The notes under the pieces are model-generated. The model saw nothing but the letters and a program-made list of their open reading frames with translations, had not been told where the DNA came from and did not search any database. A stretch of 64,000 bases of DNA from Pandoraea thiooxydans (GTDB lineage Bacteria > Pseudomonadota > Gammaproteobacteria > Burkholderiales > Burkholderiaceae), in contig NZ_CP014839.1 in the NCBI RefSeq assembly GCF_001931675.1, positions 1,984,001-2,048,000 on the forward strand, read 5' to 3'. Position numbers and translations under genes: made by a program. Within the stretch, counting starts at the first letter, position 1. Each line of letters begins with the position of its first letter. Shown one piece after another: positions 1-64,000 of the stretch.

Positions 1-1236
<1,236 letters not shown>

Positions 1237-1641
1237 GTATTTCCCCTCGACGATTGCACAGGGCGGAATGGCTCGCTTCGGACGACGCCGGCATGTGACC
1301 TGCGATCTGGCGCGAACGGTGTCCCCCCAATGGTTGTTTCTTGATTTCCTGCCTTGGTGTTTTGGACTATTGCATTGTTGGGCACCATCGTTCATGACAT
1401 GGATCAACCTTTGCCGGGCAAGCCATTCGGCGGGGCCGGGCAACCGCAGGCCCATGCCTACGCGAAATAGCACTTGACTTTCCAGCCGCGGGAAGGCGCA
1501 CGATCCGTCGCAGGTTTGATTCCTGCGGCTGCGGCCGCTTGGCGTCGAAGGTCCGAACGTCATGTCATCTCATGCGTGGCACGATATTTTGAAAGGACTG
1601 GCAGAACCCGCATGCACTCTCTCACAGGGAAGAAGCAAACC
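1237..1641. other. 405-bp intergenic region between acs and the multicopper oxidase
   Basis: This divergent spacer carries the acs ribosome binding site at its left end and the CueR-type promoter (1474-1504) in its right half. Frames that run through it do not look like protein: they are rich in Arg and Ala and have no recognisable domain. An ATG at 1612 is in frame with the oxidase and is a less likely alternative start. Confidence 0.5.
1474..1504 (+). promoter_or_regulatory. CueR-type (MerR family) copper-responsive promoter
   Basis: A -35 hexamer TTGACT (1474-1479) is followed by a 19-bp spacer holding the dyad TTTCC-N7-GGAAGG and then a weak -10 (CACGAT, 1499-1504). A 19-bp spacer with a TTCC/GGAA dyad starting directly after TTGAC is the hallmark of CueR-activated promoters such as those of copA and cueO in E. 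coli. It lies about 140 bp before the ATG of a multicopper oxidase, which is the expected target. No cueR gene is in the window, so the regulator is inferred. Confidence 0.72.
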
Positions 1642-3360
1642 ATGAAATCAACACCTCGGCGACGCAATACCGCAGCGCCTGAGAACGACATCGATGGCAT
1701 TGCCCAGTCGAGCTGCGGCCCCGCGCAGCCCGCACGGCGGCAAGCGCTGCGCATGGCTTCGGCCACGCTGCTCTCGGCCCCGGCGCTCATCGGCCTGGCG
1801 CGCGCCCAGGGCCGCCACACCATGCCGATGAAGATGAGCAGCTCTGGACATGGCAATCTGGACATGAGCATCGGCGGATCTGGCGCGGACATCGCCGCGC
1901 CGGCGCCTTTTCGCCGGGCGCTGCCGATTCCCCCCAGGCTGAGGGGAAGACTCGATAACGGCGTGCTTCGCTACTCACTCGCCACACAGGCCGGCGCCAG
2001 CACACTTGCCGAAGGCTTGAGCACGCCCACCTGGGGCTATAACGGCGCGCTGCTCGGACCGGTGCTGTCCATCCCGCGCGGACGTCCCGTTCACATCCGC
2101 GTGACCAACGCACTCGCACAATCGCTGACCACGCACTGGCACGGCGCAATCGTGCCCGGCGATATGGATGGCGGACCGCATAGTCCGATCCAGCCCGGCG
2201 CGACGCTGGACTACCGCTTCACGCTCGACCAGCCCGGTGCGACCCTGTGGTATCACCCTCACACGGAATACCGAACCGGCGCGCAGGCCTATGCGGGGCT
2301 CGCCGGCATGCTGCTCGTCGACGACGGCATCGATCGAAAACTCGGTTTGCCGCATACCTGGGGCGTCGACGACATCCCGGTAATTGTCCAGGATCGCCGG
2401 ATCGCCGCGAGCGGGCAACTGCTCTATATGAGCGAGGCAATGCGCGACCTGATGGGAATGAAAGGCGACCGGTTCCTTGTCAACGGCCGCGAACGCCCCT
2501 ATGTCGATGTTCCGGCCCAGCGTGTGCGCCTGCGGCTGCTCAACGGCTCGAATGCCCGCTCGTACAATTTCGCGCTGAACGACAACCGTCCTTTCGACGT
2601 CATTGCCTCCGATTCGGGCCTGCTGGCAAGGCCTGCTGCGACGCGAGCGCTGCTGCTGGGCCCGGGCGAGCGGGCCGAAATCGTCGTCGACCTTGCCAAA
2701 GATCAGGGCAGGGCGCTGCTGCTGCAGAGCCGGTCCGGCGAGGTCGCCCATCGGTTGGGCAGTTCATCCGACGATTGGGACACTTGGGACTTGCGCACGT
2801 TTGACGTGTTGCGCTTGAATGTCACTCGGCCGACGGGAGCATCGGCCTCGGTTCCCAAGCGGCTGGCCGATATCGATGCGCTTGCCTTGGCTGGCGCCCC
2901 GGTGCGCCGGATTACGTTGCAAGGCATGGGCAAAAACATGAAGTCGATGGGTGCTCAAGTCGATCGCGGCGCACCGCCCAATTCCGGGCCTGGCGGCATG
3001 AGTCTCGGTATCGCCGGGCAAAGCCTGTTCTCGTTGAACCACCGCTTTTTTGACATGAGCGTCATCGATCAGCGGGCCCGGCTCGGCAGCGTTGAAATAT
3101 GGGAGTTCGTGAACGATCGGGAAATGGCGCACCCGATGCATATCCATGGCGTCGCGTTCCAGGTGCTCTCGCGCAACGGCAGCCCGCCGCCGGCATGGGA
3201 GCGCGGCTGGAAAGACACCGTGCTGGTACGCACAGGCGAGACGGTGAGGGTGGGCATGCGCTTCACCCAGCTGGCCGATGCCGCGCATCCGTATATGTAT
3301 CACTGCCACATCCTCGAACATGAGGCCAACGGCATGATGGGGCAATTCACGGTAGCCTGA
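1642..3360 (+). CDS. exported multicopper oxidase, CueO/bilirubin-oxidase type
   Basis: A copper-dependent oxidase of the periplasm; CueO-like members oxidise Cu(I) and protect against copper. Four histidine-rich ligand blocks are visible: THWHG (about residue 165), WYHPHTEY, HPMHIHG, and the C-terminal YHCHILEHE followed by a Met as axial type 1 ligand. The N-terminus has a twin-arginine-like RRQALRMAS followed by a hydrophobic stretch ending ARA, as expected for a Tat-exported folded metalloprotein. There are two Met-rich patches, after the signal and around MGKNMKSMG, resembling the Met-rich segment of CueO. ATG 1642 is chosen because AGGGAAGAAG precedes it; ATG 1612 is possible. The CueR-like promoter upstream agrees with a copper role. 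Length is 572 residues. Confidence 0.9.
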   Translation: MKSTPRRRNTAAPENDIDGIAQSSCGPAQPARRQALRMASATLLSAPALIGLARAQGRHTMPMKMSSSGHGNLDMSIGGSGADIAAPAPFRRALPIPPRLRGRLDNGVLRYSLATQAGASTLAEGLSTPTWGYNGALLGPVLSIPRGRPVHIRVTNALAQSLTTHWHGAIVPGDMDGGPHSPIQPGATLDYRFTLDQPGATLWYHPHTEYRTGAQAYAGLAGMLLVDDGIDRKLGLPHTWGVDDIPVIVQDRRIAASGQLLYMSEAMRDLMGMKGDRFLVNGRERPYVDVPAQRVRLRLLNGSNARSYNFALNDNRPFDVIASDSGLLARPAATRALLLGPGERAEIVVDLAKDQGRALLLQSRSGEVAHRLGSSSDDWDTWDLRTFDVLRLNVTRPTGASASVPKRLADIDALALAGAPVRRITLQGMGKNMKSMGAQVDRGAPPNSGPGGMSLGIAGQSLFSLNHRFFDMSVIDQRARLGSVEIWEFVNDREMAHPMHIHGVAFQVLSRNGSPPPAWERGWKDTVLVRTGETVRVGMRFTQLADAAHPYMYHCHILEHEANGMMGQFTVA

Positions 3361-3631
3361 GTCACCGGCAACAGGCGGCTTGCGGGCGAACTCCGCGCTC
3401 GCCAATCACGGCCCGCCGTGTCAGCCGCCGGCCCGAGTCCGTCGTCGCGCATATTCCTGGGGCGGGGCGGCAAAGCACAATGTGGCAGTGACGTGACGCC
3501 GCGCGCTCACATCATATTGTCATCAAGCGGTGCGAAGATTTGCCCGATCGTGCGATGAATCAACGTCGCCGATGCCGCTTATCACTTGAACACGTCATGG
3601 TCGGACTGTTCGCAACGCAAAGAATCGCTTC

Positions 3632-4705
3632 ATGAAACGTCGTGCGGCCACCGACTCCGAGGACGCCGGCGCCTCGTCGACTGCCGCGCTCGGGGCCGCA
3701 GCGCGAATACGCCGCGCCGCGGCCGTTTTCGCCGTGGCCGGCGTTGCCTTGTCGTTCGGCGTGCCGTTCCTGTTGGGTACGCATGCGATGCTGCCCAGCC
3801 TGCGTGCGTTGCCCGCATGCGTGTTCGCGGTGCTCGCGGCCAGCGCCGTCTTGAGCGCGCTGGCCAAGGCCGGCAAGCAACTGCTGCTGCAAAGCGCGCT
3901 CGGCATACGCCTTGGGTTTGCGCGCACGCTCGCCATCACGGTCGTGACGGATTTCGCTTTTCTGGTGTCGCCGCTGGGTGCTGCCGGCTATGGCGTAAAC
4001 ATGGCCTTGCTGCAACGCACCGGCGCATCGTGGGCGAGCGCCACGGCCGCGGTCGGCGCGGACCAGGCACTGGATCTGCTGTTTTTCGGCACCGCCATTC
4101 CGCTCGGACTGGCCTTTGCGCTGGCGCCGCTGAGCGCCGTATTTCCCACCCTCGATCGACGCGTCGCACTTGGTCTGATAGCCGGCCTGGCGGCAGCGGT
4201 CTATCTGTTCTGGCGATACCGTCGTCAGGTCGGCGCCGGGCTCGACGCCACGGCAGCCCGCATTCCGTGGCTCAGATTGCGGCATGCCCGCGTGCGCGAA
4301 TTTCGCCGGAATGTCCACCAGCAGGTCGCGCTGCTGCTCGCGCAGCGCCGCTGGCGGCTGTTCGGGCTGCTGTGGCTGACCGCCACGCAATGGCTGTTGC
4401 GCTATGGCGTGCTGTGGTTTGCCTTGCTCGAACTCGGTTACCGCTTGCCGCTTGGGTTGGTGCTGGTGGTACAGGGCCTGGTGCTGCACGCCGCGCTCTG
4501 GACCGGTGTGCCGGCCGGCGGCGGCAGTGGCGACCTGGGTCTGGCGGCCGCCTTTGCCCCGTGGGTGCCGGCTTCCGTGATGGCCATCGCGCTGATTCTG
4601 TGGCGCTTTGCCACGCTCTACTGCCCGCTGCTGCTCGGCTGCGGCGGCTTTGCCGCGCTCGCGCTATGGCGCCGCACCCAGCGGCCGGCGAGCGCCGTCA
4701 AATAG
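3632..4705 (+). CDS. LPG-synthase transmembrane-domain (UPF0104/flippase-like) integral membrane protein
   Basis: A 357-residue polytopic inner-membrane protein matching the pattern of the lysylphosphatidylglycerol-synthase TM domain family: a soluble N-terminus of about 25 residues, then about seven or eight hydrophobic helices, with the family-like segment VSPLGAAGYGVNMALL followed by GADQALDLLFF near residues 110-150. Family members include the flippase half of MprF and stand-alone proteins of unknown substrate. There is no aminoacyl-transferase domain, so it should not make LPG itself. It converges on the glycosyltransferase at 4720 with 14 bp between stop codons. Such membrane proteins often sit beside GT2 enzymes, so a role in lipid-linked sugar transport is a guess. 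Confidence 0.72.
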   Translation: MKRRAATDSEDAGASSTAALGAAARIRRAAAVFAVAGVALSFGVPFLLGTHAMLPSLRALPACVFAVLAASAVLSALAKAGKQLLLQSALGIRLGFARTLAITVVTDFAFLVSPLGAAGYGVNMALLQRTGASWASATAAVGADQALDLLFFGTAIPLGLAFALAPLSAVFPTLDRRVALGLIAGLAAAVYLFWRYRRQVGAGLDATAARIPWLRLRHARVREFRRNVHQQVALLLAQRRWRLFGLLWLTATQWLLRYGVLWFALLELGYRLPLGLVLVVQGLVLHAALWTGVPAGGGSGDLGLAAAFAPWVPASVMAIALILWRFATLYCPLLLGCGGFAALALWRRTQRPASAVK

Positions 4706-4719
4706 GTCGCGGGACAGGC

Positions 4720-5484
4720 TCATGCCGCATGGTCGCGCGGCTTTCGGATGCGCGCAGCGAAGCTGGCCCGTTCGGCGTGATCGGTCCGCAGCGAGAACAG
4801 CTGGCAAGTCTGGCTGAGCAAGGCCATCGGATAGACCGCCTTGAACAAATCGGCGATCATCCGCCATTCGGCGCGCAGGCCGCGCCAGTAGCCGAGTTTT
4901 TCGGTCTTGCGCGATTGCGTCACATGCGGCCAATGGGTGACCGCGATCGGCAAGCCTCGCGTGATGATCAGGCGATTCATGAAGACCTCGATGCCAAAGC
5001 GCGGCAGGCCGTGAATTTCCGTGAGCGCCTCGCTCAGCAGCGCCTTTCTGACAACGCGCTCGCCCGAGACGAAATCGAGGCCGATGATGCGAAAAATCAG
5101 CAGACTGTTTTGCCGCAGGCTCATGCTGACTTCGGCGCGCCCGGCCAGCACCGGCGCGGCCAGGGCACTGATGTGCTGAGCGCCGAGTCCCTTGAGGTCG
5201 GCATCGAGCAGCATCAGCCATTCGCTTTGCGCCGCGGCAATGCCGCTCGCCATGGCCGCGCTCTTACCCTGGTTCGAGGGGTGGCTGAGCAGGCGCACCC
5301 CGGGAAAGGCTCGCACGACCTCGCTGGTCCCATCGGTCGAGCCGTCGTCGACGACGATGACTTCGGCCAGCAGCGGGTGGGCCGCCGCCACGGCCAATAC
5401 CGCGCCGATTCTCGGCGCCTCGTTGAAGGCGCAAATCACGCATGAAATCCGGGGCACATCGAGTCTGGCGCAGGAACCGGTCAT
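4720..5484 (-). CDS. family 2 glycosyltransferase
   Basis: A GT-A fold transferase of 254 residues. It begins with CVICAFNEAPRIG, followed by the nucleotide-sugar motif VVDDGSTDGT and the metal-binding DADL at about residue 95. It lacks long membrane helices at the C-terminus, unlike processive synthases, and resembles small dolichyl-phosphate-sugar-like or lipid-sugar transferases. The frame is open from a GTG at 5574, but the extra 30 residues are low complexity, so the ATG at 5484 just before the domain is preferred; neither start has a good ribosome binding site. It is convergent with the flippase-like gene. Confidence 0.8.
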   Translation of the reverse strand: MTGSCARLDVPRISCVICAFNEAPRIGAVLAVAAAHPLLAEVIVVDDGSTDGTSEVVRAFPGVRLLSHPSNQGKSAAMASGIAAAQSEWLMLLDADLKGLGAQHISALAAPVLAGRAEVSMSLRQNSLLIFRIIGLDFVSGERVVRKALLSEALTEIHGLPRFGIEVFMNRLIITRGLPIAVTHWPHVTQSRKTEKLGYWRGLRAEWRMIADLFKAVYPMALLSQTCQLFSLRTDHAERASFAARIRKPRDHAA

Positions 5485-5908
5485 AGATTCTGTCGAATAG
5501 GGAATGAGACGGGCATCGGCGGGCGAACCACTCGGGCGGTCCGCGGCGCTGTCATCGGGACGTGCATCGCGCACGGCTTCACGAGCCTACCAGCGGTCAA
5601 TGAAATTCCCGTGAAAGCAGGCGAGACGGACGGCGGCGGGGTGGGCGTGGGCCGAAGGAGGCCGCGACGTCCGCGGTACGATCTCGCCCGTCGATTGAAC
5701 TGCGCCGCATCGCGACACTCAATGAACTATGCCGTGCTGGCGCGCACGAGCCGCGTGTCGGCGGCCGTGGGCGAGAAATCACGCACGGCCGCCGGCACGC
5801 TGCCTCGAGAGCGGCGCAAGCGGCCTGCTTCGGCACGTCAAATTCCCCAAAGCCCGACCGCTTCGGCTATGCTTTGGCCGGCAATCCGCGCTAACCATCG
5901 GTTTGGAA
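5485..5908. other. 424-bp intergenic region between glycosyltransferase and GNAT gene
   Basis: A GC-rich divergent spacer. If the glycosyltransferase starts at the GTG at 5574, part of this region is coding. I found no convincing promoter, operator or hairpin, and the short frames here show no domain. Confidence 0.4.
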
Positions 5909-6493
5909 ATGACATCGAAGATGTACGGGGTTCTATCCAGTTTTAAGCAATTTTTCCTTGGCGGCGTAAAAATCCGTCAATTGACGCCGGAAGATGCGGC
6001 AAGCTTTCGGTCACTTCGGCTGGCGGCGCTGCAGGAGACGCCCACGGCGTTCGGCTCGAGCTACGAGGAAGAAAAAGACTTTCCGCTCGCCGTGGTGCAG
6101 GATCGCCTCGCCGCCGGCCGCGATCACGCGGTATTTGGCGCGTTTGACAACAGCCAATTGATCGGAGTGGCCGGGCTCGGGCGCGAATCCATGCGCAAGC
6201 TGGCCCACAAAGGATTTATCTGGGGGATGTACGTGGCGCCGCAAGCACGCGGCCACGGTGTCGGCAGGGCACTGTTACAGGCGGCAATCGCCCGGGCCCG
6301 CGCCAACCCCGATATCTGCTATGTGAATGTCAGCGTCAACGCCGACAACGCCGGCGGCATGAAGCTCTACGAATCGGCCGGCTTCGTCAGCTACGGCCGC
6401 GAGCCTGAGGTGCTGGTGGTCGACGGCAAGTTCTACGATGAAGTCCGGATGGGACTTCAACTGCGGCAAGTCAGCTCGCTCCAGGGGAAGTAG
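5909..6493 (+). CDS. GNAT family N-acetyltransferase
   Basis: An acetyl-CoA-dependent N-acetyltransferase of about 194 residues. The GNAT core is clear: an N-terminal VKIRQLTPEDAASFRSLRL, a central strand GFIWGMYVAPQARGHGVGRALL that carries the acetyl-CoA pyrophosphate loop (RGHGVGRAL), then VSVNADNAGGMKLYESAGF, the usual motif B region. Substrate cannot be told; proteins of this layout acetylate small molecules or protein N-termini. ATG 5909 and ATG 5921 are both possible starts, neither with a strong ribosome binding site; the frame upstream is not protein-like. Confidence 0.85.
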   Translation: MTSKMYGVLSSFKQFFLGGVKIRQLTPEDAASFRSLRLAALQETPTAFGSSYEEEKDFPLAVVQDRLAAGRDHAVFGAFDNSQLIGVAGLGRESMRKLAHKGFIWGMYVAPQARGHGVGRALLQAAIARARANPDICYVNVSVNADNAGGMKLYESAGFVSYGREPEVLVVDGKFYDEVRMGLQLRQVSSLQGK

Positions 6494-6608
6494 GCGATCG
6501 CCACGGTTTTAGCCGCGTCGGCGGGGAGGGGAGAAGGTGGCGGGCGCACCCGACTGGACGCACCCGCGTGCTGCGGGCCGGCACCGGGGCCGGCGAACTC
6601 AGCCAATA

Positions 6609-7169
6609 TCAATAGGGCACGACGGTGTTGTTGACCACCTGCACCCGGCTGCCGATCTGCACGTTATTGGGCGGCGATGCCTGTGTCACGGTCGCGATGC
6701 GCCCGTCGTTCAACCGCACCCGGATGCGGTACAGGACATTGTTGGCGCCCATCTGCTGCTCGACCTGATTGCCGGCCAGCGCCCCGATCAGCGCGCCGCC
6801 AATAGTGGCCGCCGTTCTGCCGCGGCCGCCGCCGATCTGGTTGCCAAGCAGCCCACCCGCGGCGCCGCCGACCACCGTACCCAGCACATTGGGGCCATTA
6901 TTGGGTGTCGGCACGGTGTCGATCGATTCGACGCGCCCGTATAGAACGCCATTGGCTTGGGCCTGCGACTGATAGTCAGGTGACTGGTAGCCCGGCGGCG
7001 GGTAGCTCGGCGGCGGCTGATAAGCCGGCGCCTGGTAGGTCGGCTGCTGATAGGCCGGTTGCTGATAGGCCGGTTGGCCGCCGTAACCATAATTCGGCGG
7101 TACCGCACACCCCGACAGAACAAGCGCCACTGCAACCGCAGCGGCGCCAAGATATGTTGTTTTTCTCAT
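6609..7169 (-). CDS. glycine-zipper outer-membrane lipoprotein
   Basis: A lipoprotein of 186 residues with signal and lipobox LVLSGC (lipidated Cys near residue 21). A Pro/Tyr/Gln-rich linker follows, built of repeated QPAYQ-like units (about residues 32-65), then a glycine-zipper segment (VVGGAAGGLLGNQIGGG and IGGALIGALAGNQ) and a C-terminal beta-rich domain. This is the SlyB/PcP layout of envelope-integrity lipoproteins. ATG 7169 is preferred over the TTG one codon upstream because GGAG sits seven bases before it. The Tyr/Pro repeats are a small in-frame expansion that could vary between strains. Confidence 0.82.
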   Translation of the reverse strand: MRKTTYLGAAAVAVALVLSGCAVPPNYGYGGQPAYQQPAYQQPTYQAPAYQPPPSYPPPGYQSPDYQSQAQANGVLYGRVESIDTVPTPNNGPNVLGTVVGGAAGGLLGNQIGGGRGRTAATIGGALIGALAGNQVEQQMGANNVLYRIRVRLNDGRIATVTQASPPNNVQIGSRVQVVNNTVVPY

Positions 7170-7259
7170 CAACTATCTCCGGATCGAGAAAATATAAATT
7201 ATATAAAATCCGTGATTTACTGAAAATATTTAAAGTTATTGATTAAAAATAACGTCGAC

Positions 7260-7547
7260 TCAATCATCATCGTCGTCTTCGTGGTGCCGCCAGCCCCGAT
7301 GCCAGCCGTTGTCGTGCCAGCGATGGCGCCAATCATCGTCGCGCCGGTAACCACCCCAATACACCACCGGGCCCGGCGCGTAGACCGGAGGCGGCTCATA
7401 GACCGGCGTTTGATAAACCACGGGAGGTGCCTCGTAGACGGGGCCCGGCACACCAAAATAAAGGCCGAGGTCGACATGGGCCGATGCCGCGCCAGACAAA
7501 CAAAAGGCCGCGGCTCCAACTCCCAGCATAATGGCGATGCGTCGCAT
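7260..7547 (-). CDS. small exported PXPV-repeat protein with His/Asp-rich tail
   Basis: A secreted protein of 95 residues. The signal peptide is MRRIAIMLG...GAASA. The mature part has PxPVY-type repeats (VPGPVYEAPPVVY, TPVYEPPPVY, GPVVYWGG), then a tail rich in Arg, His, Trp and Asp that ends in a run of Asp. Small PXPV-repeat exported proteins are common in Burkholderiales and have no known function. ATG 7547 has AAGGAG seven bases upstream, so the longer frame is not used. The His/Asp tail could bind metal, which is speculation. It lies about 90 bp downstream of an AT-rich stretch separating it from the lipoprotein. Confidence 0.75.
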   Translation of the reverse strand: MRRIAIMLGVGAAAFCLSGAASAHVDLGLYFGVPGPVYEAPPVVYQTPVYEPPPVYAPGPVVYWGGYRRDDDWRHRWHDNGWHRGWRHHEDDDDD

Positions 7548-8079
7548 AATCCACTCCTTGACAGGGTACCCGGCTCGCCGTTTGGTCAATTCTCGCTTAT
7601 TCGATGTTGCACGGCGGCCGACAGTTCAAATCGTAAGAGCGAATGCCTGTTGCCGGTGCAACTGCCGCGTCAATTCTGTAACCATCTGTAAGACGCACGT
7701 GGCCGCAGTTTCTTGCGATCGGCTGGTGGGGTGGGCGAGTCATCCGCCGCTCAGGCACCGGTGAGCGCAACCGCCGCGGGTCTCTCCTGTCTCCGATCGG
7801 TTCAAGCACGTTACCGCCCCTGCTCCGTGGCGCACCCGGAAAGCACGAAGACCGCCCTGAGGCACCCAACCGACTCTTGCCAATCCGATCCGACGAACAG
7901 TAGCGGAAAATCGCCAGCACTTCCAGCTTATCGTCATGGCGGAAAACGTTTGTATATCTAAAAAATATATCATTATTCGTAGTCCATATTTAATTGTTCT
8001 TAATTAGTACTATTATTATTAAAAAATCAATGAAACGGACGGGGATGGCCATTGCCAATCAATAGATTTCTTCTAGCCC
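7548..8079. other. 532-bp non-coding stretch, AT-rich at its right end
   Basis: No credible gene. The left two thirds have ordinary composition. About 7960-8035 is strongly AT-rich, with runs such as AAAAAATATATCATT, which is far from the average of the window and leads into the glycosyltransferase at 8080. This kind of DNA is often bound by H-NS-like silencers (MvaT/Bv3F family) upstream of acquired genes; that is inference. Confidence 0.45.
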
Positions 8080-9348
8080 ATGGAAAACCACCCGGCCAGC
8101 ATTTTTTGTCTCGCGCTTCTGACACTGTTTTCCGCTCGGCTGGTTTGCATTTCTGCGCTGATCGCTTCCATCCGGGCAAAGCTTATTGTCAACAGACGAA
8201 CGTCGAAAAGGCGGGCTGTGCGTGACAGCGCATGGCCCAGCGTTTCCGTTGTGGTGCCCGCCTTTAACGAAGAAAAAGTCGTAGCGGCAACGGTCCACTC
8301 CTTGCTGAAGACTCACTATCCACGGCTGGAAATCCTTGTGGTAGATGACGGATCGAGCGACCGCACCAGTGACATCGTGGACGCTATCGCCGCAGACCAC
8401 GACTGCGTAAGACTGGTGACATTGCATCAGAACGTTGGCAAGGCAAGGGCGCTGAACGCCGGCGTTCGGGCCGCTCGTTCCGAATGCATCGTAACGGTCG
8501 ACGCGGACACCGTTGTCGCAGCCGATTTTCTGCAAAAGATCATGAGACCGATCGTTCTCGGTCATGCGGACGCCGTGGCAGGCAACGTTAAGGTAGGAAA
8601 CCGTCAATGTCTCAAGTGCGTGTTTCAAAGTATCGAATACACGTGCACGTTGAGTACCATCAAAACTTTCCAAAGCCACTGTAACGCCATCACCACGCTG
8701 CCAGGCGTCGGGAGTGCCTTCAAAAAATCCGCGCTTATCTCAGCCGGTGGCTTTACGCCAAGGACCAGGGCAGAAGATACCGACCTGTCGCTCGAGCTCG
8801 CCCGATCGAACCTCCGGCGAGTCTATCAACCACTTGCGGTCGTCTACACGGAAGCGCCGATCACCTGGCGCTCGCTGTTTCGTCAGCGGGTGCGCTGGAT
8901 CTACGGGAATATGCAATGTACGGCTCTGCATCTGGGACAGCTAAGGGCACGCAATGCAATGTCGCTGCTGGGATTGCCTCTGTTCATATTTGACAACTTC
9001 CTGGCGATACCTCTGAAATTTCTGTTTGTTGTTTTTCCGCTTTTCTTCATACGGGACGCCATTTTTTCACGCTTGCTGATTTTCTATGGAGCTTGCGTAG
9101 CATTGGACTGGATCGGCGTCGCGCTGATCTACTGGCACGTGAAGGAGAGAAAAATCGAGATTCTTCACGTGCCGTTGAAGTGGTGCATGTGGCCGATTTT
9201 CATGATGGCGCCTTACGTGGTGGCGCTATGGCACTTCGTGGGGCGTCGCGGGGTCGGCTGGAACAAACTGGAGCGTTCCGCGCAAGTCGCTCGCAAGGTT
9301 AACTCTCTTACGGCCCGGGCAACACTTGACGTCGATGACAACCGTTAG
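8080..9348 (+). CDS. processive family 2 glycosyltransferase, PgaC/NodC/hyaluronan-synthase-like
   Basis: A membrane glycosyltransferase of 422 residues. An N-terminal helix (about residues 5-28) is followed by the GT-A domain with VPAFNEEKVV, VVDDGSSDRT, VDADT, the acceptor-binding EDTDL and the processivity motif QRVRW, then several hydrophobic helices near the C-terminus. The set D, D, ED and QxxRW is typical of beta-1,4 or beta-1,6 N-acetylhexosamine polymer synthases. No pgaA, pgaB or pgaD partner is adjacent, so it stands alone. Base composition looks lower in GC than flanking genes and AT-rich DNA lies on both sides, which suggests acquisition. ATG 8080 has no clear ribosome binding site. 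Confidence 0.85.
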   Translation: MENHPASIFCLALLTLFSARLVCISALIASIRAKLIVNRRTSKRRAVRDSAWPSVSVVVPAFNEEKVVAATVHSLLKTHYPRLEILVVDDGSSDRTSDIVDAIAADHDCVRLVTLHQNVGKARALNAGVRAARSECIVTVDADTVVAADFLQKIMRPIVLGHADAVAGNVKVGNRQCLKCVFQSIEYTCTLSTIKTFQSHCNAITTLPGVGSAFKKSALISAGGFTPRTRAEDTDLSLELARSNLRRVYQPLAVVYTEAPITWRSLFRQRVRWIYGNMQCTALHLGQLRARNAMSLLGLPLFIFDNFLAIPLKFLFVVFPLFFIRDAIFSRLLIFYGACVALDWIGVALIYWHVKERKIEILHVPLKWCMWPIFMMAPYVVALWHFVGRRGVGWNKLERSAQVARKVNSLTARATLDVDDNR

Positions 9349-9432
9349 ATAAGACCGCGAGGATCGGTGGCTGGCCGCAGTTCGAAGACCGGTGGGTGGT
9401 TTTCATGGAATTCTGGGCGCACTTATATTACG

Positions 9433-9448
9433 CATAATATATATTATG
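9433..9448. repeat. 16-bp perfect AT-rich palindrome between convergent genes
   Basis: CATAATATATATTATG reads the same on both strands. It sits in the AT-rich 3' spacer between the glycosyltransferase (ends 9348) and pxpC (ends 9484). It lacks a GC stem and U-tract, so it is not a standard terminator. Confidence 0.5.
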
Positions 9449-9483
9449 TTAAATAAACATTGCGCAGCCGTTCGAGTTCCCGC

Positions 9484-10440
9484 TCATTGCTCACCCGCCG
9501 CCGCAAACGCCGCTTCCTGCAGCAGCATCAATCGTTGCGCTTCAGCGAGATCGATCAGCTGGAACCGCACCGTCTCTCCGGGCATTCTCTGCGCCAGCCG
9601 CGGTAGATCGACCGCGCAAACGTGCGCGATCCTGGGATAGCCTCCGGTCGTCTGCCGATCGGCCATCAGAACGATCGGCTGACCGTCGGGCGGCACCTGG
9701 ACGGTGCCGAAGCCGACCGCCTCGGAGATCATTTCCCGCGCCGCGCCAAGTTGGAGCGCCGGGCCTGCCAGGCGGTAGCCCATCCGATCCGATTGCGGAT
9801 CGATGCGAAACGGCTCGCCGACCAGGGTGCGTTGCGCTTTCGCGGAAAACATCGCCCACTCGCGTCCGGCCATCGCGCGCAATGGCGCATCGGGCGCGCC
9901 CAGCACCGCAGGCGGCAAGACCGGCAGCGCCGCTGCGCGCGCGCCTTTGCCGGTGCGCGGCAAAGTTGGCGACGCGTCGTTCAGCGCAATCACGTCGCCC
10001 CGGCGCAGCGGCTCGCCGCGCAGTCCGCCGTAGCCGCCCCGCACATACGTACTGGCGCTGCCCATCACCCGCGTCAGCCCGAAGCCGCCGTGCACCGCCA
10101 GATAAGCACGCACGCCGCTGCGCCGTCTTCCGAATGCAAGCACCGCGCCGGCGGCAACCGGCACCGGCTGGCACATCGGGATCGGCTTATCGTCGAGGCT
10201 GGGCTGAAGATCCGCGCCGCAAATGACGATCGTCGCCGGCGCGTGCCAACGCAGCGTCGGGCCCATCAGCGTCACTTCAAGGGTTGCCTCGGTCGACGCG
10301 TTGCCGGCCAGCAGGTTCGCCAGCCGGTGCGAGCGCTCGTCCATCGCGCCGTTGACCGGCACGCCAAGATGCTGATAGCCGGCGCGGCCGAGATCCTGAA
10401 AAGTCGTCAGCATGCCCGGTTTGATCACTTCGATGCTCAT
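9484..10440 (-). CDS. pxpC: 5-oxoprolinase subunit PxpC (biotin-dependent carboxyltransferase/KipA family)
   Basis: Subunit of the prokaryotic ATP-dependent 5-oxoprolinase PxpABC, which opens 5-oxo-L-proline to glutamate; the family was formerly called KipA/YbgK. The 318-residue protein begins IEVIKPGMLTTFQDLGR, has GVPVNGAMD and the conserved AYLAVHGGF and YVRGGYGGL segments, and is full length. Its ATG overlaps the end of pxpB by four bases, so the two are translationally coupled. The third subunit, PxpA (LamB/YcsF), is not in this cluster; a VOC protein occupies the first position instead. Confidence 0.88.
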   Translation of the reverse strand: MSIEVIKPGMLTTFQDLGRAGYQHLGVPVNGAMDERSHRLANLLAGNASTEATLEVTLMGPTLRWHAPATIVICGADLQPSLDDKPIPMCQPVPVAAGAVLAFGRRRSGVRAYLAVHGGFGLTRVMGSASTYVRGGYGGLRGEPLRRGDVIALNDASPTLPRTGKGARAAALPVLPPAVLGAPDAPLRAMAGREWAMFSAKAQRTLVGEPFRIDPQSDRMGYRLAGPALQLGAAREMISEAVGFGTVQVPPDGQPIVLMADRQTTGGYPRIAHVCAVDLPRLAQRMPGETVRFQLIDLAEAQRLMLLQEAAFAAAGEQ

Positions 10441-11156
10441 GGCGCCCCACCCTGACCCGCCTGCATTGCCGCGAATTCATCCGGCTCGATCGGCACAAAA
10501 CGCACGCGGTCGCCCGGGCGCAGCAAACACGGCTGCGAGCCACGCCGCGCATCGAACAGCGGCAGCGGCGTGCGGCCGATCAAATGCCAGCCGCCGGGCA
10601 GATTCATCGGATAGATCACCGTTTGACGGTTCGCCAGGCCCAGCGAGCCGGCCGGCACGACGGTGCGCGGCGTGGTCCGGCGCGGCGGCGCCAGGCGCGC
10701 ATCGAAACGGCCGATATAAGGATGGCCCGGCGCGAAACCGAGCATCAACACCTCGACCGGTTCCGCGCAATGCAGCTCGATCAACTGCGCCGGCCGCAGA
10801 TCGCACAAGGCGGCAACCGTCTCGAGATCCGGCCCGCAATCACCGCCATAGCACACGGGCAGATCGATAACCCGTGCGTCACTGGCCGCCGGCAGCGGCA
10901 GATCGGCAAGCACCGACTGCAGGATTTTCGTCAATGCCAGATGCGGCGGCACGGCGCCGGACGACGGCACGCGATGCGGCTGGTAATGCACGCCGACCGT
11001 ATGCAACGCCGGCACCACGTCGGTCACGCCAGCCGGCGCGGCGGCTTCGATGCACGCGGCCGCTGCGCGCGCGAAGCGATTCGCTGCAAACGGATCGGAT
11101 GCATCGAATTCGACGATCAGGCATCGATCGCCGGACGGCACGATAACCGGCATCAT
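10437..11156 (-). CDS. pxpB: 5-oxoprolinase subunit PxpB (KipI family)
   Basis: Partner of PxpC in 5-oxoproline hydrolysis; the B. subtilis homologue KipI also inhibits a sporulation kinase. The 239-residue protein has the N-terminal GDRCLIVEFD, then the cyclophilin-like C-terminal part with PVCYGGDCGPDL, MLGFAPGHPYIG, the signature RTTPRTVVPAGSLGLA and LPGGWHLIGRTP. These are the standard landmarks of the family. Two Met codons lie in tandem at 11156 and 11153, and either could start. It is the second gene of a VOC-pxpB-pxpC operon read leftward, 21 bp after the VOC gene. Confidence 0.88.
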   Translation of the reverse strand: MMPVIVPSGDRCLIVEFDASDPFAANRFARAAAACIEAAAPAGVTDVVPALHTVGVHYQPHRVPSSGAVPPHLALTKILQSVLADLPLPAASDARVIDLPVCYGGDCGPDLETVAALCDLRPAQLIELHCAEPVEVLMLGFAPGHPYIGRFDARLAPPRRTTPRTVVPAGSLGLANRQTVIYPMNLPGGWHLIGRTPLPLFDARRGSQPCLLRPGDRVRFVPIEPDEFAAMQAGQGGAP

Positions 11157-11177
11157 GGCGCTGCCGCGTCGTATTCC

Positions 11178-11612
11178 CTATTTCGCGAACAGCGAAGCCA
11201 TATCGGCGAATGCCTTGATCTCGACGGCATTGCCCGACGGATCGAGAAAGAACATCGTCGCCTGCTCACCCACCTCCCCTTTGAAGCGGATATGCGGTTC
11301 GATAATGAATTTGACCCCGGCCTGCGTCAGCTTGTCGGCCATCGCCTGCCATTGCGGCATCGTCAGGACCACGCCAAAGTGGCGTACCGGCACGGCATCG
11401 CCGTCGACCGCGCTGGTCTGGCGGTGCCCTGCCTCCTCGGGCGCGAGATGCGCGACGATTTGATGGCCATAGAAGTTGAAATCCACCCATTCAGGCGCGC
11501 TGCGCCCCTCGGGGCATCCCAGCAATTCGCCGTAGAACGCCCGCGCCGCGGCAATGCTGTGCACCGGAAAGGCCAGATGGAAAGGGGGGATGGTCGCGCT
11601 GTTTTGGCTCAT
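11178..11612 (-). CDS. VOC (glyoxalase/dioxygenase superfamily) protein
   Basis: A 144-residue single-chain protein with two beta-alpha-beta-beta-beta modules: [23 protein letters not shown] at the start and a second module ending with [18 protein letters not shown]. That closing strand places a Glu metal ligand as in glyoxalase-type enzymes, with His3 of the first strand as the other likely ligand. The precise reaction is unknown. It is the first gene in front of pxpB-pxpC and may act on a related lactam or ring-opened metabolite, but that is a guess. Confidence 0.8.
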
Positions 11613-11702
11613 GTCTTGGCAACTCGAAGTGGGGATGAAAACGGCCCGGTCGATCCGCCATGCGCTTGCCCGGCGCGATCGACGCTACCAGAACCATTAT
11701 AT

Positions 11703-11773
11703 GCATGACGAAAATTGCTTAAAAGCGATATATTTTTGATCTTACAATCATTTTTTTTGATGAATCGTCATGC
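11703..11773. promoter_or_regulatory. inverted GCATGACGA/TCGTCATGC pair in the VOC-lysR divergent region
   Basis: Perfect 9-bp inverted arms lie at 11703-11711 and 11765-11773, 53 bp apart, and the right arm covers the lysR start codon at 11770. Between them is a short imperfect dyad (TTGCTTAAAAGCGA, 11715-11728). The layout suggests binding sites for the divergent LysR regulator, controlling both itself and the VOC-pxpBC operon. Confidence 0.4.
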
Positions 11774-12651
11774 TGCGCGAACTCAAGACATTCATGGCCG
11801 TCGCCGAACACGGCACATTCGCCGCCGCCGGCGCGCACATCGGGCTGACGCAATCGGCCGTCAGCGCCCAGATACAGCGGCTGGAGGAAGAACTGGGCAT
11901 TGCATTGTTCGACCGTACCGGCCGCTCTGCGCGGCTCAACAGCGATGGCCGCCAGACGCTGGCGCTGGCCGGCGAATTGATGACGCTCTATGCGCGGCTG
12001 GGCCGACACGGTGATGCCGCCGAAAAAAGCGGCATGCTGCGCGTGGGGGCGATCGCCTCGGCACAAGTGTCGTTTCTGGCCAGCGCGATCGAAACATTCC
12101 GGCAGCGGCTGCCGGGTTGGCGCCTGCGTATCGTGCCCGGGGTGTCGCTGAACCTGCTGAGCCAGGTCGATGCGGGAGAAATCGATATCGCCGTGCTGAT
12201 TCGGCCGCCATTCGCGCTGCCCACCGAATTGAAATGGCGTCCGCTGGTCAGGGAGCCATTTGTACTGCTGGTGCCCGAGGCGGTTGCCGGACAACCGTGG
12301 CGCGCCCTGCTCAAGCACGCGCCGTTCATTCGCTACGACCGCAGCTCCTTCGGCGGCAGGCTGGTCGAGCGCTTTCTGCGGCGCGCGCGCTTGAATGTGC
12401 AGGACGTTGTCGAACTCGACGAACTGCAGGCTATCGTGCAACTCGTCGCGCGCGGTGTGGGCGTGGCGCTCGTGCCCAGGGCGGCCGGACTCGGCGCGTG
12501 GCCGGCAGGGGTATGCGCGCTGGATCTGGGCGACGCCGCCTTTCACCGTGAAATCGGCCTGATCGAGCGTCCCCGGCAAAGCCCGGATCATGCGGCGCAC
12601 CAGTTCGCCGACGAGGTCAGCCGCGCGGCCGAGGCACTGCTTCGGCCATAG
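11770..12651 (+). CDS. LysR family transcriptional regulator
   Basis: A 293-residue LysR regulator with the N-terminal winged helix-turn-helix (MLRELKTFMAVAEHGTFAAAGAHIGLTQ split over residues 1-28, then SAVSAQIQRLEEELG) and a periplasmic-binding-like effector domain. It is divergent from the VOC-pxpB-pxpC genes, the classic arrangement of a LysR protein with its target. The effector would then be 5-oxoproline or a relative, by inference only. There is no clear ribosome binding site at ATG 11770, and an inverted repeat arm overlaps the start codon. Confidence 0.88.
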   Translation: MLRELKTFMAVAEHGTFAAAGAHIGLTQSAVSAQIQRLEEELGIALFDRTGRSARLNSDGRQTLALAGELMTLYARLGRHGDAAEKSGMLRVGAIASAQVSFLASAIETFRQRLPGWRLRIVPGVSLNLLSQVDAGEIDIAVLIRPPFALPTELKWRPLVREPFVLLVPEAVAGQPWRALLKHAPFIRYDRSSFGGRLVERFLRRARLNVQDVVELDELQAIVQLVARGVGVALVPRAAGLGAWPAGVCALDLGDAAFHREIGLIERPRQSPDHAAHQFADEVSRAAEALLRP

Positions 12652-12684
12652 GCCGCAACCCGAGCGCCCCGGGCTCCCCGCCCC

Positions 12685-13575
12685 CTACCCCGACACCACT
12701 TCCGTCAAGCGATCTCTCGCATAATCGACGAACGCGCTCGCGAGCCGCGACAGCGGCCATTGGTTCGACACCACGAGTGAGTATTCCGAACAAATCTCCG
12801 GAATAAACGGTTTGACCACCACGCGCCCGGCGGCATAACGCGCCGTGATCGGATCGATGAGCGCGACGCCGGCGCCATGCTGCACCAGGACGCACAGCGT
12901 CGCCGACAACTGCGATTCCGAGGTGATGACGCGATCGACGCGCCGGGCGGCGAACTCCCGATCGATCGCCACCCGGCCGTCGAACTCCTTGGGAAAGGAG
13001 ACGAACGACTCGCCGTGCAAATCCTCGGGCGTAATCACCGCGCGCTCGGCCAGCCGGTGGCCCAGCGGCAGCACGCAGCGCATCGGCGCCTTCACGATGA
13101 GTTCGACATGCGCTCCAGGGTGCGTCAGCGGATGAGCAATGAAACCCACGTCACAACGCCGGCCAACCACCAAATCGACGACCGTTCTCGAACTGTGGAT
13201 CAGCAGCGTGGTGTCGATGCCGGGGTGCTCGCGCAAAAAACCGGTCAGCGTGGTCGGCAAAAATTCCAGCGCGACGGCGGGCGCACCCGCGATGTGCAGC
13301 GAGCCGCGCCGCAGCGACTTGATCTGCTCGGCGGTCTGCGCAATGCGCTCCATGCCGGCAAACGAGCGTTCGACTTCCTCGAACAGCGCCAGCCCCTCGG
13401 GCGTCGGATGCAACCGGCCATTGGCGCGATCGAACAGCGGGAAACCCACATCGGCCTCCAGGTCGTTGATCAGGCGCGTGACCGCCGGCTGGGAGATGTG
13501 AAGCATCTGCGCGGCACGCGTCACGGTTTGCCGCAACATCAGTGCATGAAAGGCTTCCAGTTGCCGTATTTTCAT
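12685..13575 (-). CDS. LysR family regulator of the adjacent amino-acid uptake/oxidation operon
   Basis: A 296-residue LysR protein: MKIRQLEAFHALMLRQTVTR opens the DNA-binding domain, with the helix-turn-helix around AAQMLHISQPAVTRLINDLE, followed by a substrate-binding domain. The nearest named relatives by overall pattern are NocR/OccR-type opine regulators and similar amino-acid regulators. An in-frame start at 13674 would add 33 residues of poor fit, so ATG 13575 is used. It is divergent from the substrate-binding protein gene at 13739, with a LysR-type dyad and a promoter between them. Confidence 0.87.
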   Translation of the reverse strand: MKIRQLEAFHALMLRQTVTRAAQMLHISQPAVTRLINDLEADVGFPLFDRANGRLHPTPEGLALFEEVERSFAGMERIAQTAEQIKSLRRGSLHIAGAPAVALEFLPTTLTGFLREHPGIDTTLLIHSSRTVVDLVVGRRCDVGFIAHPLTHPGAHVELIVKAPMRCVLPLGHRLAERAVITPEDLHGESFVSFPKEFDGRVAIDREFAARRVDRVITSESQLSATLCVLVQHGAGVALIDPITARYAAGRVVVKPFIPEICSEYSLVVSNQWPLSRLASAFVDYARDRLTEVVSG

Positions 13576-13603
13576 GGGGAGTCGTTGGATTCGCTGTATA
13601 ACA

Positions 13604-13624
13604 TTTGCGTATGAACGACGCAAA
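13604..13624. promoter_or_regulatory. LysR-type operator dyad
   Basis: TTTGCGT (13604-13610) and its exact inverse ACGCAAA (13618-13624) are separated by seven bases. It lies 30-50 bp upstream of the lysR start and just ahead of the putative -35 of the transporter operon, the usual position for an activator that also represses itself. Confidence 0.6.
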
Positions 13625-13633
13625 AAATGTGAT

Positions 13634-13662
13634 TTGACTTCATCTTTCCTGACGACGATTAT
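13634..13662 (+). promoter_or_regulatory. sigma70-type promoter of the transporter/oxidase operon
   Basis: TTGACT (13634-13639), a 17-bp spacer and GATTAT (13657-13662). The promoter stands directly downstream of the LysR dyad and about 75 bp before the first ATG, whose ribosome binding site AGGAGG (13725-13730) is near perfect. Confidence 0.5.
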
Positions 13663-13738
13663 TCGAAAAATCAAGCCGATAGTAAAGAAAAAAACGTTGT
13701 CGCCCCTATAACATGCTTGTAGCCAGGAGGTTGTAAAA

Positions 13739-14794
13739 ATGAGTTTATCCCCTGTATTGCGTCAGTTCGGACTCGCGGCCGCGATGGCCGCCGTCGTATC
13801 GGTGGGCGTCTCGAACGCCCATGCCACCACCACGCTGTACGTCGGCGCCTATGGCGGGTCGTTTGAGCAAATGCTGAGAAAAGACGTCATTCCCCCATTC
13901 GAAAAAAGCAATGGGGACGTGAAGGTTGTCACCGTGCCGGGCGACTCCACCACGACGCTGGCCAAACTCGAGGCACAAAAAGGCAAGGCCGGCATCGACG
14001 TGGCCTTCCTCGACGACGGCCCGATGTACCAGGCGATTCAATTGGGCCTGTGCGGCAAGCTGACCGACGCGCCCGTCTACAAGGATCTCTACGATATCGC
14101 CCGCTTCAAGGGCGACCGTGCCGTGGCGGTCGGTTTGATCGCCACCGGCATCGCCTACAACACGCATCTTTTCAAACAAAAGGGCTGGGCGCCGCCGACT
14201 TCCTGGAAGGACTTGGCGGATCCGAAATACAAGGGGTTGCTGGTGATGCCGAGCATCATCAACACGTATGGACTGCACGCGCTGTTGATGGAGGCCAAGC
14301 TCAACGGCGGCAGTGAAACGAACATCGGCCCGGGCTTCGCGGTCATGAAAAAATCGGTCGCTCCGAACGTGCTGTCGTTCGATCCCTCGCCGGGAAAAAT
14401 CGCCCAGATGTTCGGGGATGACGAAATCGCGCTGGCGGTGTGGGGCAACGGTCGCGTGCAGGCGTTGCGAGACCAGGGACTGCCGGTCAAGTTCGTATAT
14501 CCGAAGGAAGGCGCCGTCGCGCTGGGCATGGGGGTGTGCGTCGTGGCGAGTTCGGCGCACAATGCGCTGGCCCAGAAGTTCGTGCAATACATCCTGTCGC
14601 CGCACGTGCAAGCGATCCTGGCTCAAAGCCAGGGCGTCGGGCCGTCGAACCGCAACACCAAGTTGCCGCCCGCGGTGGCTGCCGAGGTACCGAGCCCCGA
14701 CGAAATCAGCAAGCTCGTGCGCGTCAACTGGGACGTCGTCAACCAGCATCGGAACGCCTGGACGCAGCGCTGGAACCGAGAAATCGAACAATAA
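13739..14794 (+). CDS. ABC transporter periplasmic substrate-binding protein, spermidine/putrescine (PotD) type
   Basis: A 351-residue exported binding protein. The signal peptide ends near SNAHA (residue 30), and the mature part begins TTLYVGAYGGSFEQ, typical of the PotD/iron-type solute-binding family 1 group. A tight AGGAGG precedes the ATG by eight bases, consistent with high expression of the binding protein over the other transporter parts. It is the first gene of an operon with an ATPase, two permeases and amino-acid oxidoreductases. The ligand is therefore more likely an amino acid derivative, opine or amine that the downstream enzymes oxidise than a polyamine as such. Confidence 0.87.
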   Translation: MSLSPVLRQFGLAAAMAAVVSVGVSNAHATTTLYVGAYGGSFEQMLRKDVIPPFEKSNGDVKVVTVPGDSTTTLAKLEAQKGKAGIDVAFLDDGPMYQAIQLGLCGKLTDAPVYKDLYDIARFKGDRAVAVGLIATGIAYNTHLFKQKGWAPPTSWKDLADPKYKGLLVMPSIINTYGLHALLMEAKLNGGSETNIGPGFAVMKKSVAPNVLSFDPSPGKIAQMFGDDEIALAVWGNGRVQALRDQGLPVKFVYPKEGAVALGMGVCVVASSAHNALAQKFVQYILSPHVQAILAQSQGVGPSNRNTKLPPAVAAEVPSPDEISKLVRVNWDVVNQHRNAWTQRWNREIEQ

Positions 14795-14884
14795 GACCGA
14801 ATCGCGCGCCATTTGAATCCGGCCTTCCGGGCAACCGCCAGATGCCGGATTCGCCCAGTCTGTCTGTCGTCCAGCAAGAGCACC

Positions 14885-15940
14885 ATGACACCCTATCTAC
14901 ACCTTGAAAAACTCGGCAAGCGCTTCGGGCCAACGATTGCCGTCGACTCGATCGACCTGACGGTCGCCCAGGGAGAATTCGTATCCCTGCTGGGACCGTC
15001 CGGTTGCGGGAAAACCACCACCCTGCAAATGATCGCCGGCTTCACCGAGCCGAGCGCTGGCCGTGTGCTGCTGCAAGGCCGCGATCTGACGCCGATTGCC
15101 CCGGAGCAGCGCGGGCTGGGCATCGTATTCCAGAGCTATGCGCTGTTTCCCCACATGACGGTGGCGCAGAACGTCGCCTTTGGCCTGGAGATGCGCCGCG
15201 TGGGCGCCGCCGAGCGCCGGCGCCGGGTGCAGGACGCGCTGGAACTGGTGCACCTGGGCCAACATGCCGGGCGCTACCCGCGCGAACTCTCGGGTGGGCA
15301 GCGTCAGCGCGTCGCGCTGGCGCGCGCGCTGGTAATCGCCCCGCCGCTGCTGCTGCTCGACGAGCCGCTCTCGAATCTGGACGCCAAGCTGCGCGAAGAG
15401 ATGCAGGGCGAGCTGCGCGCGATTCAGCGCAAAGTCGGCACGACCACCATCATGGTCACCCACGATCAGGCCGAGGCATTGGCCATCAGCGATCGTATCG
15501 TACTGCTCAATCAGGGCCGCATCGTGCGTATCGATACGCCGCACACGGCTTACGAAGACCCGCGTCACACCTTTGCGGCGCATTTCATCGGACACACGAA
15601 TCTGATCAGCGGGCAAATCGAGTCGCGAGCGTCCGGCATCGTGCTGAGGGCCAATGGCAACTGCTTCAATTTGCCGCCCGGCACCGCCAGTCGCGATGGC
15701 GCGACCTTCTCTTTGCGCCCGGAACGCATTCGCGTGGTTGCAAGCGGCACCGGCCGCCTCGGCGGCAGCATCGAGCAGCGGATGTTCCATGGCAATCACT
15801 GGGTGCTGACCGTCCGAACCGGACTGGGCACGCTGCAGGTGTTTCTGCTCAACGACGGCATCCCCACTGCCAGCGAAGGTGACACGGTCGACCTGGACTG
15901 GAGCGACGATGCCCTGCGCCCGGTGGAGGAAAACGCATGA
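14885..15940 (+). CDS. ABC transporter ATP-binding protein, PotA/FbpC type
   Basis: The nucleotide-binding subunit of the importer, 351 residues. Walker A GPSGCGKTT (about residue 36), Q-loop FQSYALFPHMTV, signature LSGGQRQRVALARA, Walker B LLLLDEPLSNLD and the H-loop VTHDQAEA are all intact. The C-terminal TOBE-like domain (about 240-351) is the regulatory extension typical of PotA/MalK-type ATPases. ATG 14885 is chosen because the domain begins there; the 24 residues upstream are not family-like. Its stop overlaps the first permease by four bases. Confidence 0.92.
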   Translation: MTPYLHLEKLGKRFGPTIAVDSIDLTVAQGEFVSLLGPSGCGKTTTLQMIAGFTEPSAGRVLLQGRDLTPIAPEQRGLGIVFQSYALFPHMTVAQNVAFGLEMRRVGAAERRRRVQDALELVHLGQHAGRYPRELSGGQRQRVALARALVIAPPLLLLDEPLSNLDAKLREEMQGELRAIQRKVGTTTIMVTHDQAEALAISDRIVLLNQGRIVRIDTPHTAYEDPRHTFAAHFIGHTNLISGQIESRASGIVLRANGNCFNLPPGTASRDGATFSLRPERIRVVASGTGRLGGSIEQRMFHGNHWVLTVRTGLGTLQVFLLNDGIPTASEGDTVDLDWSDDALRPVEENA

Positions 15941-16809
15941 ATCGCAATCGCGCGCATCATGGCCTGGCGTTGACGCTCCCCGCGGCGCTCTACTTCATCC
16001 TGCTGCTGGCGGTGCCTCTGGCGCTGACGTTCGTGCTGAGCCTGCGGGGGTTCAATCTCGACGTGGGCGGCATTGTGAATACCACGTCGGTGCGCAACTA
16101 CGTCGCAGTCCTGAGCGACCCCTACTACTACACGATTTTCCTGCGCACGCTGGTGCTCTCGGTGGCGGTCACGCTGCTGTGCGTTCTGGTCGGGGTTCCC
16201 GAGGCGTATTTTCTGTTTCGCATGCGCGATCCATGGCGCTCGCTGTGCCTGGTGGCGGTGCTCGGGCCGCTGCTGGTGTCGGTGGTCGTGCGCACGCTCG
16301 GCTGGTCGATTCTGCTGGGCCGCACGGGGCCGATCAATGCGCTGCTGCTCAAGCTCGGGCTCATCGCGCATCCGGCCCAGATGCTCTTCACGCTCGGTGC
16401 CGTCATCGTCGTCATGGTGCACGTGCTCGTGCCGCTCATGGTGCTGTCGGTCTGGACTTCGCTGACGCGCCTTGATCCGGCCGTGGGCCACGCGGCGCGC
16501 TCGCTGGGCGCCGGGCGAGCCACCGTCATGTGGCGGGTGGTATTGCCGCAGATCGCACCAGGCATTCTCTCCGGCAGCCTGATTGTGTTCGCCCTGACCG
16601 CCAGCGCGTTCGCCACCCCGGCGCTCATCGGCGGGCGGCGGCTCAAGGTGGTAGCCACCACCGCCTACGACGAGTTTCTCGGCACCCTCAACTGGCCTCG
16701 CGGCGCCGCCATCGCGGTCATTCTGCTGGTGGCCAACTTCGTCATCATCGCCGGTTATAACCGCGTGGTCGAGCGACGCGTCACACGCCGGCTCGGAGGT
16801 GTGTCATGA
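15937..16809 (+). CDS. ABC transporter permease, PotB type
   Basis: A 290-residue inner-membrane subunit with about six helices. The EAA loop that contacts the ATPase is visible as HAARSLGAGRATVMWRVVLP at about residues 185-205. The start codon overlaps the ATPase stop (ATGA), and its own end overlaps the second permease by four bases, so the three subunits are translationally coupled. Confidence 0.92.
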   Translation: MNRNRAHHGLALTLPAALYFILLLAVPLALTFVLSLRGFNLDVGGIVNTTSVRNYVAVLSDPYYYTIFLRTLVLSVAVTLLCVLVGVPEAYFLFRMRDPWRSLCLVAVLGPLLVSVVVRTLGWSILLGRTGPINALLLKLGLIAHPAQMLFTLGAVIVVMVHVLVPLMVLSVWTSLTRLDPAVGHAARSLGAGRATVMWRVVLPQIAPGILSGSLIVFALTASAFATPALIGGRRLKVVATTAYDEFLGTLNWPRGAAIAVILLVANFVIIAGYNRVVERRVTRRLGGVS

Positions 16810-17609
16810 AACATCACGATCGCAACGGCGCAGGCGCCCTGCTGTTCCATGGCCTGTTTCTCGCGTTCATTCTGGCGCCGCTGGTGGTTGTGTGCCTGTC
16901 GGCCTTTACCCCCGACGATTTCCTGACGATTCCAACCCGCCATTTCTCGCTGCGCTGGTTTATCGCGCTGTGGCACAGCGACGATTTCAACTCGGCGTTC
17001 AAGACCAGCCTGTGGCTGGGCGTGCTGGCGGCCACGATCAGCTCGGCACTCGCACTGCCCACCGCGTTGGGGCTGGTGCGCTATCGCTTTGCGGGTCGCG
17101 ACGCTATCAATGCCTTCGTGCTCTCGCCGCTGATGATTCCGCCGGTGGTGCTCGGCATCGCCTTCCTGCGGTTCTTCACGCTCGTCAATATCAGCGGTTC
17201 GTTCGCGAGTCTGGTGGCCTGCCACGTGCTGCTGATATTTCCGTATGCGCTGCGCCTGATCATGGCCGCGCTCACCGGCATGGCCGGCGACGCCGAGCAG
17301 GCGGCGCGTTCGCTGGGCGCCGGACGCTGGACCACCTTTCGGCGTGTCACCCTGCCGATGATTTTGCCTGGCCTGGTGGGTGGCTGGGTCCTGGCATTCA
17401 TCAGCAGCTTCGACGAACTCACCGCCACCATCTTCGTTGCCGCGCCGGCCACCATCACCTTGCCGGTGCGCATCTACATGAACATGAGCGAAACCGTCGA
17501 TCCGACGGTGGCGGCCGTCTCCACCGTGCTCATCGCGCTGGTTCTGGTGGTGATGGTGTTCCTTGACCGCATCTACGGCTTGAACAAAGTGTTAGTGGGA
17601 AGTCATTAA
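16806..17609 (+). CDS. ABC transporter permease, PotC type
   Basis: The second membrane subunit, 267 residues and about six helices, with EAA loop AARSLGAGRWTTFRRVTLP near residue 165-185. It pairs with the PotB-type protein to form the channel. The stop codon TAA is followed immediately by the ATG of the flavin oxidoreductase, which ties uptake to catabolism in one transcript. Confidence 0.92.
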   Translation: MKHHDRNGAGALLFHGLFLAFILAPLVVVCLSAFTPDDFLTIPTRHFSLRWFIALWHSDDFNSAFKTSLWLGVLAATISSALALPTALGLVRYRFAGRDAINAFVLSPLMIPPVVLGIAFLRFFTLVNISGSFASLVACHVLLIFPYALRLIMAALTGMAGDAEQAARSLGAGRWTTFRRVTLPMILPGLVGGWVLAFISSFDELTATIFVAAPATITLPVRIYMNMSETVDPTVAAVSTVLIALVLVVMVFLDRIYGLNKVLVGSH

Positions 17610-18713
17610 ATGCAAAAAACTTTCGATATCGCCGTGGTCGGCGGCGGCCTGGTCGGCATGGCCATCGCCTTTGGGTTGGCCAAACGGGGCAAGAGAGTCG
17701 TCGTATGCGACGGCGAGGACAATGCGCTGCGCGCCGCGCGCGGCAATTTCGGGCTGGTGTGGGTACAAGGCAAAGGCGCCAACTGCGTCAACTATGCCCG
17801 CTGGTCGCTGCATTCGGCCGATGCGTGGCAGGGATTTGCCGACGAGTTACTCGCGCGCAGCGGTGTCTCGATCGGCTTTTGCCGCCCGGGGGGCTTCAAT
17901 ATCGCGCAGTCCCGGGAGGAGCTCGCGAGCAAGGCCGAAGCGATGCAGCGCCTCCATCTCGCCGAGCCGCGCCTGAAGTTCGAAGTGCTGGAGAGCAAAG
18001 AGCTGGCACAAAGGCTGCCGGCCGTCGGTCCGCACGCCGCCGGTGCCATCTATTCTCCCAATGACGGGCACGTCAGCCCGCTCTATACGCTGCGGGCCCT
18101 GTTCGCGGCCTACGAGCGGGTCGGCGGCGAGTATGCGCCGAACGCCAACGTCACTGAAATCAACCCGACCAGCGGCTCGTTTCGCCTGCGCGTGGCCAAT
18201 GGCCACACGCTCGAGGCGGGCCGCGTCGTGCTGGCCGCCGGACTCGGCAACCGCACGCTGGCGCCGCAAGTCGGCCTGCGTGCGCCGGTCAAGCCGTTGC
18301 GCGGCCAGATTCTGGTAACCGAGCGGGTCCGCCCGTTTCTGGCCCATCCGACCATCTATGTGCGGCAAACGGTCGAGGGCTCGGTGCTGGTGGGCGATTC
18401 GGCCGAGGACGTGGGTTTCAACGACGGCGTCACGCCGGACGTGTTGGCCGACATCGCGCGGCGCGCCATCGCACCGTTTCCGCTGCTCGAGCACGTGCGG
18501 GTGGTGCGCGCCTGGGGCGCCCTGCGGGTGATGACGCCCGATGGCCTGCCGATCTATGAAGAATCGGCCAGCCACCCCGGCGCCTATCTGGCGACCTGCC
18601 ACAGCGGCGTGACTTTGGCGGCCGCGCATTGCGACACCGTCGCGCCATGGATTCTCGGGGGCGATCGCCCCGCTCTTCTGGACACTTTCTATGCCAACCG
18701 ATTTGCTGTTTAA
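17610..18713 (+). CDS. DadA/HcnC-like FAD-dependent amino-acid oxidoreductase (catalytic subunit)
   Basis: A 367-residue flavoprotein of the D-amino-acid/sarcosine/glycine oxidase (DAO) family. The Rossmann motif DIAVVGGGLVGMAIA is at residues 5-20, followed by the typical RPGGFNIA and VGPHAAGAIYSPNDGHVSP segments and the C-terminal THSGVTLA-like CHSGVTLAAAHC. With the next two genes it makes the three-part pattern of HcnABC, opine oxidase and heteromeric hydroxyproline dehydrogenase. In these the DAO-like subunit oxidises the amine and the others relay electrons. The substrate is not readable from sequence. The 3' end overlaps the 2Fe-2S gene by 23 bases. Confidence 0.85.
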   Translation: MQKTFDIAVVGGGLVGMAIAFGLAKRGKRVVVCDGEDNALRAARGNFGLVWVQGKGANCVNYARWSLHSADAWQGFADELLARSGVSIGFCRPGGFNIAQSREELASKAEAMQRLHLAEPRLKFEVLESKELAQRLPAVGPHAAGAIYSPNDGHVSPLYTLRALFAAYERVGGEYAPNANVTEINPTSGSFRLRVANGHTLEAGRVVLAAGLGNRTLAPQVGLRAPVKPLRGQILVTERVRPFLAHPTIYVRQTVEGSVLVGDSAEDVGFNDGVTPDVLADIARRAIAPFPLLEHVRVVRAWGALRVMTPDGLPIYEESASHPGAYLATCHSGVTLAAAHCDTVAPWILGGDRPALLDTFYANRFAV

Positions 18714-18999
18714 GACGCTGCCTCTTGCGCAGCAGACAACTGTGCGGATCTATATCGATGAACAAATGCACGAGGTGCCCGGCACCCTGAGCGTGGCAGC
18801 CGCCCTGCTGGCCGCTGGGCATCTTGCCTGCCGCACCACGCCGGTCGGCGACAACGAGCGTGCACCTTTTTGCATGATGGGCGTGTGCTTCGACTGCCTG
18901 CTCGAAATCGATGGCGTGCCGAATCGCCAAGGCTGCATGACATTGGTGCGCGACGGCATGCAGGTGCGGCGCATGCAAGGCGCAAGGAGCATCGCATGA
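18691..18999 (+). CDS. small 2Fe-2S ferredoxin-like subunit (HcnA/OoxC type)
   Basis: A 102-residue protein with one plant-type 2Fe-2S fold. The cluster ligands show as C-x4-C-x2-C-x12-C in FCMMGVCFDCLLEIDG followed by QGCMT. Proteins of this size are the electron-transfer subunit of HcnABC-type and opine or hydroxyproline dehydrogenases. It overlaps the flavin subunit by 23 bases and the next gene by four, so stoichiometric assembly is likely. Confidence 0.87.
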   Translation: MPTDLLFKTLPLAQQTTVRIYIDEQMHEVPGTLSVAAALLAAGHLACRTTPVGDNERAPFCMMGVCFDCLLEIDGVPNRQGCMTLVRDGMQVRRMQGARSIA

Positions 19000-20426
19000 C
19001 AGAAAAACAAGTCGACCTGCTCGTCATTGGCGCCGGCCCGGCCGGCATGGCCACCGCGCTCGAAGCCCACCGGCGCGGTGTCGATACGCTGGTGCTCGAT
19101 GAAAATCCGTATCCCGGCGGCCAGATCTACCGCAACGTCAGTCACTCGCCGCTGGCAAACCCCGGCGTGCTCGGCCCCGATTACCTTCGCGGCCGAGCGC
19201 TGGTCGACGCGTTCACGCGCAGCGGCATCACCTACTGGCCGCAAACGCTGGCCTGGCAGATCACGCCGGACAAGCGGGCGAGCGTCACCCGCCAGGGCCC
19301 CGATGGCGGCACGCTGCAAATCGCCGCGCGCGCCATCGCCCTGACCGGCGGTGCGCAGGAACGGCCCTTCCCGGTGCCGGGATGGACGCTGCCGGGTGTC
19401 ATGGGCGTTGGTGCCGCGCAAACGCTCCTGAAGGCCGCCGCGCTGGCGCCGAGCGCGCCCGCGGTGCTGGCCGGCTGCGGGCCGCTGCTGTATCTGTTCG
19501 CCTGGCAATTGCTGCAGGCCGGCATCGAGATTCGCGCGCTGCTCGACACGACCGCTCCCGGCACTTACCGCACCGCCCTGCCGCATCTGCCCGGCGCCTT
19601 GCGCGCGCCGGCCTATCTCGCCAAGGGATGGAAAATGCTGCGTGCGATTCGGCATGCCGGCGTCGAGCACGTCAAGCACGTGCAAAGCCTCGCACTACGC
19701 GGCACGCATCGGGTCGAGGCGGTCGAATACGAGGCCGCAGGCCGCATGCACCGCCTGACGACGCCGCTGGTGCTGCTGCATCAGGGTGTGATTCCGAACA
19801 CGCAGATCACGCGTTCGGTCGGCTGCGACCACGTCTGGGACGAAGCGCAGCTATGCTGGCGCCCGCAGCTCGACGTCTGGGGCGAAACCAGTGTCGCGGA
19901 CATTTTCGTGGCCGGTGACGGCGGCGGCATCGCCGGCGCGCTGGCAGCCGAAGTCTCCGGTCGGCTCGTCGGACTCCAGCTTGCGCATCGCCTGGTCGGG
20001 CTCGATTCGGCCGAGCGCGATGCGGCAGCCTCCGGGCCGCGCGCCGAACTCGCCCGGCATCTGGCCATTCGCCCCTTGCTCGATGCGCTCTATCGCCCCG
20101 CCGACCCATTCCGCCGCCCGCCCGCGGACGACACCATCGTCTGCCGCTGCGAGGAAGTCACGGCCGGCGACATCCGCGCCATGGCGAAGCTGGGCTGTGT
20201 TGGTCCGAACCAGACCAAGTCGTTCTCGCGTTGCGGCATGGGCCCTTGCCAGGGGCGGTTTTGCGGCCTCACGGTCGCTGAACTGCTGGCCCAGGCGCAC
20301 GGCACAACCGTGCCGCAAGCCGGCTACTACCGCATCCGACCGCCCATCAAGCCGATTACGCTGGGCGAAGTCGCCATGGCCGTGCCGGCCGATGGCGGCA
20401 TCGAACGCGCCAGTTTTCCCAAGTGA
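18996..20426 (+). CDS. HcnB/OoxA-like FAD/NAD(P)-binding oxidoreductase with C-terminal 2Fe-2S (BFD) domain
   Basis: A 476-residue flavoprotein. The N-terminal FAD motif is VIGAGPAGMATAL, the second dinucleotide site lies near VLAGCGPLLYLFA, and a C-terminal Cys-rich domain reads IVCRCEEVTAGDIR ... RCGMGPCQGRFCG. This matches the alpha or beta subunit of HcnABC, opine oxidases and sarcosine oxidase-like complexes. The start ATG at 18996 overlaps the ferredoxin stop (ATGA). It completes a C-A-B gene order, unlike the A-B-C order of Pseudomonas hcn operons. Confidence 0.87.
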   Translation: MTEKQVDLLVIGAGPAGMATALEAHRRGVDTLVLDENPYPGGQIYRNVSHSPLANPGVLGPDYLRGRALVDAFTRSGITYWPQTLAWQITPDKRASVTRQGPDGGTLQIAARAIALTGGAQERPFPVPGWTLPGVMGVGAAQTLLKAAALAPSAPAVLAGCGPLLYLFAWQLLQAGIEIRALLDTTAPGTYRTALPHLPGALRAPAYLAKGWKMLRAIRHAGVEHVKHVQSLALRGTHRVEAVEYEAAGRMHRLTTPLVLLHQGVIPNTQITRSVGCDHVWDEAQLCWRPQLDVWGETSVADIFVAGDGGGIAGALAAEVSGRLVGLQLAHRLVGLDSAERDAAASGPRAELARHLAIRPLLDALYRPADPFRRPPADDTIVCRCEEVTAGDIRAMAKLGCVGPNQTKSFSRCGMGPCQGRFCGLTVAELLAQAHGTTVPQAGYYRIRPPIKPITLGEVAMAVPADGGIERASFPK

Positions 20427-20481
20427 GCAGTTTGCCCGGTGAAATGAATCCTCAATTTCCTCAACTTCGACAGGAACCCTC

Positions 20482-20838
20482 GTGAATCACATTCAACGCA
20501 TTCATCCAAGCACCCGCATGAGCCGCGTGGTGGTCTATAACGGCATGGTCTTCATTGGCGGCCAGACCGCTGGCGACCCCACGCAGGACGTCGCGGGTCA
20601 AACGCGCCAGGCGTTGGCGAAGATCGATGGCTATCTGGCCGATGCCGGCATCGACAAGACAAGGCTATTGAGCGCGCAAATCTGGCTCAAGGACATCGCG
20701 GCCGATTTCGCCGGCATGAACGAAGTATGGGATGCATGGGTGGCGCCTGAATGCGCGCCCGCCCGAGCCACTGTACAGGCCAGTCTGGCACGTCCGGAAC
20801 TGCTGGTCGAGATTTCGGTAACCGCCGCCGCGCTATGA
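20482..20838 (+). CDS. RidA-family enamine/imine deaminase
   Basis: A 118-residue YjgF/YER057c/UK114 protein. The family hydrolyses reactive enamine or imine intermediates to ketoacids and ammonia. The catalytic-type Arg is kept in APARATVQA (about residue 94), followed by the conserved LVEISVTA strand; the conserved GGQTAGDP turn is near the front. As the last gene of an amine-oxidising operon it probably clears the imine product of the flavoenzyme. It begins 55 bp after the previous stop. Confidence 0.88.
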   Translation: MNHIQRIHPSTRMSRVVVYNGMVFIGGQTAGDPTQDVAGQTRQALAKIDGYLADAGIDKTRLLSAQIWLKDIAADFAGMNEVWDAWVAPECAPARATVQASLARPELLVEISVTAAAL

Positions 20839-20931
20839 GGCGGCAGGGTCCTGGCGCCGAAAATTGCCGTGCGCATTGGCCGGCTGGCCGGCCGTGCGGC
20901 ATGGCACTCGCCATGCAACGCGCCAAGACCT

Positions 20932-21387
20932 TCAGGACTGCTCGGAATCGGCCCCCACCGACACCAGCAAACTGCACGAGACCCGGTCGAGCAGCATTGC
21001 GCTCTCCGAGCCGCCGGCCCACCAGCGGGCCAGCGTGCCGCGTGTCTGGTGCCCGACCACGATCAGATCGGCATTGAGCTTTTCCGCCAGACGCGGGATT
21101 TCCTCGATCGGGCGGCCGTGCGCCAGATGCCCGGTCGCACTTACGCCGCGCGAGGTCAGCCACTGCACGCCTTCTTCCAGGATCTCCCGCGTGGTCGTTT
21201 CGATCGCGCTGCAAGTCACGTCGGCCATGATGCCGCCGCTTTGCGCGACGTTCGAGATAATGTCGACCACCGCCAGCACATGCGTCTCGGCCTTCAGGTC
21301 GAGTGCCAGATTAGCGCCGCAGCGCAAAGCCTTGCGGCCTTCGCGCGAACCGTCGTAGCACAGCAAAATACGGTTGTAGGCTGCCAT
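20932..21387 (-). CDS. universal stress protein (UspA family)
   Basis: A 151-residue single-domain Usp. It opens YNRILLCYDGSREGRKAL with the conserved Asp and ends with the ATP-binding-type loop VVGHQTRGTLARWWAGGSES (G-x2-x-G-x9-G-S pattern), so an ATP-binding UspFG/MJ0577-like class is likely. AGGAG about six bases before ATG 21387 sets the start; the longer frame upstream is not Usp-like. It is transcribed in the same direction as uvrA but 373 bp away, so it is probably separate. Confidence 0.88.
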   Translation of the reverse strand: MAAYNRILLCYDGSREGRKALRCGANLALDLKAETHVLAVVDIISNVAQSGGIMADVTCSAIETTTREILEEGVQWLTSRGVSATGHLAHGRPIEEIPRLAEKLNADLIVVGHQTRGTLARWWAGGSESAMLLDRVSCSLLVSVGADSEQS

Positions 21388-21760
21388 ATCGATCTCCTGC
21401 GAATTTTTCCTACCCCACTCTAGCGTCACGGCCGCGCCGTCGCCATAGTGGCTTTTACCGAGAGACCGCCGCCCCGATCCGGCCAACCGGGACCAGACGG
21501 CGCGGCCGGCCGGCGGCCTTCCCTTATTAACAGCTTAGACGGTTTTGGCAAAAACTTAGTAAAACCAATCACCTGTACCGATCACGGTTCCTGCGGCGTA
21601 GCGGCGCCAAAGAACACACGGCGGACAAGCCCGTCCACCGTGGCCGGCAGCAAGATGCAGCGGCAATATCTTTCGATGGGCTATCGACCACGAACAGGAG
21701 CACTGGCCACCGGCCGTTGCCCGCGCCGCAAATCGTGCGGCGCGGCAGCCGACAGCGCGG
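21388..21760. other. 373-bp intergenic region between uvrA-like gene and usp
   Basis: Holds the GC hairpin just past the uvrA-like stop (21721-21745) and a short AT-rich patch near 21530-21570. I did not find a convincing usp promoter or a gene in it. Confidence 0.4.
21721..21745 (-). terminator. GC-rich hairpin after the double uvrA gene
   Basis: Perfect 9-bp arms CCGCGCCGC and GCGGCGCGG with a seven-base loop, 16 bp past the stop codon. There is no T-tract, so Rho-independent function is uncertain. Confidence 0.4.
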
Positions 21761-27613
<5,853 letters not shown>

Positions 27614-27734
27614 TTTATTCGATCCTCACAAGGCATTGAGCCGATGCTGTTGGCCCGATAAGCCGCGCGGCGCCGCGACGCTCACTCATGCATCGGCAAT
27701 TCGCCGCGGCAATTAGCTGCCGCAAAATAGGAAT

Positions 27735-27756
27735 ATTCTACTGTACATCTATACAG
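27735..27756 (-). promoter_or_regulatory. LexA/SOS box with adjoining -10 of the uvrA-like promoter
   Basis: CTGTACATCTATACAG (27741-27756) fits the SOS consensus CTGT-N8-ACAG exactly, flanked by TA on one side as in strong E. coli boxes. On the minus strand the next six bases are TAGAAT (27740-27735), one mismatch from TATAAT, so LexA would cover the -35 to -10 spacer. The ybaK-like gene starts 114 bp away on the other side and could share control. Confidence 0.78.
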
Positions 27757-27869
27757 CCTTGCAGGGGTCATCTCATTTACGTCGCGTTCGCCTGTCAATC
27801 GCGGCGAGAACGCCCTATGCTGGAAAGCCAGGGAGTCCGCAGGGCTCCCGTTCTCCTGAGGAGGCCCCC

Positions 27870-28355
27870 ATGTCGATCGCCACCACTCTAGAGGACTGCC
27901 TGCGCAAAAAAGGCAGCGAATACGACGTCGTACAGCACCGCCACACCCACAATAGCGCCGAAACCGCCGAAGCCGCGCATATTCCCGGCGACCGTCTCGC
28001 CAAGACGGTACTCCTGGAAGACGAACGCGGTTACGTCGCCGCGGTGCTGCCCGCCACGCACCGTCTGCAGTTGGCAAAACTGTGGGCCCAGACCGGACGG
28101 CGGCTGGTACTTGCCAGGGAGACCGATCTCCCGGCGCTGTTCAAGGATTGCGATGTCGGCGCCATTCCGCCGGTGTGCGCCGCCTACGGATTGCCGACCT
28201 ACGTCGACCAAAGCCTCGCCGGCCAGGCCGACGTCTACTTCGAGGCCGGTGACCACGAAGCGCTGATTCACATGCGCACCCAGCAATTCATGGATCTCAT
28301 GGAGCAAGCCGAAACCGCCCGGTTTTCGCGCCGCCGCCCGGCATACCGGCACTGA
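27870..28355 (+). CDS. YbaK/prolyl-tRNA-editing family aminoacyl-tRNA deacylase
   Basis: A 161-residue protein of the INS/YbaK superfamily, which removes mischarged amino acids from tRNA in trans. The N-terminal half has HTHNSAETAEAAHIPGDRLAK with the conserved Lys of the catalytic pocket in AKTVLLEDE, and the GxxxP-type segment GAIPPVCAAYGLPTYVD follows. GAGGAGG five bases before ATG 27870 fixes the start. The specificity (Cys-tRNA-Pro, Ala-tRNA-Pro or other) cannot be told. It is divergent from the double uvrA across the LexA box. Confidence 0.85.
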   Translation: MSIATTLEDCLRKKGSEYDVVQHRHTHNSAETAEAAHIPGDRLAKTVLLEDERGYVAAVLPATHRLQLAKLWAQTGRRLVLARETDLPALFKDCDVGAIPPVCAAYGLPTYVDQSLAGQADVYFEAGDHEALIHMRTQQFMDLMEQAETARFSRRRPAYRH

Positions 28356-28442
28356 CCGGTGCACGGTCAACGGCTCTGGCAGCCGTTGGCCCCCCTCCCC
28401 CTTGGCATGAAGCGCGATAACCCAAAATATCAATGTCGCTTA

Positions 28443-28479
28443 AATAATTAGGTTGCTATCTAATTATTAACATGTTAAT
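28443..28479. promoter_or_regulatory. two adjacent operator dyads before the MarR gene
   Basis: Arms AATAATTAG (28443-28451) and CTAATTATT (28460-28468) form a perfect 9-bp dyad with eight bases between. Directly beside it, ATTAACATGTTAAT (28466-28479) is a perfect 14-bp palindrome. They lie 9-45 bp before the regulator ATG, the expected place for autorepression by MarR-type proteins. Confidence 0.65.
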
Positions 28480-28487
28480 TTATTGTC

Positions 28488-28946
28488 ATGTCAAATCTCA
28501 CCTCACTTCATCTGGCCTTGACCAGTGCCCTTATGGCAGCCGGGCGGCAATGGCGGCAAATCTCCGAGGCGATCACTACGCCATCGGGCATCTCCGGCGC
28601 CTGCACCGCACCGCTGATTTTCATTGGCCGGCTGGGCGAAGGGGTGCGCCAAAACGTGCTGGCCGAGCAGATCGGCATCGAAGGCCCATCGCTGGTGCGC
28701 CTGCTCGACCAGATGTGCCGCGCCGGCTTGATTCGCCGGGAGGTCGACCCGGCCGACCGGCGAGCCAACATGCTCTGGTACACCGACGCCGGCAGAGCGT
28801 TGGCCGAAAAAATCGAGGCGGACCTCATCCAATTGCGGGCCTCCGTGTTCCGCGACATCAGCAAGGAAGACGTCGAGGCCACCTTGCGTGTGTTGGCCGC
28901 CATTGGAGACGCAGCCCACGCGGTCAGCGCCCCGGCCCGGCCGTGA
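28488..28946 (+). CDS. MarR family regulator of the aromatic-acid efflux operon
   Basis: A 152-residue MarR-type winged-helix repressor. The DNA-binding region is VLAEQIGIEGPSLVRLLDQM (about residues 57-76) followed by the wing GLIRREVDPADRRANMLWYT, the conserved DxRxxxxxLT-like element. It is the first gene ahead of FUSC, DUF1656, HlyD and an outer-membrane factor; the FUSC start codon lies 14 bp after its stop. MarR proteins in this position sense phenolic acids or similar drugs and derepress the pump. Two dyads just upstream are likely its binding sites. The ribosome binding site is poor. Confidence 0.88.
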   Translation: MSNLTSLHLALTSALMAAGRQWRQISEAITTPSGISGACTAPLIFIGRLGEGVRQNVLAEQIGIEGPSLVRLLDQMCRAGLIRREVDPADRRANMLWYTDAGRALAEKIEADLIQLRASVFRDISKEDVEATLRVLAAIGDAAHAVSAPARP

Positions 28947-28959
28947 GCGAGGTGCTGCC

Positions 28960-31002
28960 ATGAACCACTGGCCTTCGGCGCGGGACTGGCTGTTTTCGCT
29001 CAAAGCCTTCGTTGCCGCGATGCTGGCGCTTTATCTCGCGATGGCGGCCGGCTTGCCACGCCCGTATTGGGCGATGTCGGCCGTCTATATCGTCTCGCAT
29101 CCGCTGACCGGCGCTACCCGCTCGAAAGCGCTGTATCGCGTGCTGGGCACCCTGCTGGGCGCTACCGCGGCAATCGCTTTCGTGCCGCTTTTCGACGACG
29201 CGCCAGTGCTGTTGTCGGCTGTCGTGGCGCTCTGGACCGGCTCGCTGCTCTACATTTCCCTGCTGCACCGCACGCCGCGCAGCTACGTGTTCATGCTCGC
29301 CGCCTATACGCTGCCGTTGATCGCCCTGCCCGCTGTCGATCAGCCGCAGGCCGTGTTCGACATCGCCGTGGCGCGCAGCGAGGAAATCATGCTTGGCATC
29401 ATCTGCGCCAGTGTCGTCGGGGCGATTGTCTTTCCGGGCCGCATCGCGCCGGTGATCCATGCTCGCACGCAAGCCTGGCTGCGCGACGCCGCTGCCTGGG
29501 CGGCCGACACGCTGGCGCCCGGCAGTGCCGCCCAGCATCCTGGCACCCGGCACCGGCTGGCGTCCGACATCCTGGCACTCGACCAACTCATCAGCCAGCT
29601 TTCGTACGATCCGGAAACAGCCGACATGGTGCGCCATGCGCGCGAACTGCGCGCCCGCATGTCGATGCTGTTGCCGGTGCTGTCCTCGCTCACGGCGGTG
29701 CTCGGTACGCTGCGCGGCCAGGGGCACGCGATGCCGCACGACCTCGAACAGCTCACTGGCGAGATCGCCGGCTGGGTGCGCACGATGTCGGCCGATGCCG
29801 GCGCGGCCCAGCGCTTTCGCGAGCGGCTCGAGCGCGGCGACGCCCCGGCTGGCGACGCGCTCGACTGGGGCGGCGCGCTCGCCGCCAATGCCCGCTGGCG
29901 GCTGGGCGCGCTGGTCGACCTGTGGCTCGACTGTCTGACCCTACATGCGCGCCTGGCCGGCGAGGCGTCGGGCGAGCCCTGGGCTCCCGCTTATCGGCGC
30001 CGCGAGATTTCGCGCGGGGCGCGTCACCTGGATTACGGCATGACGCTGTTCTCGGCGTTCTCCGCCAGTCTGGCAACCTTCTGCGGCTGCCTGGTCTGGA
30101 TCGCCACCGGCTGGGCCGACGGCGGTGCGGCCGTCACGCTGGGCGCGATCGCCAGCTGCTTTTTTGCCGCGCAGGACGAACCGGCGCCGATGGTGCTGTC
30201 GTTTGCCGTATGGACCGCCGTGTGCATCGTCGTCGCGGCCATCTATCTGTTCGCGATTCTGCCGCTCTCGCACGGTTTTGTAACGCTGGCCATGCTGCTG
30301 GCCGTGCCGTTTCTGCTCGCCGGCACGTTGATCGCGCAACCGCGCTTCAACATGATCGCCATGCTGCTGACCGTCAACACCGCGACCTTCATCGGCCTGC
30401 AGGGCGCCTACCAGGCCGACTTCACGGCGTTCCTCAACGGCAATCTGGCGGGCGTCGCGGGCGTGCTGGTCGCGCTGGGCTGGACCTTGCTGACGCGGCC
30501 GTTCGGCACCGAACTGGCGTTGCGCCGTCTGGTGCATGCGAGCTGGCGCGACCTGGCCGACACCGCCGCCGGCCATGCCGTCACCGATCATGCACGGCTT
30601 ACCGCCCGCATGCTCGATCGGCTCGGTCAATTGATCCCGCGCTTGGCGGCAAGCGGCAACGACACCGTCACCGACGGCTTCAAGGAATTGCGCGTCGGCT
30701 TCAGCACGCTCGAGTTGCAGCGCGAAGAACTCGACCTGTCGGGCACCACCCGCGATGCCATCCAGGCGGTACTCGATGCGCTTGCCGATTACTACCGGCG
30801 CTGTCTGGCCGAGCGCACGCACCGGGCCCCGCAGGCCGACCTGCAGCACCGCATCGACGCGGCCATCGCGCGCACCGTCACGCGTCGCAGCGCGGCGGCG
30901 CGCATCGCACTCAACGCATTGGTCGAATTGCGGGTGGCCTTGCTGCCCACCGCGACGCCCCTGCGCGTGCCGAACGCGCCGGGTGCGGCCGGCGGCGGTT
31001 GA
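28960..31002 (+). CDS. FUSC family inner-membrane efflux protein (AaeB/fusaric acid resistance type)
   Basis: A 680-residue protein with two sets of membrane helices separated by cytosolic segments, the standard FUSC repeat: the first around residues 15-155, the second around 365-515. The conserved YWAMSAVYIVSHPLTG is present at the first helix pair. The family exports aromatic carboxylic acids and fusaric acid together with an HlyD-type adaptor. GAGG about eight bases upstream supports ATG 28960. It is followed by DUF1656 and adaptor genes as in aaeXAB. Confidence 0.9.
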   Translation: MNHWPSARDWLFSLKAFVAAMLALYLAMAAGLPRPYWAMSAVYIVSHPLTGATRSKALYRVLGTLLGATAAIAFVPLFDDAPVLLSAVVALWTGSLLYISLLHRTPRSYVFMLAAYTLPLIALPAVDQPQAVFDIAVARSEEIMLGIICASVVGAIVFPGRIAPVIHARTQAWLRDAAAWAADTLAPGSAAQHPGTRHRLASDILALDQLISQLSYDPETADMVRHARELRARMSMLLPVLSSLTAVLGTLRGQGHAMPHDLEQLTGEIAGWVRTMSADAGAAQRFRERLERGDAPAGDALDWGGALAANARWRLGALVDLWLDCLTLHARLAGEASGEPWAPAYRRREISRGARHLDYGMTLFSAFSASLATFCGCLVWIATGWADGGAAVTLGAIASCFFAAQDEPAPMVLSFAVWTAVCIVVAAIYLFAILPLSHGFVTLAMLLAVPFLLAGTLIAQPRFNMIAMLLTVNTATFIGLQGAYQADFTAFLNGNLAGVAGVLVALGWTLLTRPFGTELALRRLVHASWRDLADTAAGHAVTDHARLTARMLDRLGQLIPRLAASGNDTVTDGFKELRVGFSTLELQREELDLSGTTRDAIQAVLDALADYYRRCLAERTHRAPQADLQHRIDAAIARTVTRRSAAARIALNALVELRVALLPTATPLRVPNAPGAAGGG

Positions 31003-31050
31003 TTTTTAACGTTTTAACGAGACCGGCCGATCGCCGGGACTGACAGAAGA

Positions 31051-31260
31051 ATGAGTGGCGAAATCAACATTTACGGTGTGTTCGTTCCCAGCGTGCTGGG
31101 CTGGATGCTGATCGCCTTCGCGATCACCACCGGCTTGCGCATGCTGCTCGGGCGCGCGGGCCTCTACCGGCACGTATGGCACCGCTCGCTGTTCAATCTG
31201 GCGCTTTATGTGATCGTGCTGGGCGGCACGGTTTTTCTGATTCATTGGTTGCAGTCATGA
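31051..31260 (+). CDS. DUF1656 small membrane protein (AaeX-like)
   Basis: A 69-residue protein with two hydrophobic helices and the AaeX opening MSGEINIYGVFVPSVL. AaeX sits with AaeA and AaeB in enterobacteria, and its function is unknown. The gene ends in an ATGA overlap with the HlyD gene, so it is part of the pump operon. Confidence 0.87.
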   Translation: MSGEINIYGVFVPSVLGWMLIAFAITTGLRMLLGRAGLYRHVWHRSLFNLALYVIVLGGTVFLIHWLQS

Positions 31261-32153
31261 AAAAAGATACTCGCTTCATCGGATCCGTCATCCTCACCCT
31301 GGCGCTGGCGGCAGTCGCGGCAGTGACCGCCGCGCATCTGTTGGATTACTACACAGTCGCGCCCTGGACCCGCGATGGCCAGGTCGGCGCCGACGTGGTG
31401 CAGATCGCTCCCGACGTCAGCGGCCAGATCACCCAGGTGATGGCCCACGACAACCAGACCGTCAAGCAGGGACAGGCGCTGTTCGTGATCGACCGCGCGC
31501 GCTTCGAACTCGCGCTGCAGCACGCCCGGGAAGTCGTCGCCGCGCAACGTGCGGCGCTGGCCGAGGCGCGGCGCGAAGCGGCGCGCAATCGGTCGCTGGG
31601 CAACCTGGTCGCGCAGGAGACCACCGAGCAAAGCCAGGCCCGGGTCCTGCAGGACGAGGCCGCCCTGGCACAGGCCAAAACCGCCGTCGCCGTCGCCGAA
31701 CTGAATCTGCGACGGGCCACCGTGCTGAGCCCGGTCGACGGCTTCCTGAGCGACCGCACACCGCGGGTTGGCGACTATGTCGTGACCGGCAAGCCGGTGC
31801 TGTCGATCGTCGACGCGCATTCGTTCCATGTCGACGGCTACTTCGAAGAAACCAAGCTGCATGACATTCGCGTCGGCCAGCCGGTCAAAATCCGCATCAT
31901 GGGTGAATCACAGACGCTGCGCGGCCACGTGCAGAGTATCGCCGCCGGCATCGAGGACCGCGACCGCAGCAATGGCGCCAGCCTGCTGCCGAACGTCAAC
32001 CCGACCTTCAGCTGGGTACGCCTGGCGCAGCGCATTCCCGTGCGCGTGGCGCTCGATGACGTGCCGCCGGACGTCCGCCTGATTGCCGGGCGCACCGCGA
32101 CCGTGTCGATCGACACCGACGCGTCCGTGCACAGTTCGGGAGCGCGCTCATGA
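31257..32153 (+). CDS. HlyD/AaeA-like membrane-fusion protein
   Basis: A 298-residue periplasmic adaptor anchored by an N-terminal helix (residues 7-28). The biotinyl-lipoyl half motifs are seen in VSGQITQVMAHDNQTVKQGQ and RATVLSPVDGFLSDRTPRVG, with a coiled-coil hairpin between them (about 80-145). It bridges the FUSC protein and the outer-membrane factor downstream. Starts at ATG 31257 overlapping the DUF1656 stop, and ends overlapping the next gene by four bases. Confidence 0.9.
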   Translation: MKKDTRFIGSVILTLALAAVAAVTAAHLLDYYTVAPWTRDGQVGADVVQIAPDVSGQITQVMAHDNQTVKQGQALFVIDRARFELALQHAREVVAAQRAALAEARREAARNRSLGNLVAQETTEQSQARVLQDEAALAQAKTAVAVAELNLRRATVLSPVDGFLSDRTPRVGDYVVTGKPVLSIVDAHSFHVDGYFEETKLHDIRVGQPVKIRIMGESQTLRGHVQSIAAGIEDRDRSNGASLLPNVNPTFSWVRLAQRIPVRVALDDVPPDVRLIAGRTATVSIDTDASVHSSGARS

Positions 32154-33622
32154 GACCCACTCGCCTTGCCGTGGCGCTCGTGCTGCTGCAAAGCCTGCTT
32201 GGCTGCGCGGTAGTCGGCCCCGATTATCATCTGCCGGCCGAGGCGGCCATCAACCGACCCTCGGCGAATGCCGGATTCGCCGGTGCGCACGGCGCCGCCG
32301 TCACGCTCGCCCCGGTGCCGAACGACTGGTGGCGCTTATACGACGACCCTGCGCTCGAGCGCCTGGTGCAACAAGCGCTCGCGGCCAACACCAATGTGCG
32401 CGTGGCCGCCGCGAATCTGCGCCGTACCCTCGCGCTGCGCGACCAGGTCGACGCCGAAGGGGGATTCCATGGTGCCCTCGAAGGCGCGGCAAAGCGGGCG
32501 CAGGAGTCGGGCGAACAATATCTGCTCAGCGAGAAGCTGCCGGTCGTCAACGAGGGCGATGCCGGCTTGAGCGTGTCCTACGACCTCGATCTGTTCGGCA
32601 AGCTCAAGCGCGCCGGGCAGGCCGCCACGGCCGATGCCCAGGCAAGTCAGGCAGCGCTCGACCTGGTACGCGTGAATGTCGCGGCACAGACCGTGCGCGC
32701 CTACGTCGAGAGCTGCGCCGCCACGCAGGCACTGAGCGTAGCCCGCCGGCAACTCGCGCTGCAAACGCGTAGCGTCGACATCGCCAAGCGGCTCGAAGCC
32801 GCGGGCCGGGGTCGCAGCACCGACGTGCTGCGCGCGCAGGCCCAAGCCGATCTGCTGCGCGCCAACCTGCCGAAGTTCGAGGCCGCGCACGACGCCGCAC
32901 TGCTGCAATTGGCGGTGATGGTGGGAAAAACGCCGCGCGAATTCGATACCTCGACACTCACCTGCGCGCACGCGCCAACGTTGCGCCAGCCGATTCCGGT
33001 CGGTGACGGCACCGCGCTGCTCAAGCGCAGGCCGGACGTGCGCGAGGCCGAGCGTCAACTGGCCGCCGCCACGGCGCGCATCGGCGTGGCCACCGCGGCG
33101 CTTTATCCCGATATCGTGATCGGCGCCTCCGGCGGCTTCACCGGGGTGCTGGAAGATCTGGGAAAGGCATCGACCGGACGCTGGAACATCGGTCCGCTGA
33201 TCTCCTGGACACTGCCCGATAATGGTGCGCGAGCGCGTATCCGCGGTGCGCGGGCCGGCACCGAGGCGGCGCTCGCGCATTTCGACGGCGTCGTGCTCGA
33301 CGCGCTCAAGGAAACCGAGACAGCCTTGACCCGCTACACGCACGACCTCGCCAGCCGAAGCGAGTTGCGCGCCGCGCGCGACGCGGCCCGCCAGGCCGCG
33401 CAACAGAACCGGGTTCTATACCAGGCCGGCAAGACCCCCTACCTCGCCAGCCTCGACGCCGATCGCACGCTGGCCAATACCGAAGCGGCGCTGGCCGCGG
33501 CCGACCGGCAGGTTGCGCTCGATCAGGTCAACCTGTTTCTGGCCCTGGGCGGCGGCTGGCAAGGCAGCGAAGCCAACCCTGCCCGGCTCTCCGGCGCCAG
33601 CGCCGCAAAGTCGACGTCCTAA
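32150..33622 (+). CDS. outer-membrane efflux lipoprotein (NodT/OprM family)
   Basis: A 490-residue outer-membrane factor. The signal ends with a lipobox, SLLGCAVVGPDYH, so the mature N-terminus is likely lipidated at about residue 19. The two OEP repeats cover about residues 60-260 and 270-470, with the family-typical LGKASTGRWNIGP and LLKRRPDVREAERQLAAA segments. It supplies the outer-membrane channel for the FUSC/HlyD pump. It begins with an ATGA overlap. Confidence 0.9.
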   Translation: MRPTRLAVALVLLQSLLGCAVVGPDYHLPAEAAINRPSANAGFAGAHGAAVTLAPVPNDWWRLYDDPALERLVQQALAANTNVRVAAANLRRTLALRDQVDAEGGFHGALEGAAKRAQESGEQYLLSEKLPVVNEGDAGLSVSYDLDLFGKLKRAGQAATADAQASQAALDLVRVNVAAQTVRAYVESCAATQALSVARRQLALQTRSVDIAKRLEAAGRGRSTDVLRAQAQADLLRANLPKFEAAHDAALLQLAVMVGKTPREFDTSTLTCAHAPTLRQPIPVGDGTALLKRRPDVREAERQLAAATARIGVATAALYPDIVIGASGGFTGVLEDLGKASTGRWNIGPLISWTLPDNGARARIRGARAGTEAALAHFDGVVLDALKETETALTRYTHDLASRSELRAARDAARQAAQQNRVLYQAGKTPYLASLDADRTLANTEAALAAADRQVALDQVNLFLALGGGWQGSEANPARLSGASAAKSTS

Positions 33623-33660
33623 GTAAACGCTAATCGAAATTTCTCATGATCGTCATTTTT

Positions 33661-33697
33661 TTGACACGCTTTTTTAATTAGGAAAACATAATTAAAA
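33661..33697 (+). promoter_or_regulatory. TTGACA hexamer and 9-bp operator dyad before the TonB receptor
   Basis: TTGACA (33661-33666) is followed by the perfect inverted repeat TTTTAATTA (33672-33680) / TAATTAAAA (33689-33697) with eight bases between. The repeat covers the position of a -10 element (AAACAT at 17-bp spacing is weak). It looks like a repressor site over a promoter; it does not match Fur or PhoB boxes well. Confidence 0.5.
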
Positions 33698-33793
33698 CTT
33701 AGGAAGATATTCACGGTTCTGTCAGAAACCGTTGTTAGCATCGCGCCTCATTCGAAACCTCGCTTTACAGCCCATTTGAATAAGGATGCCGAT

Positions 33794-35962
33794 ATGAAAC
33801 GGGTAGTTTCGCAGTTCCGTAAAAAGCCGCTGGCGCAATTGATCTTTGCGTCGCTGTGCGCCGCCGGCGCCCAGGTTTCCCATGCACAAACCTCGGGCGA
33901 CCTCGGTTCGGTGCAAAGCACCGCGAACTGGTCGGCGGCCGACGGCTCGGGAGCGAACAACCCGCAATCCGCACCGGCCCAGGCGCCAACGCAAGGCTCG
34001 CTCACCACGACCCAGCCCAAGTCGATCATCAGCCGCCACTACATCGAGAACAGCACCGCGCCGACGTCGAACTACACCGACATCCTGCAGATCGCGCCGA
34101 GCGTGTCGAACGTCGACCCCAACGGTCCCGGTTTGATGGAATCGCAAAGCCTGTCGATTCGCGGCTTCCAGGACGGCCAGTACAACGTGACGTTCGATGG
34201 CATCCCGTTCGGCGACTCGAATGACTTCACCCACCACTCGACCTCGTTCTTCTCATCCCAGTCGCTGGGCGACATGTCGGTCGATCGGGGCCCGGGCGAC
34301 GCCTCCCAAATCGGTTTCGCCACGTTTGGCGGCACCATCGGCCTGACCTCCAAGGCGATGTCCGACAAACCGGCCTTTAACGTGGCGGGCTCGTACGGCA
34401 GTTTCAACACTTGGCTGGGCAGCGCCGAATTCAACAGCGGCGACATGAAGCAGTGGGGCGACGCGCGCATACTGTTCGGTTACAACCAGATCGGCAGCGA
34501 CGGCTATCTGACCAACGCTCACCTGAGCCGCAAGAACGCCTACTTCAAGCTCGAGAAGCCGATCGGCGACAACACGCTGGTGACCCTGTTCGCGACTTAT
34601 TCGCGCATTCACCAGAATGTGCCGGTCGGTGCGACCGCCGCGCAAATCCAGCAATTCGGTCCCGACTTCGGCCTGAGCACCGATCCGACCAGCCAAGCCT
34701 ACTACGGCTACAACTTCGATCGGATCAATACCGATTTCGAGTACCTCGGCATCCAAACCAAATTTGGCGAGTGGTCGATCGATAACAAACTGTATACGTA
34801 CGGGTACTATCACAACGGCTTCAACGGCGCGGACCCCAACGGCGAGACGCCGAACGGCACCAACTTCGGTGCCAACAACGTGCCTGGCCAGGAGATGAAC
34901 AACAACTACCGGGCTGTGGGCGACGTCCTGAACGCCGAACGCAAGCTCGGCCCGGGCAAACTGAAAACCGGCTTGTGGATCACTCGCCAGACCAACTTCC
35001 GCAACAATTTCAACGTCGACGATTCGCTGAATTTCGCGTTCCAGTCGCTGAACTTCACGATGAACGATACGCTGCAGACGTTCGAGCCCTATGCCCAATA
35101 CGCGTGGAACCTCGGTCATGGCCTGACACTGACGCCGGGCGTGAAGTTCGTGTCGTTCAATCGCAGTATCGACACGCCGCTGAACCAGAAATCAGGCACT
35201 GCGCTGGATTACAGCCACACCTGGACCAAGTTCCTGCCGTCGCTGACCGTGCACGAACGGATCACGCCCGACTGGAGCGCCTACGCGCAATACGCGCAGG
35301 GTTTCCTGGCGCCCAACCTGAATGTCTTCTATGTGCAGGATCCGTCGATTTCCGGCCAGCCCAATCCTGAACAGACCAATAACTATCAGATCGGCACGAC
35401 CTACAAGACCGGTCGCCTGACACTGGCCGCCGACGTGTATTACATCGACTTCCTCAATGCCGTGACCAAGCGCACGGTCGGCAGCAATACCACCTTCAGC
35501 AACGCCGGCGGTGCGATCTACAAGGGTATCGAGACCGAAGCCACGGTCTACGCCGGCGACGGCTTCAGCCTGTATGGCAACCTTACCTTCAATTCGGCCA
35601 AGCAGAAAGACACGGGCAGCTGGATGCCCAACGCGCCGCGCCAGACCGCCGCGGCCGGCCTGATTTATCAACATGGTCCGCTGTACGGCTCGTTGATCAC
35701 CAAGTTCGTCGGCCGCCAGTTCGGCGACACGGGCGACACGCAACCGATCGGCGCGTTCGCGGTAACCAACCTGGCAGCCGTCTACACCATCAAGCACCTC
35801 GCGCCGTGGACGCACGACACGCGCATCGGCTTGCAGGTCGACAACCTGTTCAATCGCACCAGCATCGACGCGCTGGCCGGCTACACCGCGGCCGACAACA
35901 CGCCGCTGTACTGGACCGTCCCGGGCCGCTCGATCATCGCCACGCTGGCCACCTCTTTCTAA
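33794..35962 (+). CDS. TonB-dependent outer-membrane receptor
   Basis: A 722-residue receptor. The signal ends near VSHA, then a TonB box-like and plug region (ISRHYIENSTAPTSNYTDIL, SLSIRGFQDGQYNVTFDGIPFGDSNDF) leads into a 22-strand-type barrel that ends in an aromatic Phe (ATLATSF). AAGGA seven bases before ATG 33794 is better than the TTG at 33776. The ligand is unknown. The plug pattern resembles non-siderophore or carbohydrate receptors of Proteobacteria more than FpvA/FecA. It heads a cluster with its own ExbB, ExbD, TonB and a phosphodiesterase, which suggests a phosphorylated ligand. Confidence 0.88.
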   Translation: MKRVVSQFRKKPLAQLIFASLCAAGAQVSHAQTSGDLGSVQSTANWSAADGSGANNPQSAPAQAPTQGSLTTTQPKSIISRHYIENSTAPTSNYTDILQIAPSVSNVDPNGPGLMESQSLSIRGFQDGQYNVTFDGIPFGDSNDFTHHSTSFFSSQSLGDMSVDRGPGDASQIGFATFGGTIGLTSKAMSDKPAFNVAGSYGSFNTWLGSAEFNSGDMKQWGDARILFGYNQIGSDGYLTNAHLSRKNAYFKLEKPIGDNTLVTLFATYSRIHQNVPVGATAAQIQQFGPDFGLSTDPTSQAYYGYNFDRINTDFEYLGIQTKFGEWSIDNKLYTYGYYHNGFNGADPNGETPNGTNFGANNVPGQEMNNNYRAVGDVLNAERKLGPGKLKTGLWITRQTNFRNNFNVDDSLNFAFQSLNFTMNDTLQTFEPYAQYAWNLGHGLTLTPGVKFVSFNRSIDTPLNQKSGTALDYSHTWTKFLPSLTVHERITPDWSAYAQYAQGFLAPNLNVFYVQDPSISGQPNPEQTNNYQIGTTYKTGRLTLAADVYYIDFLNAVTKRTVGSNTTFSNAGGAIYKGIETEATVYAGDGFSLYGNLTFNSAKQKDTGSWMPNAPRQTAAAGLIYQHGPLYGSLITKFVGRQFGDTGDTQPIGAFAVTNLAAVYTIKHLAPWTHDTRIGLQVDNLFNRTSIDALAGYTAADNTPLYWTVPGRSIIATLATSF

Positions 35963-35977
35963 CCGGAGATTGACGTC

Positions 35978-36667
35978 ATGACCGTCGATACTTTCATGCA
36001 CCTCGCGAACAACTCGGACGGGGTGCTCTATGTGATCGCCGCGATGCTGCTGGTCGCCCTGACCGTCATCATCGAACGGTTCTGGTTCCTGCATCGCGCC
36101 GCGGCCAGCACTCACGCCGCGCTTGCCGAGATCGACCGCAGCGAGTCGCTCAACCCGGCAACGCTCAATGCTTGCGCCGAACAATTCCACGGCATGCCCG
36201 CCGCCAGCCTGTTTGCCAGCGCCGCGCGGCTGGCCGGGCATACCTCGGACGACGCGCTCGAGTCCTGCATGGAGGAAGTCATCATGCGCCAGGCGCCGCG
36301 CATCGACCGCTTTCTCTGGGTGCTTGACACGATCGTCACGCTAGCTCCCCTGCTCGGCCTGTTCGGCACCATCCTCGGCATGTTCAATGCGTTTCAGGTC
36401 TTGTCCAACCCGGGCAATGCGCCGACGCAGGTCACCGGCGGCGTCGCCCAGGCGCTCATCGCCACGGCCTCCGGGCTGTTCGTCGCGATGATCGGCCTGG
36501 TGTTCTTCAACGGCCTGCACAATCGCGTGCGCGTCGTCGTGCACCAGCTCGAAACGCTCAAGGCGGCGCTGGTCAATCGCATCGCCCGGGCCCCGCACGA
36601 ACATCCCAGGGCCCTGAAGGACGCGCCTCGCGCGGTGGTCGGCAAACTCGTATCGCAAGGGGCCTGA
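35978..36667 (+). CDS. exbB: ExbB/TolQ/MotA-type proton channel protein
   Basis: A 229-residue inner-membrane protein with three helices; the conserved block is LAPLLGLFGTILGMFNAFQVL, then GVAQALIATASGLFVAMIGLVF (each spanning the channel helices). With ExbD it uses the proton gradient to energise TonB. It starts 15 bp after the receptor and is followed by exbD after four bases. Confidence 0.9.
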   Translation: MTVDTFMHLANNSDGVLYVIAAMLLVALTVIIERFWFLHRAAASTHAALAEIDRSESLNPATLNACAEQFHGMPAASLFASAARLAGHTSDDALESCMEEVIMRQAPRIDRFLWVLDTIVTLAPLLGLFGTILGMFNAFQVLSNPGNAPTQVTGGVAQALIATASGLFVAMIGLVFFNGLHNRVRVVVHQLETLKAALVNRIARAPHEHPRALKDAPRAVVGKLVSQGA

Positions 36668-36671
36668 ACGT

Positions 36672-37079
36672 ATGAAGTACTTGGAAGTACGCCGAGCCCG
36701 CATCGAAATCATTCCGATGATCGACATCATGTTTTTCCTGTTGGTGTTCTTCATCATGATCACGCTGCACATGATTCCGAACGCGGGCTTGCGAACCCAG
36801 TTGCCTTCGAGCAGCAGCACCCAGGCATTGCCGCCGGCCAAAGTGCTGGTGACGCTGTCGACCGACGGCAGCGTGTCGGTCGACGGCAACACGCTGAGCC
36901 CCGCGCAGCTCACCGCAATGCTGGCCGCGCGACCCGATGTCGCGCATACCGCGGTCACCATCGCCGGCTCGAAACAGGCCCGCATTCAGGGGCTGGTTAC
37001 CGTAATGGACGCGTGTCGGGCGGCCGGCGTGTCGCAGATCGCGCTGGCCGCCCAGCCCGCGCAAACCCCGCTCCAGTAA
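36672..37079 (+). CDS. exbD: ExbD/TolR-type protein
   Basis: A 135-residue protein with one N-terminal helix. The conserved IEIIPMIDIMFFLLVFFIM carries the essential membrane Asp (MIDIMF). The periplasmic tail has the ExbD/TolR fold. The TonB gene begins two bases after the stop codon. Confidence 0.9.
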   Translation: MKYLEVRRARIEIIPMIDIMFFLLVFFIMITLHMIPNAGLRTQLPSSSSTQALPPAKVLVTLSTDGSVSVDGNTLSPAQLTAMLAARPDVAHTAVTIAGSKQARIQGLVTVMDACRAAGVSQIALAAQPAQTPLQ

Positions 37080-37081
37080 AG

Positions 37082-37783
37082 ATGGCTACCTTACCCATGC
37101 CGGGCCTTGCCCACGACGGCAAGCGCCTGTTTCGTGCGGCTGCGCTGGCGGCCGTCGTCGAGGCGCTGCTGCTCGGCGGCGGCTACCTGTTCCTGTCCCG
37201 CAAGCCGGTCGCGCCGCCCCCGGTCCCTATCACGCTGCTGGCTATCGCCCAGGCGCCCAAACCCGTTCCGGCACCGCCCAAGCCGGTCGCTCCGGTGAGC
37301 CCGCCTCCGGTCAAGCCGCCCCCTCCGGTACGTCGCGTGATTCACCACGTCGTGCCTACCGCCAGGCCCAAACCGCAGCCGATACCCAAGGCGCCGGCAC
37401 CGCCACCGCCCGCCCCGGCGCCCGCCACACAGGCCGCGCCCCCGCCCGTGCCGCAACCCCCGCCGCCGGCCGCACCGGTAGCCGCGGCCGCACCCGGTGC
37501 GAATTTCGCCAGCGCGCTGCGTGCGGCAATTCAGGCCGCGCTGCGCTATCCCGTGGCAGCCCGCATGGGCGGCATGACGGGTCGCACCCGCGTGGCCTTC
37601 GATTACCGCGACGGCGTCGTCTCTCACGTGCGCGTGGTTATCTCCAGCGGCGTCGGCCTGCTAGACCGCGCCGCGCTCGCGGCGGTACGTGAAGCGGCCG
37701 TCCCCAAACCCAAACCCGCCTTTGCCGGCAAGACGTTCGCCGAGCAGTTGTGGGTAACCTTCAATCTGAACAACGACGAATGA
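37082..37783 (+). CDS. tonB: TonB energy transducer
   Basis: A 233-residue TonB: one N-terminal helix (residues 18-38), a long Pro-rich spacer with Pro-Lys and Pro-Val repeats (about 40-140), and a C-terminal domain with LRYPVAARMGGMTGRTRVAFDYRDG. The C-terminal block AEQLWVTFNL closes the fold. Its dedicated receptor and ExbBD upstream indicate a private system. It overlaps the phosphodiesterase by four bases. Confidence 0.88.
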   Translation: MATLPMPGLAHDGKRLFRAAALAAVVEALLLGGGYLFLSRKPVAPPPVPITLLAIAQAPKPVPAPPKPVAPVSPPPVKPPPPVRRVIHHVVPTARPKPQPIPKAPAPPPPAPAPATQAAPPPVPQPPPPAAPVAAAAPGANFASALRAAIQAALRYPVAARMGGMTGRTRVAFDYRDGVVSHVRVVISSGVGLLDRAALAAVREAAVPKPKPAFAGKTFAEQLWVTFNLNNDE

Positions 37784-39288
37784 AAAAGAGATTTTCCGCC
37801 GCTATCGCCGGCCTGGGCATGTGCGTCGCCGCATTGGCGGGCGCAGCGAGCCTGCCGGCCAACGCACCTGCTCGGCATGTACTGCTCATCAGCGTCGACG
37901 GCCTGCACGGCAGCGATCTGGCGTACTTCATCGAAGCTCACCCGCACAGCACATTGGCCGCGCTCGCGCGCCACGGCATCGACTACGGCAACGCGCGCAC
38001 GGTCGGGCCGGCCGATTCGTTTCCGGGTCTGTTGGCGCTGATCACGGGCGGCACGCCGGCAGCCACCGGCGTGTACTACGACGTGACCTACGATCGGTCC
38101 CTCTCGCCGGCCGGCAGCGATTGCCGTGGGCGCGGCGCAGCCGTGCCGTACAACGAAGCGATCGACGCCACCGCTGCCGGCAAGCGGGACACGATCGACC
38201 CGGCCAAGCTGCCGCGCGACCCGCGCGACGGCTGCCGGCCGGTCTATCCACACGCCTATTTGCGCGTCAACACGGTTTTCGAAGCAGTGCGCGCGGCCGG
38301 CGGCTACACCGCCTGGACCGACAAGCACCCGGCTTATGAATTGGTGCAAGGCCCCTCCGGGCATGGTGTCGACGACCTCTTTCTGCCGGAGATCGGCGCC
38401 AACTACGAGGCGCGGCAAGCCGCGCCGGTCAATGGCATCACCGCGTCGCTCGCGCGTACCGAAGCTTATGACGACATGAAGGCACACGCGCTCGTCAATG
38501 AGATCGACGGCCTCACCCACGACGGACGTCGCCGTGCGCCGGTACCCAATCTGTTCGGGCTGAACCTGCAGGCCATCAACGTCGCGCAAAAACTCTACGG
38601 CTATCGCGACGCCGACGGCGCGCCAACGCCCGGACTCACGCAGGCGCTCGAGCACACCGATCGGATTCTCGGCCGCTTCGTCGAGGCCCTGCGCCGGCAA
38701 GGGCTGCGCGACGATACGCTGATCGTGGTCACTGCCAAGCACGGCAATGGACCGATCGATCCCGCCCGGTTGCACAAAGTCGATCGCAACGAACTGGCCA
38801 GGGTCATCGACGCTGCCGCGCCGGGTGCATTGGCGCAGCTGACCGTCGACAGCGGCGCCTTGATCTGGCTGCGCGCCCCGTCGGCTACCGCGCAAGTCGC
38901 CGCAGCCCTGCGCGCTCATGCGGCGCCCCTGGGCATTGCCGACGTGCTCAGCGGCGAGCGGCTGGCAAGACGCTTTCCGTCCCCGCAACAAGATAGCCGC
39001 ACCCCGGACATCATCGTCATGACCAAAGCCGGCGTGATCTACACCAAGCCCGCGGACGGCAAGCGCATGGAGCATGGCGGCTTCGGCAACGACGACAGAC
39101 ACGTCGCGCTGCTGCTGTCGAGCCCGCGTCTGGCCCATGCCGGGCGGCTCGTGACATATCCGGTGTCGACCACCCAGGTTGCGCCAACCATGCTGGCCGC
39201 ACTCGGCTTGCACCCCACCGCGCTCAAGGCCGTCGTGCTGGAAAACACGCCGACGTTGCCACAGGTCGACTGGCTAAAGCCGCGCTGA
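37780..39288 (+). CDS. exported alkaline-phosphatase-superfamily phosphodiesterase/nucleotide pyrophosphatase
   Basis: A 502-residue periplasmic enzyme. After a signal peptide (MKKRFSAAIAG...LPANA) come the metal and nucleophile motifs of the type I phosphodiesterase family: LLISVDGLHG, GPADSFPGLLALITGG with a candidate nucleophile Ser in place of the common Thr, TDKHPAY, TLIVVTAKHGNGPID and MEHGGFGNDDRHVA. The usual SDHG motif reads AKHG, as in a known subgroup. The start is coupled to tonB (ATGA). Substrate is unknown; as the last gene of a TonB operon it probably hydrolyses the imported or surface-bound phosphoester. Confidence 0.82.
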   Translation: MKKRFSAAIAGLGMCVAALAGAASLPANAPARHVLLISVDGLHGSDLAYFIEAHPHSTLAALARHGIDYGNARTVGPADSFPGLLALITGGTPAATGVYYDVTYDRSLSPAGSDCRGRGAAVPYNEAIDATAAGKRDTIDPAKLPRDPRDGCRPVYPHAYLRVNTVFEAVRAAGGYTAWTDKHPAYELVQGPSGHGVDDLFLPEIGANYEARQAAPVNGITASLARTEAYDDMKAHALVNEIDGLTHDGRRRAPVPNLFGLNLQAINVAQKLYGYRDADGAPTPGLTQALEHTDRILGRFVEALRRQGLRDDTLIVVTAKHGNGPIDPARLHKVDRNELARVIDAAAPGALAQLTVDSGALIWLRAPSATAQVAAALRAHAAPLGIADVLSGERLARRFPSPQQDSRTPDIIVMTKAGVIYTKPADGKRMEHGGFGNDDRHVALLLSSPRLAHAGRLVTYPVSTTQVAPTMLAALGLHPTALKAVVLENTPTLPQVDWLKPR

Positions 39289-39327
39289 TCGACACCAGCC
39301 ATCGGCGCGCCGCCCGGACGGCGCCCG

Positions 39328-39371
39328 TCGAACCGTGCGGGCGATGCACGACAGTGCGCCCGACGGTTCGA
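39328..39371 (+). terminator. large hairpin downstream of the TonB operon
   Basis: Outer arms TCGAACCGT and ACGGTTCGA (9 bp) enclose a second stem CGGGCG/CGCCCG. It begins 40 bp after the phosphodiesterase stop. No T-tract follows, so it may act as an RNA end stabiliser rather than a terminator. Confidence 0.4.
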
Positions 39372-39523
39372 ACCATTGCCCTGCAAACCCCTCGCGCCAA
39401 ATCCGCGCGGCGCTCGCTGGCGCGCTCCGCACTCGGACAGATGCCCCGCGTCGAGCGCCGGTCACGGCACGCGCGGCGCGGCTGAGCCGTCATCGCGGCG
39501 CGGCCGTCCACTTCACGCCGGGC

Positions 39524-39537
39524 TTGACCAAAATCAA
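39524..39537. promoter_or_regulatory. FNR/ANR-like box upstream of RND-SQR operon
   Basis: TTGACCAAAATCAA matches TTGAT-N4-ATCAA at nine of ten specific positions. It is about 147 bp before the adaptor ATG. An FNR-family regulator would link the operon to low oxygen, which fits a sulfide-oxidising enzyme at its end. Confidence 0.5.
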
Positions 39538-39546
39538 GGTGGGAAC

Positions 39547-39580
39547 CCGCCAAACGCACAGAATTAAAAGCGTCTGGCGG
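39547..39580. repeat. 11-bp imperfect inverted repeat before the RND adaptor
   Basis: CCGCCAAACGC and GCGTCTGGCGG pair at ten of eleven positions around a 12-base loop. It could be an operator dyad or an mRNA leader hairpin. Confidence 0.45.
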
Positions 39581-39683
39581 TTGCTCGGCGCGACGACCCC
39601 GCGTCACGAGATCCGCTCCATACCGGCGCTCAGCCGGTGCAGTGCCATTTGACAATGGTTTGATGGGTCCAACGGGGATAAAC

Positions 39684-40814
39684 ATGCGGGTATGGCACTC
39701 GGTATCGAAACATCCACCAGACGTGCCCGGTCACCTGGGATCCGCGTGGCGTCTGCATCACTGCGTCACGCCGTATCGGCGCCGGAGTGGATTGCATTGG
39801 CGGCAGGTCCTGCTGCTGCTTTTGCTGGTGCTGATCGCATCGTACGTGCGTGCGGCAACGCTGGCCACCGTCACGGTCAAGGCGCAGCCGCTGCGTGACG
39901 AATGGATCGCCGACGCGGTGATCGAATCGACGCGGCAAACAGTGGTATCCGCGCAAACCTCCGGCCGCATCACCGCGCTGTATGTGAAGGCCGGCGATCA
40001 GGTCGCCGCCGGCCAGCGCCTGCTGTCGATCGACCAGCGCACGGCCGACGAGCAACTGGCGGCATCGCGCGCGCAATTCGCGGCGGCCAGCGCCGAGCGC
40101 GACGTCGCCGCGCGCGATCTGGCGCGCACCCGCACGCTGTTCGACAAGCAATATGTCAGCCAGGCGGCGCTCGATCGCGCCCAGGCGCGCTACCGGGCGG
40201 CGGCCGAGGCGGCCTCGGCCAGACAGGCCGAGGTGCGCGCGGCGCTCGTGCAGGCCGGGTTGCATAACATTGCTGCGCCCTACGCCGGCACCGTCGCCAG
40301 CGTCGACGTCGAGCTCGGCGCCACCGCGATGCCAGGCGCCCCGCTGCTCACGCTCTACAGCCCCCACACCCTGCGAGCGGTCGCCACGGTGCCGCAGTCC
40401 CAACTGACAGGAGTGCAAAGCGATGCGGCGGTACGCGTCGAGATACCCGACTTGCCGGCCGGCGCGCGCTGGCAGACCGCCACGTCGGTCGAGATCCTGC
40501 CGGTGGCCGACCCGCTCAGCCATTCGGTGCAGGTACGCCTGCCATTGCCCGCGGCGGCCAACCAGGCACGCCCGGGCATGTTCGCCCGCGCCTACTTCCC
40601 GGTCGGTCAAGCTCGCCTGGGGCTGATGGTGCCGCTTACCGCGGTCGTTCGGCGTACCGAGGTCACCGCCGTCTACGTGGTCGCGCCGGGCGGACAGGTC
40701 ACGCTGCGCCAGGTGCGGCTGGGCGAAGTCCACGGCGATCAGGTGGAAATCCTGGCCGGGATAGCGGCCGGCGAGCAGGTTGCTCTCGACCCGACGGCGG
40801 CAGCACGTCAATGA
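39684..40814 (+). CDS. RND efflux periplasmic adaptor (HlyD_D23/AcrA-like)
   Basis: A 376-residue membrane-fusion protein. An unusually long basic N-terminus (about 40 residues) precedes the hydrophobic signal-anchor LLLLLLVLIASYVRA. The lipoyl halves are VVSAQTSGRITALYVKAGDQVAAG and NIAAPYAGTVASVDVELG, with the coiled-coil hairpin between. ATG 39684 is chosen for the GGGG stretch about seven bases upstream. It starts a five-gene operon with the permease, DUF2892, TolC and SQR. Confidence 0.85.
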   Translation: MRVWHSVSKHPPDVPGHLGSAWRLHHCVTPYRRRSGLHWRQVLLLLLLVLIASYVRAATLATVTVKAQPLRDEWIADAVIESTRQTVVSAQTSGRITALYVKAGDQVAAGQRLLSIDQRTADEQLAASRAQFAAASAERDVAARDLARTRTLFDKQYVSQAALDRAQARYRAAAEAASARQAEVRAALVQAGLHNIAAPYAGTVASVDVELGATAMPGAPLLTLYSPHTLRAVATVPQSQLTGVQSDAAVRVEIPDLPAGARWQTATSVEILPVADPLSHSVQVRLPLPAAANQARPGMFARAYFPVGQARLGLMVPLTAVVRRTEVTAVYVVAPGGQVTLRQVRLGEVHGDQVEILAGIAAGEQVALDPTAAARQ

Positions 40815-40836
40815 CCCCTAGCGAACCGACCTTGCG

Positions 40837-43800
40837 ATGAGCTCACCCAACCTCGGCATCTCCGGCCGCATCGCGGCGTTCTTTCTGGAGAACCGCATCA
40901 CCCCGCTGCTCGCGCTGGTGGCGCTGTTGCTGGGCCTGTTCGCGATGGTGATGACCCCGCGCGAGGAAGAGCCGCAAATCAATGTCACGATGGCCAACGT
41001 GCTGGTGCCGTTTCCCGGTGCGAGCGCGCGCGACGTCGAACAGATGGTGGCCGGGCCGGCCGAGCAGATTCTCTCGCAAATCAAGGACGTCAAGCATGTC
41101 ACCTCGGTGTCGCAGCCCGGCCTGGCGGTGCTGACAGTGCAGTTCGAGGTCGGCGTGCCCCGCACCGATGCCCTGGTCAGACTGTACGACACCGTCTACT
41201 CGAATCAGGATTGGCTGCCGAAGAATCTCGGGGTGCTGCCACCGCTCATCAAGCCAAAGGGGATCGACGATGTGCCGATCGTCGTACTCACGCTCTATTC
41301 GACCGATCCCCACACTGGCGCCTACGATCTCGAGCGGGTCGGACAATCGATCGAGGCGGATCTCAAGCGCGTGCCCGGCACGCGCGAAGTCACCACCATC
41401 GGCGGGCCGCAGCGCGCCGTCAACGTCCTGCTCGACCCGGCCCGCATGCAGGCCGCCGGCGTCACGGTCGACGATTTGCGCAATGCGCTGCGCGGCGCCA
41501 ACGCCGGTGCTTCGGTCGGCGATCTGGTGCGCGACAACCGCAGTATTCACATCGAAACCGGGGCGCTGCTCAAAAGCGCGCAGGACGTACGGACCCTGAT
41601 GGTGGCGGTGCGCGACGGCCGGCCGGTATTCGTCTCGGACGTGGCCACCGTGCGCGACGGTCCTCCCACGCCGACCCATTACGTCTGGGAGGGCGTAGCG
41701 GGCAAGCATCCGGCCGAATACCCGGCGGTTTCGATCTCGGTCACCAAAAAGGCCGGCGAGAACGCCGTGAGCGTGGCCAGGGAGGTGCTGCAGCGCGTTG
41801 CCCAGTTGCGCAACACGGTGATTCCGGCCGACGTGAAAATCGACGTCGCGCGCGACTACGGCACCACCGCCAATGCCAAGGCGCTCAAGCTCATCGAGAA
41901 GTTGATCTTCGCCACGACCTCGGTGGTCGTGCTGGTGCTGCTGGCGCTGGGCTGGCGCGAGGCGCTGGTGGTCGGCACCGCGGTCATCCTGACCCTGACC
42001 GCTACCCTGTTCGCTTCCTGGGCCTGGGGTTTCACTCTCAATCGCGTTTCGCTTTTCGCATTGATCCTGTCGATCGGCATCCTGGTCGACGATGCGATCG
42101 TGGTGGTGGAGAACATCCATCGGCATCGCGCGCTCGAGTCCGGCAAGACGCTCGTGGCGATCATCCCGAAAGCCGTCGACGAGGTCGGCGGGCCCACCAT
42201 TCTCGCCACCCTCACGGTGATCGCCGCCCTCCTGCCGATGGCCTTCGTCAGCGGGCTGATGGGCCCCTACATGAGCCCGATTCCGATCAACGCCAGCATG
42301 GGCATGGCGATTTCCCTGACGGTGGCGTTCGTCGTCACACCATGGCTCTCGCGCGTCTGGCTCAGGCACTCGCACCACATCGCCAAACCCGGCTTGCGTG
42401 CCAAGCTCGAACCGCTTTTCGAGCGCGTGCTCGCGCCGTTTCTCGACGACACCCGAGGCGCGCGCAATCGCGGCTTGCTGTGGTTCGGCGTGGCTGGCGC
42501 GATCGTTGTGTCGATGCTGCTGCCGGCCTTCAAGCTGGTGATACTGAAGATGCTGCCGTTCGACAACAAGTCCGAATTCCAGGTGGTGGTCGATATGCCG
42601 GCCGGCACGCCGCTCGAGCGCACTGCGGCGGCTCTGCATCAGATGGGCGCCTATCTGGCCACGGTGCCCGAGATGACGACCTATCAGGCCTATGCCGGAC
42701 TCAGCGCGCCGATCAATTTCAACGGCCTGGTCAGGCAATACTACCTGCGCGCCGGCGGCAACGTGGGTGACATCCAGGCCAATCTGGTCGATCAATCGAT
42801 GCGCCATCGGCAAAGCCACGCCATCGCCACCGCGGTGCGTCCAGCCCTGACCGCGATCGCCAGGCAGTATGGCGCGCGCATCAAGGTCGTCGAGGTGCCG
42901 CCCGGACCGCCCGTGCTCGCGCCGATCGTCGCGGAAGTCTACGGGCCGACCGAGCAGGGCCGCATGGCCGTGGCAAAAAGCGTGCGTCACGTGTTCGACA
43001 CGACGCCGGGCGTGGTGGACGTCGACGACAGCACCATCGCGCTGGCACCGCAGCGCACCTTCGAACTCGACCGGCGCAAGGCCGGCCTGCTGGGGATCTC
43101 GCAACAGGAGGTCGCGCAAACGCTGCGCGCCGGCCTTAGCGGCGAAGACGTCACCTATCTGCACGACGGCAGCAAATACCCGAGCGCGGTTCGCCTAGCC
43201 TTGCCGGCCCGGCTCACCGGCGATGACGCGGCGCTGCTCGCCCTGAGCGCGCGCGGCGCGCAAGGCCAGCTCGTGCCGCTGTCCGAACTGCTGCATGTGC
43301 GCGACGACACCGTCGAGCAACCCATCTATCACAAGGATCTGTTGCCGGTGGTCTACGTGGTCGGCGACATGGCGGGCAAGGTCGACAGCCCGCTGTACGG
43401 CATGTTCGAGATGCGCAGCCGACTGGCGAACCTGAGCGTGCCGGGTGGCGGCAAGCTCGGCGAATGGTTTATCCGGCAGCCGTCCGACCCATACCGCGCC
43501 TATTCGATCAAGTGGGACGGCGAGTGGCAAATCACCTACGAAACATTCCGCGACATGGGCGTGGCCTATGCCGTCGGCCTGCTGCTGATCTATTTGCTGG
43601 TAGTGGCCGAATTCGGCTCTTACCTGACACCGCTCATCATCATGGCGCCGATCCCGCTGACCATCATCGGTGTCATGCCGGGGCACGCCCTGCTCGGCGC
43701 CCAGTTCACGGCGACCTCGATGATCGGCATGATCGCCCTGGCCGGCATCATCGTGCGCAACTCCATCCTGCTGGTCGATTTCATCAACCTGCAGGTCGCC

Positions 43801-44055
43801 GAGGGCGTGGCCTTCAAGCAGGCCATCGTGCGCTCGGCCGCCACACGCGCGCAACCGATTCTGCTCACCGCACTGGCGGCCATGATCGGCTCGCTGTTCA
43901 TTCTCGACGACCCGATCTTCAATGGCCTGGCAATCTCGCTGATCTTCGGCATTCTGGTCTCGACGGTGCTCACCCTGGTCGTTATCCCGCTGCTCTACTA
44001 CAGCGCCTATCGACGCCGCCATTTATCTGACACATCCACCAAGGAGCCATCATGA
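40837..44055 (+). CDS. RND efflux pump permease (AcrB-type)
   Basis: A 1072-residue inner-membrane RND transporter with twelve helices in two halves and two large periplasmic loops. The opening FFLENRITPLLALVALLLG and REEEPQINV, and the helix-4 motif SIGILVDDAIVVVENIHRH with the proton-relay Asp pair, are seen. The loops show the porter-domain pattern. The REEEPQI motif is typical of a branch separate from AcrB/MexB. It exchanges protons for substrate; the substrate is unknown. It overlaps the DUF2892 gene by four bases. Confidence 0.92.
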   Translation: MSSPNLGISGRIAAFFLENRITPLLALVALLLGLFAMVMTPREEEPQINVTMANVLVPFPGASARDVEQMVAGPAEQILSQIKDVKHVTSVSQPGLAVLTVQFEVGVPRTDALVRLYDTVYSNQDWLPKNLGVLPPLIKPKGIDDVPIVVLTLYSTDPHTGAYDLERVGQSIEADLKRVPGTREVTTIGGPQRAVNVLLDPARMQAAGVTVDDLRNALRGANAGASVGDLVRDNRSIHIETGALLKSAQDVRTLMVAVRDGRPVFVSDVATVRDGPPTPTHYVWEGVAGKHPAEYPAVSISVTKKAGENAVSVAREVLQRVAQLRNTVIPADVKIDVARDYGTTANAKALKLIEKLIFATTSVVVLVLLALGWREALVVGTAVILTLTATLFASWAWGFTLNRVSLFALILSIGILVDDAIVVVENIHRHRALESGKTLVAIIPKAVDEVGGPTILATLTVIAALLPMAFVSGLMGPYMSPIPINASMGMAISLTVAFVVTPWLSRVWLRHSHHIAKPGLRAKLEPLFERVLAPFLDDTRGARNRGLLWFGVAGAIVVSMLLPAFKLVILKMLPFDNKSEFQVVVDMPAGTPLERTAAALHQMGAYLATVPEMTTYQAYAGLSAPINFNGLVRQYYLRAGGNVGDIQANLVDQSMRHRQSHAIATAVRPALTAIARQYGARIKVVEVPPGPPVLAPIVAEVYGPTEQGRMAVAKSVRHVFDTTPGVVDVDDSTIALAPQRTFELDRRKAGLLGISQQEVAQTLRAGLSGEDVTYLHDGSKYPSAVRLALPARLTGDDAALLALSARGAQGQLVPLSELLHVRDDTVEQPIYHKDLLPVVYVVGDMAGKVDSPLYGMFEMRSRLANLSVPGGGKLGEWFIRQPSDPYRAYSIKWDGEWQITYETFRDMGVAYAVGLLLIYLLVVAEFGSYLTPLIIMAPIPLTIIGVMPGHALLGAQFTATSMIGMIALAGIIVRNSILLVDFINLQVAEGVAFKQAIVRSAATRAQPILLTALAAMIGSLFILDDPIFNGLAISLIFGILVSTVLTLVVIPLLYYSAYRRRHLSDTSTKEPS

Positions 44056-44261
44056 CCTCATGGCAAATCACACGCGTTTTCGCCGGCACGTTGATCCTGA
44101 TCAGCCTGCTCATCGGCGCTCCCGCCAGCCCGTTTTACGTCAGCGCGTACTGGCTGTGGCTGACCGCATTCGTGGGCGCGAATCTGCTGCAAAGCGGCTT
44201 CACCAGATGGTGCCCGATGGAAATTTTCATGCGCAAGCTCGGCATGCGGGGCGGCGACTGA
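44052..44261 (+). CDS. DUF2892 (YgaP-like) small membrane protein
   Basis: A 69-residue protein with two membrane helices and the family Cys in GFTRWCPMEIFMRKLG. DUF2892 forms the membrane half of the rhodanese YgaP, and stand-alone copies are common in sulfide- and persulfide-handling operons. Its presence inside an RND operon that ends in SQR strengthens the sulfur theme. It is coupled to the permease by an ATGA overlap. Confidence 0.87.
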   Translation: MTSWQITRVFAGTLILISLLIGAPASPFYVSAYWLWLTAFVGANLLQSGFTRWCPMEIFMRKLGMRGGD

Positions 44262-44286
44262 GTCGCACTCTTCGGGAACGACCATC

Positions 44287-45657
44287 ATGATCTCGACCAG
44301 GCGCTGGGGCGCCGCGCTGCTCGGCCTGTGCGCCACCTTCGCATACGCGCAGACCGACCTGCTTGGCGCGGCGCGTGCGGCGCTCGCGCACGACCCGGTA
44401 TACGCCGCCGCCGTCGCGCAAAGCCAGGCCGATGCGACCAAGCGCCGGCAAGGCCGCGCCGGATACCTGCCGCAGATCTCCGCCACCGCCGGCCTCGGCT
44501 ATGGCGATATCAACCAGCAGACGAGCGGAGCGCGCTTCTCGGGGCCTGGCTTCGGCAGCAACGAGGGAATCGGCTTCGACACCAGTTCGGCCGGCGCATC
44601 GGACGCCAACTGGGCGCTCACCATCCGTGAAAATCTGTACAGTTCGGCGAAAACCGCCACTGCCCAACAAATGAACGCGGCCGCCGACGCCGGCCCGGTG
44701 TCGCTGCAGCTGGCCCGTCAAACATTGCTTCTGCAAGTCGCGCAAGCCTACTTCGACGTGCTGCTGGCGCAGGACAACCTCGCTGCGCTCAAGGCCGAAC
44801 ACGACACCGCGGTGCGCGCTCATGCGATCGCCCAGGCCCGCTTCGAGGCGGGCGACGCCGCCATTACCGACGCCAGCGATGCGCAGGCACGCGCCGATCT
44901 GGCCGGCGCGCAGATGATCGAAGCGCAAACCGAGCTCGATCTCAAACGCGCGGCGCTGCGCGATCTGACCGGCGAGCCCGACACCGCACTGCAGCCCCTG
45001 ACCGACTCGGCCGGACTCGCGGCAATCCAGGCCGGCGATTTCGCCGATTGGCAAAAACGCGCGCTGCAGACCAGTCCGCTGATTCGCCTGAGCAACCTCG
45101 GCGTGAGTGCCGCGCAGGCGGAATCGACCCGCTATCGTGCCGATGGCGGCACCACCGTCGATGCGTTCGCCTCCTACCTGGGCCAGCGCGTCAATGGTGC
45201 CGGATATGGCGGCACGGGCGGCATGCACAGCAACAGCGCGGTGGTCGGCATCATGGTGACCATCCCGATCTATTCAGGCGGCATGCGCAGCGCCAAACGC
45301 GACGAAAGCCTCGCGCTGCTGAACAAGGCCGAGATGGATCAGGACGCCGCACGCGTGCGCGTGGCGCGCCAGATCCGTCAGGCCTACCTCGGTTTGCGCA
45401 GCGCGCAGGTGCGGGTCACGGCGCTCACCCAGGCGGTCCATTCGGCACGCCTGCAGCTCGATGCAAACCAGACGGGCTTCGAGGCTGGCGACCGGCCCTC
45501 GATCGACGTGCTGAACGCGCGATCGGCGCTGTCCAACACGCAGCGGGACCTCGCCGCGGCGCGCTATCAGGTGGCCATGGAACGCTTGCGCCTGAGTGCC
45601 GCCGCAGGCGAGCTGGATGATCGGGAGATGGCGCAAATCAACGCTTTGCTGCATTGA
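44287..45657 (+). CDS. TolC family outer-membrane channel
   Basis: A 456-residue non-lipidated TolC-like protein. The signal peptide ends near FAYA, followed by two coiled-coil repeats: DLLGAARAALAHDPVYAAAVAQ starts the first, and the second includes IRQAYLGLRSAQVRV and GFEAGDRPSIDVLNARSAL. It provides the outer-membrane duct for the upstream RND pump. It ends 92 bp before the SQR start. Confidence 0.88.
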   Translation: MISTRRWGAALLGLCATFAYAQTDLLGAARAALAHDPVYAAAVAQSQADATKRRQGRAGYLPQISATAGLGYGDINQQTSGARFSGPGFGSNEGIGFDTSSAGASDANWALTIRENLYSSAKTATAQQMNAAADAGPVSLQLARQTLLLQVAQAYFDVLLAQDNLAALKAEHDTAVRAHAIAQARFEAGDAAITDASDAQARADLAGAQMIEAQTELDLKRAALRDLTGEPDTALQPLTDSAGLAAIQAGDFADWQKRALQTSPLIRLSNLGVSAAQAESTRYRADGGTTVDAFASYLGQRVNGAGYGGTGGMHSNSAVVGIMVTIPIYSGGMRSAKRDESLALLNKAEMDQDAARVRVARQIRQAYLGLRSAQVRVTALTQAVHSARLQLDANQTGFEAGDRPSIDVLNARSALSNTQRDLAAARYQVAMERLRLSAAAGELDDREMAQINALLH

Positions 45658-45749
45658 TGCCAGGCGCCCGGCAGGAACGGCAAAGCCTCACGGCGTTGCC
45701 GTCGGAATTCGGTGTTTTGCGCTCCGTGTGGCGCGCGCAAGGAGAAATC

Positions 45750-47021
45750 ATGTCTCACATTGTGATTGTCGGCGCCGGAATCGGTGGCTTGTCGATGGCC
45801 TACGCAATGCGCAAGGCCGCCCGTGCGGAAGATGTCGTGACCGTCATTGCGGACGACACGCATTTCCATTTTGTGCCGTCCAATCCCTGGGTCGCGGTCA
45901 AGTGGCGCACCCGCAAGGATGTCGACGTCGAGTTGCAGCCGGCGCTGGCGAAGAAAAACATCGGTCTGCAGACCGGCGGCGCCAAGCGGATTCATCCGGA
46001 GCGCAATCAGGTCGAGCTGGGCAACGGCGAATGCGTGACATACGACTATCTGGTGATCGCCACCGGCCCGAAACTGGCTTTCGACGAAATCGAGGGCCTC
46101 GGACCAGCCGCGCATTCGCAGTCGATCTGCCATATCGACCACGCCGAGACGGCCGCCCAGACCTGGGAGCAATTCGTCGCCGCGCCCGGCCCGATCGTGG
46201 TCGGCGCAGTCCAGGGCGCCTCGTGTTTCGGGCCCGCCTATGAATACGCGATGATCATGGACACCGATCTGCGCAGGCGCAAGATCCGCGATCGCGCACC
46301 GATGACGTTCGTCACGTCCGAGCCCTATGTGGGCCACCTGGGCCTGGGCGGCGTGGGCGATTCCAAAGGTATGCTCGAGTCGACCATGCGCGAGCACGAC
46401 ATCAAGTGGATCTGCAACGCCAAGACCACGCGCATCGAAGCCGACAAGATGTTCGTCACCGAATACGACGACCTCGGGCACGAACGCCGCACACACGAAC
46501 TGCCGTTCAAATATTGCATGATGCTGCCGGCCTTCAAGGGCGTCGACGCGCTGATCGGCGTCGACAAGCTGGTCAACCCGCGCGGCTTTGTGATCATCGA
46601 CGAATTCCAGCGCAATCCGACGTATTCCAACGTCTACGCAGTCGGCGTGTGCGTGGCGATTGCCCCGCTGGAGACCACGCCGGTGCCGACCGGCGTGCCC
46701 AAGACCGGCTTTATGATCGAATCGATGGTCAGCGCCACCGCGGCCAACATCCGCGCCGCGCTCGATGGCCAGGAGCCGTCCACACGCGCGACCTGGAATG
46801 CCATTTGCCTGGCCGATTTCGGCGATCGCGGCATCGCCTTCGTGGCCCTGCCGCAACTGCCGCCGCGCAACCTCAATTGGTCCAGCGAAGGCAAATGGGT
46901 ACACCTGGCAAAGATCGGTTTCGAGAAGTATTTCATGCGCCGCATGAAGGTCGGCGGCACCGAACCGGCCTACGAAAGAGTGCTGCTGGAAATTCTGGGC
47001 GTGAGAAAGCTGAAGGACTGA
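45750..47021 (+). CDS. sqr: sulfide:quinone reductase
   Basis: A 423-residue FAD enzyme that oxidises sulfide to polysulfide or sulfane sulfur at the membrane and reduces quinone. The N-terminal FAD motif is HIVIVGAGIGGLSMAYA. Cys127 (SICHIDH), Cys159 (GASCFGP) and Cys353 (AICLADF) line up closely with Cys128, Cys160 and Cys356 of the Acidithiobacillus enzyme, the set needed for catalysis. VKWRTRKDVDVEL and the C-terminal amphipathic tail fit the family. AAGGAG six bases before ATG 45750 fixes the start. It is last in the RND-DUF2892-TolC operon. Confidence 0.88.
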   Translation: MSHIVIVGAGIGGLSMAYAMRKAARAEDVVTVIADDTHFHFVPSNPWVAVKWRTRKDVDVELQPALAKKNIGLQTGGAKRIHPERNQVELGNGECVTYDYLVIATGPKLAFDEIEGLGPAAHSQSICHIDHAETAAQTWEQFVAAPGPIVVGAVQGASCFGPAYEYAMIMDTDLRRRKIRDRAPMTFVTSEPYVGHLGLGGVGDSKGMLESTMREHDIKWICNAKTTRIEADKMFVTEYDDLGHERRTHELPFKYCMMLPAFKGVDALIGVDKLVNPRGFVIIDEFQRNPTYSNVYAVGVCVAIAPLETTPVPTGVPKTGFMIESMVSATAANIRAALDGQEPSTRATWNAICLADFGDRGIAFVALPQLPPRNLNWSSEGKWVHLAKIGFEKYFMRRMKVGGTEPAYERVLLEILGVRKLKD

Positions 47022-47030
47022 TCCACGGGT

Positions 47031-47049
47031 CGCGTGCGGCGCGCACGCG
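47031..47049. terminator. hairpin between convergent sqr and the diguanylate cyclase
   Basis: CGCGTGC and GCACGCG arms (7 bp) around GGCGC fill the gap between the two 3' ends. There is no T-tract. Confidence 0.35.
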
Positions 47050-48279
47050 TCAAGCCGACGCGTCGTACCCGCCCAGAGCGCGCCGCTGGCCGCCGTCGCC
47101 CGGCGCCGGCGCATCATCTTGCAGGGCGACGGTCCATGCGGCAACCGCGCGATTGCGCCCCAACGCCTTGGCCGTATAGAGCGCGGCGTCGGCGCGTGCC
47201 ATTGGCGCCGATATCGATTCGTCGACCAGATATTCGTCGACGCCCACACTGAACGTGCACGCCACCAAGCCGGCCGGCGTCTGGCAAGCGGATGCCGCTA
47301 CCTTGCGGCGCAGGCGGTCGACCAGCCCGAGCGCCTGGTCGGGCGCGGCAGCGCAAAAACACAACGCGAACTCCTCGCCGCCGAGCCGCCCGAAAATATC
47401 GCGCGGCTGGATTTCCCGGGACACGAGCGCGGCAAAATACGCCAGCACGCAGTCGCCGGCCCCGTGGCCGTAGTCGTCGTTGATGGCCTTGAAGTGATCG
47501 AGATCGATAATGGCAACGAACAGGTGCGCACCATGTCTTTGAGTCGACCGCGCCAAGGCCTCGGCTTGCGCCAGGAAGGCGCGGCGCGACAGCACGCTGG
47601 TCAGCTCGTCGACGTTGGCCAGCCGTTCGAGCCGTCTGACGAGCCGGTCGTGGGCCAGCATGACCATGCCGATCGACAGGCAAGGCAACGCGAGAATGCC
47701 AAGTCCCAGAAAGGCGATATTGATCGGCGAGACCTGCAGCAAGGCGCTCTGGTCGACCGCGCCGAGCAGGTAAGTCATGCCGCGCACCACGTGGCCGATG
47801 CAGCCGAGCACGGCGACCACGACCACGAACCGGTAGCTGTACTTCGGTCGCTCGGCCGGCCGCGCGCGATAGGCAAGCCAGCCGAGCGCGGCGTACACAT
47901 AGGCGTGAAATGCCGAGACAACGGCAACCCGCGCATTGATGTCGGGCACCGCCGCATACCAGTACGCCACGCCTGCGACCGCGGCAAACAACGCCACGTA
48001 CTCGGCCGGGTAATGGACGCGCCGTCCGAAGCACTGGCGCGCCCCCTGCAGGATCAGCAGCACCGCCGCGCCCATCACGCCATTGGCGACGATGATCGTC
48101 AAAAACGCCGGGCCGTGCCCCTGCCAGGCGAACAGCACCAGGGAAATCATGGCCAGCCCATTCGCGCTGATCCAGCGGGTCAAGCCGGCAATGCCGGCCG
48201 GCCGCAACGAGGCCAGCACCGCCATGCTCATCAGGCTCGACAGAAAAGTCACCGCGAGAATACTGACAGGATTCAACAT
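47050..48279 (-). CDS. membrane-bound GGDEF diguanylate cyclase
   Basis: A 409-residue protein. About six hydrophobic helices (residues 1-210) form a membrane sensor region of MHYT/7TM-like kind with no recognised ligand domain, followed by a GGDEF domain from about residue 225. The catalytic GGEEF is intact (FGRLGGEEFALCF) and the metal-binding IDLDHFK is present, so it should make c-di-GMP. The inhibitory I-site RxxD is not conserved: the equivalent reads QPRD, so product inhibition may be weak. It is convergent with sqr. Confidence 0.88.
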   Translation of the reverse strand: MLNPVSILAVTFLSSLMSMAVLASLRPAGIAGLTRWISANGLAMISLVLFAWQGHGPAFLTIIVANGVMGAAVLLILQGARQCFGRRVHYPAEYVALFAAVAGVAYWYAAVPDINARVAVVSAFHAYVYAALGWLAYRARPAERPKYSYRFVVVVAVLGCIGHVVRGMTYLLGAVDQSALLQVSPINIAFLGLGILALPCLSIGMVMLAHDRLVRRLERLANVDELTSVLSRRAFLAQAEALARSTQRHGAHLFVAIIDLDHFKAINDDYGHGAGDCVLAYFAALVSREIQPRDIFGRLGGEEFALCFCAAAPDQALGLVDRLRRKVAASACQTPAGLVACTFSVGVDEYLVDESISAPMARADAALYTAKALGRNRAVAAWTVALQDDAPAPGDGGQRRALGGYDASA

Positions 48280-48443
48280 CGGGCAATACGCTTCCTGGAA
48301 GAATCGGCGCCGCGCCCCATACCTGTCGAGGACGGTTGCGCCGGCACGCTAGAGTGCGTTGATTGTCACGAGTAGGATTTTGCCCCATAAGACGCCATGC
48401 GGGGTGCGCTCCCCCCCAAATTCCGGCGGGCGCGCCGCTTCTG

Positions 48444-49355
48444 TCAGCCTCGCGCCGCGCCCAGCATGCGGCACTCGGCGGCCAGTGCCAGCAGATTCGG
48501 GTCGCGCTCGCGCTTTTTCGGCAGCATCAGGGCGATGGTCTGACGCGTGCGGTATTTCTGCGCCAACGGAATCAGTTGGATGCGCGGGCTGAAAGGCCGC
48601 ACCCGTCCCGGCAGCAGGCTATATCCGACACTGCCGCTGACCAGATTGACGAGCGAAAAGATATCCCCGACGCGCATCGCCAATTGCGGCTCGTAGCCGG
48701 CAATCTCGAATGCGTGGCTGAAATTCGAGGCGGTGGCATATTCGTCGTCGAGTGCGACGAATTTTTCGTCACGCAGGCGCGCCAGGTCGATTTCGCTATC
48801 GTGCGCGTAGGGCGATCCCTCCGGTGCGGCGAAAAAAATGTCGTCGTCGAACAGCGGCACCGACAGCAGCGAGTCGTCCGGATACTCTTCGCGCGATGCA
48901 ATCACGATCGCGTCGAGCCGCCCCTGCGCGAGCAACTCGAGCAGCAAGCGATTCGAGCCAAGCGTCAGATCGACATCCAGCGCCGATTTCCGCACCTTGA
49001 GCTTGATGAGCAACTCTGGAATGGTGCCGACGGTAAGCGAATACAGCGAGCCGATTTTCAGCCGCGGCGAGGCGAAGCCGGCGGCCTCACGCGTGCGGCG
49101 CAAGCCCTCCTCGCATTCGCGCACCGCCCGCTCGGCGTATTCGGCCAGCGTGTACGCGGTTTGCAGCGGAATCAGCTTGCGCCCGTCGAGCTTGAACAAC
49201 GGACAGCCCACACCCTCTTCCAGCGAATGCAGCGCACGATGCACGCTCACCACACTCTGCGACAGGCGCTCCGAGACGCGGGCCATGTTGCCCATGCGCA
49301 TGAATGCCAAAAATACCTCCAGCTTCTTGAGCGTAACGGCTTCGTCGATCGCCAT
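48444..49355 (-). CDS. mdcR: LysR regulator of malonate decarboxylation
   Basis: A 303-residue LysR protein, divergent from mdcA across 119 bp. The DNA-binding domain begins TLKKLEVFLAFMRMGNMARV, followed by SERLSQSVVSVHRALHSLEE. MdcR activates mdc operons when malonate is present. AAAGG lies seven bases before the start. The gene identity rests on position plus family; the LysR fold itself is certain. Confidence 0.85.
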   Translation of the reverse strand: MAIDEAVTLKKLEVFLAFMRMGNMARVSERLSQSVVSVHRALHSLEEGVGCPLFKLDGRKLIPLQTAYTLAEYAERAVRECEEGLRRTREAAGFASPRLKIGSLYSLTVGTIPELLIKLKVRKSALDVDLTLGSNRLLLELLAQGRLDAIVIASREEYPDDSLLSVPLFDDDIFFAAPEGSPYAHDSEIDLARLRDEKFVALDDEYATASNFSHAFEIAGYEPQLAMRVGDIFSLVNLVSGSVGYSLLPGRVRPFSPRIQLIPLAQKYRTRQTIALMLPKKRERDPNLLALAAECRMLGAARG

Positions 49356-49382
49356 TGAGTAGCCTTTCCGATGAGTCCAATG

Positions 49383-49399
49383 ATTACCCTGATAGTAAT
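49383..49399. promoter_or_regulatory. MdcR (LysR) operator dyad
   Basis: ATTAC and GTAAT flank CCTGATA, a perfect dyad with the T-N11-A LysR pattern. It lies 28 bp from the mdcR start and 76 bp before mdcA. Confidence 0.6.
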
Positions 49400-49474
49400 G
49401 TATTTACGCTTGGCTTGATTGATACGCTTCGCTCCGCGCCCTAAAGTTAGAGCATATACCGTGAGAGAAAGCGC

Positions 49475-51136
49475 ATGACCGTTCATTCACCTGCCGCTAA
49501 TCGCTGGGCCACGCGCCGGGCGGAAAAAGCGCGGCGCCTGGCCCAGGTGCGTTCCCTCGCCGATGGCGTGCTGCTGCCCCGGGAGCGAATCGTCGCGGCG
49601 CTCGAGCGGCTGATCATGCCGGGCGACCGCGTGGTGCTCGAAGGCAATAACCAGAAGCAGGCGGATTTCCTGTCCCGCTCGCTGGCGCAGGCAGACCCCG
49701 GCGTACTGCACGACCTGCATCTGATCATCCCCAGCGTCAGCCGGCCCGAGCATCTGGACCTGTTCGAGCGCGGTATTGCCCGCAAGCTCGACTTCGCCTA
49801 TGCCGGCACACAAAGCCTGCGAATCTCGCAATTCCTGCAGGACGGCATCCTCGAAGTCGGCGCCATCCATACTTATATCGAGCTGTACGCGCGGCTATAC
49901 GTCGATCTGACTCCCAACGTCGTGCTGGTCGCTGCCTATCAGGCCGACCGCCACGGCAATCTCTACACCGGCCCAAGCACCGAGGACACGCCTGCGCTGG
50001 TCGAGGCCGCAGCTTTTCGGGACGGCATCGTGATTGCCCAGGTCAACGAGATCGTCGACGACCCGGGCGAGTTGCGCCGTGTCGACATTCCCGGCTCGTG
50101 GGTCGACTTCGTGGTGCAGGCCGATCGGCCGTTTTTCATCGAGCCGCTGTTTACCCGCGATCCGCGCCTGATCAAGCCGATGCACGTATTGATGGCAATG
50201 ATGGCGATTCGCGGCGTCTACGAGCGCCACCAGGTGCAATCGCTCAATCATGGCATCGGCTTCAACACCGCGGCCATCGAACTGATTTTGCCGACCTACG
50301 GCGAGCAACTCGGGCTCAAGGGAAAAATCTGCCGGCACTGGACGCTCAACCCGCACCCGACGCTGATCCCGGCGATCGAATCGGGCTGGGTCGACAGCGT
50401 GCATTGCTTCGGCGGCGAACTCGGCATGGAGCCGTATATCGCCGCGCGCCCCGATATATTCTTCACCGGCCGCGACGGCTCGCTGCGCTCGAACCGTGCG
50501 TTCTGCCAATTGGCCGGCCAGTACGCGGTCGATCTATTCATCGGCTCGACGCTGCAGATGGATGGTCTTGGCAATTCATCGACCGTCACCCATGGCCGCC
50601 TGACCGGTTTCGGCGGCGCGCCGAACATGGGGCACGATCCACATGGCCGGCGTCATGCCAGCCCGGCCTGGCTGGATCTGCTGCAGACCGACGATCCGCT
50701 CGAGCGCGGCCGCAAGCTGGTGGTGCAGATGGTCGAGACCTTCCAGGGCTCGGGCCGGCCGTCGGTGGTGGAGTCGCTCGATGCGGTCGAGGTCGGCCGC
50801 GCGGCCGGCATGCCGCTGGCACCGGTGATGATCTACGGGGACGATGTCACCCACGTGCTCACCGAGGAAGGCATCGCTTATCTCTACAAGGCGCGTTCGC
50901 TGGAGGAGCGCAAGCGGATGATCGCCGCGGTCTCGGGCGTCACGCCGATCGGCCTGCGTTCCACCGCGGCCGAGCGTGCCGCACTGCGCCGCGACGGGCT
51001 GGTGGCCCTGCCCGAGGATCTCGGGGTCGACCGGCGCGCCGCCACACGCTCGCTGCTGGCCGCCAAAAGCATGGCCGATCTGGTCGAATGGTCCGACGGG
51101 TTATATGAACCGCCGGCCCGTTTCAGGAGCTGGTGA
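49475..51136 (+). CDS. mdcA: malonate decarboxylase alpha subunit (acetyl-ACP:malonate ACP transferase)
   Basis: A 553-residue CoA-transferase-like subunit that moves malonyl onto the prosthetic-group thiol of the ACP in exchange for acetyl. It has LEGNNQKQADFLSRSLA near residue 53, RFxAFGGAPNMGHDPHG-like GFGGAPNMGHDPHGRRH around residue 380, and TEEGIAYLYKA. Length and pattern fit MdcA. It starts the mdcABCDEGH operon and shares a TGATG junction with mdcB. Confidence 0.93.
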   Translation: MTVHSPAANRWATRRAEKARRLAQVRSLADGVLLPRERIVAALERLIMPGDRVVLEGNNQKQADFLSRSLAQADPGVLHDLHLIIPSVSRPEHLDLFERGIARKLDFAYAGTQSLRISQFLQDGILEVGAIHTYIELYARLYVDLTPNVVLVAAYQADRHGNLYTGPSTEDTPALVEAAAFRDGIVIAQVNEIVDDPGELRRVDIPGSWVDFVVQADRPFFIEPLFTRDPRLIKPMHVLMAMMAIRGVYERHQVQSLNHGIGFNTAAIELILPTYGEQLGLKGKICRHWTLNPHPTLIPAIESGWVDSVHCFGGELGMEPYIAARPDIFFTGRDGSLRSNRAFCQLAGQYAVDLFIGSTLQMDGLGNSSTVTHGRLTGFGGAPNMGHDPHGRRHASPAWLDLLQTDDPLERGRKLVVQMVETFQGSGRPSVVESLDAVEVGRAAGMPLAPVMIYGDDVTHVLTEEGIAYLYKARSLEERKRMIAAVSGVTPIGLRSTAAERAALRRDGLVALPEDLGVDRRAATRSLLAAKSMADLVEWSDGLYEPPARFRSW

Positions 51137-52056
51137 TGCAGACCCGTCAAGCGTGTCGGCGTGCGCTCGCGCCCCTCGGCGCCCACCCTGCCCACCCTGC
51201 CACCCCGGCAGCCCATCGGGCCGCGGCCCGGCTGGCGCGCGATGCGGTGGCGGCGCTGCTCGACGAAGTCATGCTTACTCCGAAACCCGGCCTGGTGGAC
51301 CTGGGAGGCCGTGGCGCGCACGACGATCTGAGCTGGCCACTGATGTGCCGCTCGGCCTGCGCGCTGCTGCCTTCGTTTCACGCCATGGCACTGGCCAGCT
51401 GGCATGCCCCGCTGGACGGCGTCCTGCGCGAGCGCGTCGGCGCGCTCGGCCGGCATGCCGAAGCGGCGATGCTGCACGCCACCGCCGGCGTCAACACCCA
51501 TCGCGGCGCGATCTGGGCGCTTGGCCTGCTGGTGTCTGCCGCTGCGCAACATCCGGCCGAGCGGGCCGCGCACGTGATTGCCGGGCACGCCGGCGCGCTC
51601 GCCCGCCTCACCGACCGGCACGCGCCGGCGTCGACCGGCCACAAGGGCGAGCAGGCCTGCCTGACCTATGGCGTGGGCGGCGCTCGCGCACAGGCGCAAG
51701 CCGGCTTTCCGCACGTCGTGAACGCGGCCTTGCCGGCCCTTTGGCAGGCGCGGGCGCGCGGCGATCATGAAAACGCGGCGCGCCTGAACGCCCTGCTGGC
51801 GGTAATGGCGAGCCTGGACGACACCTGCGTGCTCGCGCGAGGCGGTCCTGCCGCGCTGGGCGCTACCCAGGCTGGCGCGCAGGCGGTGCTCGATGCGGGC
51901 GGAGCGGCCACGCTGCCCGGCCGGCGCGCGCTCGCGGCGCTGGTCCGCCGGCTGCTGGCCTTGCGCGTGTCGCCGGGCGGCGCGGCCGATCTGCTGGCCG
52001 CCGCGCTCTTTCTGGATCGGCGGCTGCGCCCGGCGCAGGCTGCCTCAAAGGCATAG
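51136..52056 (+). CDS. mdcB: triphosphoribosyl-dephospho-CoA synthase
   Basis: A CitG/MdcB enzyme that makes the precursor 2'-(5''-triphosphoribosyl)-3'-dephospho-CoA of the ACP prosthetic group. The core LMLTPKPGLVDLGGRGAHDD (from residue 45) and STGHKGEQACLTYGVGGARA are typical. AGGAG six bases before ATG 51136 favours this over the GTG one codon upstream; 306 residues. The order mdcA-B-C matches Klebsiella and Pseudomonas clusters. Confidence 0.9.
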   Translation: MQTRQACRRALAPLGAHPAHPATPAAHRAAARLARDAVAALLDEVMLTPKPGLVDLGGRGAHDDLSWPLMCRSACALLPSFHAMALASWHAPLDGVLRERVGALGRHAEAAMLHATAGVNTHRGAIWALGLLVSAAAQHPAERAAHVIAGHAGALARLTDRHAPASTGHKGEQACLTYGVGGARAQAQAGFPHVVNAALPALWQARARGDHENAARLNALLAVMASLDDTCVLARGGPAALGATQAGAQAVLDAGGAATLPGRRALAALVRRLLALRVSPGGAADLLAAALFLDRRLRPAQAASKA

Positions 52057-52062
52057 CTCATC

Positions 52063-52380
52063 ATGGAAACCTTGACCTTCGATTACCCCGCCGGCACACG
52101 CGCCCGCGGCCGCGCGCTCGCCGGCGTGGTGGCCTCGGGCGATCTCGAAGTGCTGCTCGAGCCGGCCGACGACGCGCGCACCATCGTTCGCGTGACGACC
52201 TCCGTCGACGGCATGGCCGGCGTCTGGGGCGCCGTGCTCGAGCGCATTTTCGGCGCCGGCACGTTGCCGGCCGCGCAGCTCGAAATCAATGATTTCGGCG
52301 CCACCCCCGGTGTGGTGCGCATGCGCGTGGGCCAGGTCCTCGACATGATTGCCGCTCACGATTCCGGAGCCCGCCGATGA
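52063..52380 (+). CDS. mdcC: malonate decarboxylase acyl carrier protein (delta)
   Basis: A 105-residue carrier protein. The prosthetic-group attachment Ser is Ser25 in VVASGDLEVLLEP, the known MdcC site. It cycles between acetyl and malonyl thioesters on the 2'-(5''-phosphoribosyl)-dephospho-CoA arm made by MdcB and attached by MdcG. It overlaps mdcD by four bases. Confidence 0.92.
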   Translation: METLTFDYPAGTRARGRALAGVVASGDLEVLLEPADDARTIVRVTTSVDGMAGVWGAVLERIFGAGTLPAAQLEINDFGATPGVVRMRVGQVLDMIAAHDSGARR

Positions 52381-53228
52381 ACGCGCACGATATTTTGACC
52401 AGACAGAGCTTTATCGAACTGGGCGCGCGCGAGCGGGCCCATGCGCTGCTCGATCCGGGATCGTTTCGCGAACTGGCCGGCCCGTTCGAGCGCCTGTATT
52501 CGCCATGGCTCATGCAGCAAGGCATCACCGCGCAGGCCGACGATGGCGTGGTGGCGGCCAAGGGATTGCTGGCGCAACAGCCGACTGTCGTGCTCGCGAT
52601 CGAGGGCGCATTCCAGGGCGGCAGCATGGGCGAGATCGCCGGCGCGAAAATCGCCGGCTGTCTGGCCCTGGCGCTCGAAGACAATCACAACGGCACACCG
52701 ACCGGCGCAATCATTCTGTTCGAGACCGGCGGCGTCCGCCTGCAGGAAGCCAACCTCGGCCTGGCCGCGATCGCCGAGATCCAGGCCGGGATCGTTGCCC
52801 TGCGGCGCCACCGTCCGGTGCTGGGCATTATCGCCGGCACGGTCGGCTGCTATGGCGGCATGTCGATCGCCGCGGCGCTGTGCAGCGAGCTGATCGTCAC
52901 GCGCGAGGCCCGCCTCGGGCTCAATGGCCCCGCGGTGATCGAGCAGGAAGCCGGCATCGCCGAATTCGACTCGCGCGACAAGCCGATGATCTGGCGCCTG
53001 ACCGGCGGCGAGCAACGCTACCGCAGCGGACTCGCCGACCGGCTGGTCGAGGACGACGCGACGCAGGTGCGCGACGCCGCCATCGCCTGCTTCGCGCGCG
53101 GCACCCCGCCGCTGTGCCGCAGCGAGCGCGTCGAGCAGTTCCGGGACAGCCTCGCGCAGATCGACCCCGACACGGCCGTCACACCGGAACAGGCGGTCAC
53201 GATTTATGGCAGGAGATTCGCCGCATGA
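52377..53228 (+). CDS. mdcD: malonate decarboxylase beta subunit
   Basis: A 283-residue carboxyltransferase-fold subunit that with MdcE decarboxylates malonyl-ACP. VVAAKGLLAQQPTVVLAIEG, FQGGSMGEIAGAKIAG and VGCYGGMSIAAALCS are family landmarks forming the oxyanion-hole loops. It overlaps mdcC and mdcE by four bases each, so all the catalytic subunits are tightly coupled. Confidence 0.93.
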   Translation: MNAHDILTRQSFIELGARERAHALLDPGSFRELAGPFERLYSPWLMQQGITAQADDGVVAAKGLLAQQPTVVLAIEGAFQGGSMGEIAGAKIAGCLALALEDNHNGTPTGAIILFETGGVRLQEANLGLAAIAEIQAGIVALRRHRPVLGIIAGTVGCYGGMSIAAALCSELIVTREARLGLNGPAVIEQEAGIAEFDSRDKPMIWRLTGGEQRYRSGLADRLVEDDATQVRDAAIACFARGTPPLCRSERVEQFRDSLAQIDPDTAVTPEQAVTIYGRRFAA

Positions 53229-54046
53229 CATCCTCCAACCCTTCCGAACCGATGCAGCGTGGCCGTACATGGCTGGCGGCGCTTGGCGGGCCGGCCGCAC
53301 CTCAAGCCGGCTACGCCGCCTCGGTCCAGGTGGTCGACGGCTCGCTGGCCGATGCCGCGGCACGCTTTATCGCAGTGGTACCCGACCCCGACAATCCGTT
53401 TCCCCGCGCCCGCCACGGCGAAGTCGGCCTGCGCGAGGCGTGGGACATCGCCCGTGCCGTGCGCGAGGTCATCGACGCGGACGAGCACAGCACTCACAAA
53501 CGACCGGTGGTGGCGGTGGTCGACGTCGCCAGCCAGGCTTATGGGCGTAACGAGGAAGCATTGGGCATTCACCAGGCACTCGCCGGTGCCGTGGATGCCT
53601 ACGCGAGCGCGCGTGAGTCGGGGCATCCGGTCATCGCGCTGCTGGTCGGGCGTGCCATGTCGGGGGCCTTCCTCGCGCACGGCTACCAGGCCAACCGGCT
53701 GATTGCGCTGGACGACCCGCAGGTGATGGTGCATGCGATGGGCAAGGCGTCGGCCGCGCGCATCACGCAGCGCACGGTCGAGGGGCTCGAGGCGCTGAGC
53801 GCGCAGGTGCCGCCGATGGCCTACGACATCGGCAACTATGCGTCGCTGGGCCTGCTGTGGCGTTTGCTGAAAGTACGTCAGGCCGATGCCCCCGAGCCGG
53901 CCGACGTGGCGCTGGTGCGCGAAACGCTGGAAGCGGCCCTGCGCGACATCCGCGCCGAGCCGGAGCGCCGCCCCGGCGTGCAACTGGCGGGGCCGCAGCG
54001 CGGCGCCACCTGCCGGGTGAAAGCGCTGCTGCGCGAACAGTGGTGA
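53225..54046 (+). CDS. mdcE: malonate decarboxylase gamma subunit
   Basis: A 273-residue partner of MdcD. It has AVVDVASQAYGRNEEALGIHQ and LVGRAMSGAFLAHGYQANRL, typical of the crotonase-like MdcE, then HAMGKASAARITQRTVEGLE. The longer frame starting at 52349 is only the antecedent frame of mdcD; the ATG at 53225 (ATGA with mdcD) is the start. mdcG follows six bases later. Confidence 0.92.
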   Translation: MTSSNPSEPMQRGRTWLAALGGPAAPQAGYAASVQVVDGSLADAAARFIAVVPDPDNPFPRARHGEVGLREAWDIARAVREVIDADEHSTHKRPVVAVVDVASQAYGRNEEALGIHQALAGAVDAYASARESGHPVIALLVGRAMSGAFLAHGYQANRLIALDDPQVMVHAMGKASAARITQRTVEGLEALSAQVPPMAYDIGNYASLGLLWRLLKVRQADAPEPADVALVRETLEAALRDIRAEPERRPGVQLAGPQRGATCRVKALLREQW

Positions 54047-54051
54047 AAACG

Positions 54052-54840
54052 ATGCATGCACCAGCCGCACCCGGCGCATCGCGTGCGGCCAGCACGAGCC
54101 TGGCTGCGGCGCCCGAACCCGTTCTCGTGAGCGCGGATCGCGAGGGTGCTCTCTTGCCGCACGATCTTCTTTGGTTCGCGTCGCCGCGGGCGTACGAATC
54201 GCCCGACCCGCTGCCCGCATGGGCGTCTCGAGAATGGCTCGGCAGCGCGCCCGCCGTGGTGCGGCGCGCTTCGCGCGAGTTGCCCGCGCGGATCCCGGTC
54301 GGTTTGCGCGGCCGCATGCGCCATCAGCGTCACGCCGCCTGGGTCGACGCGCGCGACGTCATCCGCCGCGTCGCGCCCGAGGCGCTGGCCCGCTCGCGCG
54401 CCTGGCAGACACATCCGCAACGTGACGCGTTGCCGTGCCTGCGTATGCTCGAACGCATCGCGCCGATGCTCGACGCGTGCGGCCTGACCTGGGGAATTAC
54501 CGGCAGCGTCGGCTTCACGCTGGCCAGCGGCCTGTTCGTGCTGCGCCAGGACAGCGACCTCGATCTGCTGTTGCGCCTGCCCCGCGCGATGTCCGCCGGC
54601 GCGGCAGCCAACCTGTTGCGCGCGCTCGCGGCATTGAATGAGCAAGCGGGCGAGGCGAGCCGCATCGACGTGCAGGCCGACACCGGGCACGGCGCTTTCT
54701 CGCTGGCCGAATGGGCCGCCGCGCGTGGGGCCGTGCTGCTCAAAACCGACTGCGGCCCGGTGCTGCGCGACGACCCGTGGGCGACGCCTGCACGGCCTCG
54801 AATGCCAGTGACGGCACGGTCGTGCCCGTCAGCCATATGA
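54052..54840 (+). CDS. mdcG: phosphoribosyl-dephospho-CoA transferase
   Basis: A 262-residue nucleotidyltransferase-fold enzyme that attaches the prosthetic group to Ser25 of MdcC. The catalytic pattern GITGSVGFTLASG and RQDSDLDLLLRLP (GS ... DxD) is at about residues 150-180. HDLLWFASP at the front is typical. ATG 54052 is preferred; a GTG at 54043 would overlap the mdcE stop. It ends in an ATGA overlap with mdcH. Confidence 0.9.
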   Translation: MHAPAAPGASRAASTSLAAAPEPVLVSADREGALLPHDLLWFASPRAYESPDPLPAWASREWLGSAPAVVRRASRELPARIPVGLRGRMRHQRHAAWVDARDVIRRVAPEALARSRAWQTHPQRDALPCLRMLERIAPMLDACGLTWGITGSVGFTLASGLFVLRQDSDLDLLLRLPRAMSAGAAANLLRALAALNEQAGEASRIDVQADTGHGAFSLAEWAAARGAVLLKTDCGPVLRDDPWATPARPRMPVTARSCPSAI

Positions 54841-55769
54841 GTATCGTCTGGACTTTTCCCGGTCAGGGCGCGCAGCGTGCGGGCATGCTGCACGACCTGC
54901 CCGCGCATCCCATGATTGCCGCGACCCTCGATGAGGCCAGCGCGGCGCTGGGCCACGATGTGCTCAGGCTCGACGACGCCGCGGCGCTGCGCTCGACCGT
55001 GGCCGTGCAGCTCTGCCTGCTGATCGCCGGCGTGGCCTTTGCCCGCTTGCTAGGCCACCGGGCCCGTCCGCCCGAGATGGTCGCGGGCCTGTCGATCGGC
55101 GCCTATCCCGCGGCTGTGACGGCCGGCGCACTCGACTTCGGCGACGCGGTGCGGCTCGTGGCATTGCGCGGGCGCCTGATGGAAGATGCCTATCCGCATG
55201 GCTACGGCATGCTGGCGATCATCGGCCTGACCCAACCCGCTTTGCAGCCGCTGATCGATCTCGTCAATACGCCGGCCACGCCGCTGTTTCTGGCCAATCT
55301 CAACGATCTGACCCAACTGGTGGTCGCCGGCGCACAGAGCGCGCTGCAGCGCATCGACGCGCTGGCGCGCGAGCACGGCGCGCGCCGCTGCGAAATGCTG
55401 CAGGTGGCGGTGCCTTCGCACTGCCCGCTGCTGGCCGAGCCAGCGGCTGAACTCGCTCGGGCGTTCGCCAGCGTGCCCACGCACGCCCCGCACTGCGTCT
55501 ATCTGAGCAGCACTATTGCCCGCCCGTTGTGGCGCGGCGATCTGATCGCCGCCGATCTCGCCCACAACATGGCTCGTCCCGTGCGGTGGCGCGACACCAT
55601 CGAGCTGGCCCGCGAACGCGGCGCCCGCCTGGCCATCGAAATGCCCGGCGGCAGCGTCCTTACGCGGCTGGCCGCGGGCGCCTGTTGCCAATGGAATGCG
55701 GTCAGCGCCGACGAGCATCGGCTTGACGATCTGGTGTGGCTGAGCGACCGGGAGTCCGTCGCAAACTGA
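54837..55769 (+). CDS. mdcH: malonyl-CoA:ACP malonyltransferase (epsilon)
   Basis: A 310-residue FabD-like transferase that primes the carrier protein with malonyl. WTFPGQGAQRAGM at residues 5-17, the nucleophile elbow GLSIGAYPAA (Ser near residue 87) and the catalytic-type His in VPSHCPLL are present. It is last of the enzyme genes; an MFS carrier follows 172 bp later. Confidence 0.92.
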   Translation: MSIVWTFPGQGAQRAGMLHDLPAHPMIAATLDEASAALGHDVLRLDDAAALRSTVAVQLCLLIAGVAFARLLGHRARPPEMVAGLSIGAYPAAVTAGALDFGDAVRLVALRGRLMEDAYPHGYGMLAIIGLTQPALQPLIDLVNTPATPLFLANLNDLTQLVVAGAQSALQRIDALAREHGARRCEMLQVAVPSHCPLLAEPAAELARAFASVPTHAPHCVYLSSTIARPLWRGDLIAADLAHNMARPVRWRDTIELARERGARLAIEMPGGSVLTRLAAGACCQWNAVSADEHRLDDLVWLSDRESVAN

Positions 55770-55941
55770 CCTGTGCGGCGCCCACCGGCCGCACACTATT
55801 TCAATGCTTAGGAGATCATCGCAACACGTTCGAGACCACGCAGTTCAACCCGGCAAGAGGTTCTTGCGCAAAAAAACAACTCAGAGTAGAAGGTACGACC
55901 CCGGCGAGACGGCCGGTTACAAGCTCAATCTGGAGGAGTCT

Positions 55942-57255
55942 ATGGAGATGTTGGATAACACGATGGCCGGTACCGGGGCGCGCAAGCAGCGCACTCCCCT
56001 CAATCGCTCGCAAATCGCCGGCTTTTGGGGCGCCTGGGCGGGCTGGACACTGGACGGCATGGATTCGTTCATCTACGCGCTGGTGCTCGCGCCGGCGCTG
56101 ACCGAATTGCTGCCCAAGTCCGGCTATGCCGCCACGCCCGGCAATATCGGCCTGGCCGGCTCGATTCTGTTCGCATTGTTTCTGGTCGGCTGGGGGCTGT
56201 CGTTCATCTGGGGGCCCATCGCCGATCGATTCGGGCGCACGCGCGTGCTCGCCGCGACGATTTTCATTTTTGCCATTTTCACCGGACTGGCCGCCACCGC
56301 GCAGTCGGTCTGGTCGCTGGCCATCTATCGCCTGATCGCCGGCATCGGCATCGGCGGCGAATGGGCGCTGGCCGGCACCTACGTGGCCGAAGCATGGCCG
56401 GAAGACCGTCGCAAAATGGGCGCCGGTTATCTGCAAACCGGCTATTACGCGGGCTTTTTCCTGGCCGCCGCGCTCAATTACACGATCGGCGCGCACTTCG
56501 GCTGGCGCGCGATGTTTCTTACCGGCGCGGTGCCGGTCGTAGTGTCGATCCTGGTACTGCTGCGCGTCAAGGAAACCGACAAGTGGCAGCGTGCCGAGAA
56601 AAGCGCCGTGGTCCAGCACGCGAAACCATTGCGTGAAATTTTCAGTGCGCGTTATGCCAGGCGCACCCTGGTGGCCGCGGCCTTGCTGACGGTGGCCATT
56701 ATCGGCCTGTGGGCCGGCGCTGTGTACGAGCCGGCCGCCGTGATCCATCTTGCGCTCAAAGCCGGCATGGCCAAGGTCGACGCGGTGAAGACCGCCTCGA
56801 TTGCCACCGCGATCCTGTCGATCGGCACGATTCTGGGCTGTTTGGCCCTGCCGCCGATGGCCGAGAGAATCGGCCGACGCAAGACGCTCGCCGTGTACTT
56901 CCTCGGCATGGCAGTGTCGATTGCCGTGAGCTTCGGCTGGGCGTTCTATTTGCCCAACGGGCTGGTGCCGTTCATCGCGCTGCTGTTTGTGCTGGGATTT
57001 TTCGGCGGCAATTTCGCTCTGTTCAGCCTGTGGCTGCCGGAGCAGTTCGAGACGCGCGTGCGCGCCACCGCTTTCGCGTTCTGCACGTCGGCGGGCCGCT
57101 TTATCGGCGCCGGCGTGAACTTCGCACTCGGCGCGATGGTGCTGCACATGAAGACGCTGGGCGTGCCGGTGGCGCTGACGGCCATCGTGTTCGTGCTGGG
57201 CCTGCTGATCATCCCGCTCGCGCCGGAGACCAAAGGCAATGAGTTGCCGAACTGA
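55942..57255 (+). CDS. MFS metabolite:proton symporter, candidate malonate carrier
   Basis: A 437-residue twelve-helix MFS protein of the SHS/AAHS metabolite:H+ symporter type. The helix-1 motif GWTLDGMDSFIYALVL and the loop motif GPIADRFGRTRVLA are present, with a second copy of the loop (MAERIGRRKTLA) in the C-half. GGAGGAG about five bases before ATG 55942. In Pseudomonas and Acinetobacter malonate clusters the carrier is MdcLM and in Klebsiella MdcF; none is here, so this protein probably takes that role. A lone lactate or sialate-type substrate is the alternative. Confidence 0.85.
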   Translation: MEMLDNTMAGTGARKQRTPLNRSQIAGFWGAWAGWTLDGMDSFIYALVLAPALTELLPKSGYAATPGNIGLAGSILFALFLVGWGLSFIWGPIADRFGRTRVLAATIFIFAIFTGLAATAQSVWSLAIYRLIAGIGIGGEWALAGTYVAEAWPEDRRKMGAGYLQTGYYAGFFLAAALNYTIGAHFGWRAMFLTGAVPVVVSILVLLRVKETDKWQRAEKSAVVQHAKPLREIFSARYARRTLVAAALLTVAIIGLWAGAVYEPAAVIHLALKAGMAKVDAVKTASIATAILSIGTILGCLALPPMAERIGRRKTLAVYFLGMAVSIAVSFGWAFYLPNGLVPFIALLFVLGFFGGNFALFSLWLPEQFETRVRATAFAFCTSAGRFIGAGVNFALGAMVLHMKTLGVPVALTAIVFVLGLLIIPLAPETKGNELPN

Positions 57256-57323
57256 CCGGGTGTCGAAAAACGTAGCGAGCGGGTTTGCATCGCAGCAGAC
57301 CCGCGCGCCGCAGTGGGATCGCA

Positions 57324-57370
57324 CCCGGTATCGCTGAGGATACCGGGCACTGCCCGACCTTCGGTCGGGC
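57324..57370. terminator. two strong hairpins between the MFS gene and galE
   Basis: CCCGGTATC/GATACCGGG (9-bp arms, 57324-57347) and GCCCGACC/GGTCGGGC (8-bp arms, 57352-57370, TTC loop) stand in tandem in the 149-bp gap between the converging genes. They likely stop transcription from both sides. Confidence 0.6.
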
Positions 57371-57404
57371 GCACACAGTCGCTTTTCAACACGCGGCCCA
57401 GCGC

Positions 57405-58457
57405 TCAGGCTGCGCTCGGCGGCTTGCGCTGGCCAAAGCCACTTGGGTTTTGCGATTGCCAGCGCCACTGGTCGGCGCACATGCGCTCGATGTCCAGCGT
57501 GGCGCGCCAGCCCAACTCGCGCGCTGCCGCCGAAGCATCGGCATAGCAGGCGCCGACGTCACCCGCGCGGCGCGCGACAATCTCATAGGGAATCCTGCGC
57601 CCGCTGGCCTGCTCGAATGCCGCAATCATCTGCAGCACGCTGTAGCCGCGCCCGGTGCCCAGGTTGACGGTGAAGCCGCCGGGCCGCCCGAACAGGGTGT
57701 CGAGTGCGGCCAGATGCCCGCGCGCCAGATCCACGACATGGATATAGTCGCGCACGCCGGTGCCGTCGACGGTGTCGTAGTCGCCGCCGAATACCCGCAG
57801 TATCGGTTGCCTGCCCGCAGCGACCTGGGCCACATAGGGCATCAGGTTGCTCGGCGCGTCGGCCGAGTCCTCGCCGATCAACCCGCTCTCGTGAGCCCCG
57901 ACCGGATTGAAGTAACGCAGCATGCCGATGCGCCATTGCGGGTCGGCGGCGGCCAGATCGGACAGTATCTGCTCGCCCATCAATTTGGTGCGCCCGTAAG
58001 GCGTGCCTGCCTGCAGCGGAAACGACTCGTCGACCGGCACCGAGGCCGGAATGCCATACACCGCCGCGGACGAGCTGAACACCAGCGTCTTGACGTTGCG
58101 GCGGCTCATCGTCTCGACCAGCGTCAGCAGGCTGTCGAGATTGTTGCGGTAGTAGGCCAGCGGCTGACTGAGCGACTCGCCCAGCGATTTGAGCGCGGCA
58201 AAATGAATTGCCGCATCGATCGGGTACGCGTCGAAGACCTGCCGCATGACCTCGGCCGAACAGGCGTCGCCCACGATCAGCTCGATTTCGCAGCCGGTGA
58301 TCCGGCGCACGCGCTCGATCGATTCGGGGTTACTGTTGGCCAGATTGTCCAGCACGATGACGCGATCGCCTCGCGACAGCAGCTCGACGCAGGTGTGCGA
58401 GCCGATATAGCCGGCGCCACCGGTCACGAGAATGGTGCGTTGGGAGACGGTATTCAT
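57405..58457 (-). CDS. galE: UDP-glucose/UDP-N-acetylglucosamine 4-epimerase (GalE family)
   Basis: A 350-residue short-chain-dehydrogenase epimerase. ILVTGGAGYIGSHTCVELL binds NAD, and PYGRTKLMGEQIL has the catalytic Tyr-x3-Lys. The residue matching E. coli Tyr299 is Cys304 in GDVGACYADAS; small residues here let the enzyme accept UDP-GlcNAc and UDP-GalNAc as well. It follows the GH114 gene by 45 bp on the same strand at the end of the pel operon, where PelX-type epimerases occur. Thus UDP-GalNAc supply for Pel is likely. Confidence 0.92.
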   Translation of the reverse strand: MNTVSQRTILVTGGAGYIGSHTCVELLSRGDRVIVLDNLANSNPESIERVRRITGCEIELIVGDACSAEVMRQVFDAYPIDAAIHFAALKSLGESLSQPLAYYRNNLDSLLTLVETMSRRNVKTLVFSSSAAVYGIPASVPVDESFPLQAGTPYGRTKLMGEQILSDLAAADPQWRIGMLRYFNPVGAHESGLIGEDSADAPSNLMPYVAQVAAGRQPILRVFGGDYDTVDGTGVRDYIHVVDLARGHLAALDTLFGRPGGFTVNLGTGRGYSVLQMIAAFEQASGRRIPYEIVARRAGDVGACYADASAAARELGWRATLDIERMCADQWRWQSQNPSGFGQRKPPSAA

Positions 58458-58502
58458 GCGGGACTCATTTGAAAATTAATGATGGCACCGGGTCGGCGGG
58501 CG

Positions 58503-59405
58503 CTAATTCGCCGATGCGGGGTTGACCGTCTGAAGGTGGCCGTCACCGACGTACGGCACGATACCCTGTGCCCTGATGCGCGTCACCGTGCGGCTCGCGC
58601 AGCCGGTGTCGGCGGGCGCGCAGTAATCGATCGCGATCACGGGCAGGCCATAGCGCTGCCTGACCATGTCGGCCTGGCCGAGCAGCCATTGACGGTCCTC
58701 CTGCGGGACGTCGACATATCGTCCGGCCGCTTCGCTCCAGCCCTGGTACAACGATTCGAACGCGACTGCGAATACCGCGTCATGCACCTCAGGCAGCAAT
58801 TCGAAACCGCGATTGAGGATCAGTTTAGCGCTTGGGTAGCGCCGATGAATTGCCTCGATGACGGCCACCAGGCCTGCGCGCTCACGCTCGCGCTGCGCGT
58901 CGGTTTTGGCCACCAGTTGATAGGAATCGAGCGTATCCAAAAAAAAGCCGCGATAGCCCTGCTTCCACAGCGGATCGATCACATGCGCGACGAAAAACGC
59001 GGGCCAGCCAGGCGCTGCCTGGTCGACGACACTTGCATGCCACTCGCCGTTGCGGCCGATCAGCCAGCGCTTGGGAATCTGCGCATAGTAACTGCGCGAC
59101 GGATCGACTTCGCCCACGCTGACGTAAGCAAACCATTGCGTCGGCATGGCCGCGAATGCGGTGGGATCGAACCCGCTGTCGGGCTCGACCACGGCGAGGT
59201 CGAATCTGGCCAATTGCCCCAGCGGGGGCGAGTCGCCATAGTAGAACGCAATGCTCCAGGGCAAGGGCGCGGGTGCTCCAATTGCCTTGCCCAGGAAAAG
59301 CGACGCCACCAGGCCCGCCAGCAAGGGCCGCCAGCCCGCGCGGACTCGGCGCGCGGAGCGAGCGGCGTTGGAACGGGGCACCACCGACGGCCGGGACTCA
59401 GGCAT
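58503..59405 (-). CDS. exported GH114 (PelA hydrolase-domain-like) endo-alpha-1,4-galactosaminidase
   Basis: A 300-residue protein with a hydrophobic N-terminal anchor (about 25-45) and one TIM-barrel-like GH114 domain. WSIAFYYGDSPPLGQLARFDLAVVEPDSG opens it in two pieces, then YVSVGEVDPSRSYY, YRGFFLDTLDSY and the candidate catalytic Glu in VAFESLYQGWS. P. aeruginosa PelA (about 950 residues) has this domain plus a deacetylase; the deacetylase is absent here, so a separate PelA may exist outside the window. It overlaps pelG by eight bases and is therefore part of the operon. Confidence 0.82.
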   Translation of the reverse strand: MPESRPSVVPRSNAARSARRVRAGWRPLLAGLVASLFLGKAIGAPAPLPWSIAFYYGDSPPLGQLARFDLAVVEPDSGFDPTAFAAMPTQWFAYVSVGEVDPSRSYYAQIPKRWLIGRNGEWHASVVDQAAPGWPAFFVAHVIDPLWKQGYRGFFLDTLDSYQLVAKTDAQRERERAGLVAVIEAIHRRYPSAKLILNRGFELLPEVHDAVFAVAFESLYQGWSEAAGRYVDVPQEDRQWLLGQADMVRQRYGLPVIAIDYCAPADTGCASRTVTRIRAQGIVPYVGDGHLQTVNPASAN

Positions 59406-60777
59406 CTTTTTGCAGCATATAGGTGTCGTACTCGAGCGAGGCGAAGCGCCGGTCGAGCATGTCCACCGACAGCAGTATCACCACCAGGAGCGCGCCGGCA
59501 TAACCGTAGCCGTAGGTATTCGGCCCCATCTCGAGGGTGATCCAGGTAAACAGGCCGCTAAGCAGCACGAAGACGGCAGTGAGACCGAGCACCACGCGGC
59601 GCCGGTCGAGGTAGAAGAAGATGTTGAGCGCCCCCAGGAACAGCACCTGCAGACTCGCCGAGATGACATCGATGTGCAGCAGCGGCAGGTAAAGCGTCGA
59701 GATGCCAAGCAGGCGAAGCAGCTTGTCGCCGAACGCAAAAATCAGCAGGGTGACCAACGCCTGGATTTTGAGAATTTCATACAGGCCGGTGCGTACGCTG
59801 CGCACCATCATGTCGCGCATATCCTGGATGTACTTCAGCGTGCCGCCGTTGCGGATGGCATCGTAGTAGGCGTCGTAGTACTCGACGAAATCGGTCTCGA
59901 TGCGCAGCAAAAACACAGCCATGCCAGGGATCACGCACAGATACGAAATGAAAACCGGCAGGTCGTAAATCAGCGAGGCGTGCAACGGGCCGATCACTAC
60001 CTGCCCGGTGGCCGGCGAAAACCAGAACATGAATTTGTCCAGCCACACGCCCAGATTGAACAACAAGCCGACGAACATCAGGCTCGGATAGGCGAAGCGC
60101 CGGTCGAAGACCTCCCAGGAGAGATAGTCGTCGGAGCGGTAGTTGCGATGAATCAGGCTGCCCAGGCCGATCAGCAGGATCAAATGACCGATCACGAAAC
60201 CGCCCATCAGCCCCTCCAGGCCGTAGCGATTCAGCGCCACGGCAAAAATCACCGTGGTGAGATATCCGACGAAGAAAATCGCCAGGATCGCCCGATATTG
60301 CTTGACGCTGGTGAGAAAGATCACGCCGATCCAGATATTGCTGATGATCACAAAGCCGGCCAGCATCAGTAGGCGGTAAAGCGTCGATTCGTGTCGAAAT
60401 GCCGTCAGGGCGAGGCCCAGGCCCAGCACGCCGGTGACCACGGTGGTGACGAGCGCCACCGCGTTGTAGTTCGGCAGCACCCGATCGGGCCGCCGCTCGA
60501 ACAGGCGATCGGAAATGAAACGCGTGAACGACAGCTGCAATGCACCGGTGACGATCAGGCTGACGGCCATCAGATAGGTCACGGAAATCTGGAACTGCAC
60601 GATTCGCACTGGCGGTTCTACCGTCGACAGGCTGAGCAGGCCGATGAGCAGGATCCCAAGAATCGACAGGACCAGGGGTCCGGCGCTGATGATTCCGGCG
60701 TAGCCGTAAGCCGTCAGCGTACCGGTCAGGCTATCGCGCTTGAGTATCTTACGCAGCTCGAAACCGATACCGGCCAT
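59398..60777 (-). CDS. pelG: Pel exopolysaccharide inner-membrane protein PelG
   Basis: A 459-residue polytopic membrane protein of about twelve helices, the Wzx/MATE-like part of the Pel synthesis and transport complex; P. aeruginosa PelG is 456. It begins MAGIGFELRKILKRDSLTG, the PelG opening, and the start base overlaps the pelF stop (TAATG). With PelD, PelE and PelF it forms the inner-membrane Pel complex. Confidence 0.92.
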   Translation of the reverse strand: MAGIGFELRKILKRDSLTGTLTAYGYAGIISAGPLVLSILGILLIGLLSLSTVEPPVRIVQFQISVTYLMAVSLIVTGALQLSFTRFISDRLFERRPDRVLPNYNAVALVTTVVTGVLGLGLALTAFRHESTLYRLLMLAGFVIISNIWIGVIFLTSVKQYRAILAIFFVGYLTTVIFAVALNRYGLEGLMGGFVIGHLILLIGLGSLIHRNYRSDDYLSWEVFDRRFAYPSLMFVGLLFNLGVWLDKFMFWFSPATGQVVIGPLHASLIYDLPVFISYLCVIPGMAVFLLRIETDFVEYYDAYYDAIRNGGTLKYIQDMRDMMVRSVRTGLYEILKIQALVTLLIFAFGDKLLRLLGISTLYLPLLHIDVISASLQVLFLGALNIFFYLDRRRVVLGLTAVFVLLSGLFTWITLEMGPNTYGYGYAGALLVVILLSVDMLDRRFASLEYDTYMLQKDA

Positions 60778-62330
60778 TATTGCGTCTCCGTGGATTGTTG
60801 CCCGGCACTGTCCGCGATCAGCTTGCGATACAGCGAACGGTAGCTGTCTTCCATCAGCGTGTGCGTATAGTAACGCTCGACGCGCGCGATGCCGGCCCGT
60901 TGCGCAGCCCGCCACGCGTCGTCGTCGGTGAGCAGCGCCAGCACCGCCTGGGCAAATTTCTCGGGGTCGGCGATCTGCACCACCTTGCCGGCCGCGCCCA
61001 GCGCCTGGTCGTCGCCCTCGAGCCCCTCGACCAGTTGCCGGCAGGAGCCGACGTCGGTGGTCACGACCGGCACACCGGCAGCAAAGGCTTCGAGCACGAC
61101 CAGCGGCAAGGCCTCGCTGATCGAGCTCAAGGCCACCAGGCCGACATCCGGCAACAGTTCGCGAATCTGCCGGAAACCCATCATTTGCACGCTTGCCTGC
61201 ATGCCGAGGCTGTCTATCAGGTCGCGGCACTCCTGCGCGTAGTCGGGATCCTCGGATTCCGGGCCGACTATCCAGCCCTGCGCCGCAGGCAACTGGCGCT
61301 TGACGATGAACATCGCGCGAATGAATGTCTTGATGTCCTTGATCGGCACGACCCGGCCGATCAGCGCTACCACCGGCGGCACGTTCGTCGGACGCTGGGC
61401 GCGCAGCGGCGCGAACTGCGCCACGGCAATGCCGTTCGGGATACTGCGGGTCTTGTCCGGCGGGGCGCCGTCCTCAAGCTGGCGCAGGCGATTGCCTTCG
61501 TAGAGCGCGACAATATCGGTGGCCGCCTCGTAGGCGATACGGCCGATCGCCTCGAAAAAGCGCACCCAGAGCTCCTGGAAGTAACCGACTTGCGAGACGT
61601 CGCGCTCGAAAATGCCGCGGTTGTCGTGAATCCACTGGCTTTGCAACAGGTCGATCTTGCGCTCTTTCGTATATATGCCGTGCTCCGACACCAGCAATGG
61701 ACGACCATGCCGGAAATGCAGCAGCGCGCCGAGAAATCCGGCATAACCGGTCGACACCGTGTGATAGATCCTGGCTTGCGGCAGCTTCTCGGCGATCCGG
61801 GCCAGTTGCCACAACGGTTTGTGCATGATGCGCACCGTCCAGAAATAATCGGTGAACGACGGATCGGTGCAAAACCGGTTGTAGCGATCGGTGATGATGT
61901 CCCACGAGCGTTGGCTGTGCAGGAATTCCTGTTCTCCGATCGGGCCACCCTCTTCGAGCATGGGCATCATTTCGCGCATCAGCTTGCCGATCACGCCGGC
62001 ATGCCTGTGCTGTTTGAGTTCGTCGTGCATGCGCGCGACATGCTCGAACGCCTGGCGATCGCCCTGGGCGCTGATCACCGGCTTGTCCGTCTCGAAATCG
62101 TACAGATAGTGTTCTTCGAAATGCACCACGTTGTCCGGCAACGCATAGTGCGCGCCGCCGTAATCATCTTTCCGGCTGCCGATGAAGGCGATCGCGAACG
62201 TGAATTCCGGAAAGGCGCGGATCATCTGATTGACCCACGCCGAGACACCCCCACGCACATAGGGAAATGTGCCCTCGAGCAACAAGGCGATATCGGCCGA
62301 AGCCGCGCGGCGATGGAGATCTGAGTTCAT
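60777..62330 (-). CDS. pelF: Pel polymerase glycosyltransferase PelF
   Basis: A 517-residue cytosolic GT4 glycosyltransferase that polymerises Pel; P. aeruginosa PelF is 507. The N-terminal glycine-rich GTFPYVRGGVSAWVNQMI, the donor-phosphate segment GRVVPIKDIKTFIRAM and the EX7E motif in SEALPLVVLEAF are present. The polymerase uses UDP-GalNAc in characterised systems. The ATG at 62330 overlaps the pelE stop by four bases (ATGA). Confidence 0.94.
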   Translation of the reverse strand: MNSDLHRRAASADIALLLEGTFPYVRGGVSAWVNQMIRAFPEFTFAIAFIGSRKDDYGGAHYALPDNVVHFEEHYLYDFETDKPVISAQGDRQAFEHVARMHDELKQHRHAGVIGKLMREMMPMLEEGGPIGEQEFLHSQRSWDIITDRYNRFCTDPSFTDYFWTVRIMHKPLWQLARIAEKLPQARIYHTVSTGYAGFLGALLHFRHGRPLLVSEHGIYTKERKIDLLQSQWIHDNRGIFERDVSQVGYFQELWVRFFEAIGRIAYEAATDIVALYEGNRLRQLEDGAPPDKTRSIPNGIAVAQFAPLRAQRPTNVPPVVALIGRVVPIKDIKTFIRAMFIVKRQLPAAQGWIVGPESEDPDYAQECRDLIDSLGMQASVQMMGFRQIRELLPDVGLVALSSISEALPLVVLEAFAAGVPVVTTDVGSCRQLVEGLEGDDQALGAAGKVVQIADPEKFAQAVLALLTDDDAWRAAQRAGIARVERYYTHTLMEDSYRSLYRKLIADSAGQQSTETQ

Positions 62331-63331
62331 TGAGACCAATAGCGCACGATAGGTTGCAGGAAGGGCACGGCCGTCGCTTTGTTGAGTGTGTCGAGCAATG
62401 GTGGAATCCGATCGTAGTCGCGCTTGAGAAACGCCACTTCGGCCAGCCACGGCGCCAGCCGATCAGCCGGGAAGCGCAGCGCCTGGGCACGCCGAAAGAA
62501 TTCCTCCGCGGGCTCCGGCGCGCCGCGCAGCAATGCGCAGCGCCCGAGCAGGTAACACATCACGGCAGCCTCCTGCCCTTGCGCCAGGGCCTGCTTGGCA
62601 AACGATTCGACCTGCTCGAGGGTATAGCGATAGACTTCGCCCTGCACTAGATGCTGGTAAATCAATTCCCAATAGAGCTCGGCCAGGCGGGCACTGGCCA
62701 GACCCCGTTCGACCGCGTCGGCTGACCGCTCGAGCTGCGCCCTGGCCACGAAGATCTTTTGCATGATCTCTTTTTCTGTGCCGTCGACAATCCCATAGGC
62801 CAGCAAGCGGATCTCTTCAATGGGATCTGACAGCAAGTCGTGCAGCAGCCCGCTGCTGATGCGCGAAGGCAGCGATTGCATGGCAACCAGCGCGGCGACG
62901 CGGTCGCCGGCCGGAGCGCGAAGATTCTCCAGGCGGGCGCGCAGCCGGGCACCGGTGCCGTGGGTCACGCGCGACACCAGATAAGTGGCGAATTGCGGCA
63001 CTTCAACGGCCTCGATCGGGATGTCATCGGGCGGCGTAGGGAACAGCAGCGCCACCAGGATCAGGCTGAGAAACAACAGCAAACCGGCGACCGGAAGAAA
63101 CAGGCAGATGACAAAAACGTGCAGAAACGCGCCGCCTCTGGCCCGTCGGTAATGCGGTGGCAGAATGGCGCTCACGAACAGCGCGGTGGCCAGCGCGGCC
63201 AGCGTCTGCCAAAGAAAGAACACCAGCAGAGGGTCGACTCCGCCCGGCGGCTGCCACAGCGAATACACCGCCTTGCCTTGCACGGCCAGCGCCAGCAAGC
63301 CAAACAGCAATGAGCGGAGCGTCTTAGCCAT
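62327..63331 (-). CDS. pelE: Pel inner-membrane protein PelE
   Basis: A 334-residue protein with two or three N-terminal membrane helices (about residues 5-120) and a cytosolic helical TPR-like domain, which in Pel systems binds PelD and positions PelF. LYWELIYQHLVQGEVYRYTL and YLLGRCALLRGAPEPAEEFF show the helical repeats. It overlaps pelD by eight bases and pelF by four. Confidence 0.9.
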   Translation of the reverse strand: MAKTLRSLLFGLLALAVQGKAVYSLWQPPGGVDPLLVFFLWQTLAALATALFVSAILPPHYRRARGGAFLHVFVICLFLPVAGLLLFLSLILVALLFPTPPDDIPIEAVEVPQFATYLVSRVTHGTGARLRARLENLRAPAGDRVAALVAMQSLPSRISSGLLHDLLSDPIEEIRLLAYGIVDGTEKEIMQKIFVARAQLERSADAVERGLASARLAELYWELIYQHLVQGEVYRYTLEQVESFAKQALAQGQEAAVMCYLLGRCALLRGAPEPAEEFFRRAQALRFPADRLAPWLAEVAFLKRDYDRIPPLLDTLNKATAVPFLQPIVRYWSQ

Positions 63332-63998
63332 GATGGCCGCACCGTTGGAGCAAGCGCTGCAACACGTCGCCGGGATCGCTCGAGCTGACCGCCACCGTGT
63401 GCACCGCGACGTGCGATCTTTCGAAATCGGTCGAGAACTGGCTTTTCAGGGTGTTTTCGGTGCGCATCAGGTAGCCGTTGATACCGTTTTCGTCGGTCAG
63501 CGGCATCAGAGTGATCGCCACTTGCCGTTGGTCATCGCGCACTGCCCAGAGCACATCCAGCGCGCGCCGCGTCCGGGTCACCTGATCGAACAGCGAATCG
63601 CCGTCGGTGCCGCGCGCAAACACCAGCGCCACCAGCGCCGAATCGATATTGCTGGCGCGCTTCATATGAGTCAGGCGTGCCAGCTCCAAGGCGAATTCAT
63701 ATGGGCAATCGGGCACACGCTGGGTGATGGCATCGACCATCGCCCGGTGTTCGACGCTATCGGCATAGTATCCCAGCAGTACCAGCAGCAACTGCAGGTT
63801 GTCCTGATTCAGCGACAGGAATGCCATGTGCCGCACCACCAGCACCGCGACCAACTTGCCGGACGCGGAGATCAACGGAGCACACACCAGATAGGCGCTG
63901 CGCCCGGTTTCGTCGAGCTCGCGCAAATGCGACAGTGCGCTCTTTTCGAGGCAATCGCGCAGCAGCGGATCGTCGGAATCGAGTTCGAAGGGCTCGCC
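63324..63998 (-). CDS. pelD: c-di-GMP receptor PelD, C-terminal 224 residues (truncated by window edge)
   Basis: The 3' part of pelD; the gene continues past base 64000. It has the end of the GAF domain and the degenerate GGDEF domain of PelD. The RxxD c-di-GMP site is kept as RALD in TRTRRALDVLW (complement 63555-63566), and the downstream Arg in YLMRTENTL may be the second contact. PelD switches on Pel production when c-di-GMP is high. The family is about 450 residues, so roughly half is here. Confidence 0.9.
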   Translation of the reverse strand, partial: GEPFELDSDDPLLRDCLEKSALSHLRELDETGRSAYLVCAPLISASGKLVAVLVVRHMAFLSLNQDNLQLLLVLLGYYADSVEHRAMVDAITQRVPDCPYEFALELARLTHMKRASNIDSALVALVFARGTDGDSLFDQVTRTRRALDVLWAVRDDQRQVAITLMPLTDENGINGYLMRTENTLKSQFSTDFERSHVAVHTVAVSSSDPGDVLQRLLQRCGHHG

Positions 63999-64000
63999 CA

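Follow-up and report, generated by a model that had tools for sequence, protein, structure and literature searches.

To our knowledge, little is known outside the Bacteroidetes about how bulky phosphoesters pass the outer membrane of Gram-negative bacteria. A locus of the soil bacterium Pandoraea thiooxydans, in which the genes of a TonB-dependent receptor and of a complete TonB motor are followed by that of an exported enzyme, raises the question of whether uptake and cleavage of such an ester are joined there. We analyzed a window of 64,000 nucleotides containing this locus (assembly GCF_001931675.1, contig NZ_CP014839.1, positions 1,984,001 to 2,048,000). An initial annotation had proposed phosphoester import coupled to cleavage by a type I phosphodiesterase.

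Layout and genomic setting of the island

The island comprises five open reading frames, given here with their positions in the window.

33794-35962, plus strand: TonB-dependent outer-membrane receptor, 722 aa (PF07715 and PF00593)
35978-36667, plus strand: ExbB-type proton channel subunit (PF01618, MotA_ExbB)
36672-37079, plus strand: ExbD-type subunit (PF02472)
37082-37783, plus strand: TonB with a proline-rich linker (PF03544 and TIGR01352, both over cut-off)
37780-39288, plus strand: exported alkaline-phosphatase-superfamily enzyme, putative phosphoester hydrolase, 502 aa (PF01663)

All five lie on one strand and fill positions 33794-39288. According to the open reading frame list, 15 nt separate the receptor gene from exbB, 4 nt exbB from exbD, and 2 nt exbD from tonB, and tonB overlaps the enzyme gene in the sequence ATGA. 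Each protein passed its Pfam cut-off (Plug and TonB_dep_Rec_b-barrel, MotA_ExbB, ExbD, TonB_C, and Phosphodiest, respectively). The proposed arrangement of receptor, exbB, exbD, tonB, and enzyme in one tightly packed operon was thus confirmed, and the five genes likely form a single transcript. The ExbB-type subunit scored under the NCBIfam equivalog cut-offs for exbB and tolQ, and the ExbD-type subunit was likewise under the equivalog cut-offs. The N-termini of the receptor and the enzyme look like Sec signal peptides, as judged by eye.

The genome, assembled as one contig of 4.46 Mb, encodes five receptors, four TonB_C-domain proteins, of which the weakest is perhaps TolA, and six ExbB/MotA-type proteins. 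With five receptors and four TonB_C proteins, the generalization that most TonB receptors share a genomic TonB fits this organism poorly. Efflux genes flank the island on both sides: a FUSC-type protein, a membrane-fusion protein, and a NodT-like protein upstream (named by eye), and a membrane-fusion protein, an RND pump (by eye), and an outer-membrane efflux protein (by Pfam) downstream.

Linkage of receptor and phosphoesterases in relatives

The enzyme was found at an E value of 1e-20 or better in 16 of 101 genomes, i.e., its own and those of 100 relatives. A scan of named genomes yielded at least 571 confirmed enzyme relatives among at least 595 stretches. We kept the best 80 of these by score, so the linked share among them says nothing about the enzyme family as a whole. 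Neighboring genes were called with profiles built for the five proteins. In 33 of the best 80 loci a receptor gene on the same strand adjoins the enzyme gene, in 20 of these 33 together with exbB, exbD, and tonB, and the statement that phosphodiesterases rarely join such operons was therefore wrong for this enzyme family. The order receptor-exbB-exbD-tonB-enzyme, whose conservation the annotation had suggested checking, recurred in several genera (16 of the 80 loci). Another 13 loci have receptor and enzyme without motor genes, and four have the enzyme first (enzyme-receptor-exbB-exbD-tonB). In three further cases tonB or exbD lies beside the enzyme gene and the contig ends before any receptor, and in one case the receptor is divergent. 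No receptor was found in 27 loci with both flanks of at least 2.5 kb and in 16 with one short flank; the receptor-less loci include Gram-positive genera. One of the 16 five-gene loci (L057) is the nearest kin of the window, and in one of the 27 unlinked loci (L104) a receptor gene lies 6 kb away.

The window falls inside a clade of 37 rows (support 100/100) in the maximum-likelihood tree computed from 85 enzyme rows. In this clade 34 rows are receptor-linked, three of them (L061, L067, and L079) on the strength of a tonB or exbD gene at the edge of the contig, and three are on cut contigs, whereas none has readable flanks and no receptor. Two loci with stop codons in the stretch concerned (L079 and L138) were omitted from alignments. 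The linkage label changes seven times on the tree, a number as low being reached in none of 500 shuffles. A chance neighborhood was rejected, as the linkage holds across the whole clade. A second linked group, from Silvimonas and other Pandoraea, carries the enzyme gene first and sits among unlinked rows elsewhere in the tree, which argues that the linkage was established, or re-established, on at least two occasions and that two versions of the island occur within one genus. In these enzyme-first islands a gene for a PAP2-family acid phosphatase lies next to the enzyme gene, both being present together.

We also searched from the side of the receptor and obtained 17 loci, 13 from 200 genomes of the family at 1e-60 and four from 369 genomes of the class outside the family at 1e-70. 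The enzyme is present in 12 of the 17, including G024, whose operon is split over two contigs and was joined across the break. Retention of the receptor without the phosphodiesterase, which had been named as evidence against coupled import, thus does occur in five of the 17 loci, but three of these five have another phosphoesterase. In G103 and G106 a PAP2 acid phosphatase takes the place of the enzyme beside the receptor. No close relative of the enzyme was found at 1e-10 in the whole G106 assembly, and G103 has elsewhere in its genome only a relative with 38-46% identity; G106 is the weaker case, its tonB ending at the contig edge. In G528 a 982-aa PF04185 phosphoesterase is encoded between tonB and exbD. 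In the case of G511 and G404, no phosphoesterase was found within about 6-8 kb of the receptor by Pfam on the larger open reading frames and by our own profiles, and both loci contain ABC-transporter genes. All three PAP2 proteins scanned beside relatives passed the cut-off of PF01569, and scores of 64.3 and 95.5 bits against the PhoC model NF045654 were below its cut-off of 430. Since PF01663 and PF04185 presumably belong to one Pfam clan (alkaline-phosphatase-like), the three exchanged families represent at least two unrelated folds rather than three. That a single receptor family keeps company with phosphoesterases from three Pfam families, spanning two folds or more, speaks more strongly than any other finding for a phosphoester as the cargo.

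Instead, the substrates of the enzyme might be phosphorylated extracellular polymers or components of the cell's own envelope, its gene being merely co-regulated with a general uptake system and import not being coupled to it. The alkaline-phosphatase superfamily includes envelope-modifying enzymes, and the 27 receptor-less loci with readable flanks, Gram-positive genera among them, would suit such a role. The ATGA overlap of tonB and the enzyme gene, the occurrence of linked loci in two different regions of the tree, and the exchange of the enzyme for other phosphoesterases argue against it, and we regard this explanation as quite improbable.

Predicted fold and active site of the enzyme

The enzyme scored 111.6 bits against PF01663 (gathering score 23), and this model matched all 55 members of the enzyme alignment A3 at an E value of 0.001. 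As judged from sequence profiles, the fold resembles that of NPP phosphodiesterases; matches in the PDB came from the profile search only, and phmmer of the enzyme against the PDB gave no match. With Xac NPP, ENPP5, ENPP6, and SPAP/PhoK of the NPP/alkaline-phosphatase superfamily it has in common the predicted fold, the position of the nucleophile, and, at the metal sites, one Asp and two His. However, it is only about 15-20% identical to these proteins, has Lys and Asn at positions of metal-binding Asp, and carries a TAWxDKH motif that is its family's own and largely conserved. The idea that it is the same enzyme as Psip1 was rejected, as the available part of the Psip1 paper describes a beta-propeller akin to PhoX.

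We take the NPP-type two-metal site to consist of Asp, Asp, and His at one site and of Asp, Asp-His, and His, plus a Thr or Ser nucleophile. Three of the six ligands (D40, H321, and H432) are kept along with the nucleophile S80, and three are replaced. Ser80, the likely nucleophile, His321, and His432 are invariant in all 55 aligned enzymes, and Asp40 is kept in all 54 filled alignment rows. Lys320 occupies the site of a canonical metal-binding Asp in 54 of the 55 enzymes. In 53 of 55, Asn262 stands in place of a metal-binding Asp, in a region placed by alignment and predicted secondary structure only. According to the alignment, a further canonical metal-ligand His is absent from the enzyme.

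These replacements, Lys320 and Asn262 in nearly all rows and no His at the further ligand position, would also suit a pseudoenzyme, e.g., a periplasmic ligand-binding protein derived from an NPP scaffold. We consider this very improbable in view of the unvaried Ser80, His321, and His432, the retention of Asp40, and the phosphatases that replace the enzyme in two related islands. The name type I phosphodiesterase holds as a family label, given the match to PF01663, rather than as a demonstrated activity: a true diesterase finds no support, because three of the six metal ligands are replaced and PAP2-type phosphatases can stand in for the enzyme. A tentative and somewhat doubtful extension is that the enzyme may found a distinct, widespread hydrolase subfamily with Lys for a metal-binding Asp, one metal or none, and Ser80 plus Lys/His groups, and that proteobacteria may have built a portable, self-energized ester-import island around it at least twice, the hydrolase being interchangeable and the receptor constant.

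Upstream sites, ligand class, and proposed function

Upstream of the receptor gene, the following features were distinguished.

33650-33667, plus strand: Pho-box-like site TCGTCATTTTTTTGACAC, containing TTGACA (14.5 bits with the pstS-derived matrix, p 0.011 versus 464 control upstream regions)
33673-33758, plus strand: conserved promoter block with a 9-bp dyad and the 21-bp-spaced direct repeat TTAGGAAAACAT/TTAGGAAGATAT
33708-33741, plus strand: Pho-box-like site TATTCACGGTTCTGTCAG, 10 nt, and then TAGCAT as -10 (composite matrix, p 0.026 versus 464 control upstream regions)

The annotation had placed the operon behind TTGACA and a 9-bp dyad. Both sequences exist, TTGACA at 33661-33666 and the dyad TTTTAATTA/TAATTAAAA at 33672-33680/33689-33697, but the use of TTGACA as a promoter was unsupported: a sigma-70 scan reported no promoter at this sequence, and in G024, the only close relative whose upstream DNA could be read, it reads GGACAT/TGGACA. 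A sigma-70 promoter at TTGACA was therefore rejected. G024 differs from the window in 2 of 86 bases within 33673-33758 and in 13 of 40 of the preceding bases, so that the conserved block lies downstream of the proposed -35, and the dyad retains 8 of its 9 base pairs. The block has AACTTnGnAAGAT, TCAC, and a TA..AT hexamer in common with nine aligned Burkholderiaceae islands. As these islands have their own promoter block, which aligns in part with that of the window, PhoB is one candidate regulator, not the sole one.

In a Pho box, two half-sites are spaced 11 bp apart, and a -10 element follows after about 10 bp. We built a Pho-box matrix from the pstS promoters of the relatives (42 read, 41 or 40 used; L159, whose box was mis-picked, was left out, as was L175 from the longer matrix). 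In 38 of 40 pstS promoters, 26 near-copies among them, TA...T occurs at the same 10-nt spacing. The TATTCACGGTTCTGTCAG box and its -10 are unchanged in G024, whereas TCGTCATTTTTTTGACAC lies outside the conserved block and is altered there. By a plain count of the Pho consensus, the window was not beyond chance (reached by 35% of shuffles), and its Pho-box-like sites are only suggestive.

The signal was examined across the relatives as well, where the rows are related and the p values therefore somewhat too small. For stand-alone enzyme genes (48 loci less 13 near-copies or contig-cut loci gave 35, less three with short DNA), Pho-box scores were higher than for the other genes of the same loci (32 versus 203 upstream regions, p 2.6e-5) and exceeded those obtained with the reversed motif (p 2.9e-4) or on the opposite strand (p 8e-4). 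Compared with the controls, p was 3.8e-6 (42 versus 464), near-copies and cut loci not yet having been removed from this set. Receptor-first operons also scored above the controls (28 versus 464, p 0.0023 with the pstS matrix and p 0.0007 with the composite matrix), but p was only 0.04 against the reversed motif, and only 6 of the 28 were over the 95th percentile of the controls; this set omitted the enzyme-first loci, L045 (same contig as L070), L055 and L057 (truncated where the receptor gene begins), and L068, L084 (cut). Upstream of the Pandoraea islands with the enzyme gene first, scores were -0.7 to -2.2, and no Pho-box-like site was found. Low-phosphate induction of the island may be envisaged for P. 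thiooxydans.

Genes for a response regulator and a histidine kinase lie beside 10 of the 16 five-gene, 6 of the 13 receptor-enzyme, all four enzyme-first, and two of the three cut loci; 6 of the 27 unlinked loci also have such a pair no more than 6 kb away. Receptor-first operons without such a pair had higher Pho-box scores than those with one (9 versus 17, p 0.026, L069 and L078 omitted), the groups having been chosen after the data were seen. When two of the regulators and one kinase were scanned against NCBIfam, heavy-metal types (CopRS/CzcRS-type) came closest, all below cut-off. Near the island in the window no two-component pair was found, and no orthologue of the kinase was found in its genome and the two nearest kin, where matches reached 30-37% identity only. 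A parallel by role is the metal-responsive pair UrpRS of Caulobacter, which according to the available text controls a phytase (PMC8963506); the window itself lacks a pair.

The receptor scored 44.9 bits against PF07715 and 132.8 bits against PF00593, both over cut-off, and conservation among 27 aligned receptors is high in the part of the plug around GxxNxTxDGxPxGDxNDF.H. Its model (pLDDT 81) was closest to the solved fold of PqqU/YncD and then of FecA, with FyuA and OprC also near. PQQ or ferric ligands are the cargo of the solved receptors closest to it, and the modeled fold would be compatible with a small anionic ligand, which falls short of proof. Metal chelates are the usual cargo of receptors of this class. 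The main rival explanation is uptake of a siderophore, a metallophore, or a metal-phytate-like ligand, from which the enzyme would strip a phosphate group, or which it would otherwise process, to free the metal. FecA, FyuA, and OprC among the nearest folds, the heavy-metal models closest to the relatives' two-component pair, and a binding-protein ABC system at one partner-less receptor locus point in this direction. On the other hand, the best Fur-like box in the window (12/19, reached by about 20% of shuffles) was not beyond chance, so a Fur site was rejected, and the receptor scored 112.5 bits against TIGR01783, below the cut-off of 223.5, so assignment as a siderophore receptor by score was rejected too. 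These two results are a weak test of iron-regulated siderophore uptake, which the annotation had named as counterevidence. In addition, it is phosphoesterases, from three Pfam families, that recur as partners, and Pho-box-like sites precede stand-alone members of the enzyme family. We therefore judge metal-chelate uptake to be unlikely, although less so than the other alternatives.

Functional precedents come from other groups, each described here from the available part of the source. In Flavobacterium, the Pi-induced SusCD-type transporters PusCD of PUSI-IV are clustered with periplasmic PDEs and PMEs (PMC8115612). As in the island, a gene for an outer-membrane TonB-dependent transporter is combined with genes for exported phosphodiesterases or phosphomonoesterases, and the proposed logic is import followed by periplasmic cleavage. 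In contrast, the Pus clusters of the Bacteroidetes have a SusC/SusD pair and enzymes of pf00149, pf16670, and pf00245, whereas the proteobacterial receptor is accompanied by its own exbB-exbD-tonB and a PF01663 enzyme, without a SusD gene (no Pfam SusD match among the five open reading frames). In Citromicrobium a receptor gene adjoins a phytase gene, and this neighborhood likewise led to a phosphoester, phytate, being proposed as the ligand, but it is a single case for which the sections seen describe no dedicated TonB complex (PMC3400609). The organophosphate hydrolase of Sphingobium fuliginis co-purified with TonB-complex components and was proposed to feed phosphate acquisition; it is a membrane-associated phosphotriesterase, and the portion seen describes no receptor-exbBD-tonB-enzyme operon (PMC7142613). 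A receptor gene beside a phosphate-starvation lipoprotein gene in Caulobacter is a distant parallel (PMC2996285). By analogy, the island would function like the Pus, Citromicrobium, and Sphingobium cases, yet by composition it is no Pus cluster, having no SusD, another enzyme family, and its own motor. The parts of PMC9414882 and PMC9403785 seen contain nothing on this gene set, and among the matches listed we found no description of it in the open-licence literature.

Taken together, we regard TonB-driven import of an organic phosphate ester with periplasmic dephosphorylation, i.e., a self-powered island for scavenging organic phosphate, as the probable function. The receptor would bind a phosphate ester of low abundance or of a size that porins do not admit, and its own ExbB-ExbD-TonB complex would power entry of the ester into the periplasm. 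There the exported enzyme would split it, and ordinary inner-membrane transporters would take in the phosphate, with or without the organic part. The identity of the ligand as an ester, its transport, and the inward direction of flow are what we infer from the comparisons. Coupled import is supported by the linkage in 33 of the best 80 loci and throughout the clade, by its separate, re-ordered recurrence, by the exchange of the enzyme beside the receptor, by the Pho-box signal before stand-alone relatives, and by the Flavobacterium clusters. It is weakened by the two of 17 receptor loci with ABC-transporter genes and no phosphoesterase found, by the modest p values and shuffle result for the window's Pho-box-like sites, by the heavy-metal models and PQQ or ferric ligands mentioned above, and by the three missing metal ligands and 27 receptor-less loci.

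Organic phosphate is a large pool of phosphorus in soil. As receptor, motor, and enzyme are encoded in one compact island that is easy to delete or move, one laboratory strain would suffice for testing its ligand and its source of energy. The unusual active site, an alkaline-phosphatase fold without the full two-metal site, poses a second, independent question, and this rebuilt site of the enzyme could be what makes the island more than a variation on known systems.

Promoter repeat and surroundings of the island

Upstream of the TonB-dependent receptor gene, the window contains a direct repeat with a spacing of 21 bp, equal to two helix turns:

33678-33710, direct repeat TTAGGAAAACAT/TTAGGAAGATAT

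The repeat lies within the upstream block kept in the close relative G024 and is a possible response-regulator site. The island is bordered immediately on either side by efflux gene sets, which were assigned by eye except for the gene at 44287, assigned by Pfam. The window also holds malonate decarboxylase genes and a long ORF whose domain composition suggests a UvrA-type protein that has been fused or duplicated.

21761-27613, -, 1,949-aa ORF; carries UvrA interaction and DNA-binding domains plus several segments of ABC-type ATPase
28888-33622, +, efflux gene set
39642-45657, +, efflux gene set
49475-54046, genes for malonate decarboxylase (PF16957, alpha subunit; PF06833, MdcE)

Receptor relatives with another phosphoesterase or none found

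At locus L217, a different phosphoesterase adjoins a receptor relative and also gives weak beta-propeller-type matches:

L217:10700-13648, -, PF04185 phosphoesterase of 982 aa, between tonB and exbD

Next to the receptor relatives of L214 and L215 lie ABC transporters as well as proteins whose C-terminal DNA-binding domain is of the OmpR type; a Pfam search of the larger ORFs and a search with the profiles built here found no phosphoesterase near them (about 6-8 kb).

Island versions among enzyme relatives

On one contig, the first enzyme-receptor pair is followed downstream by another, which is divergent:

L073:14908-18963, second enzyme-receptor pair

In the enzyme tree, the L132 protein, from a record labelled Burkholderiaceae, falls among Acidobacteria rows, a placement that could reflect either transfer or mis-binning. 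Two island versions occur within the single genus Pandoraea: L046-L048, L050, L056, and L202 have the enzyme gene first, together with a PAP2 phosphatase and a two-component pair, whereas the window island is receptor-first and lacks both additions.
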